Made by a program: the position numbers and the translations under genes. 64,000 nt of DNA from Alcanivorax borkumensis SK2 (GTDB lineage Bacteria; Pseudomonadota; Gammaproteobacteria; Pseudomonadales; Alcanivoracaceae), in NCBI RefSeq assembly GCF_000009365.1, contig NC_008260.1, forward strand, positions 965,501-1,029,500, read 5' to 3'. The notes below the pieces were generated by a model, which worked only from the letters and a program-made list of their open reading frames with translations, was not told the DNA's origin and made no database searches. This document shows positions 1 through 64,000 of this stretch, one piece after another (the stretch's first letter is position 1; each line of letters begins with the position of its first letter).

Positions 1-292
1 ACAGCTCCCCTTGAGGCAATCGATAGCGGGTCTTGTCGATGACGCCGGCGCCACACAATTCGGCCAGCATCTGCTGGGCGTCAGCCAGTGGAATAGCGTA
101 TTCAAACTCACTGCGGGTCGCGCCCACGGTTTTTCCCTTGATGGTCAACCAGGCCGTGTCGCCAGTGGTGCGCACTCGCACGGTGGCGTTCTTGTCGTGG
201 CTTAAATAACCCTGTGTTAATCGCTCTCCTGCGAGGGAGTCGGTGATGCTGAGGTCGCGAACAAGAAACTTGCGTTCAATTTCCAGTGCCAT
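1..292 (-). CDS. CYTH domain protein (partial, C-terminus beyond window)
   Basis: The visible 97 codons begin MALEIERKFLV, the EIERKFLV signature that opens CYTH (CyaB/thiamine triphosphatase) proteins. Later charged positions (RVRTT, LTIKGK, RSEFEYAI) match the basic and acidic tunnel residues of the fold, which binds triphosphates with divalent metal. Members hydrolyse inorganic triphosphate or thiamine triphosphate; the substrate here cannot be told. The ATG at 292 overlaps the end of the upstream DUF4279 gene by 17 nt, so it is the third gene of a blc-DUF4279-CYTH operon. The 3' part lies to the left of the window. The family call is secure, the activity is inferred. Confidence 0.88.
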   Translation of the reverse strand, partial: MALEIERKFLVRDLSITDSLAGERLTQGYLSHDKNATVRVRTTGDTAWLTIKGKTVGATRSEFEYAIPLADAQQMLAELCGAGVIDKTRYRLPQGEL

Positions 293-686
293 GGTCTAGT
301 CCCAGTTGGTCAAAACTGATGTTGAATCCGAGGGCCTGAAAACCGTTGAGGATCTCGGTGGGGAGGTAAAAAGAAGGATCGTCCATGAAGAAGTATTGCG
401 ATACTCCGATGCCAAAGCGGTAGTCCGCAGGCAGGTTATTCACAGGTACGCTGAGGCGTTGCAGCTTGAGCAGCAGCTTTTCGAAATGATCCCGGTGACT
501 AGCGTTCTGGTCTAGTTGGCTGGACACAATCCAGCGGTTCTGACGGTGCTTGGCTTCGGGGTTAGCGTCGCTGAAACTTTCTCCTTTACGCCAGTAATCG
601 TCAGCACTTTGCCCCATTAGTACATCCAACTGGGCCGGATCGTGATCAAAATTGAAAATGGCGAAGTAGACGTGGTGCTCGCTCAT
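276..686 (-). CDS. DUF4279 family protein
   Basis: A 136-residue soluble protein, MSEHHVYFAIFNFDHDPAQL at the N-terminus, with the W-x-KGESF segment near residue 32 that resembles DUF4279 proteins, a family of unknown function. There is no signal peptide or membrane segment. Its ATG overlaps the stop of the lipocalin gene by four bases (ATGA), and its 3' end overlaps the CYTH start, so the three genes are almost certainly co-transcribed and translationally coupled. I recognise the family only by overall look and do not assign a function. Confidence 0.7.
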   Translation of the reverse strand: MSEHHVYFAIFNFDHDPAQLDVLMGQSADDYWRKGESFSDANPEAKHRQNRWIVSSQLDQNASHRDHFEKLLLKLQRLSVPVNNLPADYRFGIGVSQYFFMDDPSFYLPTEILNGFQALGFNISFDQLGLDHGTGN

Positions 687-1255
687 TGCTTACTGGGCCG
701 CAGGTCACGGTTACGTTCCAGTTGATCTACGGGGAAGCCTTTAGTCTTGGCCAGCTGTAACAGTGCCTGATACTGGTCATCGCCCAGCTCCGGCTGGCGC
801 GCGAGTATCCACAGATATTTGCGGCTGGGTTCTCCTATCACCACAGTCTGGTAGTCCTTATCCAGAGCAATAATCCAGTAGTTGCCTTCGGTAATGGTGG
901 GGATCAATTTCGATACCCAGTTATCAAAGCGCACTTTCAATTTGGCATTGCCGGTATTGGGGACAACCCGTGCCGTGCCCACGGCTTCACGGCTCTCGTC
1001 GCCTTCGCGTTGGCAGCGGTTCACTATTTTAAGGGTGCCGTCGTCATTGGCGCTGTAGGTGGCGGTGGAATCGTAACAGCCGCGCTGAAACCATTGTGGC
1101 AAACGGGCAATTTCATACCAGGTGCCGGTATAACGTTGTAAGTCGACTTGACCCACCGTGGCCAGGGGTTTGTCGCCCCCACAGGCGCAAAGCAGCCCGC
1201 TGACGAGCAAGATGGCCAGCAGGCGAGTGGTGCGGACAGGGTGAGGCATGAACAT
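683..1255 (-). CDS. blc: Outer-membrane lipoprotein lipocalin (Blc-like)
   Basis: 190 residues. The N-terminus is a lipoprotein signal (hydrophobic LLAILLVSGLLCAC, Cys at about residue 25). Gly at +2 is compatible with Lol transport to the outer membrane. The mature part has the bacterial lipocalin signature YTGTWYEIARLP, and the NYWIIALDKDYQ and YLWILARQPEL segments typical of Blc. Blc proteins bind fatty acids or lysophospholipids and are thought to help store or repair membrane lipids. The start at 1255 has GGGAGA five bases upstream. It heads the blc-DUF4279-CYTH operon, divergent from ccmA. A second lipocalin lies at 42701-43219. Confidence 0.92.
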   Translation of the reverse strand: MFMPHPVRTTRLLAILLVSGLLCACGGDKPLATVGQVDLQRYTGTWYEIARLPQWFQRGCYDSTATYSANDDGTLKIVNRCQREGDESREAVGTARVVPNTGNAKLKVRFDNWVSKLIPTITEGNYWIIALDKDYQTVVIGEPSRKYLWILARQPELGDDQYQALLQLAKTKGFPVDQLERNRDLRPSKQ

Positions 1256-1328
1256 CTTTTTCTCCCATGTTAAGGCTTACAGCCTAGATCGGCTTATTAG
1301 CGTCGAGCAAGCCCGTTTTGAACTGTCG

Positions 1329-1337
1329 TGCTATACT
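1329..1337 (+). promoter_or_regulatory. Extended -10 promoter for the ccm operon
   Basis: TGCTATACT is a good extended -10 box (TGn plus five of six bases of TATAAT) with no clear -35 at 17 nt. Transcription would begin near 1344, about 20 nt before the TTG at 1363. This would exclude the longer reading frame opening at 1318. Prediction only. Confidence 0.45.
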
Positions 1338-1362
1338 GCTGCGCTGTTTTAGGGAGCCCGAT

Positions 1363-2016
1363 TTGAGCCAGCCAGCCACCCATTCTGACGCCGAACCCGC
1401 CACCCGCTTGGTGCTTGAGCAGCTCAGCTGCGAGCGCGATGATCGGTTGTTGTTCAGTGGTTTGAGTTTCACCGCATCGGCTGGTGAAATCTGGCAGATT
1501 ACCGGGGCCAACGGGGCAGGTAAGACCACGCTGTTGCGGATTCTGGTGGGGCTCCATGGCTTCTATGAGGGTGAGCGCCAGTGGTGGCAGCCTCAGTGGC
1601 AGCAGCAATTACTGTACTTGGGGCATGAGCCTGGGGTACGTGAAGAGCTAAATCCACTGGAAAATCTGCGTTACGCTTGTGCGTTAAGCCAGCAGGGGGG
1701 AGACCCCATGGCGGCGCTGGCTGCCGTGGGGCTGCAAGGTTTTGAGGAGGTGCCGGCGGCACACCTGTCTGCTGGGCAAAAGCGTCGCATTGCCTTGGCG
1801 CGTCTGTGGCTAGACCGTAAAGCCGTGTGGGTGCTCGATGAGCCCTATACTGCCATCGATCAAGATGGGGTGGCGGCGCTGGACCAGCAAATCCAGCAGG
1901 CGGCTGAAGCGGGCACCTTGGTGATTTATACCTCTCACCACCAGGTTGGCGATGGCGTGCGGCGATTACATCTGGCCCACGGGCAGGCAGAAGTGACGGA
2001 AGGGGGGCGGGTATGA
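1363..2016 (+). CDS. ccmA: Heme exporter ATP-binding protein CcmA
   Basis: 217 residues from a TTG start at 1363, chosen because AGGGAG sits six bases upstream; an upstream in-frame TTG at 1318 lacks a ribosome site and precedes the likely promoter. It is an ABC ATPase with Walker A GANGAGKTTL, signature HLSAGQKRRIALARL and Walker B VWVLDEPYTAID. CcmA works with CcmB and, through CcmC/CcmD, releases heme-loaded CcmE during periplasmic cytochrome c maturation. The 3' end overlaps ccmB by ATGA. It is the first gene of a tight ccmABCDE operon. Confidence 0.96.
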   Translation: MSQPATHSDAEPATRLVLEQLSCERDDRLLFSGLSFTASAGEIWQITGANGAGKTTLLRILVGLHGFYEGERQWWQPQWQQQLLYLGHEPGVREELNPLENLRYACALSQQGGDPMAALAAVGLQGFEEVPAAHLSAGQKRRIALARLWLDRKAVWVLDEPYTAIDQDGVAALDQQIQQAAEAGTLVIYTSHHQVGDGVRRLHLAHGQAEVTEGGRV

Positions 2017-2681
2017 GCGTGTTTCGCGCGGCGCTGTCCCGTGAGTTGCTGGTGCTGTGGCGTAGCCCGGCAGAAATCATCAATCCGTTGTTTTTCTTTG
2101 TCATGGTGATCAGCCTGTTTCCGTTGGCGATTTCCCCGAAACCGGAATTATTGGCGCTGGTGGCCCCCGGGGTGCTTTGGGTGGCCGCGTTGTTGGCGGT
2201 GATGTTATCGCTGGATGGGTTGTTCCGCCGCGACCAGGAAAGTGGTGTGTTGGAGTTGTTGCTCACAGCCCCGGTGATGGCCGTGGTGCCGGTGAGCGCC
2301 AAGCTGCTGGCTCATTGGTTACTCACTGGCTTGCCGTTGGTACTGATTTCACCGGTGCTGGCGCATATGCTGCAGCTGCCCAATGGGGTGCTGGCTACGG
2401 TGGTGCTGAGTTTATTGTTGGGCACGCCAGCACTGACCATTATTGGTGCTATTGGTGCAGCGCTTACGGTGGGGTTGAATCGGGGCGGTATTCTGTTGGC
2501 GGTGCTGGTGCTGCCCTTGTATATCCCGGTACTGATTTTTGGCGCCGGGGCGGTGAGTGCCGCTGTGGATGGCGGTGCAGTGAATGGCATTCTGGCTATT
2601 CTCGGGGCCTTGCTGGCGCTGACCATTAGCTTAGGCCCGTTGGCGGTGGCTGCCGGCCTAAAAATCAGCTCAGGGAATTAA
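2013..2681 (+). CDS. ccmB: Heme exporter membrane protein CcmB
   Basis: 222-residue polytopic inner-membrane protein with about six hydrophobic segments and the CcmB pattern near the N-terminus (SRELLVLWRSPAEIINPLFF; then FRRDQESGVLELLL). It forms the membrane part of the CcmAB ABC module that uses ATP to free holo-CcmE from CcmC. Its start overlaps the ccmA stop by four bases. Length and order are normal for the family. Confidence 0.96.
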   Translation: MSVFRAALSRELLVLWRSPAEIINPLFFFVMVISLFPLAISPKPELLALVAPGVLWVAALLAVMLSLDGLFRRDQESGVLELLLTAPVMAVVPVSAKLLAHWLLTGLPLVLISPVLAHMLQLPNGVLATVVLSLLLGTPALTIIGAIGAALTVGLNRGGILLAVLVLPLYIPVLIFGAGAVSAAVDGGAVNGILAILGALLALTISLGPLAVAAGLKISSGN

Positions 2682-2732
2682 GCGCGCCGCTATCCGACGG
2701 GAAAGCGGGCGGTATTGAAAGTAGGTGTCTGC

Positions 2733-3491
2733 ATGGTTTGGCAAACAATAAAACGCTGGTATCACATGCTCGGTTCGCCGCGCTATTTCTACAGGTTCAG
2801 TTCTGCGCTGCTGCCATGGCTCACGCCCATTGCGTTGCTGGTGTTTACTGTGGGCATTGTCTGGGGGTTAGCGTTTGCCCCCAGTGATTATCAGCAGGGC
2901 AACAGCTACCGAATTATTTTTATTCATGTGCCGGCTTCCAGTGGTGCTCTGATGGGGTATGTGGCCATGGGCGTTGCGGGGTTGGTTGCTGTGGTGTGGC
3001 GGATGAAAATGGCCGAAGTAATGATGAAAGCCATTGCCCCTTTCGGGGCTGTGTTGGCGGCAATCTCCTTGGCCACCGGTGCACTGTGGGGGAAGCCTAC
3101 CTGGGGCACCTACTGGCAGTGGGATGCTCGGATGACCTCCATGCTGATTTTACTGTTCATGTATGTGGGCGTGATTGCCCTGCAAAACGTGATCCGCGAT
3201 CCTCGCCAGGCAGCCCGCGCCGCTGGCTTACTGGCCATGGTGGGGGTGATCAATGTGGTGATCGTGAAATATTCGGTGGAATGGGTGCAGACCCTGCATC
3301 AGGGCTCGACCCTGAAGCTGTTAGGGGAATCCACGATTAACCCGGCCATGAAATATCCGCTGTTAATCAGCATGCTGGGAACTTGGCTGCTATATGCGGT
3401 CAATGTAATGGTGCGTGCGCGTACCGAAGTAGTATGGCGAGAGCGGCGCAGCAAGTGGGTGCGCAAGCTGATGAAGGATGGAGGGCAATAG
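2733..3491 (+). CDS. ccmC: Heme transport protein CcmC
   Basis: 252 residues from ATG 2733 (an in-frame TTG at 2715 is possible but has no ribosome site). Six membrane segments and the tryptophan-rich heme-handling motif WGTYWQWDARMTS identify CcmC, which presents heme in the periplasm and loads it covalently on CcmE. Conserved histidines flank the motif (IFIHVPASSG and the VQTLHQGS loop). The gene ends just before ccmD. Confidence 0.96.
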   Translation: MVWQTIKRWYHMLGSPRYFYRFSSALLPWLTPIALLVFTVGIVWGLAFAPSDYQQGNSYRIIFIHVPASSGALMGYVAMGVAGLVAVVWRMKMAEVMMKAIAPFGAVLAAISLATGALWGKPTWGTYWQWDARMTSMLILLFMYVGVIALQNVIRDPRQAARAAGLLAMVGVINVVIVKYSVEWVQTLHQGSTLKLLGESTINPAMKYPLLISMLGTWLLYAVNVMVRARTEVVWRERRSKWVRKLMKDGGQ

Positions 3492-3492
3492 C

Positions 3493-3747
3493 ATGTATTT
3501 CGATAGCATTGCCGATTTCATCGCCATGGGAAAACACGGTTTTTATGTTTGGAGCGCCTATGGAATCAGTGCGTTTCTGATGATTGCCAGCATGCTGCTG
3601 GCGCTGCGCGGTAAGCGACAAGTGCGTCAAACGCTGGCGCGGCAATGGCGTCTTGAGGACATTGCTAAGCAACAAGCTCAAGACACGGCGAGTCGACAGC
3701 AATCCAGTAAGCAAACGCCTGAGGTAAACGATGAATCCGGTACGTAA
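3493..3747 (+). CDS. ccmD: Heme exporter subunit CcmD
   Basis: 84 residues starting MYFDSIADFIAMGKHGFYVW, a typical CcmD N-terminus, followed by one membrane helix (SAYGISAFLMIASMLLAL) and a basic cytoplasmic tail. The ATG at 3493 is preferred over 3478 because GGAGGG lies six bases upstream. CcmD is the small protein needed for release of holo-CcmE from the CcmABC complex. The 3' end overlaps ccmE by 17 nt. The tail is longer than in many CcmD proteins and rich in Gln and Lys. Confidence 0.93.
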   Translation: MYFDSIADFIAMGKHGFYVWSAYGISAFLMIASMLLALRGKRQVRQTLARQWRLEDIAKQQAQDTASRQQSSKQTPEVNDESGT

Positions 3748-4213
3748 GCAGCGTCTTTTGGTGGTACTCGCCGTTTTGGTTGGCTTGGGGGTTGCCTGTG
3801 CCCTGATGTTTTATGCGCTGCGCCAAAACATCAACCTGTTCTATACCCCTCAGCAAATTGCTGCAGGGGAGGCTCCGCTGGATGCCCAGATGCGCGTGGG
3901 CGGTTTAGTGGAACCGGGTACCGTTATCCGTAACCCGGAAACATTGGACGTGACCTTTGTGCTCACTGATGGCAAGGGACGCTTCACCGTGCACTATCAA
4001 GGGATACTGCCGGACCTGTTCCGCGAAGGGCAGGGTATTGTTGCCAACGGCACGCTGATCAGCCAGACCCGCTTTGAAGCCGAGGAAGTTCTGGCCAAGC
4101 ATGATGAAACTTATATGCCACCGGAGGTACAGGATGCGCTGGAAAAAGCGGGTCATCCGGGTGCCCAAAAACCAGAAGGCAAGGCTCAGCCGCAAAGCGG
4201 GCCAGCTTACTAG
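3731..4213 (+). CDS. ccmE: Heme chaperone CcmE
   Basis: 160 residues: a single N-terminal membrane anchor (about 8-29), an OB-fold periplasmic domain, and the heme-attachment motif LAKHDETYMPPE with His124 (covalent heme ligand) and Tyr128. It receives heme from CcmC and passes it to apocytochrome c through CcmF/CcmH. No ccmF, dsbE/ccmG or ccmH follows, so the operon ends here and the ligation genes must be elsewhere if the pathway is complete. GAGG lies six bases before the ATG. Confidence 0.96.
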   Translation: MNPVRKQRLLVVLAVLVGLGVACALMFYALRQNINLFYTPQQIAAGEAPLDAQMRVGGLVEPGTVIRNPETLDVTFVLTDGKGRFTVHYQGILPDLFREGQGIVANGTLISQTRFEAEEVLAKHDETYMPPEVQDALEKAGHPGAQKPEGKAQPQSGPAY

Positions 4214-4228
4214 CGGGTAGTCGAGAAG

Positions 4229-4246
4229 CCGGCTGGCGGCAGCCGG
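4229..4246 (+). terminator. Possible terminator hairpin after ccmE
   Basis: CCGGCTG and CAGCCGG form a perfect 7-bp stem around a 4-nt loop, 15 nt after the ccmE stop. The following taaatttctctt is only weakly U-rich, so termination is plausible but not certain. Confidence 0.4.
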
Positions 4247-4333
4247 TAAATTTCTCTTGCTCAACGCCTGGTTTCGGCCCTACATTCGCCTTTATCGGAC
4301 CCCGTTCGGGGGGCCACCGTTCTAGGGCTTTTC

Positions 4334-5821
4334 ATGAGTCAGGCCATCATCCTGGTAGACGACCCCGCTGACTGGGCCGCCTACTATCCTGCCCGTCATC
4401 TACTTTCTGCCAAGGACTACCTGCAAGCGCAGCAGCCGGTGTGTACCGACAAAAAGGTGCAGGTGATCAACCTGTGCCGCAGCTATAAGTATTTGAGCCC
4501 GGGGTACTACTGTTCGTTGCTGGCGGAAGCCCGTGGTCAGCGAGTATTGCCGTCTGTGCGCACGGTGAATGACTTGAGTCGCAAAGCGCTCTATGGGCTG
4601 CACTTTGGTCAGTTCGAGGCCGCGCTGGATAAGGCGATGAAACACAAGGGCGGTAGCAATGATCATTTTAGCCTGCTGTTGTTTTTCGGTCATACCGAAC
4701 AGGAAGGCCTAATCGACCTGGGCCGGCAGATTTTCGACCAGTTACCGTGCCCGTTGCTAAAGGTGGATTTCCGCCGCCGGGAACACTGGGGTATTGAGGC
4801 GCTGAAGCCGCTGACCTTGAAGCAGCTGCAAGGGGCGCAGGAGGATGCGTTTGCCCGTGCTCTTGAGCAGTTTAATGCCCGGGTGTGGCGTAATCCCCGT
4901 CGTCGTCGCAGTGATCGCTACGAGCTGGCGATGTTGGTTAACGAGGAAGAGGTTCTGCCGCCCAGCAACAAGATGGCCCTAAAGCGGTTTGTTCGTGCTG
5001 GTAGGCAACTGGGTATCAAGGTGGATCTGATCGGCCGTGACGCCTATACGCGTTTGGGTGAATACGATGGCCTGTTTATTCGTGAGACCACCGCACTGGA
5101 TCATCACACATACCAGTTCGCCCGCAAGGCGGAGCAGGAAGGGATGGTGGTAATGGATGATCCCGGTTCCATCCTGCGTTGTACCAACAAGATTTATCTG
5201 GCGGAGTTGATGCAGGCCAACAATGTGCCGGTGCCTCCGACGGCGTTTGTGTTCAGTGACGATGATGCCCAGATTGACTCGCTGATTGCAGAATTGAATC
5301 TACCCATGGTGCTGAAAATTCCGGACGGCAGTTTTTCTCGGGGCATTAGCAAAGTCGCGACCCGCGAAGCGTTGACGGAGGCCTTGCGAGGTTACCTTAA
5401 GCAATCCTCTGTGGTGTTGGCCCAGGCCTTCATGTACACCGATTACGATTGGCGCATTGGGGTGCTCAATCATCGGCCGTTGTTTGCCTGCCAGTATTTT
5501 ATGAGCAAGGGCCACTGGCAGATTTATCATCACCAGAGCAGCGGCAAAACCGCGTCGGGTAACAGTCGTACCCTGCCCGTGCAGGAGGTGCCCCCCAAGG
5601 TGCTAAAAGCCGCTTTGAAGGCCGCTAAGCTCATGGGTAATGGCCTCTATGGGGTGGATTTGAAACAGTCCGGTGAGGAGGTGGTCGTGATTGAAGTCAA
5701 CGATAACCCCAATATTGATGCCGGGGTGGAAGATGCCTGGCTAGGCGAAGACTTGTATCGGCAAGTGATGCTGGAATTTTTGCGGCGTTTGGAGGCCAAG
5801 CGAATCGGTTTGCCAATGTGA
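4334..5821 (+). CDS. RimK-like ATP-grasp ligase with RLAN N-terminal domain
   Basis: 495 residues. The first about 160 residues (IILVDDPADWAAYYPARHLL; INLCRSYKYLSPGYYCSLLA) match the RLAN domain that precedes ATP-grasp modules. Residues about 200-480 carry the ATP-grasp fold: VLKIPDGSFSRGISKV for ATP binding, DYDWRIGVLNHRPL, and the metal site VIEVNDNPNID. ATP-grasp enzymes join a carboxylate to an amine through an acylphosphate; RimK relatives add glutamate or other amino acids to proteins or peptides. The substrate of this subfamily is not known to me. Alone on the plus strand after the ccm operon, facing the GST gene. Confidence 0.85.
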   Translation: MSQAIILVDDPADWAAYYPARHLLSAKDYLQAQQPVCTDKKVQVINLCRSYKYLSPGYYCSLLAEARGQRVLPSVRTVNDLSRKALYGLHFGQFEAALDKAMKHKGGSNDHFSLLLFFGHTEQEGLIDLGRQIFDQLPCPLLKVDFRRREHWGIEALKPLTLKQLQGAQEDAFARALEQFNARVWRNPRRRRSDRYELAMLVNEEEVLPPSNKMALKRFVRAGRQLGIKVDLIGRDAYTRLGEYDGLFIRETTALDHHTYQFARKAEQEGMVVMDDPGSILRCTNKIYLAELMQANNVPVPPTAFVFSDDDAQIDSLIAELNLPMVLKIPDGSFSRGISKVATREALTEALRGYLKQSSVVLAQAFMYTDYDWRIGVLNHRPLFACQYFMSKGHWQIYHHQSSGKTASGNSRTLPVQEVPPKVLKAALKAAKLMGNGLYGVDLKQSGEEVVVIEVNDNPNIDAGVEDAWLGEDLYRQVMLEFLRRLEAKRIGLPM

Positions 5822-5970
5822 AGGGGCTGGTTGCCTGTTGATAAAGCGTAATAATGAGAGCGGGCTAGGCAGGAAGGCCCGAATGACGTGGCCTCAAGTG
5901 CGCAGCAGCAGAAAGACTCTAAGGCGCTCTGTCCAAGAGCTCACTGGTGCGCTGCAGTATTCAAAACGTC

Positions 5971-6003
5971 AGAGGCCGCGTCCACTCTATGGTCGCGGCC
6001 TCT
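5971..6003. terminator. Hairpin between convergent genes
   Basis: AGAGGCCGCG and CGCGGCCTCT form a perfect 10-bp stem with a 13-nt loop, between the stops of the convergent ATP-grasp and GST genes. Neither side has a strong U-tract (minus side gacgtttt), so it may act as a bidirectional but weak terminator or as a 3' end stabiliser. Confidence 0.5.
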
Positions 6004-6046
6004 GAGCAAGGAGCCGCACGCTTTCGCGCAAGGCTATCCAGTCGCT

Positions 6047-6700
6047 TTACCCAAGAACTTTTTGGATGAAGCCAGACTCTTTCTCAATGGTTTGGACGAA
6101 GGGCGGCAGCGCGTGCATGCGTTTGATATGTGCGGCCAGATTGGGATAAGTGGTGGCATCCAGCTGTTCGCCAGCATGATGAAAGTTCACCATTTGGCTT
6201 GCTAGCGCAATGTCAGCCACGGTCATGTTGTCGCCCACTAGAAACTCCCGACCTTCCAGTGTCTTTTCCAGATAGACAAACAGGGGAGGGATAGTCGTGC
6301 TTAGCGCATGCTGGACTTTTTCTTCGTCACATTCTTTGCCCAGTAGGGGCATAAGTACGCGATTACGGAATACTGCAAAGGTACAGCGCATGGCAAGATC
6401 GTAATCAATAAAGCGTTCTAGCCAGATGACTTGCCCCATTTCCATGGCATCGCTTGGGTAAAGCGCCGGTTCCGGGTGGATTTTTTCCATCCAAGCGCAA
6501 ATGGCGGCAGAGTCAGCCAGGAATTGACCATCTACTTCCAGTGCAGGGATACGCTTCATGGGGCTAATTTTTTCGTAGCCCTCCGGGGGGGCGTTGGGGT
6601 CGATATGAACGGATTCGAATTCGATCCCTTTCAGCGCGAGGGCGACCCGGGTTTTGCGGACGAACGGTGACAGGGCGGCCCCGTACAGCTTGATGGACAT
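6047..6700 (-). CDS. Glutathione S-transferase family protein
   Basis: 217 residues from ATG 6700, where GGAGAA lies a few bases upstream; a longer frame to 6796 lacks a ribosome site. The N-terminal thioredoxin-like domain starts MSIKLYGAALSPFVRKTRV, with the cis-Pro motif KRIPALEVDG and the glutathione-contacting FLADSAAICAWME. The C-terminal all-helical domain contains VGDNMTVADIALASQ. This is a cytosolic GST with Ser in the N-terminal active-site loop. Its physiological substrate cannot be inferred from the context. Confidence 0.93.
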   Translation of the reverse strand: MSIKLYGAALSPFVRKTRVALALKGIEFESVHIDPNAPPEGYEKISPMKRIPALEVDGQFLADSAAICAWMEKIHPEPALYPSDAMEMGQVIWLERFIDYDLAMRCTFAVFRNRVLMPLLGKECDEEKVQHALSTTIPPLFVYLEKTLEGREFLVGDNMTVADIALASQMVNFHHAGEQLDATTYPNLAAHIKRMHALPPFVQTIEKESGFIQKVLG

Positions 6701-7019
6701 GCGTTTCTCCCGATAAATGAATATATTTTGCCAATTTGGTGGAATTGGCATGGTTGTTATAGCGCGCTTAAACAGGCTGCTCAGAGTTCTTTGCACGCTT
6801 CAGCCGATAATCTGAAGCGTTTGCTCTTATGACGCCAGCCTGCGGGTACTTTTGTTGATGTAGATGATCACACGTCATAATCCGCAAACACGACCTGAAA
6901 GCACTCTTTTCACGTTAAAGTAGCAAACTCCGGTGTGGTTTATATAGGTCCAGCGCTAGGCTTCCTACTAGAGCAGCATGATTTTTTTGGGTCAATGGCG
7001 GTTAGTGAAAATTTTTTTC

Positions 7020-7048
7020 TTGACGATTGCCCGGCAGATACCTATTCT
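7020..7048 (+). promoter_or_regulatory. Sigma-70 promoter of the tRNA-Glu/tRNA-Gly unit
   Basis: TTGACG (7020-7025), a 17-nt spacer, then TATTCT (7043-7048). The next bases are GC-rich (acgcgccgc), the discriminator type found at stable-RNA promoters under stringent control. The start would be near 7055, about 27 nt before tRNA-Glu. Upstream, 6701-7019 holds no gene I can support; it is AT-rich with T and A runs near 6980-7019 that could act as an UP element. Confidence 0.7.
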
Positions 7049-7081
7049 ACGCGCCGCTTTGACGTACCACGTCAAGCCCGG

Positions 7082-7157
7082 GTCCCCTTCGTCTAGTGGC
7101 CCAGGACACCGCCCTTTCACGGCGGTAACAGGGGTTCGACTCCCCTAGGGGACGCCA
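7082..7157 (+). tRNA. tRNA-Glu (anticodon TTC)
   Basis: 76 nt with encoded CCA. The acceptor stem GTCCCCT/AGGGGAC is perfect, the anticodon loop reads CTTTCAC with TTC, and the T arm is GGGG-TTCGACT-CCCC. It is the first tRNA of a two-gene unit. Confidence 0.97.
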
Positions 7158-7191
7158 CTAATTCGCTAGTAGTTAGCTGGCAAGCAGTTAA

Positions 7192-7267
<76 letters not shown>

Positions 7268-7270
7268 AAT

Positions 7271-7301
7271 AAAAAAGGGACCCAAACGGGTCCCTTTTTT
7301 T
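7271..7301 (+). terminator. Intrinsic terminator of the tRNA unit
   Basis: GGGACCC and GGGTCCC form a perfect 7-bp stem around AAAC, with A7 before and T7 after. A textbook Rho-independent terminator 9 nt past the CCA of tRNA-Gly; the A-run makes it potentially bidirectional. Confidence 0.93.
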
Positions 7302-7452
7302 ATTGGTGCTTGTGGTTGTGTCTTTATCGATTCCTTCTATGTAACCTGCGAGCTTCTTCGCTGACTTGCCCGTGTATTGCGAAATTCATTCTCATGATTT
7401 GCTTTCGCTACGGCGCTCCGTACACTAAGGCTTCACCGAAAGTGAAGAGACT

Positions 7453-8124
7453 ATGGCGCGCCTACACCCGCGATTGCTGGAAGCCCTCAACCTGTTGCCG
7501 CAGGACAAACCCGTTCATTTGCTGACGCGCCACTCCGTGCGTGAATTGGCCAAAAACGGTTTTGCGGACTATCGGTTGCCTCTGACGCCGGAAGGCATTG
7601 ATATGGCGCGCGAATGGGGTGGCCGGTTGGCGCGCCCGGTGGATGCGTTCTTTTCGAGTCCGGTGGGGCGTTGTGTGAACACCGCTAAAGCCATGGCTGA
7701 AGGTGCTCGCAAAGCTGGGCTGCTTGAGGCGATTCCCGAGATCACCACAGATACCACTTTGGTGGAGCCGGGCTGCTATGTAGAAGACCTAAATCAGGTT
7801 GGCCCTACGTTCTTGAAAATGGGCGCGTTTAAATTCATTAATCGGCACCTGCAGCAACCCTTCGATGGCATGCTGTCGCCGGCAGAGGGACGCGCAAAGC
7901 TGGCGCGTTATCTAGGCGAGCGTGAACCGGCGCCCGGCCACCTTAATGTGCACGTGACCCATGACACCATTCTTGCTGTGCTGGTGGCGGAGCTGCACGG
8001 GCATCGGCGTATTACCGAAGACGACTGGCCCTGGATGATGGAAGGTCTGTGGCTGTGGTTCAGTGGAGGCCAACTTCACTGGGTGTGGCGTGGTGATCAC
8101 GGACACCGTGCGTTGGGTAACTGA
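7453..8124 (+). CDS. Histidine phosphatase family protein
   Basis: 223 residues. LLTRHSVRELA near residue 24 is the RH-x-x-R core of the histidine phosphatase (phosphoglycerate mutase-like) superfamily, with Ser in place of the usual Gly. FFSSPVGRCVNTAKAMAEG supplies the second conserved Arg, and NVHVTHDTILAVLVAEL the second catalytic His. Soluble, no signal peptide. Members dephosphorylate varied small molecules or proteins, so the substrate is open. It precedes an ABC exporter pair by 50 nt and may share its transcript. Confidence 0.85.
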   Translation: MARLHPRLLEALNLLPQDKPVHLLTRHSVRELAKNGFADYRLPLTPEGIDMAREWGGRLARPVDAFFSSPVGRCVNTAKAMAEGARKAGLLEAIPEITTDTTLVEPGCYVEDLNQVGPTFLKMGAFKFINRHLQQPFDGMLSPAEGRAKLARYLGEREPAPGHLNVHVTHDTILAVLVAELHGHRRITEDDWPWMMEGLWLWFSGGQLHWVWRGDHGHRALGN

Positions 8125-8174
8125 CCACGCTGACAGCCTTTTTCTCCGTTTACCGATTTCTCATGAGGTGTGCC

Positions 8175-9107
8175 TTGTCCGCACTGACAATTCGCAATTT
8201 GACCAAAACCTATGCCAATGGCGTGCAAGCGCTTAAAGGGATTGATCTTGAGGTGAAGAAGGGCGATTTCTTTGCCTTGCTAGGCCCCAATGGCGCTGGT
8301 AAATCCACCACTATTGGCGTGATCAGCTCTCTGGTGAATAAGTCCGACGGCGATGTGAGTATTTTTGGCTACTCCCTGGATACTCAGCGCTCTCTGGCCA
8401 AGAAGCAGATCGGCGTAGTGCCTCAGGAATTCAATTTCAACCAGTTCGAGAAAGTGTTCGATATTGTGGTGACCCAGGCCGGGTTCTACGGTATTCCTGG
8501 CCCGTTGGCCCGGGAGCGGGCAGAAAAGTATTTGCGCCAACTGGGCTTGTGGGACAAGCGCGATAAGCAATCTCGTACTCTTTCGGGGGGCATGAAGCGC
8601 CGTTTAATGATTGCCCGTGCCCTAGTTCACGAGCCGGAGTTGTTGATTCTGGACGAACCCACCGCAGGTGTAGACATCGAACTGCGCCGATCTATGTGGG
8701 ATTTTCTCACTAAGCTGAATGAGCAAGGTAAAACGATCATTCTGACCACGCATTACCTGGAAGAAGCGGAATCCTTGTGTCGGCATATCGCCATTATTGA
8801 TCATGGTGTCATCGCCGAAAACACCGACATGAAATCTCTATTGGAACAATTGCAGGTAGAAACTTTTATTCTTGATCTGGCTCGGCCCGTTACGCAGGCC
8901 CCACAGCTGGACGGTTTTGAAGTGTCGCTGCGTGATGCCAAAACCCTGGAGGTGGCGGTGCCGAAAAGCGAAAGCCTGAATACGCTGTTTGCGGAATTGG
9001 CTAGGCAAAACTTTGAAGTAATGAGCATGCGTAATAAGGCGAACCGGTTGGAAGAATTGTTTGTTCGATTGGTTGAGCAGAACCTGCCAGGGGGGAGGGC
9101 GTCATGA
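8175..9107 (+). CDS. yadG: ABC transporter ATP-binding protein (YadG-like)
   Basis: 310 residues from TTG 8175, picked because GAGGTG lies four bases upstream and the protein then begins [13 protein letters not shown]; the ATG at 8163 would overlap that ribosome site. It carries Walker [14 protein letters not shown], signature [18 protein letters not shown], Walker [13 protein letters not shown] and the H-loop [11 protein letters not shown]-terminal regulatory region of about 70 residues follows. Together with the downstream permease it forms a DrrA/YadG-type exporter of unknown substrate. The stop overlaps the permease start by four bases. Confidence 0.9.
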
Positions 9108-9877
9108 ATGCACGCGAGCAGTGGATTGCATTCCTCACACTGGTAACGAAAGAAATTCGTCGTTTTACCCGTATCTGGCCGCAGACTTTGTTGCCCCCTG
9201 CGATCACCATGACCCTATATTTTGTGATTTTTGGCAATCTCATCGGTAGCCGTATTGGTGACATGGGAGGCTTCGATTACATGCAATATATCGTGCCGGG
9301 CTTGATCATGATGAGTGTGATCCAGAATAGTTATGGCAATGTAGTGAGCTCGTTCTTTTCCACCAAGTTCCAGCATTCCATTGAGGAAATGTTGGTGTCG
9401 CCGATGCCGTCCCATGTGATCCTCAATGGCTATATTGTCGGCGGCATGGTGCGTGGCATGCTGGTAGGGCTAATTGTCAGCGTGTTGAGCCTCTTTTTTA
9501 CCCATCTTTCCATGCAGCACATGGCTATTACGGTGACGGTGGTGGTGCTCACTGCAGCGTTGTTTGCGCTGGGGGGGTTCATCAATGCGGTTTTTGCCAC
9601 TAAGTTTGATGATATATCCATTGTCCCCACCTTTATCCTAACGCCTCTGACTTACCTGGGCGGGGTGTTTTATTCCATCGATCTATTGCCCGAGTTTTGG
9701 CGTACCGTGAGCCTGGCGAACCCGATCGTGTATATGGTTAATGCTTTTCGTTATGGCGTGTTGGGCGTGAGTGATGTGAATGTGTACGCTTCATTGGCAG
9801 CAATTCTGGTGTTCGTGATCGCTTTCTATCTATTCGCACTATGGTTATTGCATCGTGGTACCGGTATCCGGCACTAA
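9104..9877 (+). CDS. yadH: ABC-2 type permease (YadH-like)
   Basis: 257 residues with six membrane helices and an ABC-2 exporter signature (TPLTYLGGVFYSIDLLPEFW, then NPIVYMVNAFRYGVLG). It is the membrane half of the exporter encoded with the preceding ATPase, translationally coupled by an ATGA overlap. Close in length and motifs to E. coli YadH. The transported substrate is unknown. Confidence 0.92.
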   Translation: MNAREQWIAFLTLVTKEIRRFTRIWPQTLLPPAITMTLYFVIFGNLIGSRIGDMGGFDYMQYIVPGLIMMSVIQNSYGNVVSSFFSTKFQHSIEEMLVSPMPSHVILNGYIVGGMVRGMLVGLIVSVLSLFFTHLSMQHMAITVTVVVLTAALFALGGFINAVFATKFDDISIVPTFILTPLTYLGGVFYSIDLLPEFWRTVSLANPIVYMVNAFRYGVLGVSDVNVYASLAAILVFVIAFYLFALWLLHRGTGIRH

Positions 9878-9948
9878 CCAATGGGCTTGAATCCGGTTAT
9901 CTTTAACCATTGCCGACGACCCATGGTGGGGGCTACCAAGAGGTTATC

Positions 9949-10773
9949 ATGAGTTATCTTAAAGAAACGCCGCTGGGTCGCTCCAGTGAGTATGTTGATC
10001 AATACATGCCTTCGCTGTTGTGTCCGGTGCCGCGCTGGGACGCGCGCGAGGGCCTGGAGCTGGAAAGTGCCACACTGCCTTTTCACGGCTCGGATATTTG
10101 GAATGCCTACGAATTGTCCTGGCTCAATGAAAAGGGCAAGCCCATTGTGGCCATGTGCGAACTGCGTGTTCCGTGCACAACCCCGAACATTGTTGAGTCC
10201 AAGTCCTTAAAGCTGTATCTGAATTCGTTTGCCAATACTCGCTTTCAAAGCCGCGATGCGGTGCGTGCTGCTATTGAGAAAGATGTGGCACAAACAGCAG
10301 GGGGCAACATTGAGGTATTACTGTTTTCGCTGCAGGAGTCGGCGGGTTTCCCTGTGTGGGAAGATCGCGGCGATTGCGTGGACAATATAGATCTGAATTT
10401 CGAGCATTACGAGTACCGGCCTGATTTGCTGTTATGCGATCAGGGCCCCGAACAAACTGGCCAGTTGTATTCTCATTTGTTGCGCAGCCATTGTCCGGTT
10501 ACCGATCAGCCAGACTGGGCGACAGTGGTCGTTCGTTACACCGGTCGTGCTATCAGCCCGGCCAGCTTTTTGCGCTATGTGGTATCGCTGCGAAATCATC
10601 AGGGCTTTCACGAGCAGATTATTGAACAAATGTTTGTCGATCTGATGACGCAATGTTCGCCTCGCCACCTGACCGTTTACGGTCGTTTTACCCGGCGTGG
10701 TGGAATTGATATCAATCCGTTCCGCTCAAACAGTGAGCAGCCATTACCGAACCGTCGCACTATTCGCCAGTAA
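9949..10773 (+). CDS. queF: NADPH-dependent 7-cyano-7-deazaguanine reductase QueF
   Basis: 274 residues from ATG 9949 (AGAGGTT just upstream), the two-domain long form like E. coli QueF. The N-terminal half holds the NADPH-binding QueF motif [12 protein letters not shown]; the C-terminal half holds the active-site Cys182 in [12 protein letters not shown]. It reduces preQ0 to preQ1 in the cytosol, the step before queuine is inserted in tRNAs for Asn, Asp, His and Tyr. No other queuosine gene is nearby and no riboswitch-like leader was seen. Confidence 0.96.
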
Positions 10774-10925
10774 GGGAAAGTAGCGGCGGGTTTGTGGTTT
10801 TGCTGTTTACCTTCGTGTCATTGGCGTTATCTTGTTGCCGCCTTCTGTCTAGTATGGCTGGAGGTACGGCTTCTTAACGTTCTAATTCGAGTAAGTTGCC
10901 ACGCGTTTCAACCTTCACTTTTAAC

Positions 10926-12404
10926 TCAAGGCCCCAAAGGCCAGCCAAACCCAATCCACACCCCCAATAATACCGACCATCCCAGTAGTAATGTCAGGCT
11001 GTAGGGCAGCATCAGTGCAATGAGGGTGCCGATGCCCGTCTCTGGCTGATAGCGGCGAGCGAAACCCAGCACCAGCACAAAATAGGGCATCAGTGGAGTG
11101 ATGATATTGGTACTGGAGTCGCCCACTCGATAGGCCGCCTGGCTGGCCTCGGGAGAAATGCCCAGTAACATCAGCATGGGAATAAAGACCGGCGCAAGGA
11201 TCGACCACTTGGCCGAGGCGCTGCCGATCATCAGATTGATCAGTGCGGTGAGCACCACAAACAGTAATAACAGAACCACCTTGGGCACGGTCAGTGCACC
11301 GAGCCAGGCGGCGCCTTTCACCGCTAATAGCAGGCCCAGCTGGCTGTAGTTAAACCAGGCAACAAATTGCGCGGCGAAGAACATCAATACCAGGTAGCCG
11401 GCCATGGACGCCATGGTCACTTCCATGGCAGTGATAACCGCTCCACTGTTGCGAAACTGTCCGCTGACCCTGCCATAAACCGCACCGCAGATGCCGGCAA
11501 TCAACGCCACGATGACCACCAGACCATGAATAAACGGCGAGCCCAGCACGCTGCCGGTATCCGGGTGGCGCAGTGGTGCATCGTTTGGCAATACCAGTAG
11601 CGCTAGCCCTGCCAGTAGGATTGCCAGTGTCAGGCCGGTCCACTTCATGGCGCGGGAATGGATTTGCGGCGCGTCCACTGATGCGTCAGCCACGGTATTG
11701 GCGTGGGCCAGCCGGGGTTCGGTGAGCGTGCGAGTGATTAGAGTGACCAGCCCGGTCACCAGAAAGGTGGAGGCGATGATAAACCAGTAGTTGCCGGTGG
11801 CCGCCACCGTGCGGTCCGGGTCGATGATGTGTGCCGCTTCTGTCGAGAGCCCTGCGAGCGTGGCGTCCACCGGGCCGACCAGTAAGTTCGCGCTGAAGCC
11901 GCCAGAAACTGCGGCAAAGGCGGTGGCGATACCGGCGATGGGGGGGCGGCCGGCCAGCTGAAACACCAGTCCTGCCAGCGGTATCAGCACTACGTAACCG
12001 GCGTCCACGGTCAAACTGGAGAGTACCCCGGCAAAGGCAACGGTGAATACCAGAGCGCCGCCGGAAGAGCGTCGTACTAAGCTGGCCAGACTAACGGACA
12101 GTAGGCCGGACTGCTCTGCCACGCCTAGGCCTAGCATGGCGACCAGCACCACGCCAAGAGGGGCAAAGCCGGTAAAATTACCCACGAGGGTTGTGAACAG
12201 ATAACGCAGGCCGTCTGCATCCAGCAAGGAATGGGCGGTAATGGTTTCATCGGTGAGCGGGTGGGTGGCGGTCACATCCAGTGCGCCCAGCACGGCAGTA
12301 AGAGGCAGCAGTAGCAAGCAAAACCAGACAAACAACAGCGTGGGGTGGGGCAATCGATTGCCCAGTTGCTCCAGTCGAGCCAGCCAGCCATGGGTGCGGG
12401 TCAT
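10926..12404 (-). CDS. abgT: AbgT family transporter
   Basis: 492 residues from ATG 12404 (AAGGA nine bases upstream). About 12 hydrophobic segments; the N-terminus RLPHPTLLFVWFCLLLL and internal VDAGYVVLIPLAGLVFQLAGR, AEQSGLLS and GDSSTNIITPLMPYF are AbgT-family patterns. E. coli AbgT imports p-aminobenzoyl-glutamate; Alcanivorax YdaH and Neisseria MtrF, of the same family, have been described as sulfonamide/folate-metabolite exporters. Which way this one works cannot be read from sequence. Monocistronic, convergent with queF. Confidence 0.9.
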   Translation of the reverse strand: MTRTHGWLARLEQLGNRLPHPTLLFVWFCLLLLPLTAVLGALDVTATHPLTDETITAHSLLDADGLRYLFTTLVGNFTGFAPLGVVLVAMLGLGVAEQSGLLSVSLASLVRRSSGGALVFTVAFAGVLSSLTVDAGYVVLIPLAGLVFQLAGRPPIAGIATAFAAVSGGFSANLLVGPVDATLAGLSTEAAHIIDPDRTVAATGNYWFIIASTFLVTGLVTLITRTLTEPRLAHANTVADASVDAPQIHSRAMKWTGLTLAILLAGLALLVLPNDAPLRHPDTGSVLGSPFIHGLVVIVALIAGICGAVYGRVSGQFRNSGAVITAMEVTMASMAGYLVLMFFAAQFVAWFNYSQLGLLLAVKGAAWLGALTVPKVVLLLLFVVLTALINLMIGSASAKWSILAPVFIPMLMLLGISPEASQAAYRVGDSSTNIITPLMPYFVLVLGFARRYQPETGIGTLIALMLPYSLTLLLGWSVLLGVWIGFGWPLGP

Positions 12405-12583
12405 GGATGTATTTCCTTGAAGTGTATCCTCTACTGTAGCGAGTGGGTCGAATGGCGGGCAAGTAATAGCAGGCCGCAAGTTCGATACCCACGTGCCTCA
12501 CGTTATATTCGAACCATGGCTTTGGCGTTGATTGGCAGCATTTAAGCTGATTTTGTAGCGGGTTACGGGGAGCAGAGAGGAAT

Positions 12584-12614
12584 AAAAAAAGCCCCACGTT
12601 TGCGGGGCTTTTTT
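12584..12614. terminator. Bidirectional intrinsic terminator beside tRNA-Ser
   Basis: GCCCC (12591-12595) and GGGGC (12604-12608) enclose an 8-nt loop, with an A-run before and T-run after. On the minus strand it lies 13 nt past the 3' end of tRNA-Ser, which it most likely terminates. Confidence 0.8.
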
Positions 12615-12620
12615 TATATT

Positions 12621-12708
12621 TGGCGGTGAGGGAGGGATTCGAACCCTCGATACCTTGCGGTATACACACTTTCCAGGCGTGCTCCTTCGGCCACTCGGAC
12701 ACCTCACC
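12621..12708 (-). tRNA. tRNA-Ser (anticodon GGA)
   Basis: 88 nt including encoded CCA. Acceptor GGTGAGG pairs with CCTCACC, G discriminator. The anticodon loop reads CTGGAAA (GGA). A long variable arm (ATACCGCAAGGTAT), as expected for a class II tRNA, is followed by the T arm GAGGGTTCGAATCCCTC. No integrase or attachment-site duplication is seen next to it. Confidence 0.97.
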
Positions 12709-12799
12709 AGATTGTCGTCAAAAGTGCACTGGGCAGCAGTTGAGGGCGCGTAGAGTACCGGAGGGCGCGGCGGGAGGCAAGCATCCCGCCGCCGGTTGT

Positions 12800-13246
12800 T
12801 CACTGTTTGGCTAGCGAGAGTAATAAACAGGCTTGGTCTACGGCCAGCCAGCTCACTAAGGCCACCTGTACCAGGAAGAAACCGAAACGAATTTGCACCA
12901 GCCAGTGGTTCACGCCTACTAGATGGATAATGCTTTGGGCTACCCGGGCAGCGACCAGCCAAGGCAGTAATGTGGCGCTCAAGTCCGTGTTGCCGATCCA
13001 TAGGGCGGTGGCTACCACTACGATGATGATGCCAAGCAGCTCTAGTGTATTGAGGTAGGCCCGGTGTAATCGATTCAGCGGGCAGGCTGGGTTGTAATGA
13101 TAAGGGGGGAAACCGTCGGCTTTGCTTTTGCCGCTTAGCACGGCAAGGGAGCGGGCGGAAATGAGCAAGATGAGCAAGAACAGTGCCCAGCCCGCATAGG
13201 CCAGCAGAAACAGGTGAGTGGTTGTTATTGTACTTTCAGTCATCAT
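12800..13246 (-). CDS. MAPEG family membrane protein
   Basis: 148 residues, start ATG 13246 (13243 equally possible), four membrane helices. It carries MAPEG features such as RAYLNTLELLGIIIVVVA (the conserved R-x-x-N-x-x-E core) and ARVAQSIIHLVG. MAPEG proteins are integral-membrane glutathione-dependent enzymes or relatives of unknown function. Its start overlaps the end of the upstream thioesterase gene, so it is the last gene of a nitroreductase-thioesterase-MAPEG operon that may deal with electrophiles or lipid peroxides (inference). Confidence 0.85.
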   Translation of the reverse strand: MMTESTITTTHLFLLAYAGWALFLLILLISARSLAVLSGKSKADGFPPYHYNPACPLNRLHRAYLNTLELLGIIIVVVATALWIGNTDLSATLLPWLVAARVAQSIIHLVGVNHWLVQIRFGFFLVQVALVSWLAVDQACLLLSLAKQ

Positions 13247-13694
13247 TGAGTCCAATCCTCGCAAGATAAAGACCCTGATATTCGCAGACTCGGGCACTAT
13301 TAGCACTGGTGCCGTGGGCCAAAATGCGCAAAGTTGCCTTTCCCCGGCGTTCAAGGCGCTGTTCGAATTGGCTCCGCGCTTCGTTACTGACCGTGGCGGT
13401 GATATGGATGTCGCTGTGCAAGGGAAGCAGATACTCAAGGTCGGTTTTCACCGCCACCACGTCTGCGTTAGCGCCCGCCTGGCGGGCAAGCAATGTAGTA
13501 AGTGCCCAGCCGGAGAGTGTAAGCAGAGCTGACTGGCTACCGGCAAAAAAAGTGCCTTTGTCATTATGATTAAGCGCCAGGGGGGCGGTAACGGTGAGTG
13601 TCTGCCCGTCGAATGATGTCAGTTGGAAGTCCAGATGCCGGGTGAGGGGAATGGCATCACGAACCTGTTCTGCTAGTGCTGCCAAGTCCATCAT
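13236..13694 (-). CDS. Putative hotdog-fold thioesterase (YiiD C-terminal type)
   Basis: 152 residues. LTRHLDFQLTSFDGQTLTVTAPLALNHN is cut short here: the stretch from residue 17 with APLALNHNDKGTFFAGS is the hallmark of the YiiD_C thioesterase domain, in which Asn-His-Asn and the following helix form the active-site region. VKTDLEYLLPLHSDI is also conserved. It probably hydrolyses an acyl-CoA or acyl-carrier thioester; substrate unknown. ATGA overlap with the nitroreductase upstream and an 11-nt overlap with the MAPEG gene downstream. Confidence 0.85.
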   Translation of the reverse strand: MMDLAALAEQVRDAIPLTRHLDFQLTSFDGQTLTVTAPLALNHNDKGTFFAGSQSALLTLSGWALTTLLARQAGANADVVAVKTDLEYLLPLHSDIHITATVSNEARSQFEQRLERRGKATLRILAHGTSANSARVCEYQGLYLARIGLNDD

Positions 13695-14248
13695 GGCAAC
13701 TCACGAATAAAATCGGCAGGGCGCTCATCGGGCAAGGATTTGAGGCTGCTCGCCGCGGTACCCAGGTACAGGTAGGCCACCACTTGGTCCTTGGGGGCAA
13801 AGCCGAGCTTTTCCTTGGCAAGGTCTGAGTTGGCCAGTGCGCCAGTGCGCCACATAGCGCCGATACCTTGTTCATAGGCTGCCAGCATCATATTTTGAAC
13901 GGATGCTCCCACCGCTAACACCTGCTCCCAGACGGGAATCTTGTGTCCTTCCGTGACTTCGGCCACGGCCACGATAATAGTGGGCGCGCGTAGGGCCTTG
14001 CTGTAGGCGTTATTCTGGGTGCGGCGGTCGGCGTTCGGTTGTTGTTCTAGCAAGTGCGCCACCATGATATCGCCCAGCCGTTCACGTTGGCGGCCCTGCA
14101 GCACAATAAAGCGCCAGGGGCGTAGCAGGCCATGGTCCGGAGCGCGAATGGCGGCACGCAGCAGCATGTCGATTTGCTCATCGTTGGGGCCTGGTTCTTG
14201 AAGGCGGGGGCTTGAGACACGGGTGGTCAGGGCGGTGAGGGTGTCCAT
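13691..14248 (-). CDS. ydjA: Nitroreductase family protein (YdjA-like)
   Basis: 185-residue flavoprotein. FMN-binding motifs: RAAIRAPDHGLLRPWRF near the N-terminus and VGASVQNMMLAAYEQGIGAM, ending with YLYLGTA. Short length and the PDHGLLRPW motif fit the YdjA type, which binds FMN and NAD(P)H; the in vivo substrate is not established. First gene of the operon with the thioesterase and MAPEG genes, divergent from the adenylate cyclase with 170 nt between them. Confidence 0.92.
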   Translation of the reverse strand: MDTLTALTTRVSSPRLQEPGPNDEQIDMLLRAAIRAPDHGLLRPWRFIVLQGRQRERLGDIMVAHLLEQQPNADRRTQNNAYSKALRAPTIIVAVAEVTEGHKIPVWEQVLAVGASVQNMMLAAYEQGIGAMWRTGALANSDLAKEKLGFAPKDQVVAYLYLGTAASSLKSLPDERPADFIRELP

Positions 14249-14418
14249 TCAGGGCTCCTGTTATAACCGCGCCATGGTAGCCCGAATTGCAGATGAGTCC
14301 CAGTTGTAGAGTTCGGATGCTTCCAGGCAGCAAGGAATCCTCGACCTTTAGTCATCCCAGTCTTTTTTCTTATACGGTAAACCGCTAAGCTCCGCAGAAA
14401 TCGCGTGAAACCGATCAC

Positions 14419-15963
14419 ATGACCTTCATCACAAAAAAGAAATCTCGCCGTCCTCAGCTGGGGCCTATGGAGCGCGCGCGCCGCCAGGCAAATTATATTC
14501 GCCTTTTGGCTTTTCTGGTGGCCGCCATGATCCTTATTGCGGGGCTAAACCTGAACCTGTTTCCTGCGCTATATATGCTGGGGGTGGCGGGGCTGCTGAT
14601 TTACCCCATGTCCGCCCAGGGCCTACTTTTTTTGTTCGACAAGCAGGATCGACCCACCAAAATGGTTCATCAGCTGCTGATGCAAGCAGATGCTATGGTG
14701 ATTGGCCTTGTGTGTGCTTTGCTACATTTCTCTCTGGTGCCCGCCATGGTGCTGTTGATCATTGTTCATGCCAACGCGGTAAGTAGCGGAGGCCTCAAAC
14801 CCTGGCTGATGAATATCCTGATGACCGGCGTTGGCGCTCTGCTGATGGGCTGGGTTTTGGATTTCAAGGTGCTACCACCGCAACAGACACCGGTTTTGCT
14901 GTCGGTTATCTCCATGCTCGGTTTGGGCATTTATGTCGGGGCGTCATCTGCATTTGCTCGCCTGCAGGCTCGCTATTTGCAACAGGCACAGGAGCTGGTG
15001 CGCCATCAGCAGAAACAAGCGGTGGATATGTCTCGCAAGCTGGCCAAGTATTTACCGCCCCAGGTGTGGGGTTCCATTTTTTCCGGCAAGCGCGATGCCA
15101 AGCTGGGAACCGAGCGTAAGCGGCTCACGGTATTTTTTTCTGATATTAAAGGCTTTAGTGCCATTTCCGAAGAGCTGCCATTAGCGACTCTGACTAAGAT
15201 GCTCAACACTTACCTGAGCGAAATGACCCGCATTGCACTGCGCCACGGTGGCACTATCGACAAGTTCATCGGTGATGCAGTGATGGTGTTTTTCGGTGAC
15301 CCGAAAAGCGCCGGTGCCCAGGAAGATGCCTACCGATGTGTATTAATGGCCATCGAGATGCAGGAGCAAATGAAATTATTACGCCAGCGCTGGGCTCACG
15401 AAGGTATTGAACACAAGCTGGAAATCCGTATTGGTATTAACACCGGGTATGCGACGGTGGGCAACTTTGGCACCGATTCTCGTATGGACTACACCATTTT
15501 GGGCACTGATGTGAACCTGGCCAGTCGCCTAGAATCGGCTTGCCGTCCAGGTGGCGTGCTGATTTCAGAGGCGACCCAAGAACTGGTGAAGGACCGAATT
15601 CAGTGCCGCAACATGGGTGACATCCAAGTAAAAGGATTTAACCGGCCGATTTCGGTGTTTGAAGCTCTAGGAGCCAAAAGGGATAGCGGAGCAAAGAACC
15701 GTTATGTGTCGGCGCAAACGGCGGGTTTTGGTATGCATATCGACCTGGAGCGCATTCGTAACTTCGACAAGAACACTATCCTGCGCACCCTGGCCCATTG
15801 CGCCACAGATCTGAAACAGGACAAGCTAGTGGAAGTGGACTATGAGTCGGAAGGCTTCAGCTTGCATGTGGAAAGCCACACCTTGAAAAAACGGGATCGT
15901 GAGAAAGTGATCGAAATGATGGGGCGTGCCGCCAAGAAAGTGCAGACAGAAGTACGAGTGTAA
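14419..15963 (+). CDS. MASE2-type class III adenylate cyclase
   Basis: 514 residues. An N-terminal MASE2 membrane sensor with about six helices (residues 25-175) is followed by a linker and a class III cyclase domain. Metal-binding aspartates are visible at Asp242 (LTVFFSDIKGF) and Asp286 (DKFIGDAVMVFFGDP); LGTDVNLASRLE holds further catalytic residues. This is the architecture of Pseudomonas CyaB, which makes cAMP for the Vfr/Crp regulon. Unusual is a C-terminal extension of about 90 residues after the cyclase domain (about 425-514), ending in a basic helix-rich region I do not recognise. Confidence 0.92.
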   Translation: MTFITKKKSRRPQLGPMERARRQANYIRLLAFLVAAMILIAGLNLNLFPALYMLGVAGLLIYPMSAQGLLFLFDKQDRPTKMVHQLLMQADAMVIGLVCALLHFSLVPAMVLLIIVHANAVSSGGLKPWLMNILMTGVGALLMGWVLDFKVLPPQQTPVLLSVISMLGLGIYVGASSAFARLQARYLQQAQELVRHQQKQAVDMSRKLAKYLPPQVWGSIFSGKRDAKLGTERKRLTVFFSDIKGFSAISEELPLATLTKMLNTYLSEMTRIALRHGGTIDKFIGDAVMVFFGDPKSAGAQEDAYRCVLMAIEMQEQMKLLRQRWAHEGIEHKLEIRIGINTGYATVGNFGTDSRMDYTILGTDVNLASRLESACRPGGVLISEATQELVKDRIQCRNMGDIQVKGFNRPISVFEALGAKRDSGAKNRYVSAQTAGFGMHIDLERIRNFDKNTILRTLAHCATDLKQDKLVEVDYESEGFSLHVESHTLKKRDREKVIEMMGRAAKKVQTEVRV

Positions 15964-15985
15964 TTCGCTACCCGCTCCCTGAGAC

Positions 15986-16021
15986 GCTGCTTTAGGTGGG
16001 CAGGCGTCCACCTAAAGCAGC
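15986..16021. terminator. Perfect 14-bp hairpin between convergent genes
   Basis: GCTGCTTTAGGTGG and CCACCTAAAGCAGC form a perfect stem with an 8-nt loop between the cyclase stop (15963) and the GMC oxidoreductase stop (16032). There is no U-tract on either side, so it is likely a 3' end barrier or bidirectional terminator of unusual type. Confidence 0.55.
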
Positions 16022-16031
16022 TGACCGAATG

Positions 16032-17627
16032 TTACTGACCAAGAATGGCGTCAGCGGCTTTTTCGGCAATCATTACAGTGGGGGCATTGGTGTTGCCGCC
16101 AATCAGGGTCGGCATGATAGAGGCATCCACTACGCGCAAGCCTTCTAGGCCGTGGACACGCAGCTCGCTATCGACTACCGCCATTTCGTCGCTACCCATC
16201 TTGCAGGTACCCACCGGGTGGTAAATGTTGTCACACTTTTGGCGGAGGAAACCGCGAATTTCTTCATCGCTCTGTACCTCTTTGCCCGGGAAGATCTCTT
16301 CGCCGCGCCAGTCGGTGAGCGCCTGTTGTGCCATGATCTTGCGAATGGCCTTCACGCCGCGGACCATGCCTTCCATGTCGTCCGGATGCTCCAGAAAACG
16401 CGGGTCGATCAGGGCTGGGGAGCGGGGGTTGCCGTCACGCAGGGTGATGTTGCCGCGGCTTTTAGGTCGCAAAATGCAGACATGGCCGGAGTAGCCATAG
16501 CCCATGCTGAAGAGCATGTTGAGGCCGTGGTTATCCAGCTTGGCAGCAGTCAGGTGCAGCTGCAGGTCAGGAATGTTTTCTTCAGGACGCGATTTGATGA
16601 AGCCACCGGCTTCTGCCACGTTAGAGGTCAGCTGACCAGTGCGGCGATAAAAGAAATTGAAGATCCCTTTTAGCCCGGTGGTCATGAGTGCGCCGGGGGC
16701 TAGGCTCAGTGTGTCCTTACGCAGGCTTTTATGGACCACTAGCGCATCGGGGTGGTCCTGCAAGTTTTCGCCAACCCCAGGCAGATCATGAACCAGCGGA
16801 ATGTTGTGTTCGGCCAGTTCCGCCGCCGGGCCTACCCCGGATAGCTTTAGCACCTGTGGCGAGTTGATGGCGCCCCCGGAGAGAACCACTTCGTTGTCTG
16901 CTTTTAGGGTGCGGATCTGACCGTCGTGCTCCACTTCTACGCCGATGGCCCGTTTGCCGTCGAACAAGATGCGATTGACCAGTGCATTGGTCATGATGGT
17001 GAGGTTAGGACGATCCATTACCGGGTGCAGGTAGGCTTTGGCAACACCGCAGCGCTCGCCATCCTTCTGGTTCACCTTGTACATGCCCATGCCTTCTTGT
17101 ACTTCATTGTTGAAGTCGTCGGTGGCAGGGTGCCCGGCTTGCACGCCGGCTTTAACAAAGGCGCGGCTCACCGGGTGGGTGAATCGCAGGTCGGCAATGT
17201 TTAACTTGCCACCAGTGCCATGGTAGGTGCTTTCACCCGCTTCATAATGCTCAGAGCGTTTGAAAACAGGCAGGACATCATCGTATCCCCAGCCTTTATT
17301 GCCCAGTTCCGCCCAGTGGTCATAGTCCCACTTATGGCCACGGGTATAACACATGGCATTGACGGCGGAAGAGCCGCCCAAGGTTTTCCCTCGCGGAATA
17401 TAAATCTGGCGGTTATTCAAGGCTTTCTGGGGCACGGTGTAATAGCGCCAGTTCCGTGCGTTGGAGCGCATCATCATGATGATGCCCGCAGGAATCCGAA
17501 TAAATAGGCTGTTATCGGCGGGGCCGGCTTCAAGGAGGCACACGCGATTATTCGGGTTTTCGGAGAGGCGGTTGGCGAGTACGCAGCCGGCGGAACCGGC
17601 GCCAACAATGATGTAATCAAACTGCAT
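16032..17627 (-). CDS. GMC family alcohol dehydrogenase (AlkJ-like)
   Basis: 531 residues. The FAD-binding N-terminus is DYIIVGAGSAGCVLANRLSE; GMC signatures are PRGKTLGGSSAVNAM and VVLSGGAINSPQVLKLSGVG. Active-site region IYHPVGTCKMG and the closing VVDASIMPTLIGGNTNAP are conserved. The closest match in memory is AlkJ of the alkane pathway, a membrane-associated quinone-linked alcohol dehydrogenase; choline dehydrogenases (BetA) are also related. Context gives no alkane gene, so the substrate remains open. Alone on the minus strand. Confidence 0.9.
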   Translation of the reverse strand: MQFDYIIVGAGSAGCVLANRLSENPNNRVCLLEAGPADNSLFIRIPAGIIMMMRSNARNWRYYTVPQKALNNRQIYIPRGKTLGGSSAVNAMCYTRGHKWDYDHWAELGNKGWGYDDVLPVFKRSEHYEAGESTYHGTGGKLNIADLRFTHPVSRAFVKAGVQAGHPATDDFNNEVQEGMGMYKVNQKDGERCGVAKAYLHPVMDRPNLTIMTNALVNRILFDGKRAIGVEVEHDGQIRTLKADNEVVLSGGAINSPQVLKLSGVGPAAELAEHNIPLVHDLPGVGENLQDHPDALVVHKSLRKDTLSLAPGALMTTGLKGIFNFFYRRTGQLTSNVAEAGGFIKSRPEENIPDLQLHLTAAKLDNHGLNMLFSMGYGYSGHVCILRPKSRGNITLRDGNPRSPALIDPRFLEHPDDMEGMVRGVKAIRKIMAQQALTDWRGEEIFPGKEVQSDEEIRGFLRQKCDNIYHPVGTCKMGSDEMAVVDSELRVHGLEGLRVVDASIMPTLIGGNTNAPTVMIAEKAADAILGQ

Positions 17628-17682
17628 GGTATCTGCCTTGTGCTAGTGACACAGTAAACAGAGCATTCTAGGAATTCGGCGT

Positions 17683-18321
17683 ATGAAAACGAGGTTTGTT
17701 TGTGACCGGCGAGTCCAATGTATACCACGTTGGATGGCGCTGTTTTTGGCATTAATGCCTGCTTTGGCGGTTTCGGCAGCGCCTCCGGAGTGGCGAGAAG
17801 TGGTTTTTGCCGGGCATACGGCGTATCGACAAACCACTGAGTGCTGGCAGGCCCGTGCACAGGGAACGGCCTCAGGGCTGGTGCGGGAGAAAAGCGTCGA
17901 CCTTGAAAAAACGCCTTGGCTGGTCTGGCAATGGCGGGCTGAGGCTGTGGCCGCCTGGCCGGATACCAACGAGCAGCATAAAGCCGGTGATGATTTTCAG
18001 GCACGGGTGTATGTAGTGAAAAAGGGGTGGTTGCCCTGGCAAACCCGGGCGATCAATTATGTTTGGTCGCGGCAATCTGCGCCTGGCGCTCATTGGCCAA
18101 ACCCATTTGCGCACCAGGCAGAAATGGTGGTGGTGCAGGGGCCAGGCGGTGCCGGAGTGGCACATATGTTTTCACGTAATGTCCAAGCGGACTTCCAGCG
18201 TTTCCATGGAATGGCGGTGACATCGGTGGATGCAGTGGCGATCATGACCGATGGCGACAATACTGGGGCCACGGTGACCAGCTGTTACCAGTTGCCGTCC
18301 TTTCGCTCCGAGATGCCTTGA
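17683..18321 (+). CDS. DUF3047 domain protein, exported
   Basis: 212 residues with a signal peptide (about 18-33, WMALFLALMPALAVSAAPP). The rest matches DUF3047: WLVWQWRAEAVAAW, DDFQARVYVV, AINYVWS and a closing VDAVAIMTDGDNTGATV. The family has a beta-sandwich look and is probably periplasmic; function unknown. It is divergent from the GMC gene with 55 nt between starts. Confidence 0.85.
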   Translation: MKTRFVCDRRVQCIPRWMALFLALMPALAVSAAPPEWREVVFAGHTAYRQTTECWQARAQGTASGLVREKSVDLEKTPWLVWQWRAEAVAAWPDTNEQHKAGDDFQARVYVVKKGWLPWQTRAINYVWSRQSAPGAHWPNPFAHQAEMVVVQGPGGAGVAHMFSRNVQADFQRFHGMAVTSVDAVAIMTDGDNTGATVTSCYQLPSFRSEMP

Positions 18322-18668
18322 ATACAAATGCATTAAAGCGGAACGTCAGTTGATCATTGGCCAGGCTTGCGAACACAAACGCTAATCAGGAAACGCTCAA
18401 TGTGAAAAGAGAGTTGCGGCTAGCGCGCTGCCCTGTTTATTATTTGTTCAGCTGGTTGTCTGTGATTAGGGTGTTGAGGCAAATTAATCAGAGATAATAA
18501 AGTAAAGGCGCCGCCACCGTGCTGACATACCCACACCGGCAATGCACGACCTTCCACGGGGTTTCCCGCAATAGCGTTCCTATCTCTTTTGCCTTCTGTT
18601 GCAGAATCGTCATCACCTTACGTTTATATCTGATACAGCCACACTCAATTACATTGCTGAGGTTGCCC
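18322..18668 (+). other. Gene-free interval upstream of the HNH gene
   Basis: 347 nt between the DUF3047 stop and the HNH start. Several short frames cross it on both strands, but none has a ribosome site or family likeness. No strong hairpin or repeat was seen. It probably contains the promoter for the HNH gene and perhaps for the pel genes. Confidence 0.5.
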
Positions 18669-19229
18669 ATGACTGAACGTATTTTGCGCTTGGACAAGGC
18701 GGGGGCCCCGGTCGAATGGTTGGACTGGCAGGTCGCCGCCACCCTTTATGCTCGTGGTCTGGTCACTTGGACGCTGGGGGAAGAAATCTACCGGTTGCAT
18801 GGTGGGACCAGTCGCACTACCGGTGCTCGATCACTCTTATCCCTCCACTCGATTATCGCCTGCGATGGCATTACCCACAGTTATAAGCGCCCGCCTCCAC
18901 CGTTAACCAATCGGGCTCTTTTCCGTCGCGACAAGCATCTGTGCTTATATTGCGGTAAATCCTTTGCTGAAAATGCGCTTACCCGTGATCACATTGTGCC
19001 TACCTCACGTGGTGGTAAGGATCGCTGGTTGAATGTAGTGTCGGCTTGTCGGCGCTGTAATCAGCGTAAGGGTAGCCATCGACTGGACGAAATTGGCATG
19101 GAATTACTGGCCCTGCCTTATGTGCCGAATATGGCAGAGTATCTGGCGCTGATTAATAGCCACCGTATACGGGGGGACCAGATGGCCTTTCTACGTAGCC
19201 AGTTTGGTAAGGAAAGCCGGCTTTTGTAA
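18669..19229 (+). CDS. HNH endonuclease
   Basis: 186 residues from ATG 18669 with GAGG six bases upstream. The HNH/McrA-type core includes two zinc CxxC pairs (CLYCGKSF and ACRRCNQRKG) and the catalytic TRDHIVPTSRGGKDRWLN. The N-terminal about 90 residues lack a known domain. Stand-alone HNH proteins of this type are common in proteobacteria and their target is unknown. It ends 130 nt before pelA, so it may share regulation with pel, although no functional link is known. Confidence 0.9.
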   Translation: MTERILRLDKAGAPVEWLDWQVAATLYARGLVTWTLGEEIYRLHGGTSRTTGARSLLSLHSIIACDGITHSYKRPPPPLTNRALFRRDKHLCLYCGKSFAENALTRDHIVPTSRGGKDRWLNVVSACRRCNQRKGSHRLDEIGMELLALPYVPNMAEYLALINSHRIRGDQMAFLRSQFGKESRLL

Positions 19230-19233
19230 GAAA

Positions 19234-19296
19234 AATGTAAAAATAAAAAATGCTGATGGGTCCTTATTTACATTGGGGAGGCTCAATTACCATATT
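19234..19296 (+). promoter_or_regulatory. Candidate pel promoter and inverted repeat
   Basis: An AT-rich imperfect inverted repeat, AATGTAAAAATAA (19234-19246) and TTATTTACATT (19264-19274), overlaps a possible -35 TTTACA (19267-19272). It is followed after 18 nt by CATATT (19291-19296). Transcription would begin near 19303 and give a leader of about 57 nt to the GTG at 19360. The arrangement could be a repressor or activator site for pel. All of this is prediction. Confidence 0.35.
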
Positions 19297-19359
19297 TCAC
19301 TTCGTCTTGACGTGAATTCAGATAGACTAAAATTCTTTTTCAGATTTCTGGTCAGGGAC

Positions 19360-22143
19360 GTGCCCATTCGTTACGTCATTTTTTTCTTGTGTTGGTGTGT
19401 TGCGGCTACTGCCTCGGCAGTAGAGAGTAAGGCTGACGCCAAAACAGCGGCCTTTTATTATGGCCCCGATATTCCATGGGCTTCGCTGGCCGTGTTTGAT
19501 TTTCCCGTGGTGGAGCCAAATCAGGCTGACACTGTGCCCCAGGCCTACCAGGGTGAACATTTCTATGCCTATGTGAGCTTGGGTGAAGTGCTGGCCCAAC
19601 GTCATTATTTCTCTGGTTTGGACAAGGCCTGGTTGTTGGGGAAAAACCCGGACTGGGGGTCGTTTATTCTTGACCAGTCTTCCCCGGCGCTACGCAGCTA
19701 CTTTATTGATGCCGTGATTGAGCCTCTATGGCAAAAGGGCTATCGCGGTTTTTTCCTTGATACCCTGGATAGCTATCAACTGGTCGCGGAAGACGACGCC
19801 GCCCGTGAACGTCAACAAAAAGGGTTGGCCGCGCTGATAAACGCTATTGCCGAGCGCCATCCCGAAGCCGGGTTTATTTTCAATCGCGGTTTTGAGCTGA
19901 TGCCATTGATTGAGGCCCGCGTGGATGCGGTGGCGGCAGAGTCCCTCTACCAGCGTTGGTTGCCAAGCAAAGATCAATTTGCGGTGGTTCCGGAGTCGGA
20001 CCGGCAATGGCTGCTGGATCAGTTTGAGCAAGTCCGTGAGCGCTATGGTGTTAGCACTATTGCCATTGATTATGCCCCCCCCAGGGACCGTGACCAGGCA
20101 CGTAAAATCGCTAGCGACATTGCCCGCCATAATGTGATTCCTTGGGTGACTAACCCGGCGCTGGATATGTTGGGCGTGGGAGAGCTGGAGGTCATCCCTC
20201 GCCAGGTATTGATGGTCACCGGTGGTAGTAAAGAAAGCACTTGGGAATTATCCATGGCGGTGCTCTATGGGTTAATGCCACTACAGTTTCAAGGGCTGGT
20301 ACCCGATGTGCGGGTAATAGATACACCGATGCCCGCGGGAACGTTGGCGGGCCGTTATGCCGGTATTGTGGTTTGGCTAGAAGACCCGCAAGCCCGCAGC
20401 GATGAATTTGAAGACTGGTTGGCTCTACAGAAAGACAACGGCGTTCCCATTCTCATGTTGGGTTTCCCTGCAATTGACCCGAAAGGTTCCCATGCAGAGG
20501 ACTTTGGATTTATCTCACGGGGCACGCCGACCAGCCCGCCCAGTATTCACTATCAGCACCCGGACATGGGGTTCGAAATTCCGCTACCGGGATTACTGGA
20601 TGTATCTTCCCCGCTGGACAGTAAAGAGGCCAATCCTTGGCTTGAATTGCGTAGCGACAACCAGACACTGATTCCGGTGGCCACCACCCCGTGGGGCGGC
20701 TATGCCTTTCAGCCCTTCCCCATTCGCTCCATGATGCCCGGTATTAAAGAAGGCATGAACCGCTGGATGATCAACCCGCTCACCTTTACCCGTGAAGCGC
20801 TGAAGTTGCCGGCCATGCCGATTCCGGATGTAACAACAGAAAATGGACGTCGCTTACTATTTGCGCATATGGATGGCGATGGCTTCCCCAGCTTGGCGGA
20901 AGTGGAGGGCTATCGCAATGAAGCCGACGCCTTGGTTTTATTAGATGAGATTCTTAAGAAATTCGATATTCCAACCACCATTTCGGTGATTGAAGGGGAG
21001 GTGTCCAGCGAGGGCCTGTACCCGAAAATGGCGCCGGAATTGCAACGCATTGCCCGCGCCATGTTTGCGCTTCCCCATGTGGAAGCGGCAACCCATACCT
21101 ATTCACATCCCTTCTTCTGGTACGATGCTCAGGAAAATCCCGGTGAACTCTACGGGCCGGAAGGGCAGCTGAGATTGCCGATTCCTGATTACCGTATGGA
21201 CCCGGTGCGTGAGGTGGTAGGTTCGGCAAACTATATTGAGCGCGAGCTGTTACCTCCGGGTAAGAAAACACGCATGGTGTTGTGGAGCGGAGATACCATC
21301 CCCACTCCGGAAGCGCTAAAAGCGGCCCGTGAAGGTGGCTTGCTGAACATGAATGGCAGCAATACCACCATTACTGAAAGTGCACCGACCTGGACCCTAG
21401 TCAAAGGTATTGGTGTGCCCAAAGGCGATGAGTTTCAGGTGTATGCACCTAACCAGAATGAAAATATTTACACCAATGAATGGACCGGTCCTTTTTACGG
21501 GTTTGAAAGGGTCATCGAAACCTTCAAGCTGACCGAGACTCCGCATCGTTTTAAGCCGGTGGATATCTACTACCACACCTATATTGCTAGTAAGAATGCG
21601 TCGCTGGAATCATTGCGCCGGGTATATCAGTGGGCCAGTGAGCAACCGTATTTTCCGCTCTTTGCATCGCAATACGTGCGTAAAGTGCTCGATTTCAACG
21701 ATATGGTCATTGCCCGTCGTGGTGATGAATGGCTAATTCAGGGCAGCGGTGAGTTGCGTACTTTGCGCTTACCGGATGAGCTGAGCTTTCCGGCAATATC
21801 CGGGAGCGATGGGGTAGCTGGATTCCGGGAGGATAAACCGGGCCGTTATGTTCACCTCAGTGGTGGCCGCGCCCGTTGGCAGGGGCGGGTAGCATCGGAT
21901 GATGCCATGCCCTATCTACAGCAGGCGAACGGGCGGCTGACGGCGTTCTCTCGGAATGGGAAAAGACTGCAATTCTCCCTGAGCGCCATGGCTCCACTGG
22001 CGTTCACCTTGGCCAACGTCGAAGGCTGCACCCTGCGTCACCAAGGTAACATTATTAAACCGATTGGCCGTCACGGTCGATTTAATCGCTACAGGAGTGC
22101 GGCACGTGAGCTCAACGAGCTACGGTTACAATGTCCGCACTGA
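19360..22143 (+). CDS. pelA: PelA, Pel polysaccharide deacetylase/hydrolase
   Basis: 927 residues from GTG 19360, chosen because it gives a clean signal peptide (MPIRYVIFFLCWCVAATASA); the frame stays open upstream to 19204 and GTG 19312 is an alternative. The N-terminal glycoside hydrolase domain carries Glu194 in AVAAESLYQRW, which lines up with the catalytic Glu of Pseudomonas PelA. The deacetylase domain shows Asp505/Asp507 (HMDGDGF) and His579/His583 (THTYSHP). PelA partly deacetylates and trims the GalNAc-rich Pel polymer in the periplasm. Its end overlaps pelB by 38 nt. Confidence 0.94.
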   Translation: MPIRYVIFFLCWCVAATASAVESKADAKTAAFYYGPDIPWASLAVFDFPVVEPNQADTVPQAYQGEHFYAYVSLGEVLAQRHYFSGLDKAWLLGKNPDWGSFILDQSSPALRSYFIDAVIEPLWQKGYRGFFLDTLDSYQLVAEDDAARERQQKGLAALINAIAERHPEAGFIFNRGFELMPLIEARVDAVAAESLYQRWLPSKDQFAVVPESDRQWLLDQFEQVRERYGVSTIAIDYAPPRDRDQARKIASDIARHNVIPWVTNPALDMLGVGELEVIPRQVLMVTGGSKESTWELSMAVLYGLMPLQFQGLVPDVRVIDTPMPAGTLAGRYAGIVVWLEDPQARSDEFEDWLALQKDNGVPILMLGFPAIDPKGSHAEDFGFISRGTPTSPPSIHYQHPDMGFEIPLPGLLDVSSPLDSKEANPWLELRSDNQTLIPVATTPWGGYAFQPFPIRSMMPGIKEGMNRWMINPLTFTREALKLPAMPIPDVTTENGRRLLFAHMDGDGFPSLAEVEGYRNEADALVLLDEILKKFDIPTTISVIEGEVSSEGLYPKMAPELQRIARAMFALPHVEAATHTYSHPFFWYDAQENPGELYGPEGQLRLPIPDYRMDPVREVVGSANYIERELLPPGKKTRMVLWSGDTIPTPEALKAAREGGLLNMNGSNTTITESAPTWTLVKGIGVPKGDEFQVYAPNQNENIYTNEWTGPFYGFERVIETFKLTETPHRFKPVDIYYHTYIASKNASLESLRRVYQWASEQPYFPLFASQYVRKVLDFNDMVIARRGDEWLIQGSGELRTLRLPDELSFPAISGSDGVAGFREDKPGRYVHLSGGRARWQGRVASDDAMPYLQQANGRLTAFSRNGKRLQFSLSAMAPLAFTLANVEGCTLRHQGNIIKPIGRHGRFNRYRSAARELNELRLQCPH

Positions 22144-22984
22144 GCGGCTGCGGGTCGTTGGTTTACTCGAATTATTTGCCTTCCTGATTCTCATCGCGGT
22201 GGTGTGCTGGATGGTCTTCCCACGGGACCTATCCTCGTCGTTGCGCAGCGCTCGTCTGGATGCGGTTACGTTTAGTTATATGCAGGCATGGCTGAAGGCT
22301 AAACCCGACGACCACGAGTTACGGCTGCTGATGGCTCGCGAATTGATTCTGCAAGGCGATTTTGTGGAGGCAGATAATCAACTGAGCTATGTGGCACGTG
22401 TCAGCAATGGCCGTTATGACAGCCAGATCGCTTGGCTGGAATTACGTCGCGAATTTACCCGCCTGATGGCCATCACACCGGACAACCGTTTTGGAACCAT
22501 GTTGCAGCATGACACCCTAGCGCAGTTGCGCAGCATTGACTGGGGTGCGCTGAATAATGAAAAGCGCATGGCGTTTGCAGATATGGCCCTGGCCCTGGGG
22601 GACGTAGACCAGGCGGTACAGGCTTTCACTCGATTGGCTGACAATGCGGCTAACCCCAGCCGCTGGTATGTGAAATCAGCCAAAGTGCTGCTGGCCCATG
22701 GCCGTTACTCGGAATCGGCGGACGCCTATATTGCCGCTATGGATTCACGAGGCAATTATCAGGTGCGCAAGCGCTATTTTCTGGCTGCGCTGGATGCTTT
22801 GCAGGCAGGGAGCCTGCATCGCAAGGCCATGCGCTTGGCCGGCGCCCGTGAACGGTCGTTTTATAATGACAAAGACGTTTTGTACCGGTTAATGACCTTG
22901 GCTCAGGCTGGCGGCAATATGGCAGCGGCAGAACATTATGCGGTGTTGCTGTTAAGGCTGGCGGATATCGAGGAGCCCGGATGA
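22106..22984 (+). CDS. pelB: PelB N-terminal part: membrane-anchored TPR protein
   Basis: 292 residues from GTG 22106 with AGGAG eight bases upstream. One N-terminal membrane helix (LLELFAFLILIAVVCWMVF) is followed by periplasmic helical repeats of TPR type. This corresponds to the start of PelB, which in Pseudomonas is a single protein of nearly 1200 residues. Here the reading frame ends with EEPG and a stop whose bases overlap the ATG of the next gene (ATGA at 22981-22984). The protein likely spans from the inner membrane into the periplasm and scaffolds PelA. The split is genuine in the sequence given. Confidence 0.88.
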   Translation: MSSTSYGYNVRTERLRVVGLLELFAFLILIAVVCWMVFPRDLSSSLRSARLDAVTFSYMQAWLKAKPDDHELRLLMARELILQGDFVEADNQLSYVARVSNGRYDSQIAWLELRREFTRLMAITPDNRFGTMLQHDTLAQLRSIDWGALNNEKRMAFADMALALGDVDQAVQAFTRLADNAANPSRWYVKSAKVLLAHGRYSESADAYIAAMDSRGNYQVRKRYFLAALDALQAGSLHRKAMRLAGARERSFYNDKDVLYRLMTLAQAGGNMAAAEHYAVLLLRLADIEEPG

Positions 22985-25761
22985 AGTTCCGTCTGTTGCT
23001 TATGGTTGTTCTTGCTTCGGTATTGGCCGGCGCATGGACAGCCCATGCGGCGGATCCAGAACCCTATGTGGAACGCTATTACGATCGCAGCTATCGGGTG
23101 TTTATGGCGTCGGGAAATTTACCCCGTGCCCGGCAAGTGATTGAAAATGCGCTCTACTGGCGTTCCGACGATGAGCGCTGGTGGCGTCGTTTGGCTGAAG
23201 TATCCCGTTGGTTGGGCGACCCGGAAACCGCATTGAAGGCCTGGCGTCAGGTGGCGGAGTTGAGTAATGACCCGCAGGCGTGGAAGCACGTACTGGAGTT
23301 AGCGCCACTGACCTATAACAACCGCCTTGCCCTGCGGGCTCACAAGGCGCTATTGAGCGTGTCCCCTTACGATGCGGGCATCATTGCCACCATCGGTCGG
23401 CAATACGAGTTGTTGGGTCAGCCTGAGGCAGGGCTGCGCTTCTTCGAACAGTGGCGTCGTAGTTATCCCAGCAAAGCGGTGCTAAGAGAAATGCAACGCT
23501 TGGCTCTGAACCAGGGAGAAGATTTGCTGGCGGCAGGTTATTCCCGGGAATACATGGATCGTTTTGGTCCTGAGCCGTTGATGGCAGAACAGGCCGCAGA
23601 TCTGTACTGGCTAAATGGTCAACGCGAAAAAGCGCTGTTAGACCTAAATCGTGATGCTAACCAGTTGCCTTATATACCCGCATTGTCCCGTCGTATTGCG
23701 GTGATGGCCGGGGAGTTGGGGGAGTGGGATCTGGCACTGTCCCGTTACCAGGAGCTGGTGGACAATGAAGACGATCAGATAGACGACCTGTATAACTATA
23801 TAACGCTGTCCCGTTATTACCAGCCGGAGCGGCTAGCATTGCTGATGGGCCGGGCCTGGCGCAAGAACGGTGACCCGCAATTGGCACTTGGCGCATTGTA
23901 CCAGCTGCAGTCTCGCGGCGATGATGCCGCCATTGATGCCTTTCTTAAGGGGCTGAGCGCGGAACAACGACAACGGCTTGAACAAACCCCGGAATTTTTG
24001 CGCTTCTATGCCAACCTGCAATTGCATCGCGGGGATGCAGACGCGGCGCAGCGGTGGCTTAATAAAGCCTTGGTTTTAAATTCCGAGGACAGAGAAACCC
24101 GCATTAGCTGGATGTGGCTGCTCATCGCCACAGGCCAAGATACCGCGCTGCAACAGGCTCTGGTGAATTGGGAAGACTCGGCTCGCAGTGACCGCCGCTA
24201 TTGGAACGTGCTGGCAGCTTCACAAATGGCCTTGGGTAATGCGGAGCAGTCCCTGCGCTATGAAATTGAACTACTGAAAACTGCCCGCGATAACTGGGAG
24301 AGGCAGTGGTATTACTCCCAGGCGTTGATTGCTTCTGGGCGAAACGGGCAAGCTTGGCCGGTAATGCGTCGCCTAAAAGAGCAGCTTCCGTTTACGGTCG
24401 AACCGCAGCAACAGGCCACCTATAGGGACATGAAGTTGACCCTAAGCCTGTTATTTGATGATGGCGACACCACCCTCAAACTGGCCCAAGCGCAAATAGA
24501 CGGCATGGAAGACGTGCCCGCCGCTCATGCTGAATGGCTAGCGCAGTGGGCCATTGGTCAGTCGGAACCTGGCTTGGCTCAGAGCTGGTATTTACGTAAA
24601 AAAATAGCACAGCAGGGCCCGCTTAAGGCTGGATCAGCGCTGGCCTATGCCTTGGTGCAGGGTGATCTGGATTCGGTAGCCAGAACGCGTGAGCAGTACT
24701 TGGGCCAGCTTAGCCTGTCCGAACAGCTGGAAGCCCACGTGCGGTTGGATGAACCGCGCCAGGCCGCTAATACTTTCATGGCCATTCAGGCCGGAGCGCC
24801 AGAGTTGGCAGGCAGTAATAATCTGCAGGAAAGCCTGCTGTTGCCTACGGCGCTTTCCTCCCAGTTTCATCTTGAGCAGCGCCGTTTGGGTGCGCTGGAT
24901 ATTCAGGACCTGCAGTTTGTTCAGTACCACCCGATCAGTGACTTCACGCAGTTGTCGGTGGAGGCTCGTCAGCGCAATTTCAGTAGTAATGACGATGAAT
25001 TATTGCAGATCAGTGATGATGAGCAGCGCCTCTCGGTGGCGTTAGCCTACCAGCGCGAACGGTTCCGCAGTCGCCTGAAATTGGGCCAGCGCAATCTGTT
25101 GAACAATAGTGAAACCATGGCGGACTTGGAGCTGGGGGCGAACTGGACGCAGTATTGGTCCGGTAGCCTGAATTACCAATGGCGAACGCCGGCGGATGAA
25201 TCGTCCCTGTTGATTCTCGGTGCGTCACGCACGGGTAGCCAGTGGTTGTTGAATTGGAGGCCATCATCCACCTGGCAAAGCAGTGTGGATTGGGCCAACT
25301 ATGACTACCATGATCTCAATGAGAGCGATCTGGGCAGTGGCAGTATCATCAATGCTCAAAGCACCTGGCGCCCCTGGTTATCACGCTTTTCCCCCGGCGT
25401 ACGGGTGAGGCACACCCGTGCGGACTTCACCGCTGGCGGCGACAGCATGGCGCAAGTGCGTGCGCTGCTACCCCCGGGGGCCCAGACGTTGCCGCTACCG
25501 CAAGACTATCACGAGTCGGAAATAGTACTGTTGTTGGGCCAGCCTGATGTCCATATTCGTGCGCACCGATTACAGGGTTGGGGAGAAATTGGCTACAGCG
25601 AGAACAGTTTGTCTGGGGCGGGTTTTACCGGCCGCTTCGGGGTCGAAGGCCCTTTGATCGGGCGTGATGAATGGAAGATTTACGCGGAGCAACAGCTCAA
25701 TAGCGGTGGCAGTGATGAAGACAGCTACCGCTTTGGGCTGCAATATAGAATTTATTATTAG
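22981..25761 (+). CDS. pelB: PelB C-terminal part: exported TPR and beta-barrel porin
   Basis: 926 residues with its own signal peptide (MKFRLLLMVVLASVLAGAWTAHA, shown here as cleavage after AHA). About 600 residues of TPR-like helical repeats follow, rich in RxW and LG-E-ALxxW patterns. The last about 300 residues have alternating strands (SGSLNYQWRTP, WLLNWRPSSTWQSSVDW) and end in FGLQYRIYY with a terminal aromatic, as in outer-membrane barrels. It is the Pel export pore, working with PelC. Together with the preceding gene it equals one PelB. Coupled upstream by ATGA; pelC starts 12 nt after. Confidence 0.92.
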   Translation: MKFRLLLMVVLASVLAGAWTAHAADPEPYVERYYDRSYRVFMASGNLPRARQVIENALYWRSDDERWWRRLAEVSRWLGDPETALKAWRQVAELSNDPQAWKHVLELAPLTYNNRLALRAHKALLSVSPYDAGIIATIGRQYELLGQPEAGLRFFEQWRRSYPSKAVLREMQRLALNQGEDLLAAGYSREYMDRFGPEPLMAEQAADLYWLNGQREKALLDLNRDANQLPYIPALSRRIAVMAGELGEWDLALSRYQELVDNEDDQIDDLYNYITLSRYYQPERLALLMGRAWRKNGDPQLALGALYQLQSRGDDAAIDAFLKGLSAEQRQRLEQTPEFLRFYANLQLHRGDADAAQRWLNKALVLNSEDRETRISWMWLLIATGQDTALQQALVNWEDSARSDRRYWNVLAASQMALGNAEQSLRYEIELLKTARDNWERQWYYSQALIASGRNGQAWPVMRRLKEQLPFTVEPQQQATYRDMKLTLSLLFDDGDTTLKLAQAQIDGMEDVPAAHAEWLAQWAIGQSEPGLAQSWYLRKKIAQQGPLKAGSALAYALVQGDLDSVARTREQYLGQLSLSEQLEAHVRLDEPRQAANTFMAIQAGAPELAGSNNLQESLLLPTALSSQFHLEQRRLGALDIQDLQFVQYHPISDFTQLSVEARQRNFSSNDDELLQISDDEQRLSVALAYQRERFRSRLKLGQRNLLNNSETMADLELGANWTQYWSGSLNYQWRTPADESSLLILGASRTGSQWLLNWRPSSTWQSSVDWANYDYHDLNESDLGSGSIINAQSTWRPWLSRFSPGVRVRHTRADFTAGGDSMAQVRALLPPGAQTLPLPQDYHESEIVLLLGQPDVHIRAHRLQGWGEIGYSENSLSGAGFTGRFGVEGPLIGRDEWKIYAEQQLNSGGSDEDSYRFGLQYRIYY

Positions 25762-25772
25762 GAGTGAATCCA

Positions 25773-26297
25773 ATGAGAGTGAGCATTCCGCTACTGGGTA
25801 CCTTGCTGCTGGCTGTCGTGCTGGCCGGTTGTACTCATGTTCGCAGCAGTCAGAATGTGGAATTGTCTGGGGAGGGCACATGGCTGGTGTTGCCTTTGGT
25901 TAACCGTACCGCGACGCCCCAGGCCGGCTTGCGGGCGGCAGCGATCGTAGAATCGGTGCTGTTTCGCCATGGCGTTAACACGGTGACCCGCTACCCGCAA
26001 AGCGATAACCAAGGAGTGTTATTCGAAGGCACATCCGCCGCCAGCCGCAAGAAAATGGATAAGTGGATTCGCTCCCAATCGGCGGATTATGTGGTTAGTG
26101 GGGTTGTACACGAATGGCGTTATAAAACTGGTGTGGACGGTGAGCCGGCGGTAGGGGTGATGATTGAAATCCGAGAACTGCCTGAGGGGCGCATTGTTTA
26201 TAGCGGCACCGGCTCGCGCGCGGGCTGGGCCCGCCAGTCGCTCAGTGAAGTCGGCCAGAAAGTGATCGATAAACTGATCTCGCCGGTGGTGCAGTAA
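25773..26297 (+). CDS. pelC: PelC outer-membrane lipoprotein
   Basis: 174 residues from ATG 25773 (TAGGAG eight bases upstream). Lipoprotein signal MRVSIPLLGTLLLAVVLAGC with LAG-C lipobox and Thr at +2, fitting outer-membrane sorting. The mature domain is short (GTWLVLPLVNRTATPQAG; SADYVVSGVVHEWRYK). In Pseudomonas PelC forms a ring under the PelB barrel and funnels the cationic polymer to the pore. Stop and pelD start share one base. Confidence 0.92.
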   Translation: MRVSIPLLGTLLLAVVLAGCTHVRSSQNVELSGEGTWLVLPLVNRTATPQAGLRAAAIVESVLFRHGVNTVTRYPQSDNQGVLFEGTSAASRKKMDKWIRSQSADYVVSGVVHEWRYKTGVDGEPAVGVMIEIRELPEGRIVYSGTGSRAGWARQSLSEVGQKVIDKLISPVVQ

Positions 26298-27631
26298 TGT
26301 TGGAGCACCTCAGCAACGGTAGGCTGGCGGGGCTGTTTATGCCGCAGCCGAGAGTGCTCTGGTCGATGTGCGAAGCGATCATTCTGACCGCCCTGGCGGT
26401 TGGTTTGGGCCTCTGGTTACGTTATGACGATCCGTTGACGCTTATCGGAACTTTCCGTTGGGTGCTGCTAGTGCCTATCCTGTTGGCGCTTCGTTACGGC
26501 AGCCTGCTCGGTGTGTTTGGCATGCTGTGCTTGGTCAGTAGCTGGTTTATTCTCAGGTTTTTCGGCTTTTACCCCAGTTTGCCCTTTCCTGAATCCACCA
26601 TGCTCGGTGGCTTCGTTATTATTCTGATCTGCGGCGAGTTTGCCGATATGTGGCGGGTCAAACTGATGCGCGCCGACAGTGCTTCCAGTTATGCGTTGGA
26701 GCGCCTGCAGAATCTTACGCAGCGCTATGTGTTGTTGCGTTTGTCCCATGACCGCCTGGAAGAGAATCTACTCGTTAAACCCTACACCGTGCGCGATGCG
26801 CTGGCGCGGTTGCGCGAGCTGACCTTAGATGAAAGTGACAGCATTCGGCTGCCTGCAGCGGATGATCTGGTGCATCTTCTGGCAGAGTATTGCCAGCTAC
26901 AGCGTTGTGCCTTGTACCGCGTTGTTAATGGCCGGATTGATGACGAGCCGGCGGCCCTGTTGGGAGAAAATGGCCCCCTGGACCGAGATAACGAACTCCT
27001 TCAGCACGCGCTAGATCATCGGCTATTGGCCCACGTTCAGCAGCAAGGCCACGACAGCAATTACCATGGCCAATATTTGGTGGCTGCGCCTATCATCAAC
27101 AGCGGTGGAGACCTCATCGGGATGATGGTGATTGAGCGCCTGCCATTCCTCTCGATCAACTATGAAAATCTGCAGTTGCTGTCTGTGCTGCTGAACTTTT
27201 ATGCGGATATCGTGCACGCCGGCGATGAAGTGGATGAGATGTTGGATCGCTGGCCGACCATGCCCTTCCGTATTGCCAGCGAGCTGGCTGCCTTGGTGCG
27301 TTTGCGTGAAGGTGGCCGAGTAGATACTTCCCTGACCCTATTTGTGGCCGATGAAAGCGAGCAGGCCGGGCTAATTCTGGATGCTCTGGCGCGTGGCCTG
27401 CGTAGCCTCGACTTGGCATGGTGGATCAGCGATAGGGTACTGATGATCATGATGCCTATGACCGGGGAATCCAGTCTGGAGGGCTATGTTCTGCGTACGG
27501 AAAAATGGCTGCAAGAGGAGTACGTCTTCATGAGCCTACGCCAGGCGGGCATACAGTTCTTTTACCGGCACCTGGACCAGCGAGACCCCGAGGTGCAGAT
27601 CGCCAGGTTGCTGGAGGCAGCCGGTGTCTAG
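26297..27631 (+). CDS. pelD: PelD c-di-GMP receptor
   Basis: 444 residues: four N-terminal membrane helices (about 22-115), a coiled stretch, a GAF domain (about 180-305) and a C-terminal degenerate GGDEF domain. The GGDEF active site is lost, but an RxxD inhibitory-site motif (RSLD, residues 369-372) is kept. In Pseudomonas the same motif binds c-di-GMP and switches on Pel synthesis. So post-translational control of Pel by c-di-GMP is expected here. Overlaps pelE by eight bases. Confidence 0.94.
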   Translation: MLEHLSNGRLAGLFMPQPRVLWSMCEAIILTALAVGLGLWLRYDDPLTLIGTFRWVLLVPILLALRYGSLLGVFGMLCLVSSWFILRFFGFYPSLPFPESTMLGGFVIILICGEFADMWRVKLMRADSASSYALERLQNLTQRYVLLRLSHDRLEENLLVKPYTVRDALARLRELTLDESDSIRLPAADDLVHLLAEYCQLQRCALYRVVNGRIDDEPAALLGENGPLDRDNELLQHALDHRLLAHVQQQGHDSNYHGQYLVAAPIINSGGDLIGMMVIERLPFLSINYENLQLLSVLLNFYADIVHAGDEVDEMLDRWPTMPFRIASELAALVRLREGGRVDTSLTLFVADESEQAGLILDALARGLRSLDLAWWISDRVLMIMMPMTGESSLEGYVLRTEKWLQEEYVFMSLRQAGIQFFYRHLDQRDPEVQIARLLEAAGV

Positions 27632-28634
27632 CCTCAAGCTAATTATTTATGCCGTCGCTGCAGAAATCGCATCGCTAATGCTGTTGTTGAGCAAGCAGGC
27701 GGATTTATCGATTTTCTTGTTGTATCTGTTATCACACGGTTTGGCTTCAGCCTTGTTATCCGTGGTGGCCTGGAGTTTATTGCCTGAACGTTTCAGAACG
27801 CCAAAAATCCTTTCCTGGGTGCTGGTTTTTTCCTTTGCGTTCTTTATCCCCGCCATGGGGTTAGTGACGATTTTGGGTGGTGTTGCGCTGGGTATCTGGC
27901 TGCCGGCATTGTTTCGGGATCTACCGTTTGGGTTGGTGGATCAGCCGTACTTTACCCCGGTGCAAGTGAATAGCACCGCGGGTTTTCGACAGATCGATCT
28001 AAAAAATTTGCTGATCTCATCAAAGGCGCCAAATGCCTTACGCGTGCAAGGCATGTTGGTGCTTAAAGATATGCCTGCCAGGGTAACCGGTAATCTGTTA
28101 CGCCATTCCCTCGGCGACTCCTTTGAAGATCTGCGATTGTTGGCCTACGGGATTCTTGATCAAAAAGAAAAAGAAATTACCCGTGATATTGAGCGAGCCC
28201 TGCATTTACTGGAGCGCTCCAAAGAGTCCCGCCGTTACCGTTTGGCGCGTCGCCTGGCCGAGCTCTACTGGGAGCTCAATTATCAGAATTTGGTACGCGG
28301 TGATATTCGTACGTTAACGTTAGAGCGAGCCGGTTATTACGCGGATATGGGGCTGATGGAAAGCCCAGAAGATGCTGGGCTGTGGCTGTTACGCGGGCGT
28401 ATCCAGCTCAGCCAGGAACAGATAGGCGAAGCGCACCAGTCCATGACATTTGCCCGCCGACTTGGCCTTTCTGCGGCGAAAGTGAATCCCTGGCTTGCCG
28501 AAATTGCGTTGCAGCGCCGGCAAATGTCGCTGGTACGTATGTTGATGCTGGAAATCACCGATGACAGCCAGTTTACCCAGCTGAATAAATCCGTTGAATT
28601 CTGGAGGGCCTATGAGCCTGCCACGGGCGGATAG
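27624..28634 (+). CDS. pelE: PelE inner-membrane protein
   Basis: 336 residues from GTG 27624 with GGAGG six bases upstream. The N-terminus has two or three hydrophobic segments (LKLIIYAVAAEIASLMLLL; WVLVFSFAFFIPAMGLVTIL), followed by a cytoplasmic or periplasmic helical region with TPR-like repeats. PelE is part of the inner-membrane PelDEFG synthase complex, where it helps hold PelD and PelG together. It overlaps pelD at the start and pelF by 23 nt at the end. Confidence 0.9.
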   Translation: MSSLKLIIYAVAAEIASLMLLLSKQADLSIFLLYLLSHGLASALLSVVAWSLLPERFRTPKILSWVLVFSFAFFIPAMGLVTILGGVALGIWLPALFRDLPFGLVDQPYFTPVQVNSTAGFRQIDLKNLLISSKAPNALRVQGMLVLKDMPARVTGNLLRHSLGDSFEDLRLLAYGILDQKEKEITRDIERALHLLERSKESRRYRLARRLAELYWELNYQNLVRGDIRTLTLERAGYYADMGLMESPEDAGLWLLRGRIQLSQEQIGEAHQSMTFARRLGLSAAKVNPWLAEIALQRRQMSLVRMLMLEITDDSQFTQLNKSVEFWRAYEPATGG

Positions 28635-30168
28635 CGCCGATATTTGTCTATTACTGGAAGGCACCTTCCCCTACGTGAGTGGTGGTGTGTCCAGCTGGGT
28701 AAACCAGATTATTCGTGGTTTTCCCGAGTACACCTTTGCCTGTTGTTTTGTAGGCAGCCGCCCGGAAGACTACGGCGAGATGAAATACGAACTGCCCGAC
28801 AACGTGGTGCACCTTGAAGTGCACTACCTGCACAATTTTCAGCGGGGGGCGCAAAAACGCTCCCTCAAGGGTAATCGCAAAGCTTATGCCGATTTGCGGC
28901 GTTTTCACGACATGGTGAAAGAGGGCGTCCAGACCCGCGAACGCAGCCAATTGTTCAGCCGCATTGTGACTCATCTGGGCGAAGGCGAGGATTATTCCGA
29001 AGAGTCGTTCCTGCACAGCCGGGCCAGCTGGGATTATATCGCCGAAGCGTACCGGAACTTTAGCCGTGACCCGTCATTTGTGGATTACTTCTGGACCATC
29101 CGTATTATGCACTCGCCCATCTGGGTGCTGAACGACATTGCCGATAATTTAATTCCGGCGAAAATGTACCACACCATTTCGACCGGTTATGCCGGCTTTC
29201 TAGGGGCCATGCTAAAGCGCCGCACCAACAAGCCTTTATTGTTGTCCGAGCACGGTATTTACACCAAAGAGCGCAAAATCGATCTATTCCAGAGTGAATG
29301 GATCAGCGATAACCGTGGCTTGGTGGAAAAGAATAACTCGGAGATGGCCTATTTTCGGGAGAAATGGGTGAATTTCTTCACCGAGTTAGGGCGTGAGTGT
29401 TATCAGGCATCAGACCGGATCGTGGCTCTTTATGAACGAAACCGGGAACGGCAGATGGAAGATGGCGCCCCCCCGGACCGCACACTGAATATCCCTAATG
29501 GCATCGACTTGCCACGTATGCAGAAAGTGCGCGCCGCCCGTGGTGAAGCCATTCCCCCGGTGGCTTGCCTGATTGGCCGTGTGGTTCCCATTAAAGATGT
29601 GAAAACCTTCCTGCGCGCCATGCGCACCTTGGTCAATGTGATTCCCGAAGCGGAAGGCTGGATTGCCGGGCCGGAAGATGAAGATAAAGATTACGCCAAG
29701 GAATGCCGTGGCTTGGTGGCCAGCCTGGGGCTGGAAAAAAATGTGAAGTTTTTGGGCTTTCAGAAAATTGATGAATTGCTCCCTAAGGTGGGGGTGATCG
29801 TGCTCAGTTCCATCAGTGAGGCATTACCTTTGGTGCTGCTGGAAGGGTTTGCTGCCGGCGTGCCGGCGGTATCCACGGATGTGGGGTCTTGCCGCCAGTT
29901 GATCGAAGGCCTTGATGAAGATGATCGTGCCTACGGTAAAGCTGGCGAGGTGGTGGGCATTGCCGACCCAGAAGCGCTGGGTAACGCCGTGGCTCAGTTA
30001 TTGAAAGACAAAGACGCGTGGTTTCAAGCACAGCAGGCGGGTATTCGTCGGGTTGAAAACCTGTATACCCAGGAAATGATGTTTGGCGCTTATCGGGATT
30101 TATACCGTTCTTTGCTTGATGATTCAGGCATTGCGGCCTCGGCCAGTAATAAGGAGGGCCGCCACTAA
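28612..30168 (+). CDS. pelF: PelF glycosyltransferase
   Basis: 518 residues from ATG 28612 (GGAGGG three bases before). GT-B fold, family 4: N-terminal DICLLLEGTFPYVSGGVSSW, donor-binding NIPNGIDL and CLIGRVVPIKDVKTFLRAM, and the E-x7-E element SEALPLVLLEGFAAGVP. It polymerises the Pel chain in the cytosol from UDP-GalNAc or related sugars, feeding PelG. The stop shares one base with the pelG start. Confidence 0.95.
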   Translation: MSLPRADSADICLLLEGTFPYVSGGVSSWVNQIIRGFPEYTFACCFVGSRPEDYGEMKYELPDNVVHLEVHYLHNFQRGAQKRSLKGNRKAYADLRRFHDMVKEGVQTRERSQLFSRIVTHLGEGEDYSEESFLHSRASWDYIAEAYRNFSRDPSFVDYFWTIRIMHSPIWVLNDIADNLIPAKMYHTISTGYAGFLGAMLKRRTNKPLLLSEHGIYTKERKIDLFQSEWISDNRGLVEKNNSEMAYFREKWVNFFTELGRECYQASDRIVALYERNRERQMEDGAPPDRTLNIPNGIDLPRMQKVRAARGEAIPPVACLIGRVVPIKDVKTFLRAMRTLVNVIPEAEGWIAGPEDEDKDYAKECRGLVASLGLEKNVKFLGFQKIDELLPKVGVIVLSSISEALPLVLLEGFAAGVPAVSTDVGSCRQLIEGLDEDDRAYGKAGEVVGIADPEALGNAVAQLLKDKDAWFQAQQAGIRRVENLYTQEMMFGAYRDLYRSLLDDSGIAASASNKEGRH

Positions 30169-31538
30169 TGGCAGGCATCGGTTTTGAGCTGCGCCGTCTG
30201 TTGCGTAAGGACACCTTGCTCGGGCTCATTCGTGCCTACGCCTATGCCGGAGTGATCAGCTCAGGTCCCTGGGTGTTATCGATCATCGGTATCCTGATTA
30301 TCGGTATTTTCAGCCTGGGGATCGTGATACCCAATGCGGCGGTGACGCAATTTCAGGTCACGGTCACCTATTTGATTGCGGTCAGTTTGACCCTCACCGG
30401 TATTGTCCAGCTGGCGTTTACTCGTTTCTGTGCCGACCGCTCGTTTGAAAAGCGCGAAGACCTGATTCTGCCTAATTTTGGCGGCGTTACCTTGCTGGTC
30501 ACGATCTTTGCTGGGCTACTGTCGTTACCGGTGGCCATGTTCCTGTTTCCGGAGCAAAGCATTCTTTTCCGAGTGTTGTTGATCGCCTGTTTTGTAGTGT
30601 TGTGCAATATCTGGATCGCCACGGTATTCCTGTCTGGCATGAAGCAGTACAAGGCTATTCTTCTGCTGTACGCACTCGGGTACGGGATTACGGTTGTAGC
30701 GGCGCTATTGCTGCTGTTTCTGGGGCTGGAAGGGTTGTTGTTGGGCTTTCTGCTTGGGCAAGTCACCTTATTGGCAGGCATGCTGGTGCTGATCGTGCGG
30801 GGCTACCCTGCCGAGAGCGTGGTGTCGTTCGCCATGTTCAGTAAAAAATACCTGTACCCCTCCTTGATGCTGGTCGGCTTTTTCTACAACGCCGGTGTGT
30901 GGGCCGACAAGGCCATGTTCTGGTTCTACGATGGCACCGGAAGCGATGTGATCGGGCCGCTTCGGGCTTCGTTAATCTACGATATCCCGGTATTCCTGTC
31001 GTATCTGTCGCTTATTCCTGGCATGGCAGTGTTTCTGGTGCGCATGGAAACGGACTTTGTGGAGTATTACTCCAACTTCTACGATGCAGTTCGTGAAGGC
31101 GGCTCGCTGTCTTATATTGAAGATATGCGCAATCGAATGGTCTTTGTGATTCGCCAGGGGATCTTCCAGATTCTCAAGATTCAGGCTATCTCGGCGCTGG
31201 TAATTATGGTTGCCGGTGCGCAGATCTTTCATGCGCTGGGCATTTCGGAATTGTACCTACCGTTGCTCAAAGTGCAGTTGATTGCTACCGCACTACAGGT
31301 GGTATTCCTCGCCATCATCAACGTGTTCTGCTACCTGGATCAGCGCCGCATGCTGGTGCTGCTGACCGGGTTGTTCTTCGTGCTTAATGTGATTTTTACT
31401 GGAATTAGCCTGTACCTAGGCCCTCAGTTTTTCGGTTTTGGTTTCTTGCTGGCCTTGGCTGTCTGTGTGTTGCTTGGCTTGTGGTTGGTCAGCCGCAAAA
31501 TGGCAGAGCTGGAATATTCCACCTTCATGCTTAATTGA
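30168..31538 (+). CDS. pelG: PelG polysaccharide transporter
   Basis: 456-residue integral membrane protein with about 12 helices, starting MAGIGFELRRLLRKDTLLGL as PelG proteins do. It belongs to the MOP flippase superfamily and moves the polymer through the inner membrane during synthesis with PelD, PelE and PelF. It ends the pel operon. No clear intrinsic terminator is seen in the 178 nt before the next gene. Confidence 0.94.
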   Translation: MAGIGFELRRLLRKDTLLGLIRAYAYAGVISSGPWVLSIIGILIIGIFSLGIVIPNAAVTQFQVTVTYLIAVSLTLTGIVQLAFTRFCADRSFEKREDLILPNFGGVTLLVTIFAGLLSLPVAMFLFPEQSILFRVLLIACFVVLCNIWIATVFLSGMKQYKAILLLYALGYGITVVAALLLLFLGLEGLLLGFLLGQVTLLAGMLVLIVRGYPAESVVSFAMFSKKYLYPSLMLVGFFYNAGVWADKAMFWFYDGTGSDVIGPLRASLIYDIPVFLSYLSLIPGMAVFLVRMETDFVEYYSNFYDAVREGGSLSYIEDMRNRMVFVIRQGIFQILKIQAISALVIMVAGAQIFHALGISELYLPLLKVQLIATALQVVFLAIINVFCYLDQRRMLVLLTGLFFVLNVIFTGISLYLGPQFFGFGFLLALAVCVLLGLWLVSRKMAELEYSTFMLN

Positions 31539-31716
31539 CAGGTGGTGTGTCGGATTGCCTCTTCTCTCACGGAGAAAGAACACACTGCCTTTCAGGCTTA
31601 ACGTGGTTGTTGCCGTCGGCAAGGCCGGGAAGTCGCCGTTACGAGAGTGACCCAACGAATGGTCCATGTCTGTGGTATCTTTTCCACGTTAATCATGTTG
31701 CTAGGGGAAGGGGCTC

Positions 31717-34700
31717 ATGCCACGTCTGGGTTTGTCGGTTTTTCGTCTATTGATGTTGTGGGCGGTGCTGTTGGTGGTCGGCTGTGATGAAGCCGGAGAC
31801 ACCACACGCAACGAGGATAATAACGTCGCGGCCGCAGAGGGAAATAACGCAGCGCCTGCCGTCTCGCCACTGGATCAGCGCTGGCAGACCCATCTAGCGA
31901 GCCTGCCCACCGGCACCATCAGTGCCCGTGCACCGCTGATCGTGCGCTTTAACCATCCCGTAGCCAGCCCCGATCAGTTAGACAAGCCCCAGTCCGGCGT
32001 GGTCCGGCTGTTGCCGGAACGTCCGGTGACGGCGGTGTTTACCGCTGAAGATCGATTGGAAATTCGCCCCTTAGAACCTTTGCCCAGTGGTGAATCGCTG
32101 ACCCTAGTGCTGTACGCACAGGGGTTGGCAAATGTGGACGACACCTTGAGCCCGGCAGAATTTTCCCTGCAGGTATTGCGCCAGCAACTGAGCTTGAGCG
32201 TGGAGTCCCTGTTACCCACCGAAGATGGCCGTGAGATGGTGTTACGCGGCAGCCTTGAGACCCGTGACCTGGCGGACCACGACAAGGTGGAGTCGGTGCT
32301 GGCCGCCAGCCAGAACGGTGATGGCTTAACCATTGCCTGGCAACATGACAGCGCCGGGCTTCGCCATGCATTTTCAGTGAGCGGCATTGTTCGTAAGCCG
32401 CAAGCCAGCGATGTGTTACTGCGCTGGGATGCGGCGCCCTTGGGGCTGAGCAACAACGGTGAACGCCACTACACCGTACCGGCGCTGAAAAACTTTGCGG
32501 TCACCAATGTGCGCGCGGTCAGTTACCCCCAACCCCACATCCAGGTGAATTTCTCTGAAGCACTGAGCGCCACCCAGAACCTGAAAGGCCTGGTTACCCT
32601 CAATGACAACAATGCCCGCGTGGAGGTAGACGGCAGCACCCTGCGCATTTACCCGCAGGAAGAGCTGGACGACGATGTGGCGTTGGTTATCGACGCCAGC
32701 TTGCGCTCGGCCAGCCAGGGGCGCCTGGCGAAGACGCTGGAAAAGAACCTGACCCTGGTGACCAACAAGCCTGGGGTTCGCTTCGTTGGTGAAGGCACTA
32801 TTTTGCCCGATGGCAAGCAACTCAGTGTGCCCTTTGAAGCGGTGGGGGTGCGTTCGGTAAAAGTGCAGGCATTCCGGGTATTCGATGACAATATCGGCCG
32901 CTATTTGCAGGGCAGTGAACTGAATGAGGCGGACATGGATTCCCGCACTGGCCGCTACCTGTGGCAGAAAACCCTGAGCCTGCCGGGCACTGGCGATGGC
33001 TGGCAGCGTTATCAGCTGGACCTCACCGAGCTGATGGCCAAACACCCCAATGGCCTGGTGCATCTAACCCTGGCCATCGATGGCGACGACATCAGCTACC
33101 ACTGCCCGGACGGTGCCCTGAATAAAAAGACTACCCTGCCCGACAATTACGAAGGCCCCGGGCAAGATGATGGTGGCAATGATCTCTACGAAAACTATTA
33201 CATCGATGGCGGTTACCTGAGCTGGTACGAAAAAGATAACCCCTGCTCCGACAGCTACTATGAATATAACGACCTGGCCAGCAGCACCCGGGCTTTCTTG
33301 GCTTCCAACCTGGGGTTGATTGCCAAGCAAGGCCAGAACGACACCTTGCTGGTGGTGGCCACCGAGCTGGATAGCAATACGCCTGCTGAAGGCGTGGTGC
33401 TCAAAGCTTACAACTACCAACTGCAGCAAGTGGGCATGGGGCTCACCGATGCCCAAGGCATGGCCAGCCTCACCCTTGAAGGCAACGCTTATTATCTGGA
33501 GGCGGTCAAGGATCGGGACAACGGCTACCTGAAGCTGGCCCGTAACCGGGCCTTGCCCACCAACCAGTTCAACACCGGTGGCCAGCAGGTTCGTGATGGC
33601 CTAAAAGGCTTTTTCTACGGTGAAAGAGATGTGTGGCGTCCCGGTGATGCCATCCACCTCACCTTCATTCTGGAAGATCAGGACAACATGATTCCCGAGG
33701 GGCACCCGCTGACGCTGGACTGGTTCGACCCCAGAGGGAATAAGGTGAAAAGCTACACCCTGGATACACCCGTGGGTGACTTCTATGCCTTTACCTTACA
33801 CACGGACGAAGATGCGCCCACCGGTAACTGGCGTGCGGTGGCGCGGCTGGGGGAGCGCTATTTTGATACCCCTATTCGGGTGGAAGCGATTAAGCCTAAC
33901 CGGCTGAAGATCGAGCTGGATTTGCCCGAAACCCTGTATGCCAACGAGGCCACGGACATTGGCTTGTTTACCCAATGGCTCAATGGCGCCACTGCGGCCA
34001 ATCTGGAAGCGGACATGCAGGTGCGCGTTAGTGCGCGGACCACCCGCTTCGATGGCTACGATGCTTATCACTTCGACGACCCCACCCGGAAACTGAGCAG
34101 CGAACCATTCACAGCTTTCGAGGGCAATGTGGACGGGCAGGGCAACGCTACCGTGCCGCTCACTGTGAATGTGGACCAGACCCCGGGCATGCTGCGTGCC
34201 ACGCTGACCACCCGTGTGTTTGAAAACAGCGGCGATTACAGCACCCAAATTCGCAGCGTGCCGGTGTACCCGTTCAAGCACTGGGTGGGCATGCGTATTC
34301 CGCAAGGCAGTGGTTGGGGCGGTGCGTTGTCCCGCGAAGGCCAGCACGCCATTGATCTGATCAGCCTGAACAGCGATGGCAAAGCAGAGCCTAGTCGGCC
34401 CCTGGACATCAGCGTCTACCAGATCGACTGGCGCTGGTGGTGGGATCGTTCAGGCGATGACCTGAGCAACTACATTAGCGACCCCAGCACCCAGCGTGTA
34501 GCCCAGGCTCAAATCACCACCGATGGCCAAGGCCGCGCACAATGGAACCTGAACGGGGAAGACTACGACTGGGGCCGCCACCTGATCCGCATCTGTGATC
34601 GGCAAAGTGACCATTGCACCGCGCAAACAGTCTATCTGGGCTGGAGCTGGGAGCAGGCCAGCGGGAGTCAGGATGCAGCTACACGGCTGTCACTCTCCGC

Positions 34701-37299
34701 CGATCAGGACCGCTATGCGGTAGGGGATATCGCCCATATTGAACTGCCCGCCGTGGCCAAGGGCCGTCTGCTGGTGAGCCTGGAAACCGGCTCCCGAGTG
34801 CTGGACCACTATTGGTTAGAGGCTAACGGCAAAGCACAAACATTGGATATCCCCGTCACCGCCAACATGGCCCCCAATGTGTATGTGCATGTGGCCCTGC
34901 TGCAACCGCACAGTGGCCGCAATAACGATCGGCCCATTCGCCTTTATGGGCTGGTGCCGTTGCTGGTGGATGACCCCAATACGCGCCTCAACCCGCAACT
35001 GAGTGCCCCGCAAAAGGTGAAACCCGAAGAGACCTTCACGGTGGAGGTGAGTGAGCAGCAGGGTAAGCCGATGACCTACACTCTGGCATTGGTGGACGAA
35101 GGTTTGCTCGGCCTCACCCATTACCAAACCCCGAATCCCCACGACAGCTTCTACCGCCGTGAAGCCTTGGGGGTGCTCACCTGGGATCTATTCGACATGG
35201 TGGTTGGCGCCTACGGTGCAGAGCTGGATCAGCTGCTGGCGCTGGGGGGCTCCGATGGCGCCGATGATGGCCGAGAAAAGCAACGCCGTCGGTTCCCGCC
35301 AGTGGTGAAATTCCTTGGCCCTTTCCCGTTAGATAGCCATGAAACCGCGCACCACGATATTACTTTGCCGCCCTATATGGGGCAGGTTCGGGCCATGGTG
35401 GTGGCCGGCGATAACGGCGCCTACGGCAAGGCAGAGCAGGATATTACCGTGACCCAGCCGCTCACCGTGCTGAGCACCTTGCCGCGGGTATTAGGCCCGG
35501 GAGAAAGTGTTGCGTTGCCGGTAACCGTGTTTGTCACCGACGACAGCCTGAAGAACGTGACCCTGACTGTGGAGGCGGACGACGATCTGTTTGAGGTGGA
35601 GCAGGGCGAGGCATCGCTCACCTTCACCGGCCCGTCCGATCAGATTGCCATGCTGAAAATCACCGCCAAACAGCAGGTGGGTATCGGCGATATCACCGTC
35701 ACCGCGAAAGGGGGCGAGCACAGCACGTCGGAAACCGTGCACTTGCCAGTGCGGGCGGCCAACCCGCCCACCACCCGTGATATCCGCAAGGTGCTGGCGC
35801 CCGGTGAACTGTGGGCGCTGGGATCCCAACCTCACGGCATGGCCGGTACTAACAGCAGTACCGTGGTGGTTAGTGCCTTGCCTGCCATGGGGCTAGAGCG
35901 TCGTTTGGATTACCTGCTGCGCTACCCCCATGGCTGTATCGAACAAACCACCTCGGCGGTGTTGCCGCAGCTGTACCTGAATCAGTTGCTGCAACTGGAT
36001 GAGCAACAAGCCCAGGACGTTCAAGATAACGTTGCCGCTAGCATCGAGCGGCTGCAGCGGTTCCAACTGGCCGATGGCGGTTTTAGCTACTGGCCGGGTT
36101 TGGCCAATGCCAGTGATTGGGGCACCAGTTATGCGGGCCATTTCTTGCTTGAAGCCAAGCGGCTCGGTTATGCCGTGCCGGCGGCCATGTTAGATAACTG
36201 GACCGCTTACCAGATTCGCCGAAGCCAGAGCCTGGGCGATCGCCCCTGGCAGTGGAGCGCGGAAGCTTACCGCCAATACACCCTAGCACTGGCCGGCAAG
36301 CCCCAAGTGGGCGTCATGAATCGCCTGCGCGAACGCTTGCAAATGGCCCGGGCGGATTATGCGCGCAGTGCCAGCTACCATAGTGGTCGTTGGCTGCTGG
36401 CGGCGGCATACCTGCAAATGGGGCTTAGCGACGTGGCGGCGGAACTCACCGCCACGGCGGCGTCGGGCCTGGAATACGACGGCGCTAGCTACACCTATGG
36501 CTCTCAGTTGCGTGACCAGGCTATCCGCCTCACCGTGGCCGATGCCCGTGGCGATAGCGCCAAGGCCTGGACCCTGGCAGAGGACATTGCCAGCCAGCTG
36601 GCCAGTGACAATTGGTACAGCACGCAAACCACCGCGTGGTCGCTCATGGCCATGGCCCGTTATGCCGGCAGTCAGAGTGATGAGCAGGGCTACCGGTTTG
36701 CGATTCGCGAAGGCAAGCAGGCATGGCAGGAGATCGCAGCCACCTCACCGGTGTATCGCCAAACGCTGGCCGATAGCCAGCACGCCCAGGCCTTTACCGT
36801 GCGCAATGATAGCCAGCGTAAGCTGTTTGCCACCCTGAGCAATGTGGGAACGCCGCTGCCGGGTAACGAACAGGCCAGCAGTGAAGGGCTCACCCTTAGC
36901 ACCCGCTTCTTTGCGGATGGCCAAGCGGTGAGCCCGCAAAAGTTGCCTCAAGGGCAGGATTTTGTGGCCGAAGTTACCATTACCAACACCGGTAACCGCA
37001 CCCTGGAAAATTTGGCTCTCACCCAAATCCTTCCTTCCGGCTGGCAGATTACCAGCAGCCGGCTGGATGGCAGCGATGAGCAGCAGGAGCGTATTACCTA
37101 CCAGGACCTGCGCGACGACCGGGTGATGCATTATTTCGATCTGAAACCGGGCAGCAAGCACCGCCTCACCGTGCGGGTGGCGCTCAATGCCTCCTTCGCC
37201 GGACGCTTCTACCTGCCTGCTTGGAACGTGCAAGCCATGTACGACGGCAGCCGCCAAGCGCGCAGTAAAGGGCAATGGGTTGAGGTAACGCGGGAGTAG
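31717..37299 (+). CDS. Bacterial alpha-2-macroglobulin lipoprotein (YfhM-like)
   Basis: 1860 residues. Lipoprotein signal with Cys23 (LLVVGC); Asp at +2 is the residue that keeps lipoproteins in the inner membrane, so it should sit on the periplasmic face. MG-type beta domains fill the first about 1250 residues, and the thioester motif CIEQ is at residues 1407-1410 within YPHGCIEQTTSAVLPQ. Such proteins trap proteases covalently and are thought to guard the cell wall, working with PBP1C; pbpC lies just downstream, though here REP DNA and a transposase relic separate the two. The family call is certain. Confidence 0.94.
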   Translation: MPRLGLSVFRLLMLWAVLLVVGCDEAGDTTRNEDNNVAAAEGNNAAPAVSPLDQRWQTHLASLPTGTISARAPLIVRFNHPVASPDQLDKPQSGVVRLLPERPVTAVFTAEDRLEIRPLEPLPSGESLTLVLYAQGLANVDDTLSPAEFSLQVLRQQLSLSVESLLPTEDGREMVLRGSLETRDLADHDKVESVLAASQNGDGLTIAWQHDSAGLRHAFSVSGIVRKPQASDVLLRWDAAPLGLSNNGERHYTVPALKNFAVTNVRAVSYPQPHIQVNFSEALSATQNLKGLVTLNDNNARVEVDGSTLRIYPQEELDDDVALVIDASLRSASQGRLAKTLEKNLTLVTNKPGVRFVGEGTILPDGKQLSVPFEAVGVRSVKVQAFRVFDDNIGRYLQGSELNEADMDSRTGRYLWQKTLSLPGTGDGWQRYQLDLTELMAKHPNGLVHLTLAIDGDDISYHCPDGALNKKTTLPDNYEGPGQDDGGNDLYENYYIDGGYLSWYEKDNPCSDSYYEYNDLASSTRAFLASNLGLIAKQGQNDTLLVVATELDSNTPAEGVVLKAYNYQLQQVGMGLTDAQGMASLTLEGNAYYLEAVKDRDNGYLKLARNRALPTNQFNTGGQQVRDGLKGFFYGERDVWRPGDAIHLTFILEDQDNMIPEGHPLTLDWFDPRGNKVKSYTLDTPVGDFYAFTLHTDEDAPTGNWRAVARLGERYFDTPIRVEAIKPNRLKIELDLPETLYANEATDIGLFTQWLNGATAANLEADMQVRVSARTTRFDGYDAYHFDDPTRKLSSEPFTAFEGNVDGQGNATVPLTVNVDQTPGMLRATLTTRVFENSGDYSTQIRSVPVYPFKHWVGMRIPQGSGWGGALSREGQHAIDLISLNSDGKAEPSRPLDISVYQIDWRWWWDRSGDDLSNYISDPSTQRVAQAQITTDGQGRAQWNLNGEDYDWGRHLIRICDRQSDHCTAQTVYLGWSWEQASGSQDAATRLSLSADQDRYAVGDIAHIELPAVAKGRLLVSLETGSRVLDHYWLEANGKAQTLDIPVTANMAPNVYVHVALLQPHSGRNNDRPIRLYGLVPLLVDDPNTRLNPQLSAPQKVKPEETFTVEVSEQQGKPMTYTLALVDEGLLGLTHYQTPNPHDSFYRREALGVLTWDLFDMVVGAYGAELDQLLALGGSDGADDGREKQRRRFPPVVKFLGPFPLDSHETAHHDITLPPYMGQVRAMVVAGDNGAYGKAEQDITVTQPLTVLSTLPRVLGPGESVALPVTVFVTDDSLKNVTLTVEADDDLFEVEQGEASLTFTGPSDQIAMLKITAKQQVGIGDITVTAKGGEHSTSETVHLPVRAANPPTTRDIRKVLAPGELWALGSQPHGMAGTNSSTVVVSALPAMGLERRLDYLLRYPHGCIEQTTSAVLPQLYLNQLLQLDEQQAQDVQDNVAASIERLQRFQLADGGFSYWPGLANASDWGTSYAGHFLLEAKRLGYAVPAAMLDNWTAYQIRRSQSLGDRPWQWSAEAYRQYTLALAGKPQVGVMNRLRERLQMARADYARSASYHSGRWLLAAAYLQMGLSDVAAELTATAASGLEYDGASYTYGSQLRDQAIRLTVADARGDSAKAWTLAEDIASQLASDNWYSTQTTAWSLMAMARYAGSQSDEQGYRFAIREGKQAWQEIAATSPVYRQTLADSQHAQAFTVRNDSQRKLFATLSNVGTPLPGNEQASSEGLTLSTRFFADGQAVSPQKLPQGQDFVAEVTITNTGNRTLENLALTQILPSGWQITSSRLDGSDEQQERITYQDLRDDRVMHYFDLKPGSKHRLTVRVALNASFAGRFYLPAWNVQAMYDGSRQARSKGQWVEVTRE

Positions 37300-37324
37300 A
37301 CCGGATTACGCTGCCCTGCGATTC

Positions 37325-37386
37325 CATCCCCACCGTGTAGGTCGGATTACGCCTTTCAGGCTAATCCGACCTACACGGTGGGGATG
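37325..37386. repeat. Perfect 25-bp REP-type inverted repeat
   Basis: Arms 37325-37349 and 37362-37386 are perfectly complementary over 25 bases around a 12-nt loop. The inner part is GTAGGTCGGATTA / TAATCCGACCTAC, the core shared by other REP elements in this window. It starts 26 nt after the alpha-2-macroglobulin stop, so it may also end that transcript or shield its mRNA. Confidence 0.85.
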
Positions 37387-37431
37387 TGACTTACGCTGGG
37401 TTGCGCCACCCCCTCTCGTGTCGTTCTTTCA

Positions 37432-37824
37432 TTACGTCATGCCTTCAAAAGGGTAAAAACGCGCCACCCTTTCCGCATGAATGCCATTGTTATTCTGCCG
37501 GGCGATCTCCACTGCATCTGGACCCTGCCGGAAACGGACCATGACTTCTCAACCCGCTGGCGCTTCATCAAGGGGGTGGTTACAAAACATGGCCAAATGA
37601 GCACACCGATCTGGCAAAAGCGTTTCTGGGAACATACCCTTCGTGACGAGTATGATTTGCAAACTCACACCGATTACCTCTACTACAACCCGGTAACGCA
37701 TGGTTATGTCCTCCAGCCTGCCGATTGGCCTTACAGCAGCTTTCACCGGGACGTGGCCCGTGGCCGATACCCTGCGAACTGGGGGGGGGAATGGTCACTG
37801 CCGGAAGACGTTGGCAACGAATAA
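37432..37824 (+). pseudogene. REP-associated tyrosine transposase (RAYT), 5'-truncated
   Basis: The frame from about 37432 to 37824 reads LRHAFKRVKTRHPFRMNAI and on to DWPYSSFHRDVARGRYPANW, matching the middle and end of RAYT (Y1 transposase-like) proteins, with the presumed catalytic Tyr in LYYNPVTHGYV. About 40 N-terminal residues are missing: the frame closes at 37387, inside the REP hairpin. The HUH metal motif, usually HLH or HMH, reads DLH (PGDLHCIW), so the first His is lost. An ATG at 37477 could make a 115-residue protein, but activity is unlikely. A relic beside its REP substrates is the simplest reading. Confidence 0.75.
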
Positions 37825-37832
37825 TGCGCAAT

Positions 37833-37862
37833 GTCGGATTACGCCTGTCAGGCTAATTCGAC
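37833..37862. repeat. REP element, imperfect
   Basis: GTCGGATTA (37833-37841) and TAATTCGAC (37854-37862) form an arm pair with one mismatch around acgcctgtcagg-type loop sequence, nearly the same loop as in the 37325 element. It lies 9 nt past the RAYT relic stop. Confidence 0.7.
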
Positions 37863-37879
37863 CTACTTTCCCGCTCGCA

Positions 37880-37908
37880 GGTCGTGTTAGGCGTAGCCGT
37901 AACCCGAT
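37880..37908. repeat. REP element, degenerate, inverse orientation
   Basis: GTCGTGTTA (37881-37889) and TAACCCGAT (37900-37908) around ggcgtagccg. The loop gcgtagccg also occurs in the element at 43285. Two mismatches in the arms suggest decay. Together with the 37833 element it forms a head-to-head pair. Confidence 0.55.
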
Positions 37909-37938
37909 ACAGGCTTTTGCAACCGGCCCCCACCCGCG

Positions 37939-40275
37939 ATGAAATTTCTGCGCCGTTCAATTCTTACCCTGCTGATTATCGCTGTGCCTATGGTGGTCGC
38001 GTTGCAGTTCTGGCCATTGCCCGAGCGGCTAACCCACACTCCGTACGCCACCCTGATGCTGGACCGCAATGATCGCTTGCTCGGGGCGCGTATTGCCGCA
38101 GATGAGCAGTGGCGCTTCGTTCCGGTGGAGGTGTTGCCGGACAAATACCGCCGCGCCTTGCTGAGTTACGAAGACAAGCGCTTCTTCGCTCACCCCGGGG
38201 TCGATCCGCTGGCGATTGCTCGGGCTGCCTGGCTCAATGCCCGTGCCGGCCGCGTGGTTAGCGGTGGCTCCACGCTGACCATGCAGCTGGCCCGGCTGCT
38301 GCGTGATGACCCGCCCAGAACACTGCCAGAGAAGGCCCGCGAGGCGCTGTTGGCGCTGCAGCTGGAATGGCACTTCAGCAAGGATGAGCTGCTAATCCAG
38401 TACGCTAGCCGGGCTCCCTTTGGGGGCAATATTGTGGGGTTACGCGCCGCCGCTTGGCGTTACTTTGGCCGGGAACCGGCGGCGTTGAGCTGGGCGGAAG
38501 CGGCGTTGTTGGCGGTGCTGCCCAATGCCCCCTCATTGATCCACCCGGGGCGAAACCGGGAACGATTACGGGCCAAGCGCAATGGGTTGCTCAATGACCT
38601 GCACGAGAGCGGAGCACTGCCGGCCAGGGACCTGCAACTGGCACTGCTGGAACCTTTGCCCGCTGCCCCCAAGGCGTTGCCCGCTAACGCCAACCACCTG
38701 CTGAACTCTCTCACCGTCAGTAGCGAACAACACCTGTTCCGCACTACTTTGGATGCAGACCTGCAGCACCGGGTGCGCGAGCTGGCGCGCCGGCATGGTC
38801 GGCGCTTAGCCGGGGAGGGCGTGCATAATGTGGCGGTGGTGGTGATTGATCACATCGAGTTGGCCACCCGCGCCTACGTGGGCAACATGACCCACGGCGA
38901 TGCCCGCGAATACGGTGCCGCCGTGGATATCGCCAGTGCGCCGCGCTCCACGGGCAGCGTACTCAAGCCCTTGTTATATGGCCTGATGCTGGACGATGGG
39001 TTGTTGCTGCCCGATACGCTGGTGCCGGATTTGCCTACCAATTATGGCGGCTTCAGCCCGGAAAATTTCGACCATGGCTACCGGGGCGCTGTCCCTGCCC
39101 ATCAGGCGCTCAGTCAGTCCCTGAACATTCCCGCCGTGCGCATGCTGCGCGAATACGGGGTGGGGCGTTTCCATAACCAGCTGCAGCGCATGGGTATGAC
39201 CACCCTGTTTCGTAACGCTGAAGATTACGGCCTCACCCTGGTGCTGGGTGGAGCAGAGGGGGCGCTTAACGAACTCACGGGTATTTACGCACGGCTGTTT
39301 GCTAGCGCCCGGCAGGCACCGGCTTACCCCGTGGCGGTGTTGCAATCCTCCCTTGCCAATAGAGAGCCCGGCAGGGCGCAGCCCAGCCCTGTTCTTAGCC
39401 CCGGCGCTGCTTGGTTAACCCTGGATGCCCTGCGCCAGGTGGCACGGCCCGGCACCGCCCGGCAATGGCGGTTGTTCAGCTCCAGCCAAGCCATCGCCTG
39501 GAAAACCGGTACCAGCTATGGCCTGCGCGATGCCTGGGCTATCGGCAGTAATGGCCGCTACACCGTGGGCGTGTGGGCGGGCAACGGCAACGGTGAGCCG
39601 GCTCCTAGCCTGGGCGGCGCGGCCACTGCAGCGCCGTTGATGTTGGACGCGTTCAGCCTGCTGGGGCCGGCTCGCTGGCCAGAGGCGCCCTTGGCTGATT
39701 TGAAAACCGTGCATGTGTGCAGTGACGACGGTTATCTGGCCGGGGGGCGTTGCCCCACGGTGGAGCGGCAGGCGCCGCTGCACAGCCATTTCGAAACCGT
39801 CACGCCGTACCATGTGCGGGTGCATTTGGATAACAATGGCCAGCGGGTGCATAGCCAGTGCGAGCCGGTAAGCGCCATGCGTCATCGCGATTGGTTTGTG
39901 CTGCCTCCCGGTCAGGCCTGGTTCTACCAGCGCCGCCACCCGCACTACCGGCCGTTGCCCAGCTGGCGGGAGGATTGCTTAGCGGGGGCTCGGGCCATGG
40001 ATAGCGAGCCGCCCATGGCACTGATCTACCCCCATGCGGGCACCGCCATTTATATTCCGGTGGAGCTGAATGGTCGGCTGGGCCGGGCGGTGTTGCGCGC
40101 GGTGCACCAGCGCGCCGATGCCACCCTGTATTGGCACCTGGATGCCACTTACTTAGGGGAAACCCGCCATTTTCACGAATGGGCGCTCATCGCCGAGCCC
40201 GGCTGGCATACCCTCACGTTGGTGGATGATCAGGGGTTTCGGTTAAAGCAGCGCTTCAAGGTGTTGGGCAAATAA
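37939..40275 (+). CDS. pbpC: Penicillin-binding protein 1C
   Basis: 778 residues. N-terminal membrane anchor (about 6-24), then a GT51 transglycosylase domain with catalytic Glu78 in LLSYEDKRFFAHPGVDP. The transpeptidase domain has SxxK (GSVLKP, Ser340), SxN (SQSLNIP) and KTG (WKTGTSYG). A C-terminal beta domain of about 90 residues is the PBP1C-specific end. It is a bifunctional peptidoglycan synthase of the periplasm, usually paired with alpha-2-macroglobulin, as here. Length is normal for the family. Confidence 0.96.
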   Translation: MKFLRRSILTLLIIAVPMVVALQFWPLPERLTHTPYATLMLDRNDRLLGARIAADEQWRFVPVEVLPDKYRRALLSYEDKRFFAHPGVDPLAIARAAWLNARAGRVVSGGSTLTMQLARLLRDDPPRTLPEKAREALLALQLEWHFSKDELLIQYASRAPFGGNIVGLRAAAWRYFGREPAALSWAEAALLAVLPNAPSLIHPGRNRERLRAKRNGLLNDLHESGALPARDLQLALLEPLPAAPKALPANANHLLNSLTVSSEQHLFRTTLDADLQHRVRELARRHGRRLAGEGVHNVAVVVIDHIELATRAYVGNMTHGDAREYGAAVDIASAPRSTGSVLKPLLYGLMLDDGLLLPDTLVPDLPTNYGGFSPENFDHGYRGAVPAHQALSQSLNIPAVRMLREYGVGRFHNQLQRMGMTTLFRNAEDYGLTLVLGGAEGALNELTGIYARLFASARQAPAYPVAVLQSSLANREPGRAQPSPVLSPGAAWLTLDALRQVARPGTARQWRLFSSSQAIAWKTGTSYGLRDAWAIGSNGRYTVGVWAGNGNGEPAPSLGGAATAAPLMLDAFSLLGPARWPEAPLADLKTVHVCSDDGYLAGGRCPTVERQAPLHSHFETVTPYHVRVHLDNNGQRVHSQCEPVSAMRHRDWFVLPPGQAWFYQRRHPHYRPLPSWREDCLAGARAMDSEPPMALIYPHAGTAIYIPVELNGRLGRAVLRAVHQRADATLYWHLDATYLGETRHFHEWALIAEPGWHTLTLVDDQGFRLKQRFKVLGK

Positions 40276-40288
40276 ATCACCTTTACTG

Positions 40289-40335
40289 CCAGATTACGCC
40301 TTTTCAGGTCCTCGGAGCCCTTGGGTACATTCCGC
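40289..40335. repeat. REP-like remnant
   Basis: AGATTACGCCTTTTCAGG then a divergent stretch and GCCCTTGGGT. It matches in order the element at 43352-43407 (GGATTACGCCTCTCAGG, then GCCCTTGGGT), but the outer arms have decayed. Located just after the pbpC stop. Confidence 0.5.
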
Positions 40336-40416
40336 CGATAAAACCCTATATTCACCGCGCCTTTTCTTCGCGAATCTGATAAACAAGAACTCTTCGCGCA
40401 ACCAACGGGGCTACCG

Positions 40417-42636
40417 ATGACACACCTTCACTACCACACCTGTAATTTATGCGAAGCCATGTGCGGTATCGAGGTAGAGCACAACGGAGATGACATACAC
40501 GCTATCCGTGGTGACAAGGCCGACCCGTTCAGCCGTGGGCATATCTGCCCTAAGGCCGTGGCGTTGCAAGATCTGCATAACGACCCAGACCGCCTGCGCC
40601 ACCCGGTGAAGCGCACCGCCGATGGCTGGGTGCCGATTAGCTGGGATGAAGCCCTGGATGAAACCGCCCAGCGGCTCCACGACATTCAGCGCGCGCACGG
40701 CAACAATGCGGTATCGCTGTACTTGGGCAACCCCACGGCACACAACCACGGAGCCCTGTTTATGTTGTTGCCGTTTACCTGGGCGCTGAATACCCGCCAG
40801 CGCTTCAGCGCCACCTCAACGGACCAGTTGCCCCATCAGCTTGCTACTTACCAGCTGTTTGGCCACCAGGCCCTGTTCCCGATTCCGGATATCGACCGTA
40901 CCGATTACTTCATGATCATTGGCGGTAACCCATTGGTTTCCAACGGTTCCATCATGACCGTCCCCGACGTGAAAAATCGCCTCAAGGCGCTGCAAAGCCG
41001 CGGGGGCAAACTGGTGGTGGTGGACCCGCGTCGTACCGAAACCGCCCAGCTGGCAAACGAGCATCATTTCGTGCGCCCGGGCACCGATGTGTACCTGCTG
41101 CTGGCGCTAGTGCAGGTGCTGTATGCGGAATTATTGGTGGCGCCGGGCCGTATCGATGGCTTGCTTGATGGCAAGCAAACCCTAGAGAAGCTGGTGGCGC
41201 CCTGGACCCCGGAAAAAGTGGCTGAGGCGGTGGGCATACCCGCCGAGACTATCCGCACGCTGGCTCGCGATATTGCTAACGCGCCCAGCGCGGCGGTGTA
41301 CTCCCGCGTGGGGGTAACCACCAGCGCCCACGGCAGCCTCAGCGCCTGGCTGGTCTATGTGATTAACATCCTCACCGGCAATCTGGACCGCCAAGGGGGC
41401 GTCATGTTCACCAACCCGGCTTTTGATGTTGTCAGCATGAGTGGCCTGAGTGGCGATACCGGCAGCTTCGACGCTTATCGCAGCCGGGTGAACGGCTACC
41501 CGGAGTTCGGCGGTGAATTTCCGGTCACGGCCATGGCCGATGAAATGCTGACGCCGGGGCGCGGCCAGATAAAAGCCTTTATTTCTCATGCCGGCAACCC
41601 GGTGTTGTCGTGCCCAGATGGCAACAAGCTGGATCGTGCGCTCAGTGGCCTGGATTTCATGGTCAGCATCGATTTTTACATCAATGAAACCACCCGCCAT
41701 GCGGACATTATTCTGCCGCCCACCGGCCAGCTCGAACACGGCCAGTTCGACCCTATTTTTCAGGCGGTGGCGGTGCGCAATGTGGTGAAATACACGCCAC
41801 CGTTGGTGCCTCGCCCGGAAGGCATGTTGCACGATTGGGAAATCCTGCTTGGGCTCACCTCACGGTTGAACCGGCTTAACGCCCGCAGTCGCCGCAACCG
41901 CTTGAAGTTTGCCGCCACCGATCGTTTTATCCGCACGCTGGGCGACCGGGGCATTATCGATTTGGGCCTGCGCCTGGGGCCCTATGGTAGTGGCGGCAAG
42001 GCCCTAGCCGAGCTGAGGGAAAAGGGCTTGCATACCCTGCCTAAAGTGGCTTGGCGTTTGCTGCGTGGCAACAGCGGTGGGTTAACGTTAAAGCGCTTGG
42101 AAGCCGCTCCCCATGGCATTGATTTAGGGCCGCTGGTGCCCATGCTGCCGCAACGCCTTTACACCCCCAATCAACGGATCAATCTGGTTCCCGCCCTCTA
42201 TAACCGGGCACTGCAAGGGTTGCCGGTGCCGGATGCCCCGCAAGGCAATCAGCTGTTGATGATTGGCCGCCGTCATCTGCGCAGCAATAACTCCTGGATG
42301 CACAACAGCCAACGGCTAATCAAAGGCAAAGGCCGTTTCAACGCCATGCTCCACCCTGTGGATGCAGAACGGTTGGGGGTGCAAGAGGGCGCAGATGTGC
42401 TCATTAGCGGCAGTGCCGGCAGCATAACGCTACCGGCCACCCTCAGTGACGACATCATGCCCGGTGTGGTCAGCGTGCCCCATGGTTGGGGCCATGATCG
42501 CGCGGGCGTTCAGTTGGGCATTGCCCGGAGTACAGCGGGCAGCAGCATCAACGATGTGCTGGGCACCGAGCGGGTGGAAGCGGTAACGGCCATGGCGCAG
42601 CTCAATGGCATTCCCGTTACGCTGGCCCCAGCATGA
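40417..42636 (+). CDS. Molybdopterin-dependent oxidoreductase (DMSO reductase superfamily)
   Basis: 739 residues. An N-terminal [4Fe-4S] site is formed by Cys9, Cys12, Cys16 and Cys44 (CNLCEAMCG, then GHICPKA). The bis-MGD binding core includes GWVPISWDEALDETA, YFMIIGGNPLVSNGS and VVVDPRRTETAQLA, with a C-terminal molybdopterin dinucleotide domain (LMIGRRHLRSNNSWMHN). No Tat signal is seen, so it is probably cytosolic. No partner subunit or cofactor gene is adjacent. The substrate is unknown; it resembles the single-subunit, uncharacterised branch of the family. Confidence 0.9.
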   Translation: MTHLHYHTCNLCEAMCGIEVEHNGDDIHAIRGDKADPFSRGHICPKAVALQDLHNDPDRLRHPVKRTADGWVPISWDEALDETAQRLHDIQRAHGNNAVSLYLGNPTAHNHGALFMLLPFTWALNTRQRFSATSTDQLPHQLATYQLFGHQALFPIPDIDRTDYFMIIGGNPLVSNGSIMTVPDVKNRLKALQSRGGKLVVVDPRRTETAQLANEHHFVRPGTDVYLLLALVQVLYAELLVAPGRIDGLLDGKQTLEKLVAPWTPEKVAEAVGIPAETIRTLARDIANAPSAAVYSRVGVTTSAHGSLSAWLVYVINILTGNLDRQGGVMFTNPAFDVVSMSGLSGDTGSFDAYRSRVNGYPEFGGEFPVTAMADEMLTPGRGQIKAFISHAGNPVLSCPDGNKLDRALSGLDFMVSIDFYINETTRHADIILPPTGQLEHGQFDPIFQAVAVRNVVKYTPPLVPRPEGMLHDWEILLGLTSRLNRLNARSRRNRLKFAATDRFIRTLGDRGIIDLGLRLGPYGSGGKALAELREKGLHTLPKVAWRLLRGNSGGLTLKRLEAAPHGIDLGPLVPMLPQRLYTPNQRINLVPALYNRALQGLPVPDAPQGNQLLMIGRRHLRSNNSWMHNSQRLIKGKGRFNAMLHPVDAERLGVQEGADVLISGSAGSITLPATLSDDIMPGVVSVPHGWGHDRAGVQLGIARSTAGSSINDVLGTERVEAVTAMAQLNGIPVTLAPA

Positions 42637-42700
42637 GAACACTGACCATAGGCCGGCAGAGGTGGCTACCCCGTTAGCCGGCGCGCGCCAGCAACAAACA

Positions 42701-43219
42701 TCACCACAGCTGGGGTACTTTTTGCAGCTTGTTCAGGCTGTAACCGCGGGCCTTGGCGGTCTCCAGCAAGTGTTGGTAGGTGCTGGCTTCTATCTCAGGG
42801 CTGCGGGCCATAATCCACAGGTAATCGCGTTTTTCCCGGCCCACAATGGTGGCCTGGTAATCCGGGCTTACGTACAGCACCCGGAAGTCGGCCTTGAATG
42901 GCCAGAGGAACCGCATCCCCCATATCGCCGGGTTTTCTTCGCTCACAAACCCGGTGGGAGTCATGGTCTTCAGCTCACCCTCTGGGCCACCCTTACGGAA
43001 GGTAAAGGTGGTGGCAATTTCATTCGGCCCGGCCCGGCGGTACGTTTCCGTGGCGTTATAAGCGCCTTTTTCGGGAAAAGTAGGAATATTGGCAATCACA
43101 TACCATTTGCCCATAAAACGGTCTAGGTCGAAGGGGGCGGCCACCTCAATGGGGGCGCGAGGTGTGCTTTGGCAGGCGTTGAGCATAATCAGGCTCACTA
43201 TCAGTAGTATCGGGCGCAT
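42701..43219 (-). CDS. Second lipocalin lipoprotein (Blc-like)
   Basis: 172 residues from ATG 43219 (GGAG six bases upstream). Lipoprotein signal MRPILLIVSLIMLNAC with Gln at +2, fitting the outer membrane. The lipocalin signature FMGKWYVIANIP is followed by NATETYRRAG and YLWIMARSPEI. It is a paralogue of the lipocalin at 683-1255 but belongs to a distinct Blc subgroup (PFKADFRVLYVSPDYQATIV). It probably binds fatty acids or lipids. Alone on the minus strand. Confidence 0.9.
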   Translation of the reverse strand: MRPILLIVSLIMLNACQSTPRAPIEVAAPFDLDRFMGKWYVIANIPTFPEKGAYNATETYRRAGPNEIATTFTFRKGGPEGELKTMTPTGFVSEENPAIWGMRFLWPFKADFRVLYVSPDYQATIVGREKRDYLWIMARSPEIEASTYQHLLETAKARGYSLNKLQKVPQLW

Positions 43220-43284
43220 AAATGTCTCCATGACAGTGATGATCACGCCTTGAGGTGCAACATCGGGTGAATCCTAGTGATTGT

Positions 43285-43316
43285 GTAGGTCGACTTAGGT
43301 GTAGCCGTAAGCCGAC
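43285..43316. repeat. REP element
   Basis: GTCGACTTA (43289-43297) and TAAGCCGAC (43308-43316) with loop ggtgtagccg; one mismatch in the arms. It shares the loop core with the element at 37880. Confidence 0.65.
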
Positions 43317-43351
43317 AACCAAGCCTTGCTGCCCATCCATAATGATGAAAT

Positions 43352-43407
43352 GTCGGATTACGCCTCTCAGGCTCTCTGTGCCCTTGGGTCAATCTGACCT
43401 ACACACA
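43352..43407. repeat. REP element with long loop
   Basis: GTCGGATTACGCC at the left and AATCTGACCTACAC at the right, arms imperfect, around CTCAGGCTCTCTGTGCCCTTGG. It is in opposite orientation to the 43285 element, giving a paired arrangement between the divergent lipocalin and epimerase-like genes. Confidence 0.65.
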
Positions 43408-43477
43408 CCGGTTACCCTTGAAAGTCCTCCGCGCCATCACAACCCCTGTTATTAACCAACCGGAAAAGGAGACCCGC

Positions 43478-44113
43478 GTGAACGTTCTTATTGCAGGCGC
43501 AAACGGAAAAATTGGCCGCCGGCTGATTCCTCATTTGGCCGCCGACAACATCCACGTGACCGCCATGGTCCGCGATGCCGCCCAAGCACAGTCACTCAAA
43601 GAGCTGGGAGCCGCCGATGTGGTGGTGGCAGATTTGGAGGGCGACTGCCGGGATGCCCTGAAAGGGCAGCATGCTGTCATATTCACCGCCGGTTCCGGCC
43701 CTCACACCGGCCCGGATAAAACCATCGATGTGGACCAGAACGGTGCCATCTCGCTGGTGGATCAAGCAAAAGAGCAGGGCGCCAGCCGCTTTATCATGGT
43801 CAGCTCCATGCGTGCGGATGATCCGGACAGTGGCCCGGAAAAAATGCGCCATTACTTCGAAGCCAAAGGTAATGCAGACAATCACCTGCGCAGCAGCGGG
43901 CTAGATTATGTCATCGTCCGCCCGGGCCGCCTCACTGAGGAACCGCCGCTGGGGCACATCAGGCTGGAGAAGAAAATAAAGGGTTTCGGGGAAATCTCCC
44001 GAGAAGATGTGACCAAGGTGCTGGCGGAAGTCACCCGAATGGAGACTCGTAACCAAGAGTTCGACGTCATCTCTGGTGATACCCCCATACGCGATGCCCT
44101 GCAAAGCCTTTAA
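43478..44113 (+). CDS. NAD(P)-binding atypical SDR (YhfK/YwnB-like)
   Basis: 211 residues from GTG 43478 with AGGAG six bases upstream; the frame opens earlier at 43418, but that part has no ribosome site. The Rossmann motif VLIAGANGKIGRRLI is near the N-terminus, and later FIMVSSMRADDP and YVIVRPGRLTEEP fit the atypical short-chain dehydrogenases. The classic YxxxK pair is not evident. Function unknown; such proteins are often NADPH sensors or reductases. Confidence 0.88.
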   Translation: MNVLIAGANGKIGRRLIPHLAADNIHVTAMVRDAAQAQSLKELGAADVVVADLEGDCRDALKGQHAVIFTAGSGPHTGPDKTIDVDQNGAISLVDQAKEQGASRFIMVSSMRADDPDSGPEKMRHYFEAKGNADNHLRSSGLDYVIVRPGRLTEEPPLGHIRLEKKIKGFGEISREDVTKVLAEVTRMETRNQEFDVISGDTPIRDALQSL

Positions 44114-44133
44114 GGCGGGCGCTTCATTCCATT

Positions 44134-44173
44134 GTCGGCTTAGGCCGCTATGGCCCAAAGGCCGTAAGCCGAC
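44134..44173. repeat. REP element at the end of the epimerase-like gene
   Basis: GTCGGCTTA-GGCC and GGCC-GTAAGCCGAC: perfect 9-bp outer arms and a complementary GGCC inner stem around a short loop. At 20 nt after the stop it may also act as a transcription barrier. Confidence 0.75.
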
Positions 44174-44354
44174 CCTTCTGCTCTCTTCGTTTTGCTCCCT
44201 TTCCCCTCGCTCTAGCGATAACAGGCTAACGGGCTAGTATTCCCTGCTGGATTGTTAGACAAAATCCGGTATTTTTTTCTAACCGTATCCCTAGTCATCA
44301 AGGGGCCTGTGTCATTAATTCGTATTAATTACGTTGGTTTAGTATTGAAGACCA
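44174..44354. other. AT-rich leader region of the capsule operon
   Basis: No gene is visible. The stretch becomes AT-rich (ATTAATTCGTATTAATTACG near 44315) and has a T-run near 44272. This type of DNA often binds nucleoid proteins such as H-NS/MvaT upstream of capsule promoters, which is inference here. Confidence 0.35.
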
Positions 44355-44409
44355 TTCGCATTACGGTAAACAAACGGTAAAATGCCGCAGCTTGTCATAT
44401 GGATGACAA
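44355..44409 (+). promoter_or_regulatory. Candidate capsule promoter with palindromic operator
   Basis: TTCGCA (44355-44360), 17 nt, TAAAAT (44378-44383) form a plausible sigma-70 promoter. Just after it, TTGTCAT-ATGG-ATGACAA (44392-44409) is a perfect 7-bp inverted repeat that would straddle the start of transcription, followed by an A-run. It could be a repressor site or a leader hairpin. Prediction. Confidence 0.4.
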
Positions 44410-44457
44410 AAAAAAGCATTAATAATTCGCCCCCATGATGTTAAACAGCTGGATAGG

Positions 44458-45987
44458 ATGTCCGTAGTGCCGTTCTCTTTACGATCAACTCGTTGGTATT
44501 TTGCGGGCTTTGCCCTTTTGGCTGCAAGCAGCGCCCAGGCTTCTTCTCCATGGGTGTCGGCTGGTGATCTGGCTGCACGCCATCACATTGAGGTGCTGCA
44601 ATCTCAAGGCTGCCTAGAGGGAGTGACGCTCAGCTGGCCAATCAGCTGGGCCGCCCTAATGAAGGGTTATCGCCTTGCCCGCCATAGCCTCCCGGAAGGG
44701 GAAACAGAACGCTGTGAAAGCCAGCATGCCGCCTTCCTTGAAAAAGCCCTCCGCCAAGCCAAGCAAAGCACCCGTGGTGCTTCTATTACTTTGGGGGTGG
44801 CCAATCAAGAGCCCCTTTACACCAGCTTCGACACCCAAGTGGAAGATGAACAGACCAGCCAAGTGACACTTTATGGCATGGGTGATCGTTGGGCGGGGCG
44901 ATTGGCCATCGGGTATGTGGATGGCGATCGCGACAATGAATATGTGCGCATGGATGACAGTTACCTGGCCGGTATTGTTGGCAACTGGCAGCTGGGCGTA
45001 GGCGCTATCGACCGCTGGTGGGGGCCGGGCTGGCAAAGCTCGTTGGCGCTCTCCAACAATGCCCGCCCGATACCCGGAGTGTGGCTGTCTCGGCAAATGC
45101 CGCTGGCTCCGCAAAGCCCTTGGCTCAGCTGGATCGGCCCTTGGGATTTACAGTTTATTGCCGGGCGCCAGGAACAAGACCGGGCTGTGCCCGATGCCCA
45201 TGTGCTAGGTGCACGCTTTGTCTTCAAACCGCTGGACTCGCTACAAATCGGCCTCACGCGGCTGGCTCAGTGGGGCGGGGAAGGGCGTCCGCAGAACTTT
45301 CAGGCTTTCTGGGACGCGACCATTGGCCGAGATAACGGCGAATCGTCAGGTTTCGATGATGATGATGACCCCAGTAATCAAATCGGGGGGGTGGATTTTC
45401 GTCTGTCGTTGAATCCCGGTGATGTGCCACTGGGGATTTATGGCCAGTTCATTGGTGAAGATGAAGCCGGTGGCCTGCCCTCCAAGCGATCGTCTCTCGC
45501 CGGTATCGATATAGTCACCGGCTGGGGAAAAGGCTCCCAGCGTTTCTTTGCTGAAGCCACCGAGACCGTGGCGGGTAGTTGGTTTGGTGATCGACGCCAC
45601 AATGTTATGTACGAGCACAGCACCTACAAGACCGGTTTCCGCTACCATGGCCGTAACCTGGCCAGTACTTGGGAGGGTGACGCCAAAGTCACCACCCTGG
45701 GTGTGCAGCAGTTTTTTCGTAACGATGTGACGGTCTCTCTGAGCCTTTCCCGAGCGACCCTGAATGACGAGGGGAGCACACGCGCAGTGCTGCATATCGA
45801 TGGGGACGAAATTCTTCAGGCCGCAGACGAACAAGACATCACGCTGGCCGAATTGCGCATCGGCCACCCCCTACTGGGCGGCCGGCTGAACTGGTTGCTT
45901 TCTACTACGAATGAAGCCGTAGTCACCTATGAAAAGCGGGAGCGGTTTACCGCTGGCCTTCAGTGGACCCGCGACATCAATTGGTAA
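44458..45987 (+). CDS. wzi: Capsule assembly protein Wzi
   Basis: 509 residues. A signal peptide (cleavage near QASS, about residue 29) is followed by a protein of alternating beta strands that matches the capsule-assembly Wzi family (SPWVSAGDLAARHHIEVLQ; IDRWWGPGWQSSLALSNNARPIPG). Wzi is an outer-membrane barrel that anchors capsule polysaccharide at the cell surface. First gene of the capsule operon; wza starts 21 nt after it. Confidence 0.9.
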   Translation: MSVVPFSLRSTRWYFAGFALLAASSAQASSPWVSAGDLAARHHIEVLQSQGCLEGVTLSWPISWAALMKGYRLARHSLPEGETERCESQHAAFLEKALRQAKQSTRGASITLGVANQEPLYTSFDTQVEDEQTSQVTLYGMGDRWAGRLAIGYVDGDRDNEYVRMDDSYLAGIVGNWQLGVGAIDRWWGPGWQSSLALSNNARPIPGVWLSRQMPLAPQSPWLSWIGPWDLQFIAGRQEQDRAVPDAHVLGARFVFKPLDSLQIGLTRLAQWGGEGRPQNFQAFWDATIGRDNGESSGFDDDDDPSNQIGGVDFRLSLNPGDVPLGIYGQFIGEDEAGGLPSKRSSLAGIDIVTGWGKGSQRFFAEATETVAGSWFGDRRHNVMYEHSTYKTGFRYHGRNLASTWEGDAKVTTLGVQQFFRNDVTVSLSLSRATLNDEGSTRAVLHIDGDEILQAADEQDITLAELRIGHPLLGGRLNWLLSTTNEAVVTYEKRERFTAGLQWTRDINW

Positions 45988-46007
45988 CAGAGTTTATGCA
46001 GGTATTT

Positions 46008-47138
46008 ATGAATCCACTCGGTAAATTTTTGGCTGCTGGCCTGTTTGTATTATTGGCGGGCTGTACGGTTGTGCCGGGTTCCTATCATTCTCCAACTCCG
46101 GGTTGGTTTCTGGATGATGAGGATGGTTCATCAGAAGGCGCGCCGCTTCCTGATGTAGTAAAAGTTCATTCAATTGGAACGGGGATACTCAAAAAACAAG
46201 ATATACATCCGGTTGACAGAGGCGTTCCTCCTGCTATCGATTTGTCCGATGAGGATTACCATTATTTGGTTGGCCCGGGCGACGTGCTGCAGATTACGGT
46301 TTGGGATCATCCCGAGCTGACTATTCCTGCCGGTTCTTTGCGCAGTTCGGCTGAGTCGGGGAATTGGGTTCACAGTGATGGCACTATTTTTTACCCGTAC
46401 GTAGGGATCGTGAGTGTTGAAGGGCTGCGGGTAACGGAAATACGAGACATGCTTACCCGACGTCTTTCTAAATACATCGAAGACCCACAAGTCGATGTGT
46501 CTATCGCGGCCTTTCGTCACAAAAAAATCTATGTTACCGGTGAAGTCGATGAGCCCGGTTTGTTTCCGGTGACGAATGTGCCTACTCGATTAATTGACGC
46601 GATTGGCGAAGCGGGCGGGCTCACAGAAGCAGCGGACTGGAGTAGCGTCGTTCTTACCCGTAATGGCAGGGATTATCGCCTTTCGTTGCGTGATATCTAT
46701 CAGTATGGCAATACCAGCCAGAATATCCTGCTGCAGCCTAATGATGTTATTAACGTAAACCCGGTGACGGATGCGAAAGTGTTTGTTCTTGGTGAGGTAG
46801 GTAAAGCTGCCAGCCTGAAGATGGGGCGCAATGGTATAACGCTGGCGGAAGCGTTAGCTGAAAATGGTGGCTTTGACCAGCGTCAATCCGATGCTTCAGG
46901 GGTGTTTGTCTTCCGCAAGGCTCCTTTGGCAGCAGATCATGGTATTGATGTTTATCAGCTAAATGCAAAAGATGCCGCAGCTCTGGTACTGGCAGACAGC
47001 TTTACGTTACAAGAGCGGGATATTGTTTATGTTACTGCGGCGCCTCTGGCCAAGTGGAACCGCGTGCTTAGTCTGATTTTGCCTTCGGTTAGTGCGTTGT
47101 ACTTGGGGAGCAGTACAGAAGATAAATTGAGGGATTAA
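46008..47138 (+). CDS. wza: Polysaccharide export lipoprotein Wza
   Basis: 376 residues from ATG 46008 (AGGT five bases upstream; ATG 45996 is an alternative). Lipoprotein signal ending FVLLAGC with Thr at +2. The Poly_export (PES) domain begins YHYLVGPGDVLQITVWDHPE, followed by two SLBB domains (KIYVTGEVDEPGLFPV; KVFVLGEVGKAASLKM) and a C-terminal helix LSLILPSVSALYLG for the outer-membrane pore. It forms the octameric channel through which the polymer leaves, working with Wzc. Confidence 0.95.
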   Translation: MNPLGKFLAAGLFVLLAGCTVVPGSYHSPTPGWFLDDEDGSSEGAPLPDVVKVHSIGTGILKKQDIHPVDRGVPPAIDLSDEDYHYLVGPGDVLQITVWDHPELTIPAGSLRSSAESGNWVHSDGTIFYPYVGIVSVEGLRVTEIRDMLTRRLSKYIEDPQVDVSIAAFRHKKIYVTGEVDEPGLFPVTNVPTRLIDAIGEAGGLTEAADWSSVVLTRNGRDYRLSLRDIYQYGNTSQNILLQPNDVINVNPVTDAKVFVLGEVGKAASLKMGRNGITLAEALAENGGFDQRQSDASGVFVFRKAPLAADHGIDVYQLNAKDAAALVLADSFTLQERDIVYVTAAPLAKWNRVLSLILPSVSALYLGSSTEDKLRD

Positions 47139-47140
47139 GC

Positions 47141-47569
47141 ATGTTCAACCGGATTCTGGTTGTCTGTGATGGAAATATTTGTAGAAGTCCCACTTTGGCT
47201 GCACAACTCAAAGCACTAAGGCCCGAGAAAATCGTTGAATCAGCAGGGCTGGTTGGGTTGGAGGGCCAAGATATGGATGCCACAGCGCGGCAAGTCGCTG
47301 AAAATCATGGGCTCACTTGCCCTAAGCATGTAGCACGTAAACTGAGTTCAGCAATGTGTGCTGAATACGATTTGATTCTGGTGATGGAAGCGCATCAGAA
47401 GGAGCGTCTTTCTCGGCAGTTTCCAGAAGCTAGCGGAAAGACGTTTCTAGCAAGCCATTGGAATGGGCGACATAACATTCCGGATCCCTATAAGCGAGGG
47501 CGTGAGGCTTTCGAGTCTATTTATTTGTTAATGGATAGTGCCGCGCACGCGTGGGCTAAAAAAATTTAG
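47141..47569 (+). CDS. wzb: Low-molecular-weight protein tyrosine phosphatase Wzb
   Basis: 142 residues. The P-loop VVCDGNICRSP holds Cys9 and Arg15 (Cx5R), and IPDPYKRG holds the general-acid Asp. It removes phosphate from the tyrosine tail of Wzc, the cycle that controls chain length and export. It starts two bases after wza ends and lies before wzc, in the standard order. Confidence 0.96.
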   Translation: MFNRILVVCDGNICRSPTLAAQLKALRPEKIVESAGLVGLEGQDMDATARQVAENHGLTCPKHVARKLSSAMCAEYDLILVMEAHQKERLSRQFPEASGKTFLASHWNGRHNIPDPYKRGREAFESIYLLMDSAAHAWAKKI

Positions 47570-47632
47570 GGATCAGGGGTAAGTAGGTAGAAAGTCCCAG
47601 GGTCGAGAAGTATACAACCGGTTTATAAACGA

Positions 47633-49843
47633 ATGGCAGAAAATAACAGCATGAAACGGCATCTATCAGCTAACGATGCAGAGCCTGATATCGACTTCGC
47701 ACTCCTGCTGGCCGTGCTCGTGGAGCATTGGCTATTAATTGCATCCACGGCAGTGGTTGCGATGCTGGCAGCGATTAGCTATGTCATGTTTGCCACGCCT
47801 ATTTATAAAGGCGATGCGCTCTTACAGGTTGAGCAGAAAAGCAGTGGTGTGCCCGGCCTTTCTGAACTCAATCAGATGTTTGAGCAGGAATCCTCCACTG
47901 CGGCTGAAATTGAAATTCTTCGCTCGCGCATGATTCTCAGAGAGGTGATTTCACAGCTCAAAATGGATATTCAAGTCCAGCCTGAGCGAAATTCCCTGTG
48001 GGGAAAAATGACGGCTCCTGATCCTGCGCCGCCTTTCTTACCTCGACCCGCATTTGCGGGTTATCGAGACAGCGAAACTTTTATAAAGGTCAGTGCCTTT
48101 AATGTGCCAGACCGTCTTTTGGGTCGATCATTCAAGATTATCGAGGAGAAAGGACAGCCGGCATTGTACTTTGAGGGCGGCCTTGTGGGTACGGCGCCTC
48201 TTGGAAAACCGATTATCAGTGAAGATGGAAGTGTGCGTTTGTTTATCACTGACTGGGTGTTTGGCGGCGAGCCAGTCTTAATTACTCGTTTACCCGAAAT
48301 CGCAGCGATTAACCGACTACGAGGGATGTTGTCAGTTCAAGAAATTGGGAAAACGGGTATGTTGTCCATGACAGCGACGGGGCCCGACAAGCAACAAATC
48401 AAAGCAGTTCTCGATACGATCAGCAACGTCTACGTATTGCAGAATATAGAGCGTCGTTCGGCAGAAGCGGAAAATAGCCTAGCGTTTCTTGGAAAACAAT
48501 TGCCTGAAATTAAGGAAAAATTGACGGCCGCAGAAGAAAAATTGAATGCCTATCGGTTGGAAAGTGAATCTGTGGATTTGACCATGGAAACACAATCAGT
48601 ACTGGAACGAAGTGTGGGGCTGGAAGCAAAAATCAATGAGCTGAAAATCCAAGAAGGCGAAATTGCCAGCCGCTTCACCCGCGAGCACCCCACCTACCAG
48701 ACGTTAATCCGGCAGCGGAGGTCTCTGGTCGAAGAAAAAAACCAACTGGACCAACAGATAAAAGATCTTCCTAAAACCCAGCAGGAAATACTACGTTTGA
48801 TGCGCGATGTGGAAGTAACGCAGCAAATTTATGTTGGGCTACTTAACAAGACTCAAGAGCTGCGCATTCTTAAAGCCGGCACGGTGGGTAGTGTCCGCAT
48901 AATTGATGAAGCGCTAGTCCAGCCCGCCCCGATCAAACCCAAAAAATCTCTTGTCGTTGTTATTGCGACGATGCTTGGCGCGGGGGCTGCAGCCGGCTTG
49001 GTTCTAATGCGGTCCCTTCTTAGTAAAGGTATTGAATCCCCAGAAAAACTGGAAGAGCAGGGGGTGTCTGTTTACGCCGCTATACCATTGTCAGAACACC
49101 AGCAAAAAGCAGAACGCATGAGCTCATTGGTTAAGCGTCGCAAGAGCAGTAAAGGCCTACATAGCATTCCTCTACTGGCGGATATTGATCCTAATGATCT
49201 TGCCATTGAAGCCTTGCGCAGCCTCCGTACTAGCTTGCACTTTGCGATGATGGACGCCAGCAATAATATTCTTATGGTAGCTGGTCCAAGTCCTGGTGTG
49301 GGTAAATCATTTGTGTCCGCGAACCTGGCCGCAGTATTGGCAAAAGCAGGCCAGAAGATTCTCGTCATTGATGCGGATATGCGCAAAGGACACTTGCATC
49401 GTTTTTTTGCGCGAGGCCATGAAATTGGATTGTCCGGGTATCTTTCAGGCCAGCACACCAAGGAAGAGATTATCCTTGCAACGGAGGATGATAACCTGCA
49501 TTTAATTCCTCGTGGCAAGGCTCCGCCGAACCCGTCTGAACTGCTCATGCATGCGCGCTTTTCTAACTTAATGGAAGAGCTTAGCGATGAATATGATCTA
49601 GTGCTGATAGACACGCCCCCAATCCTTGCGGTCACGGATTCTGCCATTATTGGACAGTTGGCGGGTAGCAGCCTGCTAGTCACACGTTATGGCGTTAACT
49701 CCGTTAAAGAAGTGGACGCAGCCTTGACCCGCTTTGCCCAAAACAATGTTGAAATTAAAGGGGCGATCCTGAATTGCATGGAACGGCGGGCCACTAATGA
49801 ATACAGCTACTACGCTTATGAATACAGTAAAAGTAACGATTAG
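47633..49843 (+). CDS. wzc: Tyrosine-protein kinase / chain-length regulator Wzc
   Basis: 736 residues. An N-terminal Wzz domain lies between two membrane helices (about 30-55 and 440-460) with a coiled-coil periplasmic region. The cytoplasmic BY-kinase domain has Walker A GPSPGVGKSFVSAN, A' ILVIDADMRKGHLH, and B LVLIDTPPI. The tail is a tyrosine cluster (NEYSYYAYEYSKSND). It autophosphorylates these residues and is reset by Wzb. No strong ribosome site precedes ATG 47633; ATG 47651 is an alternative. Confidence 0.95.
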   Translation: MAENNSMKRHLSANDAEPDIDFALLLAVLVEHWLLIASTAVVAMLAAISYVMFATPIYKGDALLQVEQKSSGVPGLSELNQMFEQESSTAAEIEILRSRMILREVISQLKMDIQVQPERNSLWGKMTAPDPAPPFLPRPAFAGYRDSETFIKVSAFNVPDRLLGRSFKIIEEKGQPALYFEGGLVGTAPLGKPIISEDGSVRLFITDWVFGGEPVLITRLPEIAAINRLRGMLSVQEIGKTGMLSMTATGPDKQQIKAVLDTISNVYVLQNIERRSAEAENSLAFLGKQLPEIKEKLTAAEEKLNAYRLESESVDLTMETQSVLERSVGLEAKINELKIQEGEIASRFTREHPTYQTLIRQRRSLVEEKNQLDQQIKDLPKTQQEILRLMRDVEVTQQIYVGLLNKTQELRILKAGTVGSVRIIDEALVQPAPIKPKKSLVVVIATMLGAGAAAGLVLMRSLLSKGIESPEKLEEQGVSVYAAIPLSEHQQKAERMSSLVKRRKSSKGLHSIPLLADIDPNDLAIEALRSLRTSLHFAMMDASNNILMVAGPSPGVGKSFVSANLAAVLAKAGQKILVIDADMRKGHLHRFFARGHEIGLSGYLSGQHTKEEIILATEDDNLHLIPRGKAPPNPSELLMHARFSNLMEELSDEYDLVLIDTPPILAVTDSAIIGQLAGSSLLVTRYGVNSVKEVDAALTRFAQNNVEIKGAILNCMERRATNEYSYYAYEYSKSND

Positions 49844-49946
49844 AATCGTTCCACTGTAGAAGCCTTCGTTGGCAGCGCGATAGGCGGTAATAACTAACCG
49901 ATTGAAATCAGTGTAGGGGCCGGTACAGACCGGAAAGGTAAGAGTA

Positions 49947-51221
49947 ATGGAATTGGGTGATATTAAGTTAGCCGTTATCGGTTTGGGCTACGTGGGTTTG
50001 CCGTTGGCTGTGGAATTTGGTAAACGTCGTTCAGTCATTGGTTTTGACATCAACAAGCCACGCATTGATGCGTTGAACGATGGCCATGATGCTACGCTGG
50101 AAGTGGATGATGAAGAGCTTGCATCGGCTAACCAATTAACCTTTAGTGCTGATCCAGCCAGCCTGCGTGACTGCAACGTTTACATCGTTACTGTGCCTAC
50201 GCCGATTGATGAGCATAAACGGCCTGACCTAACGCCATTGGTAAAGGCGTCAGAAACCATCGGCAAGACGCTCAAAAAAGGCGATATTGTCATCTACGAA
50301 TCCACCGTCTATCCGGGTGCCACAGAAGAAGATTGCGTGCCTGTGTTGGAGAAGGTTTCCGGGCTGGTCTTCAACAAGGACTTCTTCGCCGGTTATAGCC
50401 CAGAGCGTATCAACCCAGGTGATAAAGAGCATCGTGTTACTACGATCACCAAAGTCACATCCGGCTCTACCCCGGAAGTGGCGGAACTGGTGGACCAAAT
50501 TTACGCCTCCATTATCACCGCCGGCACCCACAAGGCGTCCAGTATCAAGGTGGCCGAAGCCGCAAAGGTTATCGAAAATACTCAGCGTGATCTGAATATC
50601 GCCTTGGTTAACGAACTCTCGATGATTTTTAATCGAATGGGAGTAGACACCGAGGAAGTGCTGCAGGCCGCAGGCACCAAATGGAATTTTTTACCCTTCC
50701 GGCCAGGCTTGGTGGGCGGGCATTGTATCGGTGTAGACCCTTATTACCTCACGCATAAAGCCCAATCGATAGGCTACCACCCGGAAGTCATACTTGCTGG
50801 GCGTCGAATTAACGATGCCATGGGCCGCCATGTGGCAAGCGAGCTGGTTAAGGCTATGCTCACCCGTAGCATTCAGGTTAACGGTTCCCGAGTCCTGGTT
50901 ATGGGGCTTACCTTCAAGGAAAACTGCCCGGACCTGCGTAACACGCGTGTGGTCGACGTGGTGAAAGAGCTGCAGGACTACAACATCCAGGTAGACGTTC
51001 ATGATCCCTGGATTAACGCTGCAGAGTCCCAACACGAATACGGCATCACGCCAGTAGCAACGCCAGAGATGGAGGCCTACGACGCCATCCTTCTAGCCGT
51101 GGGCCACAACCAGTTCAAAGCCATGGGCTCCCAGGCTATCAGAGGCTTCGGCAAACCCGAGCATATCCTGTATGACCTGAAATACAGCCTCCCCAAGGAA
51201 GAGGTGGACCTAAGGTTGTGA
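49947..51221 (+). CDS. tviB: UDP-N-acetylhexosamine 6-dehydrogenase (TviB/WbpO)
   Basis: 424 residues. The Rossmann motif is [18 protein letters not shown]; catalytic Cys in [29 protein letters not shown] is the C-terminal signature. TviB/WbpO enzymes oxidise UDP-GlcNAc or UDP-GalNAc to the uronic acid using NAD. The epimerase next door (tviC) is the usual partner, making UDP-GalNAcA available. Upstream 103 nt after wzc hold no gene. Confidence 0.93.
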
Positions 51222-51474
51222 AGGAACGTTGCTAGCTGTGGGCCACTAGGGAAGAAACCCATAGGCCTGAGCGATGAGAAGGCGCGTACGAAGCGCGGCC
51301 CGGTAGAGTAGACGGAGCGGATAACGTCGCTGGCAGCTCGAGCCTCCACAGTCGAAACCCGAAAGGCAATTTTTGTGGGGCGGTCGTTCTACCGAGAAAG
51401 GAACGTAAGCAGGAAAGTCGCGGCGCAACAACCGCGCCCACAAACAAACTGAATCTACGAGAAACTGAATCGCC
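51222..51474 (+). other. Gene-free 253-nt interval within the capsule operon
   Basis: It lies between tviB and tviC, where the other gaps are a few bases. It contains a GGCC-bounded hairpin near 51240-51266, GCGC-gtacgaa-GCGC near 51282, and CGCGG/CCGCG arms at 51419-51436. GGAACGT occurs directly repeated at 51223 and 51400. The minus strand is open in several frames, but no family is recognised. It may be a repeated intergenic element or a structured leader. Confidence 0.4.
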
Positions 51475-52515
51475 ATGACAACCCGCTACGAACAGGTACA
51501 GCAAGACCTTAAAGCCAATCCCAAAACCTGGCTCGTCACCGGCGTGGCCGGTTTTATCGGCTCGAATTTACTCGAAACATTGTTGGGCTTGAACCAAACT
51601 GTCATCGGCCTGGACAACTTTGCCACTGGCCACCAGCACAACCTGGATGAAGTCCAGCAAACCGTCACTGCTGACCAATGGGCCAACTTCACCTTCATTG
51701 AAGGCGACATCCGCAGTCTGGATGACTGCAAAAAAGCGGTCACGGGTGTGGACTACGTACTCCATCAGGCTGCCCTGGGCTCCGTCCCGCGTTCTATCGA
51801 AGACCCAATCACTACTAACCAAGCGAATATCGACGGCTTTCTGAATATGCTAGTGGCCGCCAAAGACGAAAACGTGGCCAGCTTCACCTACGCGGCCTCC
51901 AGTTCTACCTACGGCGACCACCCGGGCCTACCCAAAGTGGAAGACAAAATCGGCAAGCCCCTTTCCCCTTATGCCGTCACGAAATACGTCAACGAACTCT
52001 ATGCTGACGTATTTGCCCGCACCTACGATTTCAACACCATCGGCTTGCGCTATTTTAACGTGTTCGGCAAACGCCAGGACCCTAACGGTGCCTACGCCGC
52101 GGTCATCCCCAAATGGACCGCCGCCATGATCCAGGGCGAGGACGTGTTCATCAATGGCGACGGCGAAACCAGCCGGGATTTCTGCTTTATCGAGAATGTG
52201 GTGCAGATAAATCTGTTGGCCGCCACCGCAGAGGCAGAAGCAAAAAACCAGGTCTTCAACGTGGCCTTGGGCGACAGAACCACGCTGAACACCCTGTTCG
52301 ATGCGCTTAAAACAGCCCTGAAAGAGTGTGGGGTGAACTATGAAAGTGATCCTGTTTACCGTGATTTCCGCGCAGGAGACGTTCGCCACTCCCAGGCCGA
52401 CATCAGCAAGGCACAAGAGTTGCTGGGCTATGAACCCGCCTACCGCATTTACGATGGCATCGGTAAGGCCATGCCCTGGTACGAAAGCACACTGAATACT
52501 GGAAGCGACGCATGA
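51475..52515 (+). CDS. tviC: UDP-N-acetylglucosamine 4-epimerase (TviC/WbpP)
   Basis: 346 residues, extended SDR. NAD motif [19 protein letters not shown], catalytic SSSTYG and YAVTKYVNE (YxxxK), and the substrate region [19 protein letters not shown] as in WbpP/TviC. It interconverts UDP-GlcNAc and UDP-GalNAc or their uronic acids, partner to TviB. Its stop overlaps rmlB by four bases. Confidence 0.93.
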
Positions 52516-53594
52516 AAATTCTGGTCACCGGCGGTGCAGGCTTTATCGGTTCCGCCGTTATTCGTCACATCATCAGCAACACGGACGACAGTGTCGTCAA
52601 TGTGGACAAGCTCACCTATGCCGGCAACCTGGAAAGCCTGCTCAGTGTCAGCGACAGTCCCCGCTATACCTTTGAAAAAGTGGATATTTGTGACCGGCAT
52701 ACCTTGGATGGGGTATTACAACGGCACCAGCCCGATGTGATCATGCACCTCGCCGCAGAAAGCCACGTGGACCGTTCCATTGATGGCCCGGCGGCCTTCA
52801 TGGAAACCAACATCATAGGGACCTACACCTTGCTGGAAGCGGCACGCCAATACTGGAACAGCCTAGACGACACTGCCCAGCAGGCTTTCCGCTTCCATCA
52901 CATCTCCACCGATGAAGTGTACGGCGATCTGGATGGCCCGGAAGACTTGTTTACCGAAACCACTCCCTATGCACCCAGCTCCCCGTATTCCGCCAGCAAG
53001 GCCAGCTCCGACCATCTGGTGCGCGCCTGGTTGCGGACCTATGGCTTTCCCACACTGATCACCAACTGCTCCAACAATTACGGGCCTTTCCACTTCCCGG
53101 AAAAGCTCATCCCGCTGATGATCCTCAATGCCCTGGAAGGAAAACCTTTACCGGTGTACGGCCAGGGTACCCAGGTACGTGACTGGCTCTACGTGGAAGA
53201 CCATGCCCGCGCCCTCTACAAAGTGGCAACTGAAGGCAAAGTGGGGGAGACCTACAATATCGGCGGCCACAACGAAAAACAGAACATCGACGTGGTACAC
53301 ACCCTCTGTGATCTGCTCGAAGAGCTGGTACCGAGTAAACCAGAAGGTATCAGCCAGTACCGGGATCTGATCACACATGTCCGGGACCGCCCAGGCCATG
53401 ATCTGCGCTACGCCATCGACGCCAGTAAGATCGAGCGAGAGCTGGGCTGGACCCCGCAAGAAACTTTTGAAACCGGCATCCGCAAGACCGTGCTGTGGTA
53501 TCTCGATAACAGCGAATGGTGCCAACGAGTGCAGGATGGCAGCTACCGGCGCGAACGGCTTGGCACCGGTTCAGGCACTGAGGGAAAGGAATAA
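52512..53594 (+). CDS. rmlB: dTDP-glucose 4,6-dehydratase RmlB
   Basis: 360 residues. NAD motif [18 protein letters not shown], the T-D-E catalytic triad in [11 protein letters not shown], and [15 protein letters not shown] (YxxxK). It makes dTDP-4-keto-6-deoxyglucose, step two of dTDP-L-rhamnose synthesis. ATGA overlap with tviC ties the rhamnose genes to the uronic acid genes in one operon. Confidence 0.97.
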
Positions 53595-53599
53595 AGGCC

Positions 53600-54514
53600 A
53601 TGGCAAGGACGCAGGCAAAAAAGACAATCTTGCTGCTAGGCAAAAACGGACAGGTCGGCTGGGAGTTGCAGCGTGCCCTGGCGCCGTTCGGTCAACTCAT
53701 CGCCTTGGATCGCGCCGGCCAAAATGGATGGTGTGGTGATATTGGCAACCTGGATGGCCTGCGCGAAACCATCGAGCACATCAAGCCGGACGTGCTGGTC
53801 AACGCCGCGGGCTACACTGCAGTAGATCAGGCCCAGAGCGAACCGGAGCTGGCTGAGCGACTCAATCATCAGGCTCCGGCCTTGATGGCAGAGTTGATGA
53901 AAGCACATGGCGGCTGGCTGGTACATTACTCTACGGATTACGTCTTCGATGGCAGCGGCAACCAGCCCTGGAAAGAAACAGACAGCGCCGGCCCCCTCAA
54001 CGTCTACGGCGCCACGAAGCTGGCCGGCGAGCAGGCCATTCAGGCCAGCGGCTGCCAGCATCTGATATTCCGCACCAGCTGGGTGTATGCCAGCCGGGGC
54101 AACAACTTCGCCAAAACCATGCTGCGCCTTGCCAAAGAGCGCGACACGCTGAATGTGATCGACGATCAGATCGGCGCGCCCACCGGTGCCGAACTGATTG
54201 CAGATGTAACGGCCCACGCGCTGCGCCAGTGGCAACAACAGCCTGACGTCTCAGGCCTTTACCACCTGGCCGCCAGCGGCGAGACGTCGTGGTACGACTA
54301 TGCCTGCTACGTGTTCGGCTGGGCGCAAAATGAAGGACTGCCGCTGGCGATTCAGTCAGTCAACCCGATCCTCAGCGAAGACTACCCAGTACCCGCCATC
54401 CGGCCTAAAAACTCCCGCCTGGATGGCCAAAAGCTGGAAACCACCTTCAACCTCCAATTACCAGAGTGGAAGCAGGGCGTGGAACACATGATGTCTGAGG
54501 TGTTTGATGTTTAA
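53600..54514 (+). CDS. rmlD: dTDP-4-dehydrorhamnose reductase RmlD
   Basis: 304 residues. Cofactor motif LLGKNGQVGWELQ, then HYSTDYVFDGSGNQPW and YGATKLAGEQAI (YxxxK), FRTSWVYASRGNNF. It performs the last step to dTDP-L-rhamnose with NADPH. The 3' end overlaps the acyltransferase by eight bases. RmlA and RmlC follow only after that inserted gene. Confidence 0.96.
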   Translation: MARTQAKKTILLLGKNGQVGWELQRALAPFGQLIALDRAGQNGWCGDIGNLDGLRETIEHIKPDVLVNAAGYTAVDQAQSEPELAERLNHQAPALMAELMKAHGGWLVHYSTDYVFDGSGNQPWKETDSAGPLNVYGATKLAGEQAIQASGCQHLIFRTSWVYASRGNNFAKTMLRLAKERDTLNVIDDQIGAPTGAELIADVTAHALRQWQQQPDVSGLYHLAASGETSWYDYACYVFGWAQNEGLPLAIQSVNPILSEDYPVPAIRPKNSRLDGQKLETTFNLQLPEWKQGVEHMMSEVFDV

Positions 54515-55532
54515 CAGCTTGCAGATTGGTAGAGCGGTAGCTGCATTATTAGTTGTCTTGCACCATGCGACGTTGGGAAGCCGCAAGTTTTATGGTGAGG
54601 CATTTGGTGGATTTTGGGGCTTTGGAAATATAGGCGTTGATTTTTTCTTCGTGCTCAGTGGATTTATTATCTACTGGGCCCATAAAAATGATGTGGGCGG
54701 ACGAGCACAGGCGACTTTATACAGTAAAAAACGCTTTTTCAGGCTCTACCCGGCGTTCATACCAATATCTATCGCCATGCTTGCACTCTATATGATCTTG
54801 CCGAATCTGAGCCAGGGAGGAAGAGAGATTAGCCTGGCATCTTCTCTCTTTCTTATCCCCACAATGTATGGGAGTCCTGCATTGTCCGTAAGCTGGACGC
54901 TGATGCATGAATTCCTTTTCTACGTTGTTTTTTCTCTTTTCTTTATTTCAAGAAAGGCGTTCTGGATTGTGCTGGCAGTCTGGTCCGGCCTTATATTGGT
55001 GGCGCCCCTGAGTGGTGTGGATGGGTTTTATGCAAAGTTCATTTTGAATATGCACAATCTCCAGTTTTCCGTGGGTGTTCTTTGCGCTCTTTATTATCAT
55101 CAAAAAACGGATAAAGGGCGCTCGGAAATAAAACCTGGATTCTTCATTCTAGGGAGTTTGGTAATGGCTATGCTGATTGCCACACTCGGAGACGTTGTGG
55201 GTGTATATGCAAAGCTCTTGAATGGTCTACTATTTGGCATGGTGATCCTGAGTCTGATCAGTATGGAGATCAGTGGGGTGTTGAGCTCTGTATTTAGATC
55301 AAAAATACTTCTTTTTCTGGGCGCCGCTTCGTATTCCATTTACTTGATACACAATCCTTTCCTTTCATTTTTGAATAGGGTAGGGGCGCCGCTCGCTAAT
55401 GTGTATCAGGTCAATGTAGAGCTAATATTCATTGGTGCTGTAATCGCTTCTATCTTGGCTGGCGCTATTTACTACAAACTTTGGGAAAAGCCGGTTCTGG
55501 CCCTCTCCCGAAAATGGATCAAAAAGGGTTAG
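54507..55532 (+). CDS. Acyltransferase family 3 membrane protein
   Basis: 341 residues from ATG 54507 (GAGG six bases upstream). About ten membrane helices; Acyl_transf_3 motifs [20 protein letters not shown] and [20 protein letters not shown], then [10 protein letters not shown]. It likely puts an acetyl or other acyl group on a sugar of the capsule repeat. It lies between rmlD and rmlA and is visibly more AT-rich (many ttt, att, aaa codons) than the flanking rml genes, a sign of later insertion. Confidence 0.9.
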
Positions 55533-55534
55533 TT

Positions 55535-56419
55535 ATGACTGCAACCAACCGTAAAGGCATCATTCTGGCCGGAGGCTCCGGCACACGCCTGTATCCACTC
55601 ACCATTGGTGTGTCCAAGCAGCTACTGCCCATCTACGACAAGCCCATGATCTATTACCCGCTGTCAGTATTGATGCTGGCGGGTATCCGCGAAGTGCTGA
55701 TCATCACCACCCCGGAAGATCAGGCCGGCTTCCAGCGCCTGCTGGGCGATGGCAGTCAGTTCGGTATCGAGCTCACCTATGCCATCCAGCCAAGCCCGGA
55801 TGGCCTGGCCCAGGCCTTTATCATTGGCGAAGAGTTCATCGGCGATGCGCCGGTGTGCTTGGTGTTGGGCGACAACATCTATCACGGCCCAGGTTTGTCG
55901 CAACTACTCAAGAACGCAAATGCCCAGCAAAGCGGCGCCACCGTCTTTGGCTATCACGTCTCCGATCCGGAGCGTTTTGGGGTAGTGGAGTTCGATGAAA
56001 ACAAGCGCGCGGTGTCCATCGAAGAGAAGCCTGCAAAGCCCAAATCCAATTACGCCGTTACTGGTCTCTATTTCTACGACAACGATGTGGTCGAGATCGC
56101 CAAGCAGGTAAAACCATCAAACAGAGGTGAGCTGGAAATCACCACCGTAAACCAGATGTACCTCGATCGTGGCGACCTCAACGTAGAACTGCTCGGTCGT
56201 GGCTACGCCTGGCTGGATACCGGCACTTTCGATTCCCTGCATGAAGCCGCGGGCTATATCGAAACCCTGGAAAAGCGCCAGGGCCTGAAAGTGGCCTGCC
56301 TGGAAGAAATTGCCTACCGCATGGGCTTTATCAGCAAGGCGCAGCTAAAGGAGCAGGCCGAACTGCTCAAGAAGAACAGTTACGGTGCCTATCTGGTGAA
56401 GTTAGTGGAGCAGGAATAA
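55535..56419 (+). CDS. rmlA: Glucose-1-phosphate thymidylyltransferase RmlA
   Basis: 294 residues from ATG 55535 (AGGG six bases upstream). Nucleotidyltransferase signature [14 protein letters not shown], then [19 protein letters not shown] and GDNIYHG; typical RmlA length. It makes dTDP-glucose, the first step of the rhamnose pathway, and is usually inhibited by dTDP-rhamnose. It starts two bases after the acyltransferase gene ends. Confidence 0.97.
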
Positions 56420-56421
56420 TC

Positions 56422-56973
56422 ATGGAAGTGATTGAAACCCGTATTCCAGAGGTAAAGCTCATCAAGCCGAAAGTGTTTGGCGATGAGCGTGGCTTCTTCA
56501 TGGAAACCTGGAATGCACGAGCCTTTGCCGAAGCCGGTATCGACGCCACCTTCGTCCAGGACAACCATAGCCGCTCTGTCAAAAATACCCTTCGCGGCCT
56601 TCATTACCAGATCAAGCAGCCCCAGGGGAAACTGGTGCGCTGTACCCGTGGTGAGGTTTTTGATGTGGCGGTAGATCTGAGAAAAAGCTCGCCCACCTTT
56701 GGTCAGTGGGTGGGGGAAATACTATCGGAAGAGAACCAGAACCAGCTGTGGGTGCCGCCGGGGTTTGCCCATGGTTTTTTGGTGATGACCGAAACGGCTG
56801 ATTTTCAGTATAAATGCACTGATTTCTATGCTCCTGAGCATGACCGGTGCATCCACTGGGCTGATTCAAAAATTGGGATTGACTGGCCATTTGAACCAGA
56901 AGCGCGATCGCCCCTCGTATCGCAAAAGGATGCGGCAGGCGCACGGCTGCTGGATGCAGAGGTATACGATTGA
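56422..56973 (+). CDS. rmlC: dTDP-4-dehydrorhamnose 3,5-epimerase RmlC
   Basis: 183 residues, cupin fold. DNHSRSVKNTLRGLHYQ and CTRGEVFDVAVDLRKSSPTFG with the catalytic His in GLHYQ and Asp near GEVFDV; WVPPGFAHGFLV follows. It completes the four-gene dTDP-rhamnose set. The last bases overlap the TTG start of the flippase. Confidence 0.97.
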   Translation: MEVIETRIPEVKLIKPKVFGDERGFFMETWNARAFAEAGIDATFVQDNHSRSVKNTLRGLHYQIKQPQGKLVRCTRGEVFDVAVDLRKSSPTFGQWVGEILSEENQNQLWVPPGFAHGFLVMTETADFQYKCTDFYAPEHDRCIHWADSKIGIDWPFEPEARSPLVSQKDAAGARLLDAEVYD

Positions 56974-58298
56974 ATAATTGGCGCACTCGTCTCGCAGAGA
57001 TTAAGCAGGGGCAGGGACTTAAAGCGCAATTAGTGCGAGGTGTGCTTGGGGTCGGCGGCCTGAAGTTGCTGTCGATGCCGCTAACCCTTGGAGCATCGGT
57101 GCTTCTGGCAAGAGGGTTGGGGCCTGAAGGTTATGGTCAATACGTGTTTGTTCTGTCCCTCATAACCATGTTGGCACTTCCAGTAGGGCCTGGAATTGGG
57201 CAGCTTATTACACGAGAGGTCGCCAAATACCAATATTCAGAGCAATGGTCTTTCTTCCGGGGGGTATTACGTCGTTCGAATCAGTGGGTTGTGCTTGCCG
57301 CAACATTATTCCTAGTCGTTGTCGTATCGGCCGCAAGTTGGAATGCCAAATGGGAAGTAAATGATCGTTGGGCGCTGTTACTGATCGCTAGCTTTCTTGT
57401 GCCTCTGCTTGGTTTAAATACTGTCAGGTCAAATACCTTGCAGGGATTGCGTCACGTAGTTCTTGCACAGTTGCCCGATTTGTTGCTTAGGCCTGCTACA
57501 CATCTCGTAGTAGCTGCTATGTTGATGTTTTCAGGATTGCTCAATCCGGCAACAGCTTTGGGCGCTCAAATAGCGGGTACGGGAGTGGCCTTTTTGGTAG
57601 GGGCTCTGTTCCTCCAGCTAAAAATTCCTGGCCAAGTACGCTTAAGTGCTCCCAAATATCGGACCGCAGAATGGGGAAAGGCAATAATGCCGTTTACCTT
57701 GCTTGCAGCAGTTGGGACTCTCAATAGCCAGATAGGCATTCTCTTTCTTGGTTGGCTCGGCCGGCCAGAGGATGTGGCTGCTTTGCAGATTGGTATGAGT
57801 GGGTCGGCATTGGTGGTTTTTGTTCTGGCTCTAATAAATCTTGTTATCAGTCCTCATATCATCAAAGCCAGGCAAGAAGGCGATAAAAATAAGCTGCAAA
57901 TGCTGTCCCGGTATTCCTCCCGCGCGGCGCTATTTGGCGCGTTGCCTATAGGTCTGCCACTAATTTTTGTCGGAGATGCAATTGTTCATTACTTATACGG
58001 TGATGAATACATCAATTCTGCCGTGTTGCCGCTGGCGATATTAACTGCTGGGCAGCTCTTTAACGTGGCATGTGGTTCTGTAGGTCAGTTCCTGACCATG
58101 AGTGGCTATGAGAAGGATACACTGCTTGGACAAGTGGTTGCGTTGATGGCTAGCGTCGCATTGGCAGTAATTCTAATTCCTGATTTTGGCGCCGTGGGTG
58201 CCGCTAGTGCGGTAACAGCTGGCCTGGTGATATGGAATTTAGTGCTGGCTTGGCTTTTCAAGAAGAGACTGGGCTTTATGCCAACAGTTTTAGGTTGA
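56970..58298 (+). CDS. wzx: Oligosaccharide flippase (Wzx-like)
   Basis: 442 residues from TTG 56970 (GAGG seven bases upstream; overlaps the rmlC stop as TTGA). About 12 membrane helices, GASVLLARGLGPEGYGQYVFVLS as in the polysaccharide-synthesis (MOP) flippases. It would move undecaprenyl-linked repeat units into the periplasm. More AT-rich than rmlC. The assignment as Wzx rests on position and topology. Confidence 0.88.
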   Translation: MNNWRTRLAEIKQGQGLKAQLVRGVLGVGGLKLLSMPLTLGASVLLARGLGPEGYGQYVFVLSLITMLALPVGPGIGQLITREVAKYQYSEQWSFFRGVLRRSNQWVVLAATLFLVVVVSAASWNAKWEVNDRWALLLIASFLVPLLGLNTVRSNTLQGLRHVVLAQLPDLLLRPATHLVVAAMLMFSGLLNPATALGAQIAGTGVAFLVGALFLQLKIPGQVRLSAPKYRTAEWGKAIMPFTLLAAVGTLNSQIGILFLGWLGRPEDVAALQIGMSGSALVVFVLALINLVISPHIIKARQEGDKNKLQMLSRYSSRAALFGALPIGLPLIFVGDAIVHYLYGDEYINSAVLPLAILTAGQLFNVACGSVGQFLTMSGYEKDTLLGQVVALMASVALAVILIPDFGAVGAASAVTAGLVIWNLVLAWLFKKRLGFMPTVLG

Positions 58299-58302
58299 AG
58301 AT

Positions 58303-59145
58303 ATGATTATAGATGACAAGCATGAGATCGCTTTTGTCCACATTCCCAAATGTGCCGGGACAACTGTGCGGGAATACTTAAAGGAATATGATCGATCACA
58401 AGGTTTTTTTTCTGATCGTGTTGATATGCACGAAAAGCTTGGCATGCTCGACTTTGTTCACATTCCGCTTTATATTTTAAAAGAGCACTTCCCGACTGAG
58501 CTTGAGCTGATTCATCGCTATTGGTCGTTTGCTGTGATGAGGGACCCTTATAAACGTTTTGCGTCATCAGTTACACAGCGTTTGAGAATGTATGGGGAAA
58601 AGCCAATTGAAGCATTGAGCGAACGAGAAATCAGAAGTGAAGTGGAAAACTGCATAGCACTTCTTGAAAAATACGAAGATCCGCAAGTTCTCTTGCCGCA
58701 TGATTATATCCACTTTCAACGTCAAATTGACTATATTTACCTTGGAGATGAGTTGTTAATTGACAACATATATTCTTCAGAAATGGTGGGCGATTTGGTG
58801 GATATTTTAAAGGAAAGGCTTGGATGTTCGCTTGATGCCGTAGGCGAAAGCACTGAAAGCGAGACAAGACTGAATAGCACTGTCGTGTACCGCAGTGATG
58901 TTGTGCGTTTTTTTATGGGGTTTTCGAAACCAATGTTCCGTATTTTCTTTTCCTGGCTTCCTCAAGGGGCAAGAGAGGCTGTAAAGAGGGGAGTTTATGT
59001 CGACAGAGATCAAAAAGTGGGGGGCGTGTTTGCCAGTAAAAATGTCGTTGATTTTATTGGTAGGTACTATCGCGAAGATATCTTGCTTTATGAGAGAGTA
59101 AAGTGCGGATGTCAAGATGCTCGACAGCTAGGCTCTGCTGTGTGA
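58303..59145 (+). CDS. Sulfotransferase family protein
   Basis: 280 residues. The 5' PAPS-binding loop FVHIPKCAGTT (residues 11-21) and the 3' phosphate site FAVMRDPYKRFASSV (about 76-90) are those of the carbohydrate sulfotransferase family 2 type. No membrane helix. It likely transfers sulfate from PAPS to a sugar of the repeat unit. PAPS synthesis genes are not in the window. AT-rich; five bases after wzx. Confidence 0.85.
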   Translation: MIIDDKHEIAFVHIPKCAGTTVREYLKEYDRSQGFFSDRVDMHEKLGMLDFVHIPLYILKEHFPTELELIHRYWSFAVMRDPYKRFASSVTQRLRMYGEKPIEALSEREIRSEVENCIALLEKYEDPQVLLPHDYIHFQRQIDYIYLGDELLIDNIYSSEMVGDLVDILKERLGCSLDAVGESTESETRLNSTVVYRSDVVRFFMGFSKPMFRIFFSWLPQGAREAVKRGVYVDRDQKVGGVFASKNVVDFIGRYYREDILLYERVKCGCQDARQLGSAV

Positions 59146-59216
59146 TTGCTTTTTGTAAATCTATAAATGTATTTTAATCGATTTAATTGTGGTTGGTGAA
59201 CGCTGAGGTGGCTGGG

Positions 59217-61172
59217 TTGAAATATAGAGCAGATATCGATGGCCTAAGAGCCTTGGCGGTCATTCCTGTAATTATTTATCACGCTGGTGCAGCATGGCTG
59301 CCCGGTGGGTTTGTTGGTGTTGATGTTTTTTTTGTTATTAGTGGTTTTCTTATTTCGAAAATAATACTGGGAGAAGTTGAGAATAATAGCTTTTCGTTTA
59401 TTGGTTTTTACAAACGAAGGGTGAATCGAATTGTTCCCGCATTATTGTTCATGATTGTCGTTGTTCTGCTCGTTTTCTCTGTGTTGGGGCTTCCAGATCA
59501 ATCTGTAAGTGTGGCGAAATCAGCCATTGCAGCAATATTCTCTGTGTCAAACTTTTATTTTTGGGGGGGGAGCGGGTATTTTTCTCCGAGCTCTGATTTT
59601 ATGCCCTTGCTCCATACTTGGTCATTGGCAGTGGAAGAGCAGTTTTATCTCATTTTCCCCGTTCTTATGGTTATTTTTTTCCGCCTTCAATTAAATATAA
59701 AGATGATGATTGCTGTTGGCGCAATTGTGATGTTTGTATTCGGTTGGTGGCTCTCCATAAAGTCCCCAATGTTTGCATACTATATGCTTCCCGCCAGGGC
59801 TTGGGAGCTGGCGCTTGGTGTGGCTTTGGCGGTAGGGGTTGTCCCGAAATCGAAGAGTATCATTTTGAATGAAACTCTGACGGCCTTAGGTACGATTATA
59901 ATATTGCTTTCGTTCTTTTATGTTCGAAGTGACATGGTTTTTCCAGGGGTGGCTGCTTTAATTCCTTGTGCTGGTGCTGCACTAATTATTAACTTTGGTG
60001 GTGATTCTTTCGTTTCAAAGAAGCTGCTTTCTTGTAAGCCCATTGTTTATGTTGGCTTGATATCATATTCACTATATTTGTGGCATTGGCCAATTCTAAC
60101 ATTTCTGCGAGTTGTTAACGCGAGCGTGCACCTTGATAGAAGTATGGTGGTGCTTGGAATGATTTTGACTTTGGTTTTTTCAATCATTTCATGGAGATAT
60201 GTTGAAGTCCCATTCCGACGAAAAAATCTTGGTGATCTTAAAAAGATAGTGTTGCTTGGTGGGGGAGTAGCAGTAGCGGGTATTGTCTCCTTTCTTGTTG
60301 TTTTGGGTTCAGGATTTCCATCCAGACTTAGCCCTCATGCATTAGAAGCTGTCATGGCGGCAAAGGATATCGATCCCCTTCGTGATGAGTGCTTCGGAAC
60401 GAAGGAAAGGGGTGGCTGTACTTTCGGAGATCAATCTCTTCCAGTCAGCTATATAGTAGTGGGTGATAGCCATGCAGCGGCATTGAGACCAGCCATTTCG
60501 GCTTCAAGTTTAGTTGAGGGAGAGAGGGGTACGCTATATTGGATGAAAGCCTGCCCCCTGCTGGATGGTTCTCGAAGAGTTAATCATCCAGGTCAGAAAG
60601 AATGCAAGACCTTCAAGGAAAATGTTTGGAGAATCATTGAGGGTGACAGAAGCATCGAGACTGTTATTTTGGGTGGGCGCTGGCCATATCAAGTTACAGG
60701 AACGTTACCAGAAAGCGGCGGTTCACTAATGACGTTGATGGCAGATGATGTTACGGCAACGTATTCTAAAAATGAAAATGAACTGGTTTTTATACGTTCG
60801 TTGAAACGAACCGTTGATCGTCTGGCCGGAATGGGGAAAAAAGTTGTTATTATTGGTTCGGTTCCTGAGGCTGGATTCAATGTCCCCGAGTCTACAGCAA
60901 TGGCTCGCAATTTCGGTCGCGAAGATAAGGCTAGAGTACCTTTCGAGGTTGCTGGTAATCGTGCCAGGTTTTCCGATGAGATAATCATGAATTTATTGCC
61001 GGAGAGCGCAAGTTTTTATCCCGTTCTGGGGGCTTTTTGCGATGATGCATGGTGTGAATTTGAAAAAAATGGCACGCCTGTTTTTTATGACTCAAATCAC
61101 CTTTCATACTCCGGTGCATTGAACTTTATTGCTCCCGTTCTGTCGCTTCAGAATCAAAATGGCGCTATTTAA
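59217..61172 (+). CDS. OafA/YrhL-type O-acyltransferase with SGNH domain
   Basis: 651 residues from TTG 59217, picked because GAGGTG sits six bases upstream and the protein then starts MKYRADIDGLRALAVIPVI, as in the family. The membrane acyltransferase-3 domain (about 1-345, GGFVGVDVFFVISGFLISK; LLHTWSLAVEEQFYLIFP) is followed by a periplasmic SGNH domain (about 400-645) with the GDSH box (VVGDSHAAAL) and the closing DSNHLS. It O-acetylates surface polysaccharides. AT-rich; 71 nt after the sulfotransferase. Confidence 0.93.
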   Translation: MKYRADIDGLRALAVIPVIIYHAGAAWLPGGFVGVDVFFVISGFLISKIILGEVENNSFSFIGFYKRRVNRIVPALLFMIVVVLLVFSVLGLPDQSVSVAKSAIAAIFSVSNFYFWGGSGYFSPSSDFMPLLHTWSLAVEEQFYLIFPVLMVIFFRLQLNIKMMIAVGAIVMFVFGWWLSIKSPMFAYYMLPARAWELALGVALAVGVVPKSKSIILNETLTALGTIIILLSFFYVRSDMVFPGVAALIPCAGAALIINFGGDSFVSKKLLSCKPIVYVGLISYSLYLWHWPILTFLRVVNASVHLDRSMVVLGMILTLVFSIISWRYVEVPFRRKNLGDLKKIVLLGGGVAVAGIVSFLVVLGSGFPSRLSPHALEAVMAAKDIDPLRDECFGTKERGGCTFGDQSLPVSYIVVGDSHAAALRPAISASSLVEGERGTLYWMKACPLLDGSRRVNHPGQKECKTFKENVWRIIEGDRSIETVILGGRWPYQVTGTLPESGGSLMTLMADDVTATYSKNENELVFIRSLKRTVDRLAGMGKKVVIIGSVPEAGFNVPESTAMARNFGREDKARVPFEVAGNRARFSDEIIMNLLPESASFYPVLGAFCDDAWCEFEKNGTPVFYDSNHLSYSGALNFIAPVLSLQNQNGAI

Positions 61173-61259
61173 GTTGCATTAATTTATTGGTGTGCTTTTT
61201 GGGGTGCGAGGAAGCAGGGAATAAGACATTTTATACATGGGATTAATATTGGTGGATAA

Positions 61260-62225
61260 ATGAAAATATCTATCGCAATGACATCATATAATGGTGAGAA
61301 ATTCATCAAGGAGCAGTTGGAGAGTTTTGTGTCGCAAACTCGCCTTCCGGATGAGTTGGTGATTGCAGATGATGGTTCAACGGATAGCACCGAAGAAATT
61401 GTCAAACGCTTTTCCCTGCTGGCACCATTTCCTGTTATTTTTCACCGGAATGCAACTAATCTTGGGTTTGTTAAAAATTTTGAAAAAGCAATGTCCCTGT
61501 GTCAGGGGGATATTATTTGTTTGAGTGATCAGGACGATGTGTGGGATAAAAGTAAGTTGTCGGTTGTGGAGCAATGTTTTTCAGAAAGCCCCCAAACCCA
61601 AATATTCATTAACGATCAACTAGTTTGTGATGGGGATTTGGTAAGTTATGGTTTTACCAGCTTCGAAAAAGCTCGGAGTTTAGGCTTGGGAGATGACTGG
61701 GTGATTTATGGGTGCTGCTCATCCGTAAGGAAAAGTTTTTTTGAGTTGGTTTCGCCTTTTCCTGATGATTTTCCCGGCCATGATACTTGGCTAAACAAAC
61801 TTGCTATTTATATGGGGGGGAGGAGAATTGTTGAGCAGCCGCTTCAGAAGTATCGACGACATGATGATAATACATCCACCACCGTTGTTAGTGATAGTGG
61901 GGGCGGAGGTTTCTTTCATGCTTTGAGAAAGTATGGAATTTCTGACTCTCGCGATCAGTGGAATGCTGAGATTGGTTATTTGAAGCTTTATCGAGAAAGG
62001 CTTCTCGAAGTCGCTAATCTTGGTGATATAAATGCGGATTTGAGAGTTGTTAATGGATCGGTGTGGCATATTGAGAAAAGGGCTGAGCTATTAGGGAAGC
62101 GAATAAAACTGGTTGGAAGAAATAGGTTTTTGCGCTTCCTTCATGTGTCCCTTTTTTGGCTGCAGGGCGGGTATAGATACAGCCAGGGTTGGAAAAGCGC
62201 AGCTAAAGATATGATAAGGCCGTGA
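61260..62225 (+). CDS. Glycosyltransferase family 2
   Basis: 321 residues. GT-A fold: ISIAMTSYNGEKFIKEQLES, ADDGSTDSTEEIV, and the DxD-like region LSDQDDVWDKSK. It is similar to rhamnosyltransferase-like GT2 proteins that build O-antigen and capsule repeats (GYRYSQGWKSAAKDM end). Acceptor unknown. AT-rich. GT4 starts two bases later. Confidence 0.9.
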   Translation: MKISIAMTSYNGEKFIKEQLESFVSQTRLPDELVIADDGSTDSTEEIVKRFSLLAPFPVIFHRNATNLGFVKNFEKAMSLCQGDIICLSDQDDVWDKSKLSVVEQCFSESPQTQIFINDQLVCDGDLVSYGFTSFEKARSLGLGDDWVIYGCCSSVRKSFFELVSPFPDDFPGHDTWLNKLAIYMGGRRIVEQPLQKYRRHDDNTSTTVVSDSGGGGFFHALRKYGISDSRDQWNAEIGYLKLYRERLLEVANLGDINADLRVVNGSVWHIEKRAELLGKRIKLVGRNRFLRFLHVSLFWLQGGYRYSQGWKSAAKDMIRP

Positions 62226-62226
62226 C

Positions 62227-63330
62227 ATGACAGTTAGGGTAATACATATTTTCACCTCTCTCGATTTTGGTGGTGTTGAAACGCATGCTCTAACTGTCGC
62301 CCGAAATGCGCATTGCTCAAACAATGAAATTTACTTTTGCGCTCTTGGGTCTGGCGGAGCTGTTTCTGATGAGCTGGAAAAGATAGGGTTTCCTGTTTAT
62401 TGCTTGAATTGCTCTGGCAAAATTCCTGATATTAAGGTTATTTATAATCTTTTGGGGTTGCTGGTTAGAATAAAGCCTAGGGTTATTCACTGTCATGGTT
62501 CGGAAGCAAACTTTCATGGGCTAATTTCTGCATGGCTATGTAGAGTTCCGGTTAGGATTGGTGAAGAGATTGGTATTCCCCGGCATAGTCGTCTGGCTAA
62601 GCTGGTCTTTAAAATGGTGTACGCTTTTTCGCACCGGGTAATTGGTATATCTGATGCAGTAAAAGATTGGCTGGTTAATAGCTCTGAGGTGCCTGCTCGT
62701 AAAGCTGTAAGAATTTACAATCCTGTTGAGCTGATTTTGACAGAGCGTCTGTCATCTGAACGGCGGGAATATGATGTTTTTAAAATTGGGTATGTTGGTA
62801 GGTTGGAGGAAGTTAAAAATCCTCTTGCGCTTATTCGTGCTGTAGCTCTTCTGAAAGAAAAAAATGTACCCGTTAAGCTTTTTGTTGTTGGTGACGGGAG
62901 TCAGATGAAGAGCTGTATTTCGCTATGCTCTGATCTTTCTTTAATAGATGAGGTTGAGCTTGTTGGGTATTCAAATAACCCAAGATCCTATGTTTCTCAA
63001 TGCGATATATATGTTCAGCCCTCTCTCTCTGAAGGCTTTGGTATTGCGCTTGTAGAGGCAATGGGATGTGGGGTTCCTGTTCTGGCCACAAAAGTGGGGG
63101 GGGCGCCTGAGATTATTGATCATGGTAAAACGGGTTGGCTTATCGATAATTCAGACCCTGTTTCTTTGTGTGATTCCCTCTACCAAATTTGGAATCAACG
63201 AGAAAATTTAACTGAGATTGGCGAATGTGCTAAAGAGTCCGTTAGAGGCAGATTTGAGCCTGAGAATTATATGGTAGAGCTGGACAATCTTTATAGTGGC
63301 CTGGCTAAAAGCGGATCTGGGAATGGATAA
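62227..63330 (+). CDS. Glycosyltransferase family 4
   Basis: 367 residues, GT-B fold. IFTSLDFGGVETHAL at the N-terminus, KIGYVGRLEEVKNPLALI as donor domain start, and PSLSEGFGIALVEAMGCGVPV with the E-x7-E element. It probably adds one sugar of the capsule repeat. The next gene overlaps it by eight bases. Confidence 0.92.
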   Translation: MTVRVIHIFTSLDFGGVETHALTVARNAHCSNNEIYFCALGSGGAVSDELEKIGFPVYCLNCSGKIPDIKVIYNLLGLLVRIKPRVIHCHGSEANFHGLISAWLCRVPVRIGEEIGIPRHSRLAKLVFKMVYAFSHRVIGISDAVKDWLVNSSEVPARKAVRIYNPVELILTERLSSERREYDVFKIGYVGRLEEVKNPLALIRAVALLKEKNVPVKLFVVGDGSQMKSCISLCSDLSLIDEVELVGYSNNPRSYVSQCDIYVQPSLSEGFGIALVEAMGCGVPVLATKVGGAPEIIDHGKTGWLIDNSDPVSLCDSLYQIWNQRENLTEIGECAKESVRGRFEPENYMVELDNLYSGLAKSGSGNG

Positions 63331-64000
63331 AATACGCGTACTTCATTGTTTGGAGACAATTGGGTCTGGTGGGGTTGAGCAAACACGGCTTTCACTTGTT
63401 AAGTGCCTTGATTCTTCTAGGTATGAACAGAGGATTATCTGTACTAAAGCAATAGGTGGGCTGCCTGAACTTTTTCAACAAGAGGGTTGTGAAATAGTTG
63501 AGGTTGGCGAGTTTGAAAAGGTGTTTGACTTTGAGAGGTATCGGCGTGCTGCTGCAGCGGTGAAGGACTTTAAGCCCCATATTATTCATGGGGCAGTTTT
63601 CGAGGGGGTCAACATGGCCGCAATCGTTGGCAGACGGTGCAGTGTTCCTGTAATTATTGGTGAAGAGACTAGCGATCCACAAAATAGAAGCTGGAAGGGA
63701 AGCTTGCTTTATCGATTCCTGGTTTTTTTTATTCATCATATGGTTGCAGTCTCCCCCGCAGTTGAGCGCTACCTGAGAAATAAGATTTTTGTTCCCAAGT
63801 ATAAAGTCACCATGGTTGCCAATGGGGTTGCAGAAAAGCCCGCCCCTGCAAGCGAGGAGGTTGTTTGCCTAAGGAAGGAGTTGGGAATAAGTGACTCTGA
63901 CTTTGTGATCGGCACTGTTGGACGACTTTTTGACGAGCATAAAAGGGTAAGTGATTTACTTAGAGCATTCGAGATGCTTTTGGAGCATTCGGCCAACGCG
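63323..64000 (+). CDS. Glycosyltransferase family 4 (partial, runs off window)
   Basis: 226 codons are visible with no stop. The start ATG 63323 overlaps the previous gene. The N-terminus MDKIRVLHCLETIGSGGVEQ is the GT4 acceptor-side glycine-rich loop; VAVSPAVERYL and FVIGTVGRLFDEHKRVSDLL mark the linker and start of the donor domain. The E-x7-E element lies beyond the edge. A third transferase for the repeat unit. Confidence 0.9.
   Translation, partial: MDKIRVLHCLETIGSGGVEQTRLSLVKCLDSSRYEQRIICTKAIGGLPELFQQEGCEIVEVGEFEKVFDFERYRRAAAAVKDFKPHIIHGAVFEGVNMAAIVGRRCSVPVIIGEETSDPQNRSWKGSLLYRFLVFFIHHMVAVSPAVERYLRNKIFVPKYKVTMVANGVAEKPAPASEEVVCLRKELGISDSDFVIGTVGRLFDEHKRVSDLLRAFEMLLEHSANA

Follow-up and report, generated by a model that had tools for sequence, protein, structure and literature searches.

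In Alcanivorax borkumensis SK2, the Pel exporter PelB is encoded as two proteins: the first has an anchor of the inner-membrane type, the second a cleavable-type signal and a barrel. This agrees with an earlier reading of the letters (hereafter the sequence-only reading). The pelB region of the window (the whole stretch of 64,000 nucleotides analyzed) reads as two overlapping frames of 292 and 926 amino acids. The split proposed by the sequence-only reading is real in this organism but is not peculiar to it: the same split recurs in other orders and probably in other phyla. In our reading, PelB is a modular relay: at its hinges the chain is covalent in some lineages and divided between genes in others. 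Module 1 would be an inner-membrane-anchored TPR module, module 2 a TPR module docking PelA, and module 3 a PelC-associated portal with the outer-membrane barrel. We put the probability at roughly 0.8 that modules 1 and 2+3 are separately exported proteins, with Pel relayed across the envelope.

The pelB pair and its operon

The pel operon of the window lies on the + strand in the order pelA-pelB1-pelB2-pelC-pelD-pelE-pelF-pelG, with the pelB pair between pelA and pelC. pelA (19204..22143) was assigned by a GH114-type hydrolase domain (PF03537, Pfam) and, for the remainder, by homology. It overlaps pelB1 by 38 nt, and its true start is probably downstream of the TTG at 19204. pelC (25764..26297, from GTG 25764 or ATG 25773) is lipoprotein-like by eye and gave no Pfam match. 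Both pelC and pelE (27624..28634) were assigned by position and homology among loci. pelD (26297..27631), pelF (28594..30168) and pelG (30168..31538) matched PF16963, NF038011 (831 bits) and PF16933, respectively. Rfam gave no family at gathering score in window 17500-32000, and promoter-like and terminator-like sites in window 18900-31900 did not exceed the shuffle level.

Several neighbors of the operon were noted. An HNH-nuclease-like frame (by eye) lies directly 5′ of pelA at 18519-19229, and another genus of the family has such a frame in the same position (L121 1-410). Directly 3′ of pelG, at 31717-37299, is a bacterial alpha-2-macroglobulin-like gene of 1860 amino acids. A MASE2-domain adenylate/guanylate cyclase is encoded upstream of the pel region at 14419-15963.

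pelB1 (22106..22984, + strand) starts with GTG, preceded by AGGAG at 22093-22097, and ends in TGA after 292 residues. The ATG of pelB2 (22981..25761, + strand) overlaps this stop in the ATGA at 22981..22984, exactly as the sequence-only reading had described. GAGGAG, a ribosome-binding-site-like sequence for pelB2, was read directly at 22970..22975 within pelB1. The PelB match of this pair is the only one in the genome, which is one contig of 3,120,143 bases.

PelB1 begins with a hydrophobic membrane helix and continues with TPRs. The helix, residues 20-37 (22163..22216), was placed by an AlphaFold2 model and by hydrophobicity. It has no evident cleavage site and no signal-peptidase site by our own rule, so that the anchor is predicted to stay uncleaved. 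Only 3 of 31 PelB1 N-termini passed the signal rule, and that of the window is not among these. The model was built with 49 sequences and has a mean pLDDT of 86.8 and a pTM of 0.74, with residues 1-15 and 43-50 below 50. It has the helix at 20-37 and then a row of helices up to residue 288, four residues before the stop.

PelB2 carries a Sec-type signal peptide by eye and by our own rule at residues 1-23 (22981..23049), ending in an AHA site. Its N-terminus reads MKFRLLLMVVLASVLAGAWTAHA before the predicted cleavage point and ADPEPY after it. The signal meets the Sec pattern of the rule, with a basic n-region, a hydrophobic h-region and small residues at -3/-1. Pfam placed the PelB C-terminal beta-barrel domain PF24604 at residues 624-925 (24850..25755) with 189.7 bits versus a cut-off of 31 (E 1.2e-55). 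TPRs ahead of the barrel matched PF13429 (110.5 bits, E 1.3e-31). The signal peptide, TPRs and terminal barrel that had been claimed for the second frame were therefore all recovered. NCBIfam gave only TPR-type matches on both frames, all below cut-off. Residues 37-596 of PelB2 (P0002) aligned with residues 293-848 of P. aeruginosa PelB (E 6.9e-8), and the PelA-docking and PelC-ring region has its counterpart in PelB2 by alignment only.

Conservation of the split and of the export signal

PelB2 was found in 17 of 17 genomes of the genus, and all are split. The barrel is present in 23 of the 46 family genomes searched, and every one of the 23 is split. These genomes have 24 complete split loci, each with a PelB1 frame upstream, and the two frames overlap by 4 or 1 nt (20 and 4 loci with favored starts; 22 and 2 with the start nearest the stop). 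The counts leave out L109, a second copy without pelA and pelB1. Its genome (G003) has two pel copies, L102 and L109, and the pelB2 frame of L109 starts in a remnant resembling the downstream alpha-2-macroglobulin gene. The sequence-only reading had named continuous frames lacking a junction signal in close relatives as the outcome that would speak against it, and no barrel-bearing genome of the family has one. Alignment with Pseudomonas PelB and with relatives, which it had suggested, placed the same junction in 23/23 family genomes and beyond.

Since all 23 barrel-bearing family genomes are split, as are all 17 in the genus, the split is no error. The chance that one pelB gene was divided by a sequencing or assembly artifact, or is decaying into a pseudogene, is negligible. 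Nothing at this locus favors it, and frame breaks inside pelB do exist elsewhere, in L201 (G1129), L124 (G279) and L261 (Pseudomonas oryzihabitans KNF2016), the last at the second hinge described below (profile 743/753). Against it, both products are conserved, and N-termini are signal-like by the rule in 23 of 24 family loci. Compared with the window, the PelB2 signals have a median identity of 0.35 and the following 100 residues one of 0.61.

A protein search with PelB1 (8000 candidates scored) returned at least 51 stand-alone homologues, all of 188-304 amino acids; its length limits bar full-length PelB from the results. Seven homologues are named: four from Alcanivorax and three from metagenome-assembled genomes (MAGs) labeled only Pseudomonadales, Pseudomonadota or Gammaproteobacteria. 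Among the matches listed by a profile-based search, also with 8000 candidates scored, most were unnamed; there were a few more Acidithiobacillus and none named Geobacter or Rhodoferax.

Signals at second-piece starts exceed chance. With the start nearest the preceding stop, 57 of 60 split loci passed our own signal-peptide rule, although these loci are related and so are not independent trials. In controls around random places inside PelB2 genes, the nearest start passed in 68 of 2733 cases and the most hydrophobic start in 100 of 2733. With hydrophobic starts preferred, the counts were 58/61 versus 32/1596 in controls.

It is very improbable that programmed frameshifting or read-through still makes some fused PelB. 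Frame 2 is open for 37 codons upstream of its own ATG, and 59 of 60 junctions share one frame relation, with an overlap of 4 or 1 nt, which is compatible with slippage. This sameness is also expected because ATGA-type coupling gives such overlaps. None of the 24 family loci has a canonical slippery heptamer where slippage could join the frames (a stretch of only 4-7 nt in L101, L114, L115 and L118). A fused chain would bury the signal peptide inside the TPR array. From these features, a frameshifted PelB1-PelB2 fusion appears unlikely.

Distribution, hinges and history

The split state of a locus was set by where the PelB profile or the PelB1/PelB2 matches fall. Open-frame length is misleading as a test, because L136 is split despite an open frame of 1339 codons. 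The class sample had 17 of 369 genomes above the barrel cut-off: 8 split (our own included), 7 with one chain and 2 cut by contig ends. One of the split genomes, G279, has an extra frame break in PelB2. In the order sample, 23 of 390 genomes were above the cut-off; 9 are split, all of the window's family, 13 are single, and the remaining one is a weak match that was left unscored. The phylum sample gave 16 of 398, with only our own genome split, 12 single, one reduced cluster (G1100), one cut (G955) and one unscored (G1120). Outside the family, therefore, neither the order sample nor the phylum sample has a split as scored; in the class sample it accounts for about half. The barrel is present in 3/5 genomes in the order of G374 and in 2/10 in that of G247; all are split, two with frame breaks in PelB2. 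Most other loci covered here, Pseudomonas included, carry single-chain PelB.

We also scanned named PelG loci, taking the best 80 of 572 relatives. These were ranked by likeness to the split-type locus, so the proportions are biased: 14 split at the same place, 53 single, 10 with no PelB on the contig, 2 partial and 1 broken elsewhere. The 14 split loci are Agitococcus, two other Moraxellaceae, three Rhodoferax, one uncultured beta, one Geobacter, two Geobacteraceae, and one each named ‘Deltaproteobacteria’, Campylobacteraceae, Gammaproteobacteria and Proteobacteria. Their second frames passed the signal rule in 13 of 14 cases. All 14 are MAGs, in which names and the assignment of contigs can be in error, and the phylum-level spread of the split rests on them. 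In L222, PelB1 is cut by the contig end and its anchor would lie outside the contig.

Two further loci differ in content. L139 (G1100) has a reduced pel cluster with only the hydrolase part of PelA and a PelB of about 600 amino acids with a signal-like start; neither a PelB1 nor a PelC match was found there. In L125 (oriented 980-3050), the PelA frame has only 689 amino acids versus about 920-950.

Three-piece PelB occurs in Acidithiobacillus. In the order of G296 (Acidithiobacillus, from a middle piece 99% identical), 19 of 31 genomes have the barrel, and each of the 19 loci was read within the limits of its contig. All three pieces are present in 13 of 19: a PelB1 of about 280 amino acids with a membrane helix, a signal-bearing TPR protein of 540-555 and a barrel protein of about 470-560. 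The pieces overlap by 4-8 nt. In G1131 the last two pieces are joined. G1152, G1156, G1144, G1140 and G1142 each miss one or two pieces, either undetected or beyond the contig end. Third-piece starts passed the signal rule in 12 of 15 cases. G134, of another order than G296 but beside it in trees, also has two pieces. The three-piece loci are L126, L183-L198 and L202, and each piece has a membrane sequence or a signal-like one. Extra residues stand between the signal and the first conserved TPR of the middle protein, about 75 by eye in P0054. The second cut falls at profile 743/801, which corresponds to about residues 731-775 of P. aeruginosa PelB. In that protein TPR19 ends at 726 and an alpha-rich region follows, according to the available text of PMC12022489.

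A search with the middle piece (8000 candidates scored) listed 32 matches: 30 of 540-555 amino acids, A. thiooxidans and A. marinus included, one of 329 and one spurious. A. thiooxidans has a stand-alone middle piece (P0062). Its pelD mutant has altered biofilm and Pel is part of the biofilm, as given in the accessible parts of PMC5852609 and PMC7825692. Together these suggest that split PelB is functional; the match is at species level, and the mutant is in pelD, not pelB.

The junction was mapped on a profile of 26 single-chain PelBs with 1221 positions. In the first 31 split loci, PelB1 ends at profile 285-294 and PelB2 starts at 266-299, mostly 280-295; in later split loci, PelB1 ends at 281-300. 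Over all of these loci, most PelB2 starts fall at 280-299. No TPR segment is missing across the split junctions. Acidithiobacillus and the metagenome genomes named Moraxellaceae, Rhodoferax and Geobacter share this junction to within about ten residues. It corresponds to about residue 283 of P. aeruginosa PelB. The available text of PMC12022489 reports that TPRs 9-14 of P. aeruginosa PelB bind PelA. The junction precedes these TPRs, so the PelA-binding TPRs lie within PelB2. The same text reports an AlphaFold3 kink after TPR 8, which by our reckoning is near the junction, not at it.

Among 79 single-chain PelBs, the first junction is the strongest insertion hotspot. Inserts there are of at least 10 residues in 46 chains, of 5 in one, and of 0 or 1 in 32; they reach 143 residues and have more Ala and Pro than the rest of the chain. 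The next hotspots, positions 751 (22/79) and 788 (12/79), lie at the second cut. Position 527 (10/79) is a further hotspot, and no cut is known there. Except for L137 and L231, the seamless single chains form one clade of 14 rows, Pseudomonas included, on a 71-row tree. In Pseudomonas-type single chains the TPR array passes the junction without a gap, and therefore a continuous scaffold is kept in this clade.

PelF+PelG trees with midpoint rooting have split lineages at their deep branches (Acidithiobacillus, L125, L127 and L129; also Geobacter and Rhodoferax), and on these trees the split may be older than the single chain. The window's family stands among single-chain lineages (99/97). In the 71-row tree, a chosen subset of loci, it adjoins split Moraxellaceae and the single-chain row L137 (92, not starred). 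On that tree four changes suffice if the window's family re-split, versus about eight, counted by eye, with fusion only. A secondary split of the window's family would thus be more parsimonious. A tree with all single chains on one side was rejected (p-AU 0.0045) on 48 of the 67 rows; this test omitted L109, L139, L147, L150, L187 and L190 as well as 13 rows of the window's family.

These trees do not firmly separate fission from fusion. With a root among the deep split lineages, the split would be ancestral and textbook PelB a derived form; the window's family would then have divided its PelB a second time or retained the original arrangement. The version in which the single chains of Pseudomonas and Burkholderiales are fusions and the window's family kept the old state falls somewhat short of even odds. 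The deep split lineages favor it, as does the variable linker that many single chains carry at the exact boundary; the placement of the family among single chains, the p-AU rejection and the doubled count of changes oppose it. More tentative still is the fuller picture of a three-module, two-hinge relay, in which the split is old and widespread, the Pseudomonas chain a later fusion, and the first hinge the peptidoglycan crossing where Pel is handed between TPRs.

A proposed relay across the envelope and known systems

In the relay that we favor, PelB1 and PelB2 would be translationally coupled in the window's family. The uncleaved helix of PelB1 would keep it at the inner membrane, beside PelDEFG. 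PelB2 would be exported by its own signal and released, and its barrel inserted in the outer membrane within the PelC ring. Pel would pass from the PelDEFG synthase to PelB1 and then to PelB2, be deacetylated by PelA on PelB2 and leave through the barrel. The contact between PelB1 and PelB2 would be non-covalent, by end-to-end TPR stacking. The PelB1 model as read ends on the second helix of a TPR with no extra capping helix, so the first TPR of PelB2 may stack on it. From this model, the last TPR of PelB1 likely stacks on the first TPR of PelB2. As the split falls at the same hinge in distant bacteria, a single covalent chain across both membranes is apparently not required.

Some observations weigh against the relay with separate proteins. 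Localization, contact and Pel production in Alcanivorax rest on inference from sequence, 32 of 79 single chains have 0-1 inserted residues at the junction, the phylum sample has the split only in our own genome among 16 above the cut-off, and a PDB sequence search with PelB1 gave no PelB match. The main rival to stacking is that PelB1 and PelB2 do not touch and that PelA or the polymer bridges the gap, with no continuous periplasmic scaffold. Judging by the long linkers that 46 of the 79 single chains carry, tight stacking is apparently not necessary in every case, and PelA docks on the part corresponding to PelB2 (PMC12022489, available text). PelB2 of one Rhodoferax MAG (L265) has a SPOR domain directly after the signal (residues 29-87, 25.9 bits, cut-off 21), which would place the free end at peptidoglycan; L221 and L233 gave no SPOR match, though they resemble L265 at the same place. 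We consider bridging rather unlikely: each cut lies between TPRs and removes no TPR segment, and the uncapped end of PelB1 in the model as read is what stacking predicts.

A divided pelB has been noted before. The legend of Fig. 5 iii in PMC7112194 mentions ‘pelB fission’ in aquatic thermophilic species, and the Alcanivorax split is a wider form of it, as far as the available part of that source goes. Those thermophiles are like A. borkumensis in having pelB in two genes, by description only; that part gives neither the junction nor the export signals or a mechanism. Titles and abstract openings of the literature searched held no description of split PelB in Alcanivorax. Nor did that literature, with supplements and subscription journals outside it, describe PelB2-type signals, a shared junction, a three-piece form or hinge hotspots.

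The conserved two- and three-piece forms with separate export signals mean that covalent continuity is probably dispensable. The split marks module ends and offers separable, taggable parts for testing trans-envelope hand-over of Pel in a marine bacterium that is not known as a pathogen.

In the alginate system, the TPR protein AlgK and the outer-membrane barrel AlgE are separately encoded, like the products of the second Acidithiobacillus cut; alginate is another polysaccharide than Pel, and AlgK is a lipoprotein. PgaA (PNAG) and BcsC (cellulose) have TPRs and a 16-strand barrel in one chain, like PelB2, and we know of no inner-membrane-anchored partner TPR protein for either. In the accessible text of the respective papers, AlgK/AlgE is named beside PelB (PMC12022489) and PgaA and BcsC are compared with PelB (PMC12141448). 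The latter also gives Tyr-1103 as a conserved exit-pore residue of P. aeruginosa PelB and proposes that this protein ‘may physically bridge two membranes’.

P. aeruginosa PelB (PDB 9h80, 5wft) has the same parts in the same order as the pair described here: an uncleaved N-terminal helix, TPRs, PelA-docking TPRs, a PelC-side region and a barrel, encoded at the same place in the pel operon. It is one chain of 1193 residues, in keeping with the single protein of nearly 1200 residues given in the sequence-only reading, and has no signal or break near residue 283, whereas A. borkumensis has two proteins with separate export signals. No single polypeptide links anchor and barrel here, and we take this linkage to be a Pseudomonas-type trait, not a family trait.
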